Below are positions 1 to 35,561 of a stretch of 35,561 nt of DNA, in pieces (position 1 is the first letter of the stretch; every line of letters begins with the position of its first letter). A program made the translations under genes and the position numbers. The DNA is from Gammaproteobacteria bacterium (lineage in GTDB: Bacteria > Pseudomonadota > Gammaproteobacteria > Pseudomonadales > Azotimanducaceae): assembly GCA_009837185.1 (NCBI GenBank), contig VXUA01000038.1, forward strand, positions 1 to 35,561, given 5' to 3'. The notes under the pieces are model-generated. The model made no database searches, was not told where the DNA came from, and saw only the letters and a list, made by a program, of their open reading frames with translations.

Positions 1-272
1 AAGTTTTGATAGGCGGCATCTAAGTTTTTGAGTCCTTCGTACAAGGACTGCGCGTACGTCAGATATAACCAAGAGTAGTCATCACTGCGTTTTAGTTCCA
101 CCAGTTCGCGACACATGTCGAAAAACGATAAGTGCTTCTTCTTATCCTCAAACCGCCGTGTTTGGAGTGCTAAGAAATAGTTGTAAACAAACCGCACTGC
201 ACCAAACTGCCGACGCAATGTCTGTTGCTGGACATTCGTAGGGTAGACTCGATAGCAATACGCCGTTAACAT
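1..272 (-). CDS. tnpB: TnpB-like transposon protein (IS200/IS605 OrfB), N-terminal part, cut by window edge
   Basis: Translating the minus strand from an ATG at 272-270 gives a protein starting MLTAYCYRVYPTNVQQQ, followed by LRRQFGAVRFVYNYFLA at about residues 18-35 and YSWLYLTYAQSLYEGLKN near residues 65-82. This is the usual start of the TnpB/OrfB family: a YR-YPT beta strand, then FG--RFVYN, then a helical segment. Known members are RNA-guided nucleases encoded by IS200/IS605 and IS607 elements. The RuvC residues and zinc finger would lie to the left of position 1 and cannot be seen, so activity cannot be judged. No TnpA is visible on this side. The frame is open to the window edge. The gene sits about 100 bases beyond the 3' end of the neighbouring permease pseudogene, so the element probably landed just downstream of it. 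Confidence 0.82.
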   Translation of the reverse strand, partial: MLTAYCYRVYPTNVQQQTLRRQFGAVRFVYNYFLALQTRRFEDKKKHLSFFDMCRELVELKRSDDYSWLYLTYAQSLYEGLKNLDAAYQN

Positions 273-340
273 GTACTTTATTATAGTAATAAATTCAAAC
301 TAAGCCACTACCCAAGTTTCAATCATCGAATGGACATCCT

Positions 341-365
341 CTTCCACACGACGAAAGCTGTGAAG
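341..365. repeat. Imperfect hairpin at probable left end of the IS200/IS605-type element
   Basis: CTTCCACA (341-348) pairs with TGTGAAG (359-365) with one bulged C and a loop of about 10 bases. IS200/IS605 elements carry imperfect subterminal hairpins at their ends, and this one lies upstream of the tnpB start, where the left end would be. The exact boundary and target-adjacent motif cannot be fixed from one copy. Confidence 0.3.
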
Positions 366-375
366 AATTGTGCTA

Positions 376-3300
376 CTAGTTCTCTTCTTTCGCCATAGTC
401 CATCTGATAGCGTCGCCAATCGTATTGCCTTCCGTTAGAGGTGTAAGTACTACATCAACAGTTCCTGCTTCCAAATCGAACAATCCAAGATCATTCCACC
501 CCGATTTTGTTTCTTGAGGTTTAAATTCGATCGTATTTGACAGCCCTAAGTTGTTGATTTCCAACTGAACGTTTGCTAGTCTAAAGCTCGTTGTCATTGA
601 GTAAATTGAACCTAGACCAGGACTATATGTCGACTTATACGTCTTCCTTTTGATCGCTGGCATATGAATTTCAAGCTTCCATTTTCCTGATGAGGGTATG
701 TTCGCCGAATAAACCAATTGCGTCTGTGCATCGTGTTGGAAATTTATCACGTATGTGCGTCGGTACTTACCATAGCTTGTCGATTCCAAGTCCCGATACC
801 ATAGAACTGAATCGAAAACGTCTTTAACTAGACTGTCGGCCGCGGTATCTAAATGCAACAGGCCATGATCGGTATCGAGCTCTGTGTCGTAGCCACCCAA
901 GAAATACGTGATCCATTTCGGAAACGGTGATTCGTTGATGGCATCTTCGCCGTTCATGACTGAGAACCCCGCGTCCATGTCGTCGACGATGATGGAATCG
1001 TCGGTGTGAGGATTCCAATCGACTTCTGTGATATATGGCAAACTCATTGCGGTTGTGGGGATGTCATCGTCATGTTCAACAATGTTCACTCTTAAATGTT
1101 CTCGATTGTGAGAAAAATAGGGCTTTACCAACACTCGTCTAGGATGATCAATCGTCTGGATTGCAACCTGCAGTGTCGTTTTACTAGGTACTCGTAATGG
1201 TATCAACTCTTGCGAACTTAACTCACCTTCTTCACCGGAGGAAATTGTGACGAAACCGTCGACATCTTCACCGTTGTGTATGAAAAAGCTCGACTGATAA
1301 ACTGATTCAATTGAATCGGGACTCTCAAGTATTTCCAAGTTAGCACGTGCGACCATAAAACCAGGTATTTCAGTACTGTGGAGCCAGTTCCCCATTAAGT
1401 CTTTAAAGTCCACACCTGAGTTCAATGCAGTGTTGTGAAAGTCTTCCTCCGTGTAATTCCCACCTCGATACTGCGTGATTAAGTCTCTTAAGAAAGACCC
1501 GATGTCATTCTCGTCGACGACATCCAGTACCAAGTTTTTTAGTGCATCAACTTTGAGAATTAGGGCATGGTATGAGTTCATTGCATCTTGTTCAAGATCA
1601 AAACTAGTCAGGGGTGTACCAATGGCTTGTTCCCATACAGACGGGCGGTTACTAAAGCGTTTTCGCAACTCTAGCTTTTCAAGACGTGCTCTTTTACCGA
1701 AGTTTCCACCAGCCCAAAACACAAAGTTCCGCAATTCCGATGCTCGATTTCCTTCCAATGCAGAATGGATTTAAAAGTACCCATCCGAACCCGAGACGAG
1801 TTCGTTTGCGATCTCACCCACCAAATGTTCCATTGCTACCGCGCCTGAGCCACTGGGTTTTGTCTGATGGCTCACCAAATTGCGACCAAGATTGAGCAAC
1901 GGATTCCCGCCCTCAAAGTCGTTTTCAAAAAATCCCTGCAAGAGCTGCAATATAAACGCACTAAGCTTTTTTTCGTCTTCAATCAGCTCTGCGTCTTGAG
2001 AATTAATTGCATAGTTGAATCGTGCGATAGGTAGCCCAGACTCTCTGATCATTTGAATGCCTAGTGGTGAATAAACACTTTCCATTCTCCAGCCACCACC
2101 ATAAGTTCTCAATGAAAGTGGAACTTCTACGATCGACATCGTATCGTATGGATAACTGAGTCCCAATTCGCTGGCCACGGTCATTCGTTCCTCGATCCAT
2201 TCTTTTAATGCAGGAATGACTGGTTCCAAAATGTTCAAGTTTTTTACGTGTTTCTTACTAATCAGAAGTTCAAAGGTCGTGTCTTCCATCTTAAATGATC
2301 GCTGCTCAAAATTAGATGCGACTAGAGCGACTTCCGAAACAGGGTTCTTTGGATTGAATCGATACTTCGTTTTCCTATTTTCTTCAACGAGAGTTCGTGA
2401 TCCAGGACCTGCGACGATCCAATGCTTCGGCACGGTCACGTGAAGATCTACATGAAAGAAGTCTTGAGGGCGCGTTTCCAAATTAGATTGACCATACGCA
2501 GATCCCGATGATGGAATCCAACTAACGCCCGGTACTAGAACAACAAAGCCTGGATGAAAAATGTACGATTTCGTCCCGAATTGTCGTGCTGCCAGTGCTT
2601 GCGCGTAGTTCATGTCCTTCCACGTTAGCGAACTGTCCAGATAAGCAAACATTGGATCGGGGACACCCTTCGCGACGAGCCTGATTTCCGCGTTCGTCGT
2701 ACCCAAACTTTGCTTTGGTACCCATAGTAAGCCATTTTCGAACATATAGTCTTTAGTCTCTTGCCCGTTGAGCTCAAGAGTATTGATTTTGTACCCACGA
2801 TTGAGTGAAAACAGCCATTTGTCTGAAGGACTAACAGCGGAAGGCGAAAGTCTTATTACGAGATCCAGGTGTATCGTTCGACCTGGGAAAATCTTAACCT
2901 CACCGCTGATCGATTCAAAGTCCGTGTCTGAGTGTGTTTGGAGTTGTTTGTGTAATGAAGCCCAATCGTCTACCTGATCTAGTTCAAGCAATTTGGAATT
3001 TACCAAAGCATAGATTCCAAATATCGCAATGACAATCGCTGAGCTTCCTGTGATAGCAAAAAACTGTCGCTCTTGCAACTTAGCCTGTCTCGGATAAAGT
3101 ACCGAAGTGAGTCCGAGCATTCCTATCGTCAACAGGACGACATACAAACGGTTGAATACGATGTCGGTATTGAAAAACTGCGGTGCAATAGCAGAGGGTA
3201 GGGAATCGACACCGGTATATGTTGCTAAGGCCGAAGCAAGGAAAAAAGGGATGCGGCTGCTGAATGAGTAATAACCGAACACCAACGCCAACATTATTAG

Positions 3301-3864
3301 TACGACCAACATGCGATATCGAACTATGACGGCGACTAACATGGTCAGCGCCCCCCAAAACATTAGGTTTGGAAGTAAATCCCAAAACAGAAATGCCGCA
3401 ACGCTAACAGGTTCTATTGCGGAACCCAATCCCAAGTTAGAAACTTCAGCGATCAGACCAAAGCCGCACATGAGAACGATCAAAATCATCGCCGGCACTG
3501 CGAATAGAGTTACGATTCCGAACAATCGACCGGTGAGCAATTCGAGATTCGTCATCGGTCGAACGTCGATGGTTGCACCTATGCGATCTCTGACATCTCG
3601 TTGCCGAATGTCAAAAGCAAGAAAGACAATTCCAAACGTAAACGTTAGTAAGGTCGTTCTGCCGATTTGAGAGATCGAGAACTGCGGAGCTAGAGTCCCA
3701 GCTGAAGCAGAAACATACGATACGAACGTATGTATTAACGACAACTGTAGCCACAAAAAAGAACCACAAATCATGGCAACAACTACCATTACCCATGTCC
3801 GTGCTAACCGTCTACACGATCGTATTTCTGCACAGGCAATTGACCAGAGTCTGGAAACTTTCAT
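376..3864 (-). pseudogene. ABC-2-type permease fused to a degenerate M1-aminopeptidase-like domain; broken by one in-frame stop
   Basis: Two open frames, 1771-3864 (697 aa) and 376-1758 (460 aa), lie in the same reading frame and are separated by a single TAA at 1771-1773. Read through, they give about 1161 residues, matching the intact 1151-residue paralogue at 29639-33094. The ATG at 3864 is preceded by AAGGA. The first roughly 280 residues contain about six hydrophobic helices of an ABC-2 permease type. The rest is the exported M1-like part, including RTYGGGWRMES, which corresponds to the GGGW-type motif of M1-like proteins. I find no HExxH zinc motif in this protein or its paralogue, so peptidase activity is unlikely (inference). 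The residues around the stop read DGYF-stop-IHSALE. No ABC ATPase gene is adjacent. The product may be two fragments, nothing, or low-level readthrough. Confidence 0.85.
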
Positions 3865-4103
3865 GTATTTACTTCCTTATACCGCGGTTTGGTCCGTCTA
3901 AACATCGCTCTCTATCCCAACGTAGTGTTAGAACGAACACCCGAATGCCGTTAGTTGTCTTGTCGCGGTGACGGAGATCTTCTGGTAGTTGATTGCGATG
4001 TCAAGATCGAGCTTAAATTTTTTGATTACCTGAAGCAAGAATCGTGCCAACTGCATTCGTTACAGAATACAATGAATTTTGGGAGACAACTTGGAGTTGG
4101 CGA

Positions 4104-5111
4104 ATGAAAAGATTCTTGTGTTTTGTCGTCGGTGTGCTTACGCTATCAGGACTATCAGCGTTGGGCTCAGAACCGCACTATGGTTTTAGTGTTTTCCAGG
4201 AATCATTTGACGATTCTCTTGAGAAAGCGAAAGAGGCCGATCTTTCGATTTTTGTGTATTTTTACGAGCCGGATTGCGCAACATATGAATATATGGATTA
4301 CCAGTTTCATCGCGCGTGGGTGTGGCAATTTTTAAACGAGCGATTCATTAATGTTCAGGTTGATGCTTCCGAAGAAGAATCTAACGGCCCGAGTCTCGCG
4401 AAAAAATATAACATAAACTCCTATCCCACGTACCTGATTCTCGACCACCATGGTAAAGAAACGCATCGAGCTACTCAAGCTATGGAAGGAGGCGTATTCA
4501 TTGACACTATTAGTTGGTTGATTGGCGAAACCGAATTTCCAATGGCAGAACAAGACGCTAAATACGAGGCTGGGGAACGCGATCCAGACTTTGTTCAGCA
4601 ATATTTACTAGATGCAAGGATTGTATTACCTAAAAATTTAGACATAGAGAACTTACACATGAAAGCGTGGGGAGAAGTTCAAGATAAATACATGGCAATT
4701 GCCAAAGAATATCTGACTAGCCAGGAACCTAAAGACTTAATAAACTTGCAGGATTTTTCGATTATCAAAGCATATAGCAACATTGTGGATGACCCTGGTA
4801 TCAAATTAGTACTCGATCATTTTGATGCTTTTGTAGAGACCACGTCGATGAAACAGGTAAGTGAAACTCTGCTCGAGGTCGCGTTAAACACCGTTCTTAT
4901 CAGAGCGATAGACGAAATTAAACCGGTAGGCGGTGGACTAGAATTGCTAGAAGACTTTCAATTGTTCGAAGAACTGCCCCTGAAAAAAGCTACGGATTGG
5001 CTACGGAGTATCGATGCAGACAGTCTGCTTAAATTGGAAGAATATAGTTTGTTCTACGTGCGACAATTTCTGATCGAGACTGAGGCAGCGAGTCCTGATT
5101 CAGAAGAGTAG
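4104..5111 (+). CDS. Exported thioredoxin-fold protein without a CxxC active site
   Basis: The 335-aa product starts at ATG 4104, preceded by TTGGAG at good spacing; an upstream start at 4044 would bury the signal peptide. Residues 1-21 (MKRFLCFVVGVLTLSGLSALG) form a typical signal peptide. Residues about 25-150 look like a thioredoxin-type domain of the thioredoxin_7/DUF255 kind: a strand ending in FVYFYEPDCATY, then NVQVDASEE, then the cis-proline turn INSYPTYLILD and a GKETHRATQ strand. The usual CxxC is replaced by a lone Cys (DCATYEY), so a classical disulfide exchange is unlikely. The C-terminal 180 residues are helical and not recognised. It converges on the neighbouring pseudogene with 13 bases between them. 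The thioredoxin/ankyrin pseudogene at 23827-24579 has a related cis-Pro segment. Confidence 0.8.
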   Translation: MKRFLCFVVGVLTLSGLSALGSEPHYGFSVFQESFDDSLEKAKEADLSIFVYFYEPDCATYEYMDYQFHRAWVWQFLNERFINVQVDASEEESNGPSLAKKYNINSYPTYLILDHHGKETHRATQAMEGGVFIDTISWLIGETEFPMAEQDAKYEAGERDPDFVQQYLLDARIVLPKNLDIENLHMKAWGEVQDKYMAIAKEYLTSQEPKDLINLQDFSIIKAYSNIVDDPGIKLVLDHFDAFVETTSMKQVSETLLEVALNTVLIRAIDEIKPVGGGLELLEDFQLFEELPLKKATDWLRSIDADSLLKLEEYSLFYVRQFLIETEAASPDSEE

Positions 5112-5124
5112 GTTTGAATTTAAA

Positions 5125-8107
5125 TCAGTGTTCGATGTTCTTTATTTCTGATTCATCGGGAACGATTGTCCAACGAATAGCGTCGGCAAACATTAGACCA
5201 CGGGACTCTGTACCTAAAACATCCACGGTCACGGTTCCGGCGTTCAGGTCAAACGCTTCGACAGAATTCCAACCGTTCGTGACACCTTCTGAACTTGTAT
5301 CGAATGGTACGTGCCAATCTCTTTCATCGTTATGAACAGCTAGGTTATAAGTGAGATCCGAATATCCAGACGTTGACCATGCGATTGGTAGGTGATACTC
5401 CAGGACCCAAGTTGCTGATGCAGGTACATTAGCTACAAAACTGACTTTGCGTGGTGGTTTTGCCTTTGGAACCCAAGCGATTGCTGTTGTCTTGCGATGC
5501 CGACCATATGATCCCACATCCAATGTCCGATGCCAAATCTCTGCAGGCATGCCCGGAATCCAGCCGTTATACACTGCAAGTCCCTGATCTTGTTCGAAAA
5601 TTCGCAATACATTACGGGAAAACCAGGTCAATGGTGTTGCAGAAATGAACTGGTCCGACTTTGCTTCTAGTTGAGCCACTGAGAATCCTTCATCTAGGTC
5701 ATCGACAACGACTTGCTGTGTTGCACTCGGAATCCATACAGAGTCTTCCAAGAACGGCCTGGATGTTGTGGTTTGCCGTTGGTTGCTCGGGGCTGAATCA
5801 GCGCGGATCCTGAAGGGGGCTCGTTCTAACGATAACCCAGGATCAATCTGAATCTGCCGCAATTCATAAGGAGTGGTAATGTTTATTCGCTTTGCTGAAT
5901 TTGCTCCAATTTGGATTCCTGGTGTTCGAGTGGTATTCAGCCAATAGAGGTCACTTACCGGGGCTTTTGTCGGATATATCAATTGGATTACTCCGTCCAC
6001 AGGTTGTACATTACGCACGATAACTGAAGCTTGAAACTTTGGGTTCCCAAGTTCGTCACTTGCTACCTGCGCTACTGTCAATGGCGACATAACGTAACCT
6101 GGCACCCCAGTTTCAGTTAGCCAGCTGGTTAAACACGGTTCGACCTGAACACCAAACAACTCGGCGGTTTCCACTAAATCGGTAAGAGTATACGAGCTTC
6201 CTTCAAATTGGTTCCGAATATTCATTAACCATGCCATGAGTTTCTCGTCCTCGTTTAGCGCCAGTAATCCTCGAGCAATAGCCTTTGCTTTCAGTAGTAC
6301 TAGTTCAAGTCTCTCCTGATATTCTTCTGAATTCACCGGTTGCTTCAATCCGGTTTGCTCCATGTAATTCCATACATTCAATCGAGAACCAAAATAATTT
6401 TTTTGGTTTAGAGGTCCAAAAGCAAGAGCGACACTTTGCGAGGGCGCAACTTTAAGAGCCATCAATTGGGTTAAATCTGCTACGTGAAGTGTCGAATAAA
6501 TCGAAAAGGTAGTTTCTGATGGTGAAATTAGTGCTCGGATTACTTTGTCGAGAATTTCCGCAAACTCATCGGATGCTGAGATATGGTGCGACCAGTATCT
6601 GTCCGTAATACCTAACAATGGATTGTCTGTACCTACCGCGGAATTAAAGTAAGTCGTGAATGGAACAACGTGTAGGACGAGCCAAATTTCTTCACTTGGA
6701 GCGACTCCCTACTCAATGGTTGGGGAAATGCCCTCTCCATATTTGTCGTTGGGAATCCACTCTCTTTCACAAGTCCGATTTCTGGTAATGAAGTTAGGGA
6801 TTTCATGCGCATCCCTCCACCAACTGTTCGTAGGCGATCTGGAATTTCAACTAAACTTAATGTTTTGGTCGGTAAACTCAATCCACGCTCGGCAAATCGA
6901 CTCTGCGTCCTCTCTATTTCAACACGCAATGCGCGGAGCAAATTCTCATCCCAAAATTGCAAGTTTTGCGCGTGTTTCTTGTGCAAATTCATACCAAAGG
7001 TCATGCCACCAACAGTCATTGTTGTTTGTTCAAACTCCGATGCGAACAAGCTGATATCGGAAACAGCAAACTCAGGGGACACTTGGTACTCAGAATTCTT
7101 ACGAAATGCCGTTTTTAACTTTGTGCCTGGCCCCACTAAATGCCAGTTCTTTGCGGCTAGGTCGACCGTTAGATCTACTTTAAAAAAGTCTTTACCCTGT
7201 TGAACGCTCTTTGCCGCTTCTCCAAGGGGGCCAGAAGTCGGATACCAATGCACGCCCGACATTAATGCTACATAATTTTTCTCGTAAATGGACCCGTCCT
7301 TCCCTAACAACGCGACTGCTCGCGTAGGCACGTCAGGATCAGTTAAATAATCGATCGCCGAGTTGAAATAGCCAAATCGAGGGTCCGGTCCGGTACTCCC
7401 TTCGCGATGATGCGCATGCGATAGATTTCGTCAGAAGTTGAAATATCACCTCCCTCTACTGTTAGTAAACCGTGCTTAAAAAAGTATTCCGCGCGTTTAT
7501 CGTTAAGAAAGATGTCATTGATCTTAACGGAGGGGCGTACTAGTGTCTTGAATTCGACATCAGGATGTTTTTTCCGTTGAACGTATACACTAGCTAAGTG
7601 GAGATTTTCGTTTAACTCGCGAAAATCGCCTTTAATCGCAAATTTCGTGGCAGGATTCTCACTTCTCCTTGCAGCTCCGAGTAAGTCTACAGTGAGAGAA
7701 TCACTACCTAAACCAACGAACCTTTCGTACGCAAAAGCAACTTCCTCACCGGGTACAACCAATGCACTTGTGGTTGAGACTTCCTCTTCTCCCTCATGAA
7801 CAGAAATCAACACCCTTGTAGATTTCTCGATTTCGCCCTCGAATCGAATTTGGTTATCAACAAAACGCCCTGAAGCTAAGTCAACTGATTCAGTCTCACC
7901 TTCACCACTTATTTTGGTAGAGGAGACGATAACGGTTGCACTAGTTGTTCGCTGCTCTTCATTGACGCGTGTCCGATTATCAAACTTAGTGAGGAAGTAT
8001 TCACCAGTGATGGCGTAAGTATTGTCAGATTCTTCAGAACATCCCGCAATAATTGCAAGAAGGCACACTATTCCAATAAGGTCGCGGGTTTTGTCGATAC
8101 CTGTCAT
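5125..8107 (-). pseudogene. Lipoprotein version of the M1-like protein family; two frameshifts
   Basis: Three minus-strand frames (7343-8107, 6633-7331, 5125-6618) join into one protein of about 990 residues. The first begins at ATG 8107 with a lipoprotein signal ending LLAIIAGC, then a beta-rich segment of about 110 residues resembling DUF4369-type domains (weak, by eye). From about residue 140 it aligns with the exported part of the 29639-33094 protein (KHGLLTVEGG, IYRMRIIAKGVPD). Frameshift 1: the + strand has GTCCG twice at 7383-7392; removing one copy restores GVPDPRFGYFNSAIDYL. Frameshift 2: one base is missing near 6683-6690, in what was probably a TTTT run on the coding strand; restoring it gives KFWLVLHVVPFTTYFN. 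It has no permease helices, unlike its two paralogues. Start 8107 is chosen over TTG 8131 because it begins directly before the signal sequence; no good ribosome site is seen. Confidence 0.82.
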
Positions 8108-8237
8108 CGGTATTGATTCAAAACTGACCAAGTTAAGGTATTGCTAGATCGAAGTATGCCTAAACAAGAAAGAGGGTACGTGCAGTTGCCTGGTGCGGTT
8201 CCACTAACTGTTCTGCTTGCGAATGTGACGAATGAAT

Positions 8238-9668
8238 CTATGTCAGTTCCAACGCTTTCGATCCAATACGGATGACTAGGTCAATTGTTCGTTGCACGTC
8301 ATCCCAAGTAGTTGTATGATTCAGGATACACATCCTAAGCGAAAATTTTCCTTTCAATGTTGTCGACGAGACAAATGCTAACTCGTCCCAGAACACATGT
8401 GCCAACACTTTCCGATTGATCTCTTCCAAACTCTGCTCGTCGTGAGACCCATCGTTGACCCTAAAGCACACAATGCCGAGCGACACAGGTGTTATCAGTT
8501 CTAATGACGGCGCTGACTCAACGTACGTCGCGGCGCGGTGTGCTAAGTCCAACCCGCGTTGGATGGCAGCACGGAAAGGCGCTATGCCGAAAATCTGCAC
8601 GGACATCCAGATTTTTAACGCGCGAGGTGAGCGACTTAGTTGTAAGCCACGATCCGAGAAATTGGGGTGGTTTGCACCCCAAATGGTATCCTGCAATGCG
8701 TCATGACGGATAGCGAATGCGTTTTCAAGGTGCTGACCATTTTTTGCGATGAGTGCACCCGCTTCAAATGGTTGAAAGAACCATTTATGCGCGTCAACTC
8801 CGATGGAGTCCGCACGATTGATACCTGCAAGTTTCTCCTTACCGTCTTCGGTGAGTAAAGCGAATCCGCCGTAAGCGGCATCTACGTGCAACCAGATGTC
8901 TTCTTTTTCACAATAGTCAGCTAACTCTACGAGCGGGTCAATTGAACCGGTACTGGTTGTACCAGCGTTGGCGCACACGGCTACGACATGGAGACCATTG
9001 GCTTGGTCCTCCGAAACTTGCTGACGTAAAACTTCCATATCCATTTGAAAGCTGTCGTCGGTGTCTATCAGACGAATGTGTTCTCGCCGTACTCCAGCGA
9101 TCAACGCAGCCCTTATTAACGCGCTGTGGCTCTGATTGCTCATATAAACCACAGGTTGCACCGGGTGTCCAGCAGCTTCTCTTGCCGCCACTATCGCTTC
9201 CACGCTCGCGGCTGAACCTCCAGAAGTCAGCAAGCCACCGGCAGAGTCAGGATATCCAATCCAATTGCGGATCCAATCGATTACTACGAGTTCCAGATGA
9301 CTTGTACCACTAGAAACTAACCAAGAGCACGTGTTTATGTTGAAACCCGACGCAAGGAAGTCCGCTAAGACTCCTGGCCAAGTTGGCGAAGATGGTACGA
9401 ATCCAAAAAATCGAGGATGATCTAGTTGTGCCCCGTACGGCAACACGTCCCGCGCTACTTGTTCCAAAACTTCTTCCGCGAGTCGGCCGTTTTCAGGTGG
9501 AGGACCGTCGAATTCTCTTGCAAGGATTTCTCGAAACTCACCGTCCCAAGCCTTGGCGCTATCCATCGATCCAATTCGATCAATCAGAATATCCGCCGCT
9601 TTCGATGCGAGTTGTCGCATCTGCTGCGGAGTCATTTCTAGTCCAGAATGCTTGTCAGAATCTTCCAT
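8238..9668 (-). CDS. PLP-dependent amino-acid decarboxylase (aromatic-L-amino-acid decarboxylase / group II family)
   Basis: The 476-aa product has the length and order of group II decarboxylases. Visible motifs: HPRFFGFVPSSPTWPGVL near residue 85, LLTSGGSAASVEAIVAAR (phosphate-binding loop), HVDAAYGGFALL with the Asp that contacts the pyridine nitrogen, and SIGVDAHKWFFQPFEAG near residue 300, whose Lys forms the Schiff base with PLP. The family converts aromatic amino acids to amines and CO2 in the cytosol. The exact substrate (Tyr, Trp, DOPA or other) cannot be read from sequence. ATG 9668 is chosen over 9683 because AAAGGAG lies five bases upstream. It stands alone, with no transporter or amine-utilisation gene beside it. 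Confidence 0.9.
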   Translation of the reverse strand: MEDSDKHSGLEMTPQQMRQLASKAADILIDRIGSMDSAKAWDGEFREILAREFDGPPPENGRLAEEVLEQVARDVLPYGAQLDHPRFFGFVPSSPTWPGVLADFLASGFNINTCSWLVSSGTSHLELVVIDWIRNWIGYPDSAGGLLTSGGSAASVEAIVAAREAAGHPVQPVVYMSNQSHSALIRAALIAGVRREHIRLIDTDDSFQMDMEVLRQQVSEDQANGLHVVAVCANAGTTSTGSIDPLVELADYCEKEDIWLHVDAAYGGFALLTEDGKEKLAGINRADSIGVDAHKWFFQPFEAGALIAKNGQHLENAFAIRHDALQDTIWGANHPNFSDRGLQLSRSPRALKIWMSVQIFGIAPFRAAIQRGLDLAHRAATYVESAPSLELITPVSLGIVCFRVNDGSHDEQSLEEINRKVLAHVFWDELAFVSSTTLKGKFSLRMCILNHTTTWDDVQRTIDLVIRIGSKALELT

Positions 9669-10069
9669 GAACGCTCCTTTCAACGAAATATGCGGGAAAG
9701 CCCCACGTCTAAGAGTGATTCGAACCGAGTTGACATGTCTCTTACTATCAAGGCTTTTATTGGAGTGATGGTTTGCTCAGCCATGAGTCATTTCGTGCCC
9801 GAGTTCATATTCAAAATGATAATCCAAATATCTTGAACTACAAAGAACCTGTTTCGAACTTTGAATCTGCTCCGGTAGAGTCAACGACGTATTGAAAAAA
9901 GGTAACAAATTTAGCGTAGATAGTTGCAGGTTATTCGCCTGTAACTACCGTAAATCTTTGAATGAAAGACCAAATCTCTGAGCTGGGTTGTATGTCGTCA
10001 AATGAGGTTTAGCGTAGAAGAAATCTAATGCACAAATTTATGTTGACATCGATGACTAAATGCAAATGT
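9669..10069. other. Intergenic region with a hairpin and a short direct repeat
   Basis: No gene is supported in these 400 bases between two divergent genes. TAGTTGCAGG (9921-9930) pairs with CCTGTAACTA (9938-9947) with one G-T wobble and a 7-base loop; no T-run follows, so it is not a clear terminator. TTTAGCGTAGA occurs at 9910-9920 and again at 10008-10018. TTGACA starting at 10043 is a candidate -35 box for the ATPase gene downstream, but I see no convincing -10 box at standard spacing. Confidence 0.4.
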
Positions 10070-10102
10070 AATTTATATTTAGACGTCTAAATGTAAAATA
10101 TA
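10070..10102 (+). promoter_or_regulatory. Palindromic 33-bp box directly upstream of the ATPase gene (copy 1)
   Basis: The centre, ATTTAGACGTCTAAAT (10077-10092), is a perfect 16-bp palindrome. It ends 13 bases before the ATG, so it covers the leader and ribosome-binding region. A 33-bp near-identical copy with the same spacing to a start codon lies at 11515-11547. The position suggests an operator, perhaps for autoregulation, or a structured mRNA leader; both are inference. Confidence 0.55.
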
Positions 10103-10105
10103 CCT

Positions 10106-11248
10106 ATGATTGCAAGAAAATTTTGGCTAAGTAAGATTGCGCTAGCATGGAAGCATAGCTTGATCGTTTGGTTAGCCGGAGTCCGTCGTGTTGGTAAAAC
10201 AACTCTCGCGCAGATGTTGTCCTCACCGACGTCTCGATACTTGAACTGTGACCTTCCTTCAGTACAAAGAGAACTCGACGACCCCGAACTATTCTTAGAA
10301 TCTCTAGCTACAGGAATAATCGTCATGTTTGACGAAGTACACCGCTTGTCAGATCCATCCACTCTGCTGAAGCTAGCGGCTGATACTCGCCCGGATTTAC
10401 GAGTTTTAGCCACAGGTTCATCCACGTTAGTTGCAACAAAGAAGTTTCGCGACTCTTTAACGGGACGTAAGAGAGTCATTCATCTGACCCCCATTTTGTG
10501 GTCAGAGTGTATTTCGAATTTTGATGTTCAGGATCTCGACCATCGCCTCTTACGGGGTGGATTACCACAAGCCTTGCTCGCCAACGATAAGGATCCAGAA
10601 TTTTTCTCCGAATGGATAGACAGCTTGTATGCACGTGATATTCAAGAACTCTTTAGCATAAGAAATCGAGTTGGCTTTCTTTCGCTACTTCGACTGTTGT
10701 TACGACAAAGCGGGGGACAGCTTGACTACACTAAGCTAGCGCGACTTACGGAGCTCAGCCGACCGACCGTCAAGAGTTACATTGAGGCATTGCAAATCGC
10801 ATGTGTCGTTCACTTAGTTCCACCCCTCGGTGGTTCGTCAAGCTCAAGAGAAATTGTGAGTCGACCAAAGTGTTACTGTTTCGATAGCGGTTTTGTGACT
10901 CACGAGAAAGGATGGGACACTATTCGAGTGGAAGATCGCGGTATCCTTTGGGAACATCTAATTCTTGACTCGCTTCTATCACAATTCCGACGAGAACAAG
11001 TCTTTTATTGGAGAGACAAGTCCAACAAAGAAATTGATTTTGTTATTCGCACTCGTTCGAACGAATACCATACTATCGAATGTAAGGTAGATCCGGACTC
11101 CTTTTCCTCAAAATCGTTGGCTGAGTTCAGAACCTGGTATCCCGAGGGCAAAAATTTTGTCGTTAGTCCGCATACTTCTCGAAAGTACCATCGTAGTTTC
11201 GATAGTATGAAGGTGACTTTTTTGCGCGATATCAAAAACATTGTCTAA
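10106..11248 (+). CDS. AAA_14 / DUF4143 family ATPase
   Basis: The 380-aa product has the standard layout of this family. Residues about 24-35 hold the Walker A loop (GVRRVGKTTL), IIVMFDEVHRL is Walker B, and LATGSSTL is the sensor strand. A winged-helix-like segment follows (LARLTELSRPTVKSYIEAL). The C-terminal DUF4143 part has a PD-(D/E)xK-like pattern: WEHLILDSLL, then VFYWRDKSNKEIDFVI, then HTIECKVD. The family is very widespread and its cellular role is mostly undefined. The ATG lies three bases after the palindromic box; no strong Shine-Dalgarno is visible because the AT-rich palindrome occupies that space. No partner gene is adjacent, but the beginning of a second copy follows at 11551. 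Confidence 0.92.
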   Translation: MIARKFWLSKIALAWKHSLIVWLAGVRRVGKTTLAQMLSSPTSRYLNCDLPSVQRELDDPELFLESLATGIIVMFDEVHRLSDPSTLLKLAADTRPDLRVLATGSSTLVATKKFRDSLTGRKRVIHLTPILWSECISNFDVQDLDHRLLRGGLPQALLANDKDPEFFSEWIDSLYARDIQELFSIRNRVGFLSLLRLLLRQSGGQLDYTKLARLTELSRPTVKSYIEALQIACVVHLVPPLGGSSSSREIVSRPKCYCFDSGFVTHEKGWDTIRVEDRGILWEHLILDSLLSQFRREQVFYWRDKSNKEIDFVIRTRSNEYHTIECKVDPDSFSSKSLAEFRTWYPEGKNFVVSPHTSRKYHRSFDSMKVTFLRDIKNIV

Positions 11249-11514
11249 GAAACACTTGAATTTGCTTTTGGTCATGACGTTGCCAATGGGAAACGGCGCC
11301 AACCAAAAAAACGTACTCATAAACGAATGGAGACTATTGAAAATTTGTTGCTGTGTGAAGAATTCTTATAGTCTTCTGAGAGCACACTTGGCGTGGGACG
11401 ATCGTTCTTCAGTAACCTGTCAATGGAGTGGCGCGGTAGAGTATGGTTTGACCACGAATCCTAAAACAAACTGACCATCAAACTAAGGCTACCGAAACTA
11501 CTCAATTCAAACTA

Positions 11515-11547
11515 AATTTACATTTAGGCGTCTAAAAGTAAAATTTA
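11515..11547 (+). repeat. Palindromic 33-bp box, copy 2
   Basis: This stretch matches 10070-10102 with four to five differences by eye; the core reads ATTTAGGCGTCTAAAA, so the palindrome is slightly degraded. It is in the same orientation as copy 1. It is followed three bases later by TTG and codons resembling the start of the ATPase gene, so it is best read as the leader of a lost paralogue rather than as a terminal repeat of a cassette. Confidence 0.6.
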
Positions 11548-11550
11548 TTC

Positions 11551-11589
11551 TTGATCGAACGAAGGTTTTGGATCAAAGAGATTGGCCAC
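11551..11589 (+). pseudogene. 5' remnant of a second AAA_14/DUF4143 gene
   Basis: From TTG 11551 the frame reads LIERRFWIKEIG, against MIARKFWLSKIA for the intact gene at 10106. Start-codon spacing to the palindromic box is identical (three bases). Similarity fades after about 12 codons: no Walker A or later motif is found before the next gene at 11753. The rest of 11249-11752 shows nothing I can assign; the open frame at 11241-11474 has no recognisable features. Confidence 0.55.
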
Positions 11590-11752
11590 TTCTTTTTCAA
11601 GCAGAATCACACGGTTAATCTCGGTTTGCTACATTGTTCTCGCAACAGTCTAGGAGCGTTGAAGAATGTTGCCTTCGTTGTTCTAACGGTGATGGTGCAA
11701 GACGTCCGGTCAAAGGACCTGTACTTTTAACGACCTTTCAAGGAGAAATTGA

Positions 11753-12466
11753 ATGAATAAATGGATTGCAACCGCAGTACTTGTACTGTTTGCTACTTTA
11801 GGTTTGTGTCAAGACGAATATGTCGAAAAAGAGGGTTTATCGATTTCAGCGGGCGTCGAAACCTTTGAAATCGACACTGGAGAAACCCACTTTAACTTTC
11901 TTACTGAAGAAACAACTAAAGTATTCGAAAAAAATGTCACTGTGGGCATACGAGCTATGTTTTTCTCAAACAAAATATTCCGACAGTATCCATTGTATTT
12001 CGGCCTTGCTGGCAATGTGACTAACGTGAACGGGAGAAATGACTCAGCCTACACCATAATTGGCGAGTTAGGCTTTCAGACCAATATTCTGACGCCATTT
12101 GTAGCACTAGCCTATACCAATGATCTCGGTGAAGATGGCGACAATTTCAATGAACTCGACACCGATCACTTTTACATCGAAGACACAAACCTGGGACTGG
12201 GGCTGATGGTCAATAATCCACTTGAAGACACGTTTAGTGCAAAAGTTGTGTTCAACGTGCTCGGCGAAGCTGGAGATGCGAGCGCTACAAGTGTTGATTT
12301 GTATTTTCGTTTGCGAAGGTCTCGAGTAGATGATACTGCACCGGTTCTCTCAGTTGGATTTAAGCAAAAAAGCGAGACGACCGTTGAGCTACGGGACGGC
12401 ACTGAGCGCATTCGTCCTGACGGCAGAGGTGCAACGCTCTCAGTTGGCATGTCGATACCGTTCTAA
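11753..12466 (+). CDS. Small outer-membrane beta-barrel protein (YfaZ-like by general form)
   Basis: The 237-aa product starts at ATG 11753 with AAGGAG eight bases upstream. Residues 1-19 form a signal peptide ending LGLCQ. The rest is alternating short strands (LSISAGVETFEID, YPLYFGLAGNV, FVALAYTNDLG, TNLGLGLMVNN) and ends in GMSIPF; a terminal aromatic residue is the usual outer-membrane insertion signal. The pattern fits an 8- to 12-strand barrel. Assignment to YfaZ or another family is a guess from form; function is unknown. It appears to be a single-gene unit. Confidence 0.7.
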   Translation: MNKWIATAVLVLFATLGLCQDEYVEKEGLSISAGVETFEIDTGETHFNFLTEETTKVFEKNVTVGIRAMFFSNKIFRQYPLYFGLAGNVTNVNGRNDSAYTIIGELGFQTNILTPFVALAYTNDLGEDGDNFNELDTDHFYIEDTNLGLGLMVNNPLEDTFSAKVVFNVLGEAGDASATSVDLYFRLRRSRVDDTAPVLSVGFKQKSETTVELRDGTERIRPDGRGATLSVGMSIPF

Positions 12467-12681
12467 CGAGGCACTATGTCTATGTCGTCCGATTGCGACA
12501 TGAGAAGGATCCACAATCATACTAGAGGAACAATCGTCATTATTGAATGAGTGCGGTGCTCATTAGATCCTTCCACGCTGTTTAATTGAATTGCGGGAGT
12601 TCGTCCCGATTTGACGGTATCAGCTGCCGGTTCATTCACTATAGCAATAGCTGAAATTAAAAAGTTGGTATTTCGTGCTTA

Positions 12682-12711
12682 GGAGGAAAGCAAGTTATTC
12701 TGCTTTCCTCC
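12682..12711 (+). terminator. Strong hairpin, possible terminator
   Basis: GGAGGAAAGCA (12682-12692) pairs perfectly with TGCTTTCCTCC (12701-12711) around an 8-base loop. A T-rich stretch follows (CTTGTTCTG, later CCTTTTTAG), but not an immediate T-run. It lies about 215 bases after the barrel gene. The first arm contains an AGGAGG-like sequence, but no gene follows it. Between here and 12876 a second hairpin, GTGCGTT (12811-12817) with AACGCAC (12824-12830), precedes the conjugation block. I see no gene in 12467-12875. Confidence 0.45.
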
Positions 12712-12875
12712 CTTGTTCTGATCTGATTCCTTTTTAGCATTTGACTACAACAATTCGACTTACCCAATCATCGACAGTAATCACCTCGTCCGATGTTTTA
12801 ATACATGGTTGTGCGTTCATTTAAACGCACCAAAATTCATCCCAAAGATTCACTATCGATGCTTCGTGGGATGTC

Positions 12876-13901
12876 ATGTCACCAATACACATTAAATCGT
12901 TTTTTCGACGATTTCTACTTCCACTAATTTTTACTGGATATTTCGCTTCCGTCGTATCAGCTGAACTCAATTCGGTTCAGATAACTGATGAAACCCTAAA
13001 AGCGGTTGATTCCTGCTTAAAGTGGAAGGTCATCGGCTCGTGTACGTGGCTTCACTGTGATCTTTTTGGCTGTCGGGTTCGAGTTTCCCTAAAAATCGGC
13101 CATTATCGGCCTGATCTCGTGGTGTCGGTCTATCCAACCGTTGAGGCACATCCGTGGAAGGAAGTCAAGACAGTTGTTAAGACCGCGTTTGATCAAATCA
13201 AAAATACACTACCCGCAGACCTTCAAGCTGTCGAAGAAGGGAGCACCTTGGAACCAGGACACAGCTCGAAACATCTTTCGAGAAATCTGAGATTTTTTGA
13301 AAGCGATGTTATTGGGCACCCGTTGCCAGATTTACCAGCAAGTTACGCAAATTACTTTTGTACTTCCCAAACTGTTCCCCTTATTCCGTATTACAGTTCT
13401 TTACTAGACATCATCGCTTGGCGAAATCCAGAATTCGAGAGCCTCAATTTAATCAATTCACTTCCTGGTAGACGCGAAATTGGTCGATGGCCATGGTTCA
13501 CTTGGGGTTCAGTCTATCCTAGGTGCGGTTGGACCAATCAGCCAAGCCCTCCAAAAGCAGCCGCCGTCATTGCACAACGTGCCGCTGATGTCGCAATAAA
13601 CGGCGGATTATTTCGTGTAAGAACGCCGATAGGAAGGTCTGCAGATCATCAGAAGCGCTGGGGACCTCCGGCTCTCAGAGAGACGAACGGAAGTACTGGA
13701 AAATGGCAGATGATTCATCCCCGGATGCAGAGTTCGTGTCAAGCCTTCGGGTCCAACGATCTATTTTCAAAAGCCGGGTGGGGTGGTGGTAAAGTGGACA
13801 AGAAAAATGCTTATCTTTGGGTGTTGTGGCGTCCGTACAAGTGTTGTGCCAGACGCGGACAAGTCTTTCTCGGTTCAGATGACGTACACGGGTACCCATG
13901 A
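12876..13901 (+). CDS. TraU-like conjugative-element protein (PFL_4710 / TIGR03756 type)
   Basis: The 341-aa product has a signal peptide (residues 1-29, ending SVVSA) and a Cys-rich body: CLKWKVIGSCTWLHC, DLFGCRV, ANYFCTSQ, YPRCGW, SSCQAFG and KCCARRG. This arrangement, with the GSVYPRCGW and YLWVLWRPYKCC motifs, is that of TraU relatives encoded by integrating conjugative elements (PFL_4710 family, name from memory). These proteins are periplasmic and act in pilus or mating-pair assembly. The stop overlaps the next start by ATGA, so the genes are translationally coupled. An ATG five bases upstream is in another frame. It is the first gene of the block; the usual upstream partners (TraB, TraC, TraV types) are absent. 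Confidence 0.85.
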   Translation: MSPIHIKSFFRRFLLPLIFTGYFASVVSAELNSVQITDETLKAVDSCLKWKVIGSCTWLHCDLFGCRVRVSLKIGHYRPDLVVSVYPTVEAHPWKEVKTVVKTAFDQIKNTLPADLQAVEEGSTLEPGHSSKHLSRNLRFFESDVIGHPLPDLPASYANYFCTSQTVPLIPYYSSLLDIIAWRNPEFESLNLINSLPGRREIGRWPWFTWGSVYPRCGWTNQPSPPKAAAVIAQRAADVAINGGLFRVRTPIGRSADHQKRWGPPALRETNGSTGKWQMIHPRMQSSCQAFGSNDLFSKAGWGGGKVDKKNAYLWVLWRPYKCCARRGQVFLGSDDVHGYP

Positions 13902-15238
13902 ATCAGTTTCGAGTCGTAGTGTGTTTCCTCTGCGCGCTTTTCATGTCGATTTATGTATCCGCACCTCCAGCCCCACCTGAAGATAGCCTTTGGTACTACG
14001 AGATCGGCGGCGCTAAACCAATGTCTGCTCCCGCTAATCCAAGAGTCCACAGTACTACGATTGGAGGAAGTGCGAAATTAGGTCTCGGTTATAGCTGTTT
14101 GAAATTCGATCCTGTTACAGCCGTAAGTGATACGTTGAATCAAGTCAAAGATGGGACTGAAAACATGCTCAACGCTATGACTCAGGCCGCTACGGGCGCG
14201 ATAGCATCGTTACCTGCGATGATTCTACAACGGGCGAATCCAGGTTTGTATGACCTGTTTCAAAATGCACTCGTACGTGCTGAGCTAACCGTCGACCTCG
14301 CAACCAAGTCTTGTGAACAAATGGAAAGCGCGATCACAAATAACAAGAACCCTTACGAAGATCTAGTAGTGCTTTCGAAAGGAAATGATTGGAAAGTGCA
14401 AATGGGAGTAGGGGGCGGCAGCGTAGTTGCTGCTAAAGAAGCAGTTGCCCAGGCAAATGGAGCAAATGGTCTCCCATGGATCGGTGGAAGTGCTGGCGGT
14501 GATGATCAAGATCCCTTGGCATTGACTGAAGATGTCACAAGGGCTGGCTTCAATGTACAGCTGAATCGAGCTCCAAGTGCACAGGGCGCTGTAGCAACCG
14601 ATCCTGATCAACGTCTTACACTCGTTTGGAACGATCCAAGAGCAGCCGCAGAATGGTTAGTTAATGTGGTCGGTGAGCACAAAGTTTCCACTTGCGAAGG
14701 ATGCGAGAAATCAACCACTCCAGGGAACGGTCTCGGACCAAGTTTGGAACGAGAGGAAAGTAACCTAACGACAGTCTTGGAGTCATTGGTCTCGGGAAGT
14801 CAAGCTCCTACACTTACGAACTTAGCGAGAGTCTCGGCACCAGGGATTGCCATCACTCGTGATGTCATCAACAGCATCAACACGCTACCGGTTACGGAAC
14901 AGCAGATTGTCATCGATCGCTTGGTTGCGGAGATCGCGGTCGCACGTACCGTGGAGAAAGCTTTTCTCGCTCGTCGCTTAATGAAATCGGGCAGTTCCAT
15001 ACCCGAAGTTCAAGCAAATCCAGTTGCACGAGAGCATGTCGACCAAGTGGTCCGCGAACTTGATTCAGAAATCAATAGACTGGCATTTGAGGCACGGATA
15101 CGAAAAGATCTTGTGTCGAATACGGTAACCAATCTGCTCAAACGGCATGAGTCAAGGGAGAAAGCTTCGCTGACTGTTCCCGAACGTAATAGCCGTGATC
15201 CACACCCACTAATTGACGGGCGTGTCGAAAGCCCTTAA
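13898..15238 (+). CDS. Integrating conjugative element protein, PFL_4711 / TIGR03755 type (TraH-like)
   Basis: The 446-aa product starts with a signal peptide (residues 1-21, ending SIYVSA). Landmarks are SLWYYEIGGAKPMSAP, GGSAKLGLGYSCLKFDP, a glycine-rich middle (QMGVGGGSVVAAKE, LPWIGGSAGGDDQD) and a long helical C-terminus. This order, directly after a TraU-like gene, matches the PFL_4711 family of integrating conjugative elements, a periplasmic component of the mating apparatus; naming is from memory of the gene order. It overlaps the previous gene by four bases and the next by up to 26. No frame damage is seen. Confidence 0.82.
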   Translation: MNQFRVVVCFLCALFMSIYVSAPPAPPEDSLWYYEIGGAKPMSAPANPRVHSTTIGGSAKLGLGYSCLKFDPVTAVSDTLNQVKDGTENMLNAMTQAATGAIASLPAMILQRANPGLYDLFQNALVRAELTVDLATKSCEQMESAITNNKNPYEDLVVLSKGNDWKVQMGVGGGSVVAAKEAVAQANGANGLPWIGGSAGGDDQDPLALTEDVTRAGFNVQLNRAPSAQGAVATDPDQRLTLVWNDPRAAAEWLVNVVGEHKVSTCEGCEKSTTPGNGLGPSLEREESNLTTVLESLVSGSQAPTLTNLARVSAPGIAITRDVINSINTLPVTEQQIVIDRLVAEIAVARTVEKAFLARRLMKSGSSIPEVQANPVAREHVDQVVRELDSEINRLAFEARIRKDLVSNTVTNLLKRHESREKASLTVPERNSRDPHPLIDGRVESP

Positions 15239-15587
15239 GCAACGAGCGTTTACGAAGTTAGGTTTGCTGATTGCGCTATGTGCTGGCGTAGCAGTATCAA
15301 TTCTGTTGTCAACCACGGACGGCACAGCGATCGTATCTTGGCCGAATTGGTTCGCAACGAACCATTGGCTGACGACTGTTGTTAGGGTAGGGCTGTTTCT
15401 TGTCGCCATAGCTGTTTTTTACTCGATACACAAACAAAAGAAGCAAAGCTCTGAGCACAAAGGAATCCCAGCGAAACAAGCACAGCTACACGCTCGTGTT
15501 CGACAACTCTTGTTGTGGTTTGTCAGCATTGAACTGTTGTTTGGGCAAGCACTACTACCTCGCTTTTTGGAGTATCTCTTTTCATGA
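15213..15587 (+). CDS. Small membrane protein of the conjugation block
   Basis: The product has up to 124 residues with about three hydrophobic helices: LGLLIALCAGVAVSILLS, TTVVRVGLFLVAIAVFYS and LLLWFVSIELLFGQALLP. The start is uncertain: TTG 15213 or GTG 15222, both inside the end of the preceding gene. Its stop overlaps the next gene's ATG (ATGA). Small unassigned membrane proteins commonly sit at this place between the PFL_4711-like and TraG-like genes. Function is unknown; coupling suggests a role with TraG. Confidence 0.75.
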   Translation: MTGVSKALKQRAFTKLGLLIALCAGVAVSILLSTTDGTAIVSWPNWFATNHWLTTVVRVGLFLVAIAVFYSIHKQKKQSSEHKGIPAKQAQLHARVRQLLLWFVSIELLFGQALLPRFLEYLFS

Positions 15588-17134
15588 GTGTCGACAGCTA
15601 CCTTGAACTGTATTCGACCATGTTTGGCTGGATGTTTTATGGTGTTGTTTGGGACGTCCTCGTTGCTACGGGCATCGTATATCTACCCTTTCTCGGAATC
15701 GTTATCGATTATTGGCGAAAACCGGCGTCAGAAGCACCCCACAATGTGTCGAGCGGAGTGTCTTTGCGGAAGATGGAACATGAGCTACTACTCGCTCTTG
15801 TAGTTGTGATTTTCGCAGGACAACCTGTAGGTCTGACTCCGTTTATTGCGACTACGTTAAGTTACACACCGCCACCAACGGTCAATAATCCTAATCCGCC
15901 TACTGTAGACTTTTCCAACTCGCAAAGCACTTTCGGCACCACCGGGTTCGGTGATGCGGTCGATACTGTGGATGTTCCAATTTGGTGGTATGCAGTCATT
16001 GCATTTTCATCAGGGTTCAACCATGCGGTCGTCGAAGGACTACCGCGAGCGAGTGAAATTCGTCAATTTTCGCAACTATCCCGCCTTGCAACGATAGAAG
16101 ACCCAAGACTACGACAAGAAGTGTCAGAGTTTTATTCTGCTTGCTATGTTCCGGCGCGTTCTAAATTTCTCGCAGAACAACCTTCGTCCGCAGCAGTCGA
16201 CAATCTACTCAGACGTTTTGGACACGCCGATACAGACTGGATTGGCTCGCACGTTTATCGCGATATTCCAGGATACTATGATTCGTTGCGGGCGCGCACA
16301 CCTGTGAGTGGTTGGGCTTTCGTGCCCAGCCGAGACATCGAATACGACGTTGCCAATCCACCTCCAAACGGCCGACCTTATTGCGCTCAATGGTGGGGTC
16401 ACGCTCAACTTGGACTGCGCGCCAAACTTGTCAATGCTGCCGATACTAGCGCGCCCGGGTTTGCTACACTGTTCTATAACCTTGCTCCTGCGCTGGCAAC
16501 CGAACGACAGCTTGATCTAATTGCTCGTACAGTACTACTTCATACTCCAAGAAATTGGACCAGCAACGATTTGTCATCTGGAAATCAATCGACTTCAGGA
16601 ATACTCGGTCAAATCGAAGGTTTTGCAAAAGGCTTGTTGTATATTGTTGGTGCGTTTTCTACTGCGGCGGTATTCAGTGTGATCGTCACTGGAATTATCG
16701 CGGTTGCACCGATGATTCAAGCAATGATCCTCTTAGGGATCTATTCGCTGCTTCCGTTAATCGTCGTATTTTCTCGGTATTCATTCACGATCATGATTAC
16801 CGGAGCACTAGCGATATTTGGGGTAAAGTTCTGGACCGTGCTTTGGTATCTTGCACAGTGGATTGATCAAAACATGTTTACCGCGATGTATCCGGACACC
16901 AATCTCTTGTTTGAGGTATTAACAAACTCGGGGGAACACACCACCAAACGCGTGGTGCTCAATGTCATTACTTCATGTCTATACATTGGATTACCCTTGT
17001 TGTGGAGTTCGATGTTGGGTTGGACTGGGATTGCAATCGGACAATCTTTAGATGGCGCGACCTCGCCGTTTGGCCAACACACCCGCGGTGAGCCCCGACG
17101 TATCGGGTCCATTCGTTTGAAGAAGGCTAGTTGA
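15584..17134 (+). CDS. TraG N-terminal-like conjugal transfer membrane protein
   Basis: The 516-aa product has hydrophobic helices near the N-terminus (VWDVLVATGIVYLPFLGIVI, LLLALVVVIFAGQPVGL, IWWYAVIAFSSGFNHAVV), a periplasmic-looking middle domain (CYVPARSKF, IGSHVYRDIPGYYDSL, GRPYCAQWW) and a dense cluster of helices at residues about 350-500. This is the layout of the TraG N-terminal family, which acts at the inner membrane in mating-pair formation and stabilisation. Ends are tightly packed: ATGA overlap upstream, TTGA overlap downstream. Length is typical for integrating-element versions, which lack the long F-plasmid C-terminus. Confidence 0.85.
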   Translation: MSVDSYLELYSTMFGWMFYGVVWDVLVATGIVYLPFLGIVIDYWRKPASEAPHNVSSGVSLRKMEHELLLALVVVIFAGQPVGLTPFIATTLSYTPPPTVNNPNPPTVDFSNSQSTFGTTGFGDAVDTVDVPIWWYAVIAFSSGFNHAVVEGLPRASEIRQFSQLSRLATIEDPRLRQEVSEFYSACYVPARSKFLAEQPSSAAVDNLLRRFGHADTDWIGSHVYRDIPGYYDSLRARTPVSGWAFVPSRDIEYDVANPPPNGRPYCAQWWGHAQLGLRAKLVNAADTSAPGFATLFYNLAPALATERQLDLIARTVLLHTPRNWTSNDLSSGNQSTSGILGQIEGFAKGLLYIVGAFSTAAVFSVIVTGIIAVAPMIQAMILLGIYSLLPLIVVFSRYSFTIMITGALAIFGVKFWTVLWYLAQWIDQNMFTAMYPDTNLLFEVLTNSGEHTTKRVVLNVITSCLYIGLPLLWSSMLGWTGIAIGQSLDGATSPFGQHTRGEPRRIGSIRLKKAS

Positions 17135-17997
17135 AGCGTCTGGAATATCAGCTCAAACAACTCGCTTCCCACAATCGAGACGGGAGTTTCGCAACCCAGG
17201 CAGCTCGAAAAAAGCATTTAAAACGGGTTGTGAGTGAACTACGTATGTTGGGATATAACCAGATGCATGTTCGTTCCTTAAAACTAAAGCACGTTCATGC
17301 CCTCATCAATTATTGGCAGAGAACTGGTCACTCAATCGGTACGCAAAAGAACGTATTAGCCCATTTACGATGGTGGGCGCGAAAGATCGGAAAGGACGAA
17401 ATGATTCCAAAGTCCAACAATGAACTATTGGTCGGTAAACGAAGTTTAATTCCATTGGAATCTAAAGCTCAGTATCTCAAGAGAACCCAGCTCAAGCAGA
17501 TTTCTAACGCGTACATACGTTTAAGCATTGAACTACAGCAAGATTTTGGGCTTCGTCAGGAGGAGAGTTTTAAGTTCCGACCTTCATATGCTGATCGAGG
17601 ATCGTACATCGAACTCAAAGGTTCATGGACGAAGGGCGGTCGGAAGCGATCAATTCCAATAATCTCTTTTGAACAACGCGATCTCATCGACCGAATCCAC
17701 GCAATCGCTGGTCAAAGATCGTTAATACCGGCAGAATATTCATTGAAAACGTGGAGGAGTAAATATGTACGATTGTTAAGCAATCTTGGGCTAAAAAAAT
17801 TACACGGACTAAGACATGGATATGCGCAGCGACGCTATCGCGATCTTACGGGTTTCGAGTCAGTATTCGCAGGAGGCCCGAAGAGAATAGCACTAGATTC
17901 AGAGCAACAAGTGATCGACGTACAAGCACGACTTCAAGTGAGTCAGGAACTTGGACACAATCGAATAGAGATAACGGATGTATATTTGGGGCGATAG
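17131..17997 (+). CDS. Integrase-domain (tyrosine recombinase-like) protein at end of conjugation block
   Basis: The 288-aa product has an N-terminal helical DNA-binding half (residues 1-95) and a catalytic-type half. Conserved tyrosine-recombinase residues are visible: Arg in DFGLRQEES, His-x-x-Arg in LHGLRHGYAQRR, a late His in SQELGHNRIEITDVY, and the Tyr at the end of that motif. It resembles the integrase-domain proteins (PF12834/PF12835 type) found beside TraG in Pseudomonas-type elements, rather than the main element integrase. The start is TTG within TTGA overlapping the TraG-like stop, preceded by GAAGG. Translational coupling of a recombinase to transfer genes is notable. No attachment site is visible next to it. 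Confidence 0.82.
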   Translation: MKRLEYQLKQLASHNRDGSFATQAARKKHLKRVVSELRMLGYNQMHVRSLKLKHVHALINYWQRTGHSIGTQKNVLAHLRWWARKIGKDEMIPKSNNELLVGKRSLIPLESKAQYLKRTQLKQISNAYIRLSIELQQDFGLRQEESFKFRPSYADRGSYIELKGSWTKGGRKRSIPIISFEQRDLIDRIHAIAGQRSLIPAEYSLKTWRSKYVRLLSNLGLKKLHGLRHGYAQRRYRDLTGFESVFAGGPKRIALDSEQQVIDVQARLQVSQELGHNRIEITDVYLGR

Positions 17998-18025
17998 AAC
18001 TCTTATGTATCGGCAAGCATTGGTC

Positions 18026-18051
18026 CTCCACTGAAGTTGGAGTTACTTTTT
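18026..18051 (+). terminator. Probable Rho-independent terminator of the conjugation block
   Basis: CTCCA (18026-18030) pairs with TGGAG (18038-18042) around a 7-base loop and is followed by TTACTTTTT. It lies about 30 bases after the integrase-like stop. The stem is short, so confidence is moderate. Confidence 0.45.
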
Positions 18052-18126
18052 CCAATCTGTAGCATACCCTGATCAACTAGCCTAAATACTTGATCTCTAT
18101 TTTTTCGCACTCGATCGTAAGTAAAT

Positions 18127-19167
18127 GTGGACCGTAAGTTAAACCGCGCACTCGCAGATTCATTCGAAGGCATAGACGTGCAACAACGTGTAGACCGTCT
18201 TGCTGACTGGCAAACCAGAGCTAAGAACGCTACTTCAACCGATTACGATCATGCTGACACGGTAAACGACTTCTACGATCTTTCGACGGAGTTAGCTAGA
18301 TGGGGCTGGCACGAGTCATTTCACTTCGCCCCAATGAAAAAAGGAGAGTCGCTGAACGATGCGATCCTACGCCATGAGGGATCGATGATTGAAAAACTGC
18401 AAATCGATTCCACGAAGACGGTACTAGATGTTGGTTGTGGGATTGGTGGCCCAATGCGGCACGTAGCGCGTACGACTGGCGCACACGTAGTAGGTATTAA
18501 CATCAACGAGCATCAGATCAAAGTCGGGCAAGAGTTGAACCAAGCAGCTGAACTCGATCATTTGACAGACTTTGTTCATTGTGATTTCATGGATATGAGC
18601 GTGCTCGAATCAAATTCCTTTGATGCAGCCTATGCGATCGAGTCTACTGCACATGCTTCAGACAAAATTAGCGCTTACGAACAGATTTTTCGTGTGCTAA
18701 AACCCAGTGCTTATTTTTGGGGTCAAGAGACTATATTGACTGGTGAGTTTCGAGCTGAGCGTACTGAACACCAAGAAATTAAAGATCGACTAATGGGCAC
18801 CATGGCACTCTATGAGATTGGTTCGATCGCTGAGGTTAAAGCTGCACTCGAGACAGCAGGGTTTAAAGTTGACGAGTGTGACGATCTTGGTAGAGCTAGT
18901 CCCGAGTCTGTTCCATGGTACATGCCACTCACCGGCAAAGGTAAGTTCTTTCATGCATCTAGAACTAGTCCTCTACGACGCGCGTATACCTTGATGACTC
19001 TCCGAATAGTAGAAGCTCTTCGTCTGGTTCCTAAAGGGACAGCAGCCGCAACCAAATTAACCGCCGCTGTGGCTGATGCGAGTATTGAGGGTGGTAGAGC
19101 AGGGATCTTTTCAGTACTTGGGTGTTTTCTCGCACAAAAATCAGCAACGTTTGACGTACAGTCATAG
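18127..19167 (+). CDS. Sterol 24-C-methyltransferase homologue (SMT/ERG6 family)
   Basis: The 346-aa product aligns by eye along its whole length with ERG6/SMT proteins, which transfer methyl from S-adenosylmethionine to C-24 of the sterol side chain. YDLSTELARWGWHESFHF (about residues 50-67) matches the aromatic YEWGW-type sterol-binding region. VLDVGCGIGGPMRHVART (about 99-116) is the SAM-binding motif. YAIESTAHASDK and YEQIFRVLKP match the internal YAIEATCHAP/YKEIYRVLKPG block. The C-terminal domain (VPWYMPLTGKG, EGGRAGIFSVLGCFLAQK) matches Sterol_MT_C. The start is GTG with no clear Shine-Dalgarno. No squalene epoxidase, oxidosqualene cyclase or other sterol gene is in the window, so it may act on host or dietary sterol, or its pathway lies elsewhere. 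A related small-molecule substrate cannot be excluded. Confidence 0.9.
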   Translation: MDRKLNRALADSFEGIDVQQRVDRLADWQTRAKNATSTDYDHADTVNDFYDLSTELARWGWHESFHFAPMKKGESLNDAILRHEGSMIEKLQIDSTKTVLDVGCGIGGPMRHVARTTGAHVVGININEHQIKVGQELNQAAELDHLTDFVHCDFMDMSVLESNSFDAAYAIESTAHASDKISAYEQIFRVLKPSAYFWGQETILTGEFRAERTEHQEIKDRLMGTMALYEIGSIAEVKAALETAGFKVDECDDLGRASPESVPWYMPLTGKGKFFHASRTSPLRRAYTLMTLRIVEALRLVPKGTAAATKLTAAVADASIEGGRAGIFSVLGCFLAQKSATFDVQS

Positions 19168-19246
19168 ACAATGACGATAATAGTCGATGAAATCCTAGTC
19201 GTTCAGTAGAAACGACCAAAATACGTAATAAATGAGTTGACACTAA

Positions 19247-19699
19247 ATGAAGAAAATGACCTCTCTATTCGCTATTGGAATTGCTGCATGGTTAGCCGTA
19301 ATTGCTATATGGGTTTTCGTTCCGAAAACAGACTTTGCAAAACTAGAGGGCGAAATGTTCGACAACGTGAGATATGACGGACTCACGATCGAGTGTATTC
19401 AAACCGATGAGATCGTCACGCAAAAGTACCAAATTGGAAAGTATTCTTTTGAGGACACGGAGATCGTTGCATCTGGTGAGAACGAACATATCGTATTTGA
19501 ATGCACTGCTACTGATCCCATCGCTAGGAAAACCTACCCTGTAAATATTGAAGTCACCACGGGTGCGGATCTCTATTTGTATTGGAGCACGTGCAACGTT
19601 GACGATCTAATCATGAAGGCTTCGGTCGTATTCTATAACTCGAAAAACGACATTGTCCTTGAGGAAACACTCGAGTGCGTGAACGAGTTTTCGATCTAG
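19247..19699 (+). CDS. Small membrane-anchored protein of unknown function
   Basis: The 150-aa product has one hydrophobic helix (residues about 5-26, ending WVFVP), then an acidic beta-rich domain with four cysteines (LTIECIQT, IVFECTAT, WSTCNVDD, ETLECVNE). The helix is probably an uncleaved anchor, leaving a periplasmic domain in which disulfides could form. No family is recognised. It starts 79 bases after the methyltransferase stop on the same strand, so co-transcription is possible. The Shine-Dalgarno is weak. Confidence 0.65.
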   Translation: MKKMTSLFAIGIAAWLAVIAIWVFVPKTDFAKLEGEMFDNVRYDGLTIECIQTDEIVTQKYQIGKYSFEDTEIVASGENEHIVFECTATDPIARKTYPVNIEVTTGADLYLYWSTCNVDDLIMKASVVFYNSKNDIVLEETLECVNEFSI

Positions 19700-19784
19700 T
19701 GGTTACAGCACTTCTTCGTTAAGTATCAGGGCGTCGACAGTGTCTCTGCGTAGATTGGAGATTTTCTTAATCAAAAAAATTTTA

Positions 19785-21740
19785 TTACTGCGAAGGAGCT
19801 CTATATCGTCGGAATCGTCCGTCCAATATCATCAATTGAAAATCTTTTTGCACTTGCTCTCTTTCTTCTTCAGACAAGTTTTGAAGATTGTTTAATCTCG
19901 CAATTGATGTCGACGATTCCGAACCACGTCTTCCAGTCTCCGAGTTGTAGTCTGCAGGTAGAAACCGCTTTACGTGTGACACTTGTTCCTTTGTCAAAAC
20001 ATTTCTTCCAACATTAAACCGGATAAGGTCCATGGCAGCGCGGTACTTTGCTTCAGTTGACGGGAGCTCATTCATCCTAGTTGCCAAAGACTGTGGATCT
20101 GTGTAAGCCCATTCATTGATGACCAAATTGAAGTACACATCTTGATTCTTCTCTGGTAATTGTTCGCCCAATGCTAAAGCTCGGTCCGTTTCCTCGTTAC
20201 TTACTAGTGCTTTACCTACAGCTACTAAACTGAAAATCTGGGTGTATCCTTCTCGCACCTGTGCCAGCATACTCATAGCTCTTTCGATATCGGTCCGAGC
20301 TACTTCTGCGATTACGGTGGCTTCCAAACCGAGACCCATCGAGTCGAAGGGTTAATCGAGTGCGGTTTGTAGTGCTAACTCGGGATTTTCTGTGGCAAGA
20401 CTACGAAGTATGGTGTTCAGAACTTCGCGTTGCAATGAAATACCAGAGAATTCGTGGGTTAATGCCCAATTCAACGCTTCAAGCGCATTTTTATCAGCCC
20501 AGTAAATAGCCAATTCCATCGTTAGTTCAAACTTCAAAAACTCGTCCGATATCTCAGCTAAGAACTGCGCTGAATCTTCTGGTGCTGTTCGGATAAGCGT
20601 ACGAATGGCGTGTTCCTCGGCACGAGCACGAAGGTTTTCAGGAATGAGATCAAACTTTTCGAACACGTCTTTGGGATCATAGTTAGCCCAAGCGGTTACA
20701 AAGTGTTCTAGCATTTGACGGCGTGCTCTTGGTGATTCAATTGAAGAAATTGATTCAAACGCGTCTTTAGGATCGATACTTGCCCATGCACTAGCGATTG
20801 TTTCCATAGCAAGTTCCCTTAATTCGCCTTCAAAATCTAGTACTTGCTGCAATGTTGTTTGGGGATCGGCAAGTAGAGCTTGCTGAAGTACCGATCCTAG
20901 AACTGCCTTCTTCAGAATGGAATCCTTTAACGATTGGTCGATTTCTGCAATCGCCTCCAAACCTGCTTGATCCACCCATGTGTGGGCAAGTCGTATCAAT
21001 GACGCGGTCTGAGCCACATTGGAATGATCGTCCGCGACTAATTTTTGCCATTCGTCCGCTACAGACTGAGCGAAAATACCTTGTTCAAATTCGCTTAAGT
21101 CAATCTGAAGTTCAAGAGCTAGAGCTTCTTTCTCGTCAATCGAAAGGGTGTGTTGAGACTCAAGTATTCCCCGCATTGCAGCATATTTATCTGATTGTTC
21201 GAGAGTCTTTGCGTGCGCTATTGCTTCTTCCAAATCTATTTGAGACCACTCGCCGAAAACGCTTGAGATCAATGAATTGTGGCGGTCGTCAGACAAGTTT
21301 TCAATTGTGAATAGTGCTAATTTAGGATCGAGAGTTGTGAACCGTCGAATGATTGCAGTTTGAGTGGTGTGTTGTAAAGATTCTGATCCTATATTCTTAG
21401 ATTGTTCGAATAACTGAGTCAGCAAATTCGTGTCGGTGGAGAGCAACAAACTATACAGAGCTTCGGTTCGTTCGAAAGCACTTGGCGCTAGACTTAAGAA
21501 TTTGAGAAGACCTAAGTCCGAATTACGATTACGAGAACTAGTCGAACTAGGGTCTTTGAGTTCAGCCTGCGAACGATTTGTATCCGCGACTGCTGTTTTA
21601 GGCGAGAAACTCCCATTGGTGGATTCACTCTTCATCGTGTTGAGACCAAAAAGGACACCAAGCGTTGTTGCGATGCCCAAGACACACCCGGCTAGGACTA
21701 GTACGACGGTACGAATTTGATTTCTTTTTATTGAACTCAT
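19785..21740 (-). pseudogene. Membrane-anchored helical-repeat protein; broken by one in-frame stop
   Basis: Frames 20352-21740 (462 aa) and 19785-20339 (184 aa) share a reading frame and are separated by TAA at 20352-20354. Together they give about 650 residues collinear with the intact neighbour at 21853-23757. At the break this copy reads ALD-stop-PFD, where the neighbour has ARDQPIV, so a CAA to TAA change is the simplest cause. The N-terminus has one membrane helix (TVVLVLAGCVLGIATTLGVL) and a Ser/Asn-rich linker. The rest is tandem helical repeats of about 35 residues marked by WA--DP--A motifs (WASIDPKDAFESI, WANYDPKDVFEKF, WADKNALEALNWAL). If made, the protein stops before the last three or four repeats. 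Confidence 0.82.
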
Positions 21741-21852
21741 CTCTAGCTCTCTGATTTCACTTTAGGGTGAATACGTGATTGACTATAGTTTGACACCAGT
21801 TTGAATATCGACTGTAAATCTTGGTTCAAACACTGCTGTAGCTTTATGCCTT

Positions 21853-23757
21853 TCATTCTTCCTTCGCTTTTTCTCGTTGTACCGGATTGATAAAGATTAG
21901 CTGTACTTGTTCATCAAACCATTCGCTGGACATCTGTCTCATTTGTCTGCTATTACCATACGGATCGACGTATCCCTCAGGCAAAAAACTTCCAACATGC
22001 TCCATCTGCGCCGAGCTAAGTGCCTTTGTTTCGTGGTTGTATCGTACCAGTCCTTTCGCTGCTTGATCCTTCAATTGATCAGAGGGTAGCTCGTCCAACT
22101 GTTCAAACAGTGTCTCTGGGTTGGTCATTGCCCATTGATACATTAACGAACCGTTGTAGTTTCGACGGCGATTTTCACCCAATCTTTGTCCTAGTGCGAG
22201 AGCGCGATCATACTGGCCATCACGTATCATTGCACGCCCGACCTCGCTATACGCATGAGTGACAGTTAGACCTTCTCTTCGTATGTCTGAAAGCATCGCG
22301 AGAGCTTGGTCGATGTCTGTTTCGACTAAGTGCTGAATCACCGTAACTTCCATACCTCGGTAGAGTGCCCCACGTAAGACGATAGGTTGGTCGCGTGCAG
22401 TTTTGAAGGCGAGTTCAGGATCATTAATCGCGAGACTGGCCAACACTATCATCAGTGTTTCTGCCTGCTGAACATCAGTCGTGAATGTCTCATTAAGTAC
22501 CCAATCCAAAGCTGCGTGAGGATCCTGTTCGGACCAATCTTTAGCAATCTCTTTGGCAAGCTTGATTCTGAGATTGTCGTCTTCTAATTCGGACAAAAAT
22601 GACACCGCCTCGTCTGGAGATACGCGCGCGATCGCCAACATTGCTTCTTCCTTAGCCATCGCACGGAGGTGTTCCGGCACTAACGCTAATGCTTCAAGCA
22701 GGACATTTGGATCGTTTTCGGCCCAAGCTGTTAATACACTTTCCTGGAGTAATTTGAGAGTCTTACCACTCTCCATGGTTGCAATTTCAGTTAAAGCCGC
22801 CTGGGGGTCAATTCGAGCCCAGACTTCAGCGATAGTCTGGAGAGCAAGTTCCCGAGAATCGCTTGTAAGCTGTAAAGCTTCTATCAAAGCTGCACGTGGG
22901 TCGTCTTGGGCGATTCGGTGCAACGCGGACATTATGACAGCGTCGCGAACGACTGTATCCGCGAGCGATTCGCTGATCTGATCAATTACCGAAATTCCTT
23001 CCTGTAAGAGCCACTCAGATGCCACTTGTATGAGAAATTCTGTTTGTACGAGATTTGGTTGACTGTCGAAAACGATGTGACTCCAAGCTAACGCGGGATC
23101 TTCGAAGGCTGAAAACGCAACGGCTTTAGCAAGATAGCTTACGGCGTATATTTCTTGATTTAAATCCTTCGCTATGTCCAACATCAAGTCATCAGAATAT
23201 TTGTGTCTCGCGCGCAAAATCCCTCGAACTGCTGCCTGTTTCAACGTTGGATCGAGTGCCAAAGCGAGATTCTTTGCATCTTCTAAGTCAGAGAGTGAAA
23301 CTTCCTCGAAAATTAGCGTTATTAGCTCTCGCTCTCGACCTGTTGGTAAAGTCTTTACCTGTTCGAGCGCGATTTGTGGATTCAAGGAAGTCAATTTTTG
23401 AATTATCGCACTCTCAATCGAATGACGTAGGGAAGGGGAGTCTATCTCTTTGGACTGATCCAAGTACTCAATTAGACTGGGTTCTGTAGCATTTATTAAC
23501 AGTCCGAATAGTGCTGCTTTTCTCTCAACGTCCGTCTCAAACTGAAAAATATCTTCAAGGTCCTGGACAGCAACACTTGTACCCGTCGTCCCAGACTTGT
23601 TGTCAAGAATATTCGTAGGGATACCTGCGCGCCAATCTTTAGCACTATCACCTTTGAAGAAAGGTAAAAGGAAAACGACCGCAAGGGTCGCAGCACTCCC
23701 CACAATAGCACCTCCCATCAATAAGGAGATGGTTTTAGTTTGGTTTGATTTAAGCAT
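21853..23757 (-). CDS. Membrane-anchored helical-repeat (TPR/HEAT-like) protein
   Basis: The 634-aa product starts at ATG 23757, with GGAG about nine bases upstream; the longer TTG start at 23772 includes that ribosome site and is rejected. Residues about 10-31 are one membrane helix (LLMGGAIVGSAATLAVVFLL), followed by an acidic linker. The bulk is about 15 helical repeats of roughly 35 residues with a recurring WA--DP-AAL signature (WARIDPQAALTEIA, WAENDPNVLLEALA, WSEQDPHAALDWVL). Repeats of this form act as protein-binding scaffolds; the periplasmic side is expected from the anchor. Partner and function are unknown. It lies upstream of its broken tandem paralogue in the same orientation, 112 bases apart, so both probably arose by duplication. 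Confidence 0.8.
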   Translation of the reverse strand: MLKSNQTKTISLLMGGAIVGSAATLAVVFLLPFFKGDSAKDWRAGIPTNILDNKSGTTGTSVAVQDLEDIFQFETDVERKAALFGLLINATEPSLIEYLDQSKEIDSPSLRHSIESAIIQKLTSLNPQIALEQVKTLPTGRERELITLIFEEVSLSDLEDAKNLALALDPTLKQAAVRGILRARHKYSDDLMLDIAKDLNQEIYAVSYLAKAVAFSAFEDPALAWSHIVFDSQPNLVQTEFLIQVASEWLLQEGISVIDQISESLADTVVRDAVIMSALHRIAQDDPRAALIEALQLTSDSRELALQTIAEVWARIDPQAALTEIATMESGKTLKLLQESVLTAWAENDPNVLLEALALVPEHLRAMAKEEAMLAIARVSPDEAVSFLSELEDDNLRIKLAKEIAKDWSEQDPHAALDWVLNETFTTDVQQAETLMIVLASLAINDPELAFKTARDQPIVLRGALYRGMEVTVIQHLVETDIDQALAMLSDIRREGLTVTHAYSEVGRAMIRDGQYDRALALGQRLGENRRRNYNGSLMYQWAMTNPETLFEQLDELPSDQLKDQAAKGLVRYNHETKALSSAQMEHVGSFLPEGYVDPYGNSRQMRQMSSEWFDEQVQLIFINPVQREKAKEE

Positions 23758-23826
23758 TGCTATGATCTCCAATAGGAAATACGAACACGAAACACGAACC
23801 CAAAAATCTGATTCTATGCAAAAATA

Positions 23827-24579
23827 TCATGGCGTTCGACTCTCAATTGAGTCTTCGTGTCGCAAATATCTAATTTGATAAATTTCTGCAAAAAGCATTC
23901 TGTTTTTTATGCCAACATCGTCGTTGTACCATTTGGGTCCCCATTTCTTTGGTAAGAGGTCGAGTAATTCTTCCACTAATTCGCTGTCAGGCTGAAAGGA
24001 CACTTCATCGCCAAGGGAATTTCGAATAATATTTGGTAGCCTTCTTTCAGCTCCTAATTCAAGCACTGTTTTCACACACTCTCCACTTTCCTGACGACTC
24101 GAACCCATTATCGCAGTAAATAGCGGTGTATTACCATCAGGATCTGGGCGGTTTATAGCATCCGGATCTTTTTCCACTATTTGCTTAAACTCTTCGCAAC
24201 GTCCCAATCCGACGAGATCGTTCGTCCCAATCTCCGTTTCTTGAGAGAGAACGAACTCCGTCAAATCTCGATACCTCTTGCCGGGATAGTTGAGAACAAA
24301 GGAAAGCGGAGATTGACCGTTGTCAAATTTTTCTGTGAGTAATTTTGGGTATTTTTCCAGGTATTTTTCTATAGTCTCGATTTCTTCCGTTACCAGAAAG
24401 TGCCTACGAAACCAGTCTTTATCGAGTAGTTTCAATATTGATTCTTCAATAGATATTGCTTCCTTGAGTCCTTGAAGATAAAAAACATAAGCATCTCGAG
24501 GATATATACTCGACGACCTGTATGTTTCTTGTCCTTTGTTGAAATAGATGATCGTCGGTAACTGTAGAGTTGCCAGGAG
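23827..24579 (-). pseudogene. Thioredoxin-fold/ankyrin protein, 5' part removed by IS3-family insertion
   Basis: The open frame extends past the nominal TTG start at 24435 up to the IS junction at 24580. The extra N-terminal part reads LPTIIYFNKGQETYRSS, a cis-proline turn and final strand of a thioredoxin fold similar to SYPTYLILD of the protein at 4104. It continues into a helical region and an ankyrin-like domain (FDNGQSPLSFVLN, PDPDGNTPLFTAIM, CVKTVLELGAERRLPN). The first half of the thioredoxin domain and the start codon are missing, and I cannot find them on the other side of the IS, so the insertion was accompanied by a deletion. The TTG at 24435 has no ribosome site, so an intact shorter gene is unlikely. 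Confidence 0.7.
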
Positions 24580-24582
24580 TTA

Positions 24583-25508
24583 GTGGACACCCTAGACAAT
24601 TAATTTGGGTACTCCGATGTGTGGGGCGTTCTCGGTCCCCTGCGATCAAGCATTCCACTTATCGAACCTCCTGGTTGAAACGCGTTTCATAGTCGATCGG
24701 CGAGATGTGTCCCAACGCCGAGTGTCGTCGATGCGGATTGTAAAAACCCTCTACTTAATCAAAGATCTTCGCTTGAGCTTGCGTACGATCCTGAAAGCAC
24801 CGTCGCGGTTGCTGGTGGATTAATTCCGTTTCCAACGTCGCGAAGAAACTCTCGGCCATCGCATTGTCATAACAATCACCCACCGATCCCATCGACACCT
24901 GAACGTTCGCTCGCTGACAGACTTCCAGGAAGTGCTGGGAAGTATTTTGTGAGCCGTGATCAGAGTGGTGCACGACTTGAGTGGGTTGTCGTCGCGTCAA
25001 TGCCATCTGTAAAGCCCGCACCATTAAGTCCGAGTCTTGTCTGGCAGCCATGGACCAACCCACGATCCGTCGGGCAAACACATCCAACACAATCGCCAAG
25101 TACAACACGCCTTCCACAGTCGGAACGTAGGTGGCATCAGCAACCCACAACTCATTCGGACTGGATGCACAAAATTGACGCTGGACTAAATCCTGCGCTG
25201 GGATCGCCGCGGAGGACCGCTTCGTAAGGCTCTTATTGCGCCGCCGACTCACCCCTTGCAGACCCTGTTCGGACATTAATCGAGTAATACGATGCCGACT
25301 CGCAACAATGCCGCGAGCGCGCAGCTCGGCTTGCACGCGCGGAGCTCCATAAATACCTCGAGACTCCTCATGAATCGACACAATGTGGGGGGCTAAAGCC
25401 GCATCCGCACGTTGCCATCGAGATCGTGAAGGACGACGGAGCCATGCGTAGTATCCACTGCGGGAGACCTTCAAAACACTTGCCATGTCCATCGAAAACC
25501 ATAAAATT
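24583..25508 (-). mobile_element. IS3-family element copy A, 5'-truncated (OrfB part only)
   Basis: The right terminal region starts at GTGGACACCCTAG (24583), identical to the end of copy B at 27867, and the shared sequence AATTAATTTGGGTAC follows. No OrfA is present, and the OrfB frame begins at about 25507, next to unrelated AT-rich sequence, so the left end is missing. Copies A and B are very similar by eye over their common part. The left boundary is accurate only to about 10-15 bases. Confidence 0.75.
24659..25507 (-). pseudogene. IS3-family transposase OrfB (copy A), in-frame stop near C-terminus
   Basis: The frame 24755-25492 encodes a typical OrfB: LKVSRSGYYAWLRRPSRSRW, SRGIYGAPRVQAELRARGI, then the rve catalytic core with DATYVPTVEGVLYLAI (first Asp), HHSDHGSQ (second Asp) and NAMAESFFATLETELI (Glu). 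It ends AKIFD-stop, but the same frame continues VEGFYNPHRRHSALGHISP to a TAA at 24659. Relatives have Tyr at the stop position, and copy B has IFDY, so one base change (TAT/TAC to TAA) is the cause. The DDE residues are intact, but the last 31 residues are lost. The N-terminus is also short, since OrfA and the frameshift region are absent. Confidence 0.85.
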
Positions 25509-25595
25509 ACCTGTAGATTTTATCGACTCTAGAGATCTGCTTGCTATCTTGGATGTATCATTGATCAGTTTCAAACGTTGAAATACTTGCAATTT

Positions 25596-26501
25596 ATGAA
25601 AAAAATTAGGTATTTGTTACTTGTACCGTGTGTGTTGTTTGGTATCGGCTTCGGTATTGCACAAAAAAACGGTGATGAAAAAATAGAACTTGAAGGAAGT
25701 GTCTTGGATGAATACGTTCAAGCTGTAATTGAAGCATTCGATTTAAACGAAGAGGACATTTCGAAAATTCGAGAATTTGCGGTTGACGTTTTAAATGAGT
25801 CGGAGTCTGATAGAGATGCTCGTTTTTTAGAAAATCTACAGGCAATTGAAGAACTTTCACCAGACCTTACGGGGATTTCAACAAAATGGGAATTGTCAGA
25901 ATCGACAAATTTGTTTACCGACCTGATGACGGGTTTGGGAAAGTATTTTGGGCAAACCTCATCAAGTTCAGAAGAATTGCAAAAATATATCTCTCAGCTA
26001 ATCAACATAGTTTCCGATGATCAAGAAAGCCGAGAATTATTGTTGTTACAAATGGACTCGGCGTCTCGGATGACTGCGCAACACATGAGACGTATCAGCG
26101 ATAAATTTCTTTCTGTCGTGGAAGAGCGAGAAACTCAATGGGAATCATCAAAAGTTAAATTTTCCGAAGAGTATCCCAATGTTAAATTGAACCATGTTGA
26201 AGAGTATTTGTCATGCTTGAACGCCTTGTCGACAGAACATAACACACAAGCTGGAAAAGCATTTTCGACTTTGAGTCAGTCTTTAAAAAACACAAATGTA
26301 GCCATCGAAAAATTGAAATCAAAGGAAGGCGATTTTTCGACGGAGATCGTGTTTTACGTAGCTGATGTATTTACGCCTTTCAGGCGAAAATTGCACGTAA
26401 TTGAATTAGACTTTCTGAAACCCAACCTTTGTGATGAAGAAAGTGTCTATGTTTCTATTGAAAATCAAATAAAGGAGTTAAGTAAAAATAATGAAGAGTA
26501 A
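25596..26501 (+). CDS. Exported helical protein of unknown function
   Basis: The 301-aa product starts at ATG 25596, beginning MKKIRYLLLVPCVLFGIGFG, a clean signal peptide ending near IAQ; the TTG at 25578 would add six non-signal residues. The mature part is highly charged and almost entirely helical, with probable coiled-coil stretches (SDRDARFLENLQAIEEL, FLSVVEERETQWESSK, NVAIEKLKSKEGD). No family is recognised. It overlaps the next gene by 11 bases, so the two form a unit. Codon use is more AT-rich than neighbouring genes by eye. Its upstream region is only about 90 bases from the IS3 remnant. Confidence 0.72.
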   Translation: MKKIRYLLLVPCVLFGIGFGIAQKNGDEKIELEGSVLDEYVQAVIEAFDLNEEDISKIREFAVDVLNESESDRDARFLENLQAIEELSPDLTGISTKWELSESTNLFTDLMTGLGKYFGQTSSSSEELQKYISQLINIVSDDQESRELLLLQMDSASRMTAQHMRRISDKFLSVVEERETQWESSKVKFSEEYPNVKLNHVEEYLSCLNALSTEHNTQAGKAFSTLSQSLKNTNVAIEKLKSKEGDFSTEIVFYVADVFTPFRRKLHVIELDFLKPNLCDEESVYVSIENQIKELSKNNEE

Positions 26502-26988
26502 GATACTTAGGCGTCTATCCGTAGTACTATTTATTCTCATTACACCCGCCGTTTGGGGTAATCTGATGTGCGAAATGGAGAGAATCGAGTGCTTAGCACT
26601 CGCTGAACAAGACTATGACACGGTCACAGTTTTTCTTGATGGGGTTGAAGCATTTTTACAAAAAGGTTGTATGGAACGGTACGACACCTGTAGAGAAAAT
26701 TGGTGGGATTGGTTGGAATGGATTCCAGGTTGTGAGCGGAACAAAAATAAGTGCTTAGACGACGTAGCCAGCACCATGTCGATGCTCCGTCTAGCTGCGG
26801 ACATGTTCCTTGGGGCTAAGAAGTATTTGTGCCAATTAATGTACGAAGACTGTATAGAACGAGCTGAATCAGGAGCAGGATCGGCTATGCGAAATATGTT
26901 GCAAGACCCTCTGCAATTAAGAAGAGATGGAACTCAGCCTGCTTGGCTACGACCCAGCGTCGCCCACTTAGCGAACCAGCGAGTATAA
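26491..26988 (+). CDS. Exported Cys-rich protein with a duplicated CX6C-X25-CX6C unit
   Basis: The 165-aa product has a signal peptide (residues 1-23, ending TPAVWG). Eight cysteines lie at residues 27, 34, 60, 67, 81, 88, 114 and 121. They form four C-x6-C pairs: CEMERIEC, CMERYDTC, CERNKNKC and CQLMYEDC. The spacing between pairs 1 and 2 is 25 residues, and between pairs 3 and 4 again 25, so the protein is two copies of a C-x6-C-x25-C-x6-C unit joined by a 13-residue Trp-rich linker (ENWWDWLEWIPG). This suggests two disulfide-clamped helical hairpins in the periplasm or outside the cell (inference). No family is recognised. A GGAG lies 14 bases upstream of the ATG, inside the end of the preceding gene. 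Confidence 0.75.
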   Translation: MKSKILRRLSVVLFILITPAVWGNLMCEMERIECLALAEQDYDTVTVFLDGVEAFLQKGCMERYDTCRENWWDWLEWIPGCERNKNKCLDDVASTMSMLRLAADMFLGAKKYLCQLMYEDCIERAESGAGSAMRNMLQDPLQLRRDGTQPAWLRPSVAHLANQRV

Positions 26989-27253
26989 ATTAGAAGTAGA
27001 AGCGGCTGAAGATGGGAGCGGTTCTTATACGTCGGTTTCGTGAGAACTAAGCAGCATCAATACGCTGAATTTTTGAATATAAGCGGTTTTCGACAAGAAG
27101 GTATAGAAACAGTACCCGCACGGGTAATCTTCTTTTCTTTAGGACGTAAAAAGTTCTCAATTAGACTCTGGTCGTCTGCTGCTGTCTCAAAATAAGAACT
27201 AGCACCTAGAGATTAAAGATTGAAATCGGGGACTAAGTAGGTTTGCAGGGACA

Positions 27254-27284
27254 TTTTTTTGATCACTTTTTGATCAACAAAAAA
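27254..27284. terminator. T-rich/A-rich inverted repeat, possible bidirectional terminator
   Basis: TTTTTTTGATCA (27254-27265) faces TGATCAACAAAAAA (27271-27284) around CTTTT, with one AC interruption. The layout suits termination in both directions but is AU-rich and weak. It lies about 270 bases after the Cys-rich gene. I see no gene in 26989-27295. Confidence 0.35.
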
Positions 27285-27294
27285 GCATCTTATT

Positions 27295-27866
27295 TCCTTG
27301 AATTGCATGCTTTGATCGCTTTAGGTTTGTTGCTCAGTTGCACAGCAGTGGCGGGTGTCGCCAAGGCTTGTAGAGGTTCAAGAAGTAATGATTGATTTTT
27401 CGGTTGCTTGTTGCCGAGTCCGAAACTGGCATCGCCGTACTAGTACTCTTTTGAGCTGTCCAAACACGCTCTCTGCCGACGCATTATCGGCACAGGTCCG
27501 AACTCTGCCCATGCTGATCTGCAAACCATTTTGCTGCAAACATAGGCGGTACCGTTCGCTGGTGTATTGACTACCTTGGTCCGAATGCGAGATCGCACCA
27601 CGACTCTCAGGTCGTGACACCAGTGCCGATTCCACCGTTGAAGTGATCCACTCGGCCGTTGGCCGAGTGCGCGTTTTCCATGCCGTAATGGCACCATCGT
27701 AAAGATCTTTGATCATGCATAGATACAACATACCTTCCCCCGTCTTTTTTTCGTGATGTCGGTGACCCAAACCCGATTCGCTACGCACTGGTCGCCGATG
27801 TCGCCGAATTTTTTTCGGAATGCCCATGAGCCCGCCAGACGTATCAACGGGAGCTGCCAGATGTTT
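27295..27866 (-). pseudogene. IS3-family OrfB remnant C, at least two frameshifts
   Basis: The central frame (27378-27827) has the rve core: GEGMLYLCMIKDLYDGAITAW, ISHSDQGSQYTSERYRL (Asp) and CADNASAESVFGQLKRV (Glu). Upstream, another frame gives NRVWVTDIT with the first catalytic Asp; a run of seven A on the coding strand near 27745-27751 restores VTDITKKKTGEG if it had eight. Downstream, adding one A to a run of five near 27389 restores EKINHYFLNLYKPWRHPPLL. Further upstream HLAAPVDTSG runs into the end of IS copy B at 27867, so B is inserted in this transposase gene. The C-terminal limit is approximate. Confidence 0.7.
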
Positions 27867-28366
27867 GTGGACACCCTAGGTAATTAATTTGGGTACTACG
27901 AATTGCTGACCGTTCTCGATTTCCATCGATCAAGTGTTCCACTGGTTCCACTTATCGTACCTCCTGGTTAAAACGAATTTCGTAGTCGACCGGTGAGATG
28001 TGCCCCAACGCCGAGTGTCGTCGCCGCGGATTCTGCGTAATCAAAGATCTTCGCTTGTGTTTGCGCACGATCCTTAAAGAACAATCGCGGTTGCTGGTGG
28101 ATTAATTCCGTTTCCAACGTCTCGAAGAAGCTCTCCGCCATCGCATCGTCATAACAATCACCCACCGATCCCATCGATACCTGCATGTTCGCTCTCTGAC
28201 AGACTTCCAGGAAGTGTTGGAAAATATATGGTGAACCGTGATCAGAATGGTGCACCACCTGAGAAGGTTGTCGTCGCGTCAACGCCATCTGTAAAGCCCG
28301 AAACATTAAGTTCGAGACTTGTCGAGCCGCCACGGACCAACCCACGATCCGACGAACAAAGACATC
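27867..28366 (-). mobile_element. IS3-family element copy B, truncated and deleted
   Basis: This is the 3' third of the same element as copy A: end sequence GTGGACACCCTAG at 27867, then AATTAATTTGGGTAC, then transposase codons for RRIVGWSVAARQ, HHSDHGSPYIFQHFLEV and DAMAESFFETLETELI. The ancestral stop would be TAA at 27952-27954. About 11 bases are missing near 28033-28037 compared with copy A, shifting the frame after AKIFDY. Similarity to copy A stops abruptly at 28366. It cannot make an active transposase. Confidence 0.75.
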
Positions 28367-28386
28367 GGGACTGTCATAAATTTCGT

Positions 28387-28412
28387 GTATGGGAAGATGT
28401 CCCATACTTTTT
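28387..28412 (+). terminator. Hairpin with T-run
   Basis: GTATGGGA (28387-28394) pairs perfectly with TCCCATAC (28400-28407) around AGATG and is followed directly by TTTTT. This is a textbook Rho-independent shape on the + strand. It lies in sequence of unknown origin beginning GGGACTGTCATAAATTT at 28367, which resembles an insertion-sequence end (IS256-like at best, low certainty). Confidence 0.5.
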
Positions 28413-28534
28413 CGAAAGGAAGAAAAATTTGACTTTGAGATGCTCATGGTATCCGTGATCTGCCATCGGGTGTTCCAACCTCTGGACGGATTAAATCGGC
28501 CGTCAAAAGGATGGTTTACCAAAGTTTAGAAATG

Positions 28535-28816
28535 GCTTCTATGGAACTGTAGGAAACACTTCGGTTAAGCAGTTACTAAACCGGATCTGGGTACTAAGTC
28601 GCAACCGATGGCGTGTGCTTGACGTCGTATGTGGGCGAGTCTGCGTTGTAAGTACTCTTTTTCAAATTCTTCAATTGAGCGTTGGACGTACTCGGTGCCA
28701 TCGCGCAACATCACCAATGTCCAATGGCAAGCACACGCCATCGATTGTTACCATCGTACCTAAACCTTCTGCTGCTACCAGGTGATCGAAGTTTTGCTTT
28801 GTGTTCCATAGAAGCC
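28535..28816. repeat. Nested imperfect inverted duplication
   Basis: Outer arms GGCTTCTATGGAAC (28535-28548) and GTTCCATAGAAGCC (28803-28816) are exact inverted repeats. Inner arms CGATGGCGTGTGCTTG (28606-28621) and CAAGCACACGCCATCG (28728-28743) are also exact. The distance between outer and inner arms is similar on both sides (57 and 59 bases), with scattered matches between (ACTTCG, GGTAC). This looks like a diverged inverted duplication. Confidence 0.6.
28565..28711 (-). pseudogene. C-terminal tail of an unidentified transposase-like protein
   Basis: From ATG 28711 the minus strand reads MLRDGTEYVQRSIEEFEKEY, then LQRRLAHIRRQAHAIGCDLV and ends PRSGLVTA before TAA at 28565. The basic, helical tail ending in a G--LVP segment resembles the last 45 residues of several transposase families; I cannot name the family. 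No upstream coding part is visible in this frame, so it is a remnant. Confidence 0.35.
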
Positions 28817-29136
28817 GCACCGCTCGGCTGTTTATCGAGTGCCTATCCACATTGGAAACATGTGTAGAATGCGAAAGTGATATTGCTCGGTGGAGGCCTC
28901 TACACTCAATGGAGTTGAACGTACCCGAATACAAAGCTTGGTCCGTCGCGCTTTCGCCCTGTACACTGGTGGCATGATGGCGGTGGTCGCTCACCGCGAT
29001 CGGGACCCCGAATGAAAGATTGAAAATATTGCGAGCGGGACCCGAGCCCGATCACTACATCGTTGTTTAGATTTTTACCATGAAAATGGTAGTGGTTATG
29101 TATGGCTCAACGGAACACTGTTGCATTCCTCTAAGA
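28817..29136. other. Non-coding stretch with a tetraloop hairpin
   Basis: No convincing gene here. TACCAT (29076-29081) and ATGGTA (29086-29091) enclose GAAA, a GNRA-type tetraloop. The flanks give no T-run or gene context. The rest is probably decayed mobile-element sequence. Confidence 0.3.
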
Positions 29137-29331
29137 CTACCACCTGTTTCTAGAAAGTCCGTTGTGGACGAAATTTATCAGCTTTTGTGATAACGTTCGT
29201 GTTCCGCGTTTATGTTTCATGAAAGACTTTATGTAAGCTCGCTGCAGTAGCGCTCGTTCTGGATTTGCCTCTGCTTGAAGGATCGTAAGAACCTTCCAGC
29301 GCAATTTTTTCGAAAATTCCAGCTCGTTCAT
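29137..29331 (-). CDS. Possible small basic protein
   Basis: This 64-aa frame starts at ATG 29331 (MNELEFSKKLRWKVLTILQ) and is basic and helical throughout, with a possible helix-turn-helix-like region (residues 10-50). The ribosome site (GAAAGA) is weak. No family is recognised, and it lies among remnants, so it may be spurious. It is 308 bases downstream of the large permease gene on the same strand; 29332-29638 otherwise shows nothing assignable. Confidence 0.25.
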   Translation of the reverse strand: MNELEFSKKLRWKVLTILQAEANPERALLQRAYIKSFMKHKRGTRTLSQKLINFVHNGLSRNRW

Positions 29332-29638
29332 ATGTCTTTCTTATTAACTTCGATGGTACGATGAGTCTACTCTACTTTTTTTCATTCAAAATTTGATGAA
29401 AATGACTTGACAAATGTGTACTGATTCAATAGAGGGTGAGAGACTCGTGATTTCATATAAGTTCCTCACATATCCATCAAAGATTTGGATCGGTTCCAAT
29501 CGACAGCGCTGTAAGAGTATCTGGAATGAATTGTGCCAGCACCGTCAAACTAATGTATATTTGACCAAGTGCACAGAATACGAAAATGGTACTATTGTTC
29601 TTAAAAAACGAGCGCGAAAGAATATTACTCTAGAGTGT

Positions 29639-32600
29639 TCATTCCTCTGAAACCTTTGTCCATCGGATCGCGTCAGCGAACATGACATTGATCAGTTCAG
29701 AGGTTTGGGTAGCTGTAACATCCACGGTTACGATTCCTGCTTTCAGCTCTAGCTGGTCGACCGTATTCCAACCGGCTATGACATCTTCAGACCTCGTATT
29801 GAATGTTAGGTTCCAATCTTTTCCAGCGTTGTCGACTGTTAGGATATAGGAGAGCTTCGTATGGTCAGCAACTGCCCATTCGACTGGTAGGTGGTATTCC
29901 AATTTCCAAGACGCTGAAGTTGGTAGATGTGCAAGAAATCTTACTTTGCTGATCGGTTTCATCTTTGGAATCCGAGCTATTGCCGTTGTTTTGCGATGCC
30001 TACCATATGCTCCCGCATCTAGTCTCCTAAACCAAACGTCTCTAGGCATAAGAAGATACGGGTCGCTATTCACTGACAGTCCCTTGTCTTTTTCGAAAAC
30101 GCGCAACTCATTAGGGGAAAACCATGTCAATGGCGTCAAAGAAATGAACAGGTTCGATGTTGCTTCTGGCTGAGAGACCGAGAATCCATCATCTAGATCA
30201 TCGACAACAATTTGCTGTTTTGTGCGTGGAGTCCAGTTGGAATTTTCCAAGAATGGGCGAGGTGCAGTTGTTTGCCTTTGATTGCTCACGGGAGAATTAG
30301 CGTGAATCCTAAATGGGGTTCGTTCTAACGATAACCCAGGATCGATCTGAATCTGGCGTAATTCGTAGGGAGTTGTAATGTTTATTCGCTTGGCAGACTT
30401 TGCCGCAATTTGGATTCCAGGTGTTTGAACTTCATCCGACCAAGAAAGATGATTTGCCGAAAACTCACCTGGGTACGTCAGTCGAATCACTCCGTCCACT
30501 TGTTGTACATTACGTACAAAGAGTGTAGCTTGAAACTGCTGATTTCCAAATGTGTCATTGGCCACCTGCGCAACTGTCAATGGCGACACAACGTAACCTG
30601 GTACGCCAGATTCAGTTAGCCAACTGGTCAGAAATGGCTCAACCTGAACACCGTGAAGCTCTGCGCATTCGATTAATTCGGTAAGAGTGTATGTGTTGCC
30701 TTCAAATCGATTACGAACACTCATCACCCAAGTTATAATTTTCTCGTCATCGTTTAGCGAAAGTAATCCTTGAGCTATTGCCCTTGCTTTTAGTAGTACT
30801 AGTTCAAGTCTCTCCTGATATTCTTCTGAATGTACCCGTTCCTTCAATCCAGTTTGTTCCATGTGATTCCACAAATTCAATCGAGAACCAAAATATTTTT
30901 CTTGTTCTCGAGCGATTTCGACAATACCTATCCGTTGAAAGGAAGAACTTCTAGGAACCATTAATTGGGTCAAATCTGCAACATGGAGCGTAGAATAAAT
31001 CGAAAAGGGAATGTCTAATGGTGAAATTAGTGCTAGGATTATTTCGTCGAGAATATCAGCAAACTCGCCAGAAGCGGAGATATGGTGCGACCAGAACCTT
31101 TCAGAAATACCTGAGAAAGGACTGTCTGTACCTAATGCGAGATTAAAGTACCAATTTAACAGAGTGATGTGGATGTGTATCCAAAAATCTTTAACTTCAG
31201 AAATTTCCCTTGGTATTTGTTGGGAAAATTTAAACTCAAAGTTTGCCGTTGGGAAGCCACTTTCTTTTAATATTCCAATTTCCGGTAACGATGTAAGCGA
31301 TTTCATTCGTAACCCTCCACCGACAGTTCTTAGCCGATCAAGAGTCTCGACTATATTCAATGTTCTGATGGGGAGACTTAAACCGCGATCTGTAAATCGA
31401 CGATATAGCCTCTCTATTTCCCTGCTTAGAGCGTCAAGCAAATCTTCGTTCCAAAATCGCATGTTTTGCGAGTGTTTCTTGTGCAGATATAAACCAAATG
31501 TTAACTCACCAACAGATATTGTTGCATGCTCAAACTCGGATGCAAACAAACTGATACCGGATACGGCAAACTCTGGATTCACTTGGTATTCAGAACTCGT
31601 GCTTGATGCCGTTTTTAACTTTGTGCCGGGCCCGACTAAATGCCAATTCTTTGCGGCGAGGTCGATCGATAGATCTACAGTAAAAAAATCTTTACCCTGT
31701 TGAGCACTCTGTGACGTTCCACTCAATGGTCCTGAAGTAGGATACCAATGTACACCAGACATCAACGCTACAAAGTTTTTTTCGTATATCGATCCGTCCT
31801 TGCCTAACAACGCGACTGCTCTCCTAGGCACGGCAGGGGCAGTTAAATAATCGATAGCCGAATTGAAATATCCAAATCGAGGGTTGGGTACACCACTTGC
31901 GAGGATACGCATTCGGTAGGTTTCGTTGGAGCTTGATAATTCACCTTTCTCTACCCTTAGCAAACCATGCTTAAATACATAGTTCACGGGTATATCATCT
32001 ACAAATAAATCATCGATTTTCATTGCTGGATTGAAGGTAAACATGAATGTTTCACTGGTCTCAGCCTTCAACAACAATTCCAAATCGACGAACAGGGAAG
32101 CCTTTGGATTGATGCTTACTGAACCACTGATGTCCAATATGTCGATGTTCCCAACAACCAAAGCGTTAGACTCGTGAAATTCACGCCATTTCGCAGGATC
32201 AGCGTAGTAGTATTGAACTACACCTCCAGTAATTGAACTGCACAAAACAACACTTAAAATGAACAATCCAGAACCGAGGGTACTTTTTAACTTAAAAGAC
32301 ATACCGTCAATCCGTACAAGTAAAGTAGCAAACATGAGCAACATTGCCGCGAACAGGAGGGACGCTAAGCGTATACCGATAGTTGTAAGTGAGGCGAATT
32401 GGGGGGAAATGTCTGAAATAAAAAGCGAGTCGTTGGAAGAGGGTGAAACGATGGCTAAAAACGAATAGGGAGCCTCTGAAACCGCAAACGCCCATGCGGT
32501 CATTATCGCAACGTACAAGATGAACACGACTATTCGCAATCGAATTACATTGGTTAAGAATGCAACGACCGAGCAGGAAACGATTAGTGTCACCGGGACA

Positions 32601-33094
32601 TCTAGCAGAAGTAGATTCAACATTGAATGGAATTGGAAAGGCTCGGTAGAATGGCAACCCACCCAATCACATATCAGTCCATTACCGTGCAAAAATAAGA
32701 CTATCAGAACAGTGAAAAGCCACAACAAAAACGAGGCACCGAGCACGCGCCCTACAAGGTATTCGAAATTTGTTACTGGTTTCGTTATCAAGATTTCGTC
32801 AACTCGATCTCTAACAAGGCATTGCCTTGAATCGTGCATCAGAAAGAGAGCTCCAAGCTGAAAAATCAAGACTATATAAGGAGATATATTGCCAAGCAAG
32901 TATCGAGGTGTGGTGGTCCCAAAGCTAGGAGAATTAAGTGCTCCAAATTCAAAGTAAGTGATTGAAAAGCCGTACGCTATGATTACTGGCAGAGAGAGAG
33001 TTGAGCACAAAATCCAAAATCGAATTCGTCGTCTTATGTTCTTTATCTCGGCCCTAGTCAACACGAAAATTCTGTTAGATGAAACGAAAAGCAA
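29639..33094 (-). CDS. ABC-2-type permease fused to a degenerate M1-aminopeptidase-like domain (intact copy)
   Basis: The product has 1151 aa. Residues 1-280 carry about six membrane helices in the ABC-2 permease arrangement, including the cytoplasmic RDRVDEILITKPVTNFEYLVGR-type segment after helix 2. A further helix (LGSGLFILSVVLCSSITGG) leads to a long exported part with a beta-sandwich region, the M1-like segment (VETLDRLRTVGGGLRMKS) and a C-terminal beta domain ending DAIRWTKVSEE. No HExxH motif is present, and the Trp of GGGW is Leu, so catalysis is unlikely. The start is TTG 33094, the only reasonable start; it gives the same N-terminal length as the ATG-started paralogue at 3864. No ABC ATPase gene is visible; sequence just upstream is transposase debris. 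Role in export or signalling is inference. Confidence 0.82.
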   Translation of the reverse strand: MLFVSSNRIFVLTRAEIKNIRRRIRFWILCSTLSLPVIIAYGFSITYFEFGALNSPSFGTTTPRYLLGNISPYIVLIFQLGALFLMHDSRQCLVRDRVDEILITKPVTNFEYLVGRVLGASFLLWLFTVLIVLFLHGNGLICDWVGCHSTEPFQFHSMLNLLLLDVPVTLIVSCSVVAFLTNVIRLRIVVFILYVAIMTAWAFAVSEAPYSFLAIVSPSSNDSLFISDISPQFASLTTIGIRLASLLFAAMLLMFATLLVRIDGMSFKLKSTLGSGLFILSVVLCSSITGGVVQYYYADPAKWREFHESNALVVGNIDILDISGSVSINPKASLFVDLELLLKAETSETFMFTFNPAMKIDDLFVDDIPVNYVFKHGLLRVEKGELSSSNETYRMRILASGVPNPRFGYFNSAIDYLTAPAVPRRAVALLGKDGSIYEKNFVALMSGVHWYPTSGPLSGTSQSAQQGKDFFTVDLSIDLAAKNWHLVGPGTKLKTASSTSSEYQVNPEFAVSGISLFASEFEHATISVGELTFGLYLHKKHSQNMRFWNEDLLDALSREIERLYRRFTDRGLSLPIRTLNIVETLDRLRTVGGGLRMKSLTSLPEIGILKESGFPTANFEFKFSQQIPREISEVKDFWIHIHITLLNWYFNLALGTDSPFSGISERFWSHHISASGEFADILDEIILALISPLDIPFSIYSTLHVADLTQLMVPRSSSFQRIGIVEIAREQEKYFGSRLNLWNHMEQTGLKERVHSEEYQERLELVLLKARAIAQGLLSLNDDEKIITWVMSVRNRFEGNTYTLTELIECAELHGVQVEPFLTSWLTESGVPGYVVSPLTVAQVANDTFGNQQFQATLFVRNVQQVDGVIRLTYPGEFSANHLSWSDEVQTPGIQIAAKSAKRINITTPYELRQIQIDPGLSLERTPFRIHANSPVSNQRQTTAPRPFLENSNWTPRTKQQIVVDDLDDGFSVSQPEATSNLFISLTPLTWFSPNELRVFEKDKGLSVNSDPYLLMPRDVWFRRLDAGAYGRHRKTTAIARIPKMKPISKVRFLAHLPTSASWKLEYHLPVEWAVADHTKLSYILTVDNAGKDWNLTFNTRSEDVIAGWNTVDQLELKAGIVTVDVTATQTSELINVMFADAIRWTKVSEE

Positions 33095-33176
33095 TCTCGG
33101 TACGCCTATAAATAACTCTGTCTTGCTACGGTAAATAGTTGGAATATTTTAAATAGAGAGTTTTCGTAGCTTTTGA

Positions 33177-33940
33177 TCATGCTGCGAGACGCTCTCCGTT
33201 GGTTCGATCCAGTTGTTCCTTCAGTTTCTTTTGGGCGGCTTTTGCCCATCCCTGCTATTGCGGAATGATGATGGTACGACCCTGCTCATAGACCTCGGAT
33301 GGAGTCCACGGATCTTCGTTTTCCGCCGGCCGTAAAGCCCAGTGCGGGCGCACCTGGTTGTAGGGTTGCCGAAATTCTTGCAGACACTGTCGAGCATGAT
33401 TGGGATGCTCATAGATACGAAAATACACTTCCTCCTTTTTTGAGGTCCCGTGAAAGCGCTCTAATAACCCGAGCTGTTGCGGGGTCCGGTACTGGATGTG
33501 CACATGTCGAAATCGATGCCGCAAAATATCCTGAAATTTCCGCGCCAGAAAGCACGAGCCATTGTCCGTCATCAGGATCGGTGCGTGTTGCAGTGTTCCA
33601 TGCAACCGCGCCGATTCCTGAACCGCCAATTCGAGAGCTTGAGACACCGCGGTTGCATTCTGAAAGGGCGTCAAGAAACACGTCAACAGATAGCGCGAGT
33701 AGTAATCCATCACCGCTACGGTGTACCACCAGCGTCCTTGTGGTAAATGCACGTAGGTGACGTCCATTTGCCAGAGTTCATTGGGCTTCGCGGGAACAAC
33801 TCAAACAGTTGTCGACTCTGATGAGCTCGGCCTGGCGTCGCACGCGTCGTTGCAGCAACCCGAGATCGCGCATGGTTCGATACGTTAATCGATCACTGTA
33901 CTCGGCACCGAACTCCCGTCTCGCTAAGACCGCCAAACGT
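33177..33940 (-). pseudogene. Integrase-core (rve) transposase remnant, IS3/IS481-like
   Basis: The main frame 33255-33767 has WQMDVTYVHLPQGRWWYTV (first Asp), LMTDNGSCFLARKF (second Asp), then QLGLLERFHGTSKKEEVYFR (Glu) and RPHWALRP. It ends IIIPQ with TAG at 33255, but the same frame continues QGWAKAAQKKLKEQLD to TGA at 33177; relatives read P-W-Q-G-W-A, so TGG to TAG is likely. Upstream, two one-base losses are needed to join RDLGLLQRRVRRQAEL, HQSRQLFELFP and AKPNELWQ: near 33790 (GG to G) and near 33825. The N-terminal third is missing. The left boundary coincides with a 13-bp direct repeat at 33941. Confidence 0.75.
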
Positions 33941-34030
33941 TTGTAGCCCCTGTACCATTACGTGTAACTTGTCGAAAGACGAGGAAATGCAATTCGGTGT
34001 GCGGCCGTGAGCAACCGTTGTAGCCCCTGT
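33941..34030. repeat. 13-bp direct repeat TTGTAGCCCCTGT
   Basis: TTGTAGCCCCTGT occurs at 33941-33953 and again at 34018-34030, 77 bases apart. The pair sits between the end of the decayed integrase-core transposase and the leader of the IS110 transposase. It could mark a junction or deletion scar; no coding sequence is seen between the copies. Confidence 0.5.
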
Positions 34031-34186
34031 GACTATTGATCACCTATTCTGGACTTGTGCCACGGCTACGCACCAATGCAATGGAGATCCAGTAGATTGT
34101 TTGCGTCTTAGAACGCCTGTACAGGGAAAGATCAGCATTGCAATTTACCGAATTGACTTTGTAGTGGACTATTTTGGAGTTTTACG
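34031..34186 (+). other. Non-coding leader of IS110 transposase, candidate bridge-RNA region
   Basis: This 156-base non-coding stretch precedes the IS110 ORF. It contains GCGT/ACGC arms around CTTAGA and the palindrome CCTGTACAGG (34116-34125). In IS110-group elements, the non-coding end before the ORF is known to encode a bridge RNA. The location fits, but no loops were matched to target or donor, so this is inference only. Confidence 0.3.
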
Positions 34187-35432
34187 ATGGATTTGCAATG
34201 GTATGTTGGTGTGGACTGGGGAAAATCGGAGCATCAGATCTGCCTTCTGAACACGAGTGGAGAGTACATCGCCGAGCGGAAAATACCGCACACCGGCACT
34301 GGGTTTGCTGAGTTTGCGACATGGTTGTCGGAACAGACGAATCAAGCTGAGACTGCGAGCATTGGCATCGCCTTAGAAACTTCCAGCGGACCGGTGGTTG
34401 ATTGTTTGTTGGCTTTGGGCTATGGCGTGTTTGCCATCAATCCAAAACAAGTCGATCGCTTTCGAGACCGCTATTCACCAGCCGGTGCGAAGGATCACCG
34501 GCGCGATGCGTTGGTGCTCGCGACAGCATTGTTTATAGAGCCCCAAGCGCTACGTACATTGGAAGCACCGGATACAGATATGCTGGAATTGCGCGAGCGA
34601 CATCGGTTGCGTAACATTTGCTACGTACCCAAAAAGGCTTAGCGCTCAAGATTCGGCAATGTCTCTGGAACTACTATCCCCACTTCGAAAGCTTGTTTGG
34701 TACCGATCTCGGATTACCTTATGTTCAAGCACTGTGGCAGCACATGCCTGATCCAGAAATCGCCCAACATCGGCGCAAAAATTCGGTCGAAAAAATCCTC
34801 AGAGCCCATAAGATTCGACGTTTTCAAGCCGATCAGGTACTTGAGCAGCTATGTGGCGAACGGTTACCCGTCTCAACTGCAACGGCGCAGTTACTCCAAG
34901 AACAAATCACGCTCTTGTTCCAACAACTAACCCTCATTCAACAACAATGCAAAGCGGTGATGCGCCAGCTGGAAACGAAGCTGGAAAGCTTGTCGACCAA
35001 GGCTTCCACCACCAGTGCTTCAAGTACGAATCCCCGAGGCCCACCGATCGTGATATTCTTGCCTCCATGCCGGGTGTGGGCATACTCGTGCTTGCCAATT
35101 TGTTAGGAGAAGCGGGAGTCGTGATCCGGAACCGTGATTATGTTGCCTTGCGATGTCTCGCGTGGATCGCTCCCGTTACCAAAGAATCGGGGAAATCCCG
35201 TCGAGTTCATCGTCGCCGAGCCGCGAATCCACGGCTCGTGGACAGTATGTACCACTGGGCTCGCGTCGCAGCTCAAGTGGATTCCATCTGTCGGCAACGA
35301 TATGACGCACTACGTGTTCGTGGGCACACGCATGGAGGCGCGTTACGTTCCGTCGCTGATCGTTTATTGGCGGTCGCGTGCGCGATGCTGAAAACTGGTA
35401 CGATGTACCCGCGAACCACCGCCGCAACCTAA
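34187..35432 (+). pseudogene. IS110-family transposase, two frameshifts
   Basis: The first frame gives the DEDD RuvC-like domain: WYVGVDWGKSEHQICLLN (Asp), SIGIALETSSGPVVDCLL (Glu), and SPAGAKDHRRDALVLATAL (Asp, Asp). Near 34616 the frame shifts: one base lost in a T-run turns what was probably NILLRTQKGLALKIRQ into ICYVPKKA-stop. The middle frame (to about 35000) is the helical spacer (LWNYYPHFESLFGTDLG, LLQEQITLLFQQLTLIQQQ). A second one-base loss, somewhere between about 34985 and 35025, moves to the frame of the Transposase_20 domain (DILASMPGVGILVLANLLG, ESGKSRRVHRR, ALRSVADRLLAVACAML). All key parts are present, so decay is recent or an assembly artefact. Confidence 0.82.
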
Positions 35433-35561
35433 CGCGCACCTTACTTGATTAAGGTACGGATTATCCACTTCTGGGTTCCGCAGCAAAAATATTACTCGCC
35501 CTTACTTTATTTGAGCAAAGGTCCCGTACTTCGGACTAACTACCTTTTTGCAAGGCTATTT
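35433..35561. other. Sequence after the IS110 ORF, boundary not visible
   Basis: No gene is seen in the last 129 bases. The right end of the IS110 element is probably here, but without a second copy or an empty site it cannot be located. Confidence 0.3.

Follow-up and report, generated by a model that had tools for sequence, protein, structure and literature searches.

Sterol methyltransferase homologues lacking Tyr81 in Azotimanducaceae genomes with and without a sterol cyclase

A gene in a gammaproteobacterial draft genome encodes a member of a clade of bacterial sterol methyltransferase (SMT) homologues, here called clade B, in which Region I is altered and which, to judge from low dN/dS values, is kept under purifying selection. 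Clade B proteins are present in all 10 of the SMT carriers examined in which no cyclase was found, and this clade is the new part of our analysis; a search of the open-licence literature found no report of a Tyr81-less, cyclase-independent SMT class. We put the chances at about even that clade B enzymes act on sterols or related lipids that their own cell need not make. The gene lies in a stretch of 35,561 nucleotides (the window), which is contig C55 of the 2.77-Mb, 95% complete draft genome G000 and whose features are collected in Table 1.

An ORF check of the window gives a 346-aa open frame with a GTG start at exactly 18127-19167 (+). Its product has a SAM methyltransferase domain (Methyltransf_11, E 2e-17) followed by Sterol_MT_C (E 2.3e-9, 37.6 bits vs. 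a cut-off of 21.7), the domain order of SMTs, with both Pfam matches above the curated cut-off. For comparison we used four reference sequences, which we take to be yeast Erg6, Arabidopsis SMT1 and SMT2, and the gamma-tocopherol methyltransferase VTE4. Against these references the window protein scores 234 bits with SMT1 (42% identity over 298 residues), 190 bits with both Erg6 (34% identity) and SMT2, and 72 bits with VTE4, and on these scores we reject an identity as a gamma-tocopherol methyltransferase. The protein shares with the eukaryotic 24-SMTs (Erg6, SMT1, SMT2) the two-domain architecture, 34-42% identity over ~300 residues, the SAM motif (DVGCGIGGP), the YAIE block (YAIESTAHA, residue 169) and the PWY block (VPWYMPLTG, residue 262), and differs from them in having Ala/Arg for Tyr81/Glu82 and in falling into a separate clade (100/100). 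The preliminary description, which had assigned the protein to the SMT family by its YAIE-HA block and Sterol_MT_C domain, was right in these respects, and by its domains and motifs the protein is a genuine SMT-family member, a kind already known. The sterol-binding aromatic motif that it also listed survives only in part: residues 57-62 read ARWGWH where Erg6 has Y81EYGWG86 (motif and numbering as printed in PMC6997595), so that Trp85 is retained, Tyr83 is replaced by Trp, Tyr81 by Ala and Glu82 by Arg, and the 24-SMT (ERG6) signature Y81EYGWG86 is absent. The Region I aromatics are described as required for 24-SMT catalysis (PMC6997595), and Region I as directing product outcome (PMC5711494). 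We therefore stop short of classing the window protein as an established C-24 methyltransferase, and such activity cannot be assumed for a sequence without Tyr81. A structure model built with 26 family members reaches a mean pLDDT of 89.2. Searches of the PDB by sequence (8 matches, E up to 1e-10) and by fold (best 50 of 1966 matches) returned small-molecule and other methyltransferases; since no named SMT is among the matches listed, they are uninformative on the substrate.

Two kinds of SMT are separated by the trees. The first tree has 38 rows and the second 36, the latter omitting the G057 protein (deviant C-terminus) and VTE4 (long branch), both of which are in the first; a frame-broken copy of the window-type gene in G104 is absent from both. 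Both trees carry long-branch warnings, one of which concerns the point where the window-type group meets a pair from G097. Clade B comprises 23 rows, is supported at 100/100 in the second tree, and includes the window protein and the SMT of contig C70 of the same genome. It lies apart from clade A (8 rows), clade A2 (2 rows) and the three eukaryotic reference SMTs. The third SMT of G000, which sits beside the cyclase on contig C69, belongs to clade A, with which the G057 protein also groups (first tree only). Tyr81 is retained in 13/13 rows outside clade B and 0/23 inside, Glu82 in 13/13 outside and 4/23 inside, and Trp85 in all 36. As the preliminary description had expected, the window protein falls with SMTs and not with the tocopherol methyltransferase, and it groups with bacterial copies from genomes of the same family, not inside the three eukaryotic sequences.

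That description had reported no other sterol gene, which is true of the window; the genome, however, holds two further SMTs, on C69 and C70, and a sterol cluster, and the genome-wide search for squalene epoxidase and cyclase that it had proposed found an epoxidase-cyclase fusion on C70/C69, though a seemingly interrupted one. Besides the fusion gene, C70 carries genes for a P450, an ERG4/ERG24-type reductase, a Rieske protein, an SDR, an alpha/beta hydrolase, an SMT and a GPP34-P450 fusion, while C69 carries the cyclase end and its SMT. The Rieske protein is best matched by SdmA (413 bits) and the SDR by SdmB (300 bits), against strict NCBIfam cut-offs of 600, and the P450 may be a sterol 14-demethylase, as its gene position suggests. 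C69 and C70 both break off within the cyclase, each at a copy of one 23-bp repeat. The draft contains 8 exact copies of this repeat plus 2 with two mismatches, at least 7 of these 10 lying within ~50 bases of a contig end. When set against the intact gene of G101 (1161 aa) the two cyclase pieces overlap by 8 bp, which fits an insertion with target duplication, with misassembly also possible; the G000 cyclase gene appears to be interrupted. The cyclase forms a long single frame in G101, G007, G040, G063 and G081; in G100 it occupies two frames. Alignment shows the epoxidase-cyclase fusion in G101, G100, G040, G063 and G081; such a fusion is not novel, having been described as MsbE (PMC7074536).

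Across relatives, 14 of the 100 family genomes searched gave a Sterol_MT_C match, including 6/6 of the genus; in the class 1 of 369 did, namely the source genome itself, and of 14 control genomes none. When 19 SMT-bearing genomes were searched for the cyclase domain, it was present in nine (G000, G007, G040, G057, G063, G081, G092, G100 and G101) and not found in ten (G006, G033, G060, G062, G094, G096, G097, G102, G103 and G104). Completeness is 95-100% for seven of these ten, G102-G104 being the three without a figure, and G062 consists of one 4.3-Mb contig. Tyr81-type SMTs (clades A and A2) are present in 9/9 cyclase-bearing genomes (G057 being assigned from the first tree alone) and in 1/10 cyclase-less genomes (G033), giving a Fisher p of 0.0001, and clade B SMTs in 7/9 and 10/10, respectively (p 0.21); both tests ignore relatedness, and the genomes are related, so that the counts are non-independent. 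Since clade B also occurs in 7/9 cyclase-bearing genomes, having it does not in itself go with loss of the cyclase. Among 11 genomes tested, ERG4/ERG24 is missing in the same four (G097, G102, G103 and G104). When the fused enzyme was searched against the proteins of six genomes, it matched over its full length in G000, G100 and G101 alone; outside these three there were weak matches (24-27%) to the epoxidase half.

The close relatives G101 and G104 allow the cluster position to be compared directly. The cluster in G101 is flanked by genes for an ATPase and an alpha/beta hydrolase, ~11.6 kb apart on one contig. Their G104 counterparts lie ~2.2 kb apart, also on one contig, with a 395-aa ORF and the remnant of a 173-aa protein between them; a clade B SMT, itself intact, comes next. 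The two ATPases show a 92.5% match over the full length, in a family that has other copies. At the cluster position the G102 contig ends and G103 has other genes, and the absence of the cluster from these two rests mainly on whole-genome searches. Selection appears to have maintained both clade B genes: dN/dS is ~0.05-0.12 in 9/10 pairs of the window-type SMT, the G000-G100 pair giving ~0.3 with few changes, and ~0.05-0.13 in 15/15 pairs of the C70-type SMT, including pairs among cyclase-less genomes. Several dS values are near saturation, and taken together the ratios indicate that clade B is under purifying selection. The window-type gene of G104 is broken over frames, likely through a sequence error, because one neighbouring 640-650-aa gene in this MAG is broken as well.

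A GPP34-P450 fusion gene recurs near clade B. It adjoins the C70-type SMT in G000 and G100-G104 and one of the two SMTs in G097. Stretches were fetched for five of the six cyclase-less larger genomes (G006, G033, G060, G062 and G094), and in 5/5 the neighbourhood of the clade B SMT includes both a GPP34-P450 fusion and an AcrB-type pump, with a HlyD-type protein recognised in 4/5 (not in G062). The pump of G103 differs, with 22% identity to that of G062, and the fetched stretches around the clade B loci of the cyclase-bearing G040, G063 and G081 contain no GPP34-P450 gene. These neighbours may form a tailoring and transport module around the clade B SMT. No sterol importer was identified, and a literature search for the GPP34-P450 fusion found no related report.

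The preliminary description had also placed the SMT directly after a terminator of a conjugative-element fragment and proposed that it had been transferred with the element. The element genes are indeed there (TraU/TIGR03756, TIGR03755, TraG_N and an integrase-like protein) and end 130 bp upstream of the SMT. A terminator-like site is present at 18026-18042 (+), but two such sites were found in 17000-20000 against a mean of 2.3 in shuffles, no more than expected by chance. The proposal that the gene is recent conjugative cargo from a eukaryote or another bacterium, for which this closeness speaks, is largely refuted and we regard it as very improbable. Only five element genes are present, and each of the six genomes that we compared has them in the same place, upstream of the SMT, at distances of 134 bp in G101 and G104, ~1.2 kb in G100, ~2.0 kb in G102 and ~5.8 kb in G103. 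GC content is alike in the SMT gene (0.476), the remnant (0.479) and the window (0.456), no tRNA was found in the window, and the protein groups with bacterial copies of its own family's genomes. In G100-G102 and G104 the remnant proteins show 83-96% identity, apart from 71-85% for the small one; in G103 the figures are 75-90% and, for the small one, 52%. The same further genes lie beyond the remnant in G101, G102 and G104, the three of five relatives whose fetched stretch reaches there, those of G100 and G103 ending inside the remnant. We conclude from this conservation that the conjugation genes are an old remnant fixed in the lineage, with no sign of recent SMT transfer.

Other features of the window are recorded here for completeness. 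Downstream of the SMT, the frames 19785-20339 (-) and 20352-21740 (-) are two parts of one ~650-aa protein that is a single frame in the relatives (L011-L015); it and its paralogue at 21853-23772 (-) are 33-36% alike, with WA-x-x-DP-type repeats visible by eye. Transposase genes or fragments of the IS110 and integrase-core (rve) types lie at 34187-35432 (+), 24755-25492 (-), 27968-28522 (-) and 33255-33767 (-). Large related membrane proteins of up to 1151 aa, also present in relatives, are encoded at 376-8131 (-) and 29639-33094 (-); they have no ABC or peptidase Pfam match and one weak Golvesin_C match. A PLP-dependent decarboxylase gene (8238-9683, -) has L-2,4-diaminobutyrate decarboxylase as its nearest model, far below the cut-off.

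Table 1 Features of the window and of the sterol cluster contigs of the same genome.
Feature	Position	Strand	Evidence and remarks
SMT-family methyltransferase, clade B, protein P0001	18127..19167	+	Methyltransf_11 + Sterol_MT_C, tree, model, orthologues in 5 named MAGs (nearest: Pseudomonadales MAG, 97% identical)
TraU / TIGR03756 conjugative-element protein (remnant)	12876..13901	+	Pfam 4.8e-43; NCBIfam 8.4e-81
TIGR03755 integrating conjugative element protein (remnant)	13898..15238	+	NCBIfam 1.4e-130
Small remnant protein, 124 aa	15213..15587	+	Conserved in relatives; no Pfam/NCBIfam match
TraG_N conjugation protein (remnant)	15584..17134	+	Pfam 1.4e-62
Integrase-like protein, Phage_int_SAM_2 + Integrase_1, remnant end	17131..17997	+	Pfam
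150-aa protein downstream of SMT	19247..19699	+	Beside SMT in 4/5 relatives, not L012; no Pfam match
Two paralogues of ~640-650 aa, first split over two frames in window	19785..23772	-	Beside SMT in 5/5 relatives; no Pfam match
GPP34 domain fused to cytochrome P450, beside C70-type SMT	L009 (G000:C70) 10293-12479	-	Related fusions near clade B SMTs elsewhere
Squalene epoxidase-cyclase fusion, split	L009 (G000:C70) 40-2997 and L008 (G000:C69) 4266-4865	-	IS-like 23-bp repeat; intact in G101

What might clade B enzymes do? In the reading that we favour, the enzyme would alkylate a sterol with SAM, the side chain being the most likely site, and this sterol need not come from the cyclase of its own cell. 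The Tyr81-keeping SMTs of clades A and A2 would go with de novo synthesis in the lineage, and the clade B copies would tailor sterols from a host, neighbouring bacteria or the surroundings; in G000, with its apparently interrupted cyclase, the window enzyme may rely on outside sterols too. The sterol substrate, the methylated position and sterol uptake from outside are inferred, and several lines of evidence speak for the reading as a whole: clade B is present in 10/10 cyclase-less genomes and the Tyr81-type in 1/10, which also lends weight to the earlier suggestion of an SMT acting on another organism's sterols; the flanks of the missing cluster in G104 stand ~2 kb apart beside an intact clade B SMT; dN/dS is low, also between cyclase-less genomes; the SAM, YAIE and PWY blocks and Sterol_MT_C are conserved; the cyclase-less G062 is a single contig; and the 5/5 cyclase-less larger genomes fetched have both the GPP34-P450 fusion and the AcrB-type pump close by. 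A published Chlamydiae SMT (PMC10070321) provides a precedent. Against this reading count the loss of Tyr81 in 23/23 clade B rows, the occurrence of clade B in 7/9 cyclase-bearing genomes, the failure to identify a sterol importer, the cyclase-less G033 with its Tyr81-type SMT, and the squalene synthase-type gene present in 11/11 genomes tested, four of them cyclase-less, which would make a home-made lipid substrate possible. No activity is known for any identifiable clade B sequence. The stronger claim, that clade B, often neighboured by a GPP34-P450 fusion and in larger genomes also by an RND pump, is a distinct Tyr81-less methyltransferase class that tailors the sterols of others and outlives the loss of de novo synthesis, we consider tentative and on balance doubtful.

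Clade B could instead supply C-24 (or C-28) SMTs of the cell's own sterol pathway, adding a methylation step that follows the cluster SMT, so that three SMTs could make 24-ethyl or 24-propyl sterols. Three SMTs are present in each of G000, G100 and G101, all of which have the sterol cluster, and sequential methylation by bacterial SMTs has been published (PMC10070321); yet purifying selection also preserves clade B in genomes that gave no cyclase match, the cyclases of G000 and G100 look broken, and Tyr81 is lost, so that we judge this explanation rather unlikely, if a serious one. The squalene synthase-type gene mentioned above points to a further alternative, methylation of squalene or another linear isoprenoid. 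The alga Botryococcus has SMT-like triterpene methyltransferases that act on squalene, and the likeness is drawn at the level of this enzyme family. The squalene synthase model TIGR01559 is the best one for the G000 copy (E 3.4e-33), though at 115 bits vs. a cut-off of 287; that gene is on contig C47, not beside the clade B SMTs, and clade B retains the Sterol_MT_C domain, which makes a squalene substrate improbable in our view. Less probable still is methylation at another sterol position such as C-4, as carried out by the nematode 4-SMT, likewise an SMT homologue with an altered Region I. Region I of that enzyme is without the signature aromatic residues (PMC6997595) and is altered in 23/23 clade B rows, but that enzyme shares no more than 21% identity with Erg6 (PMC6997595) vs. 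34% for the window protein (to the Erg6 reference), which is moreover 42% identical to the SMT1 reference and keeps two Region I aromatic positions.

Several published systems resemble the one described here. Brown et al. 2023 (PMC10070321) report in vitro activity for bacterial SMTs, including one from a Chlamydiae MAG that has no further sterol homologue; by their description, these SMTs also come from uncultured, partly sponge-associated bacteria. With its epoxidase-cyclase fusion, P450, reductase, SDR, Rieske protein and SMT, the C69/C70 cluster has the gene set of the msb cluster, which is described from a gammaproteobacterium living in symbiosis with the sponge Melophlus (PMC7074536). 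The window SMT differs in lying outside the cluster, on another contig and in another clade from the cyclase-linked SMT. Steroid gene clusters with ERG6 nearby are also described in Ircinia symbionts by Kelly et al. 2022 (PMC9531527). Likeness to these published clusters suggests that the source bacterium may be sponge-associated.

Steranes with an alkylated side chain are taken as eukaryotic fossils, and some as sponge fossils in particular, an interpretation that the known bacterial SMTs already make less simple (PMC10070321). The existence of close relatives with and without the cluster makes the question of clade B function testable. If clade B enzymes do act on outside sterols, symbionts and their free-living relatives could re-alkylate host or dietary sterols with their own chemistry, cyclase searches would overlook such bacteria, and bacteria without a sterol pathway could alter the sterol fingerprint of other organisms.
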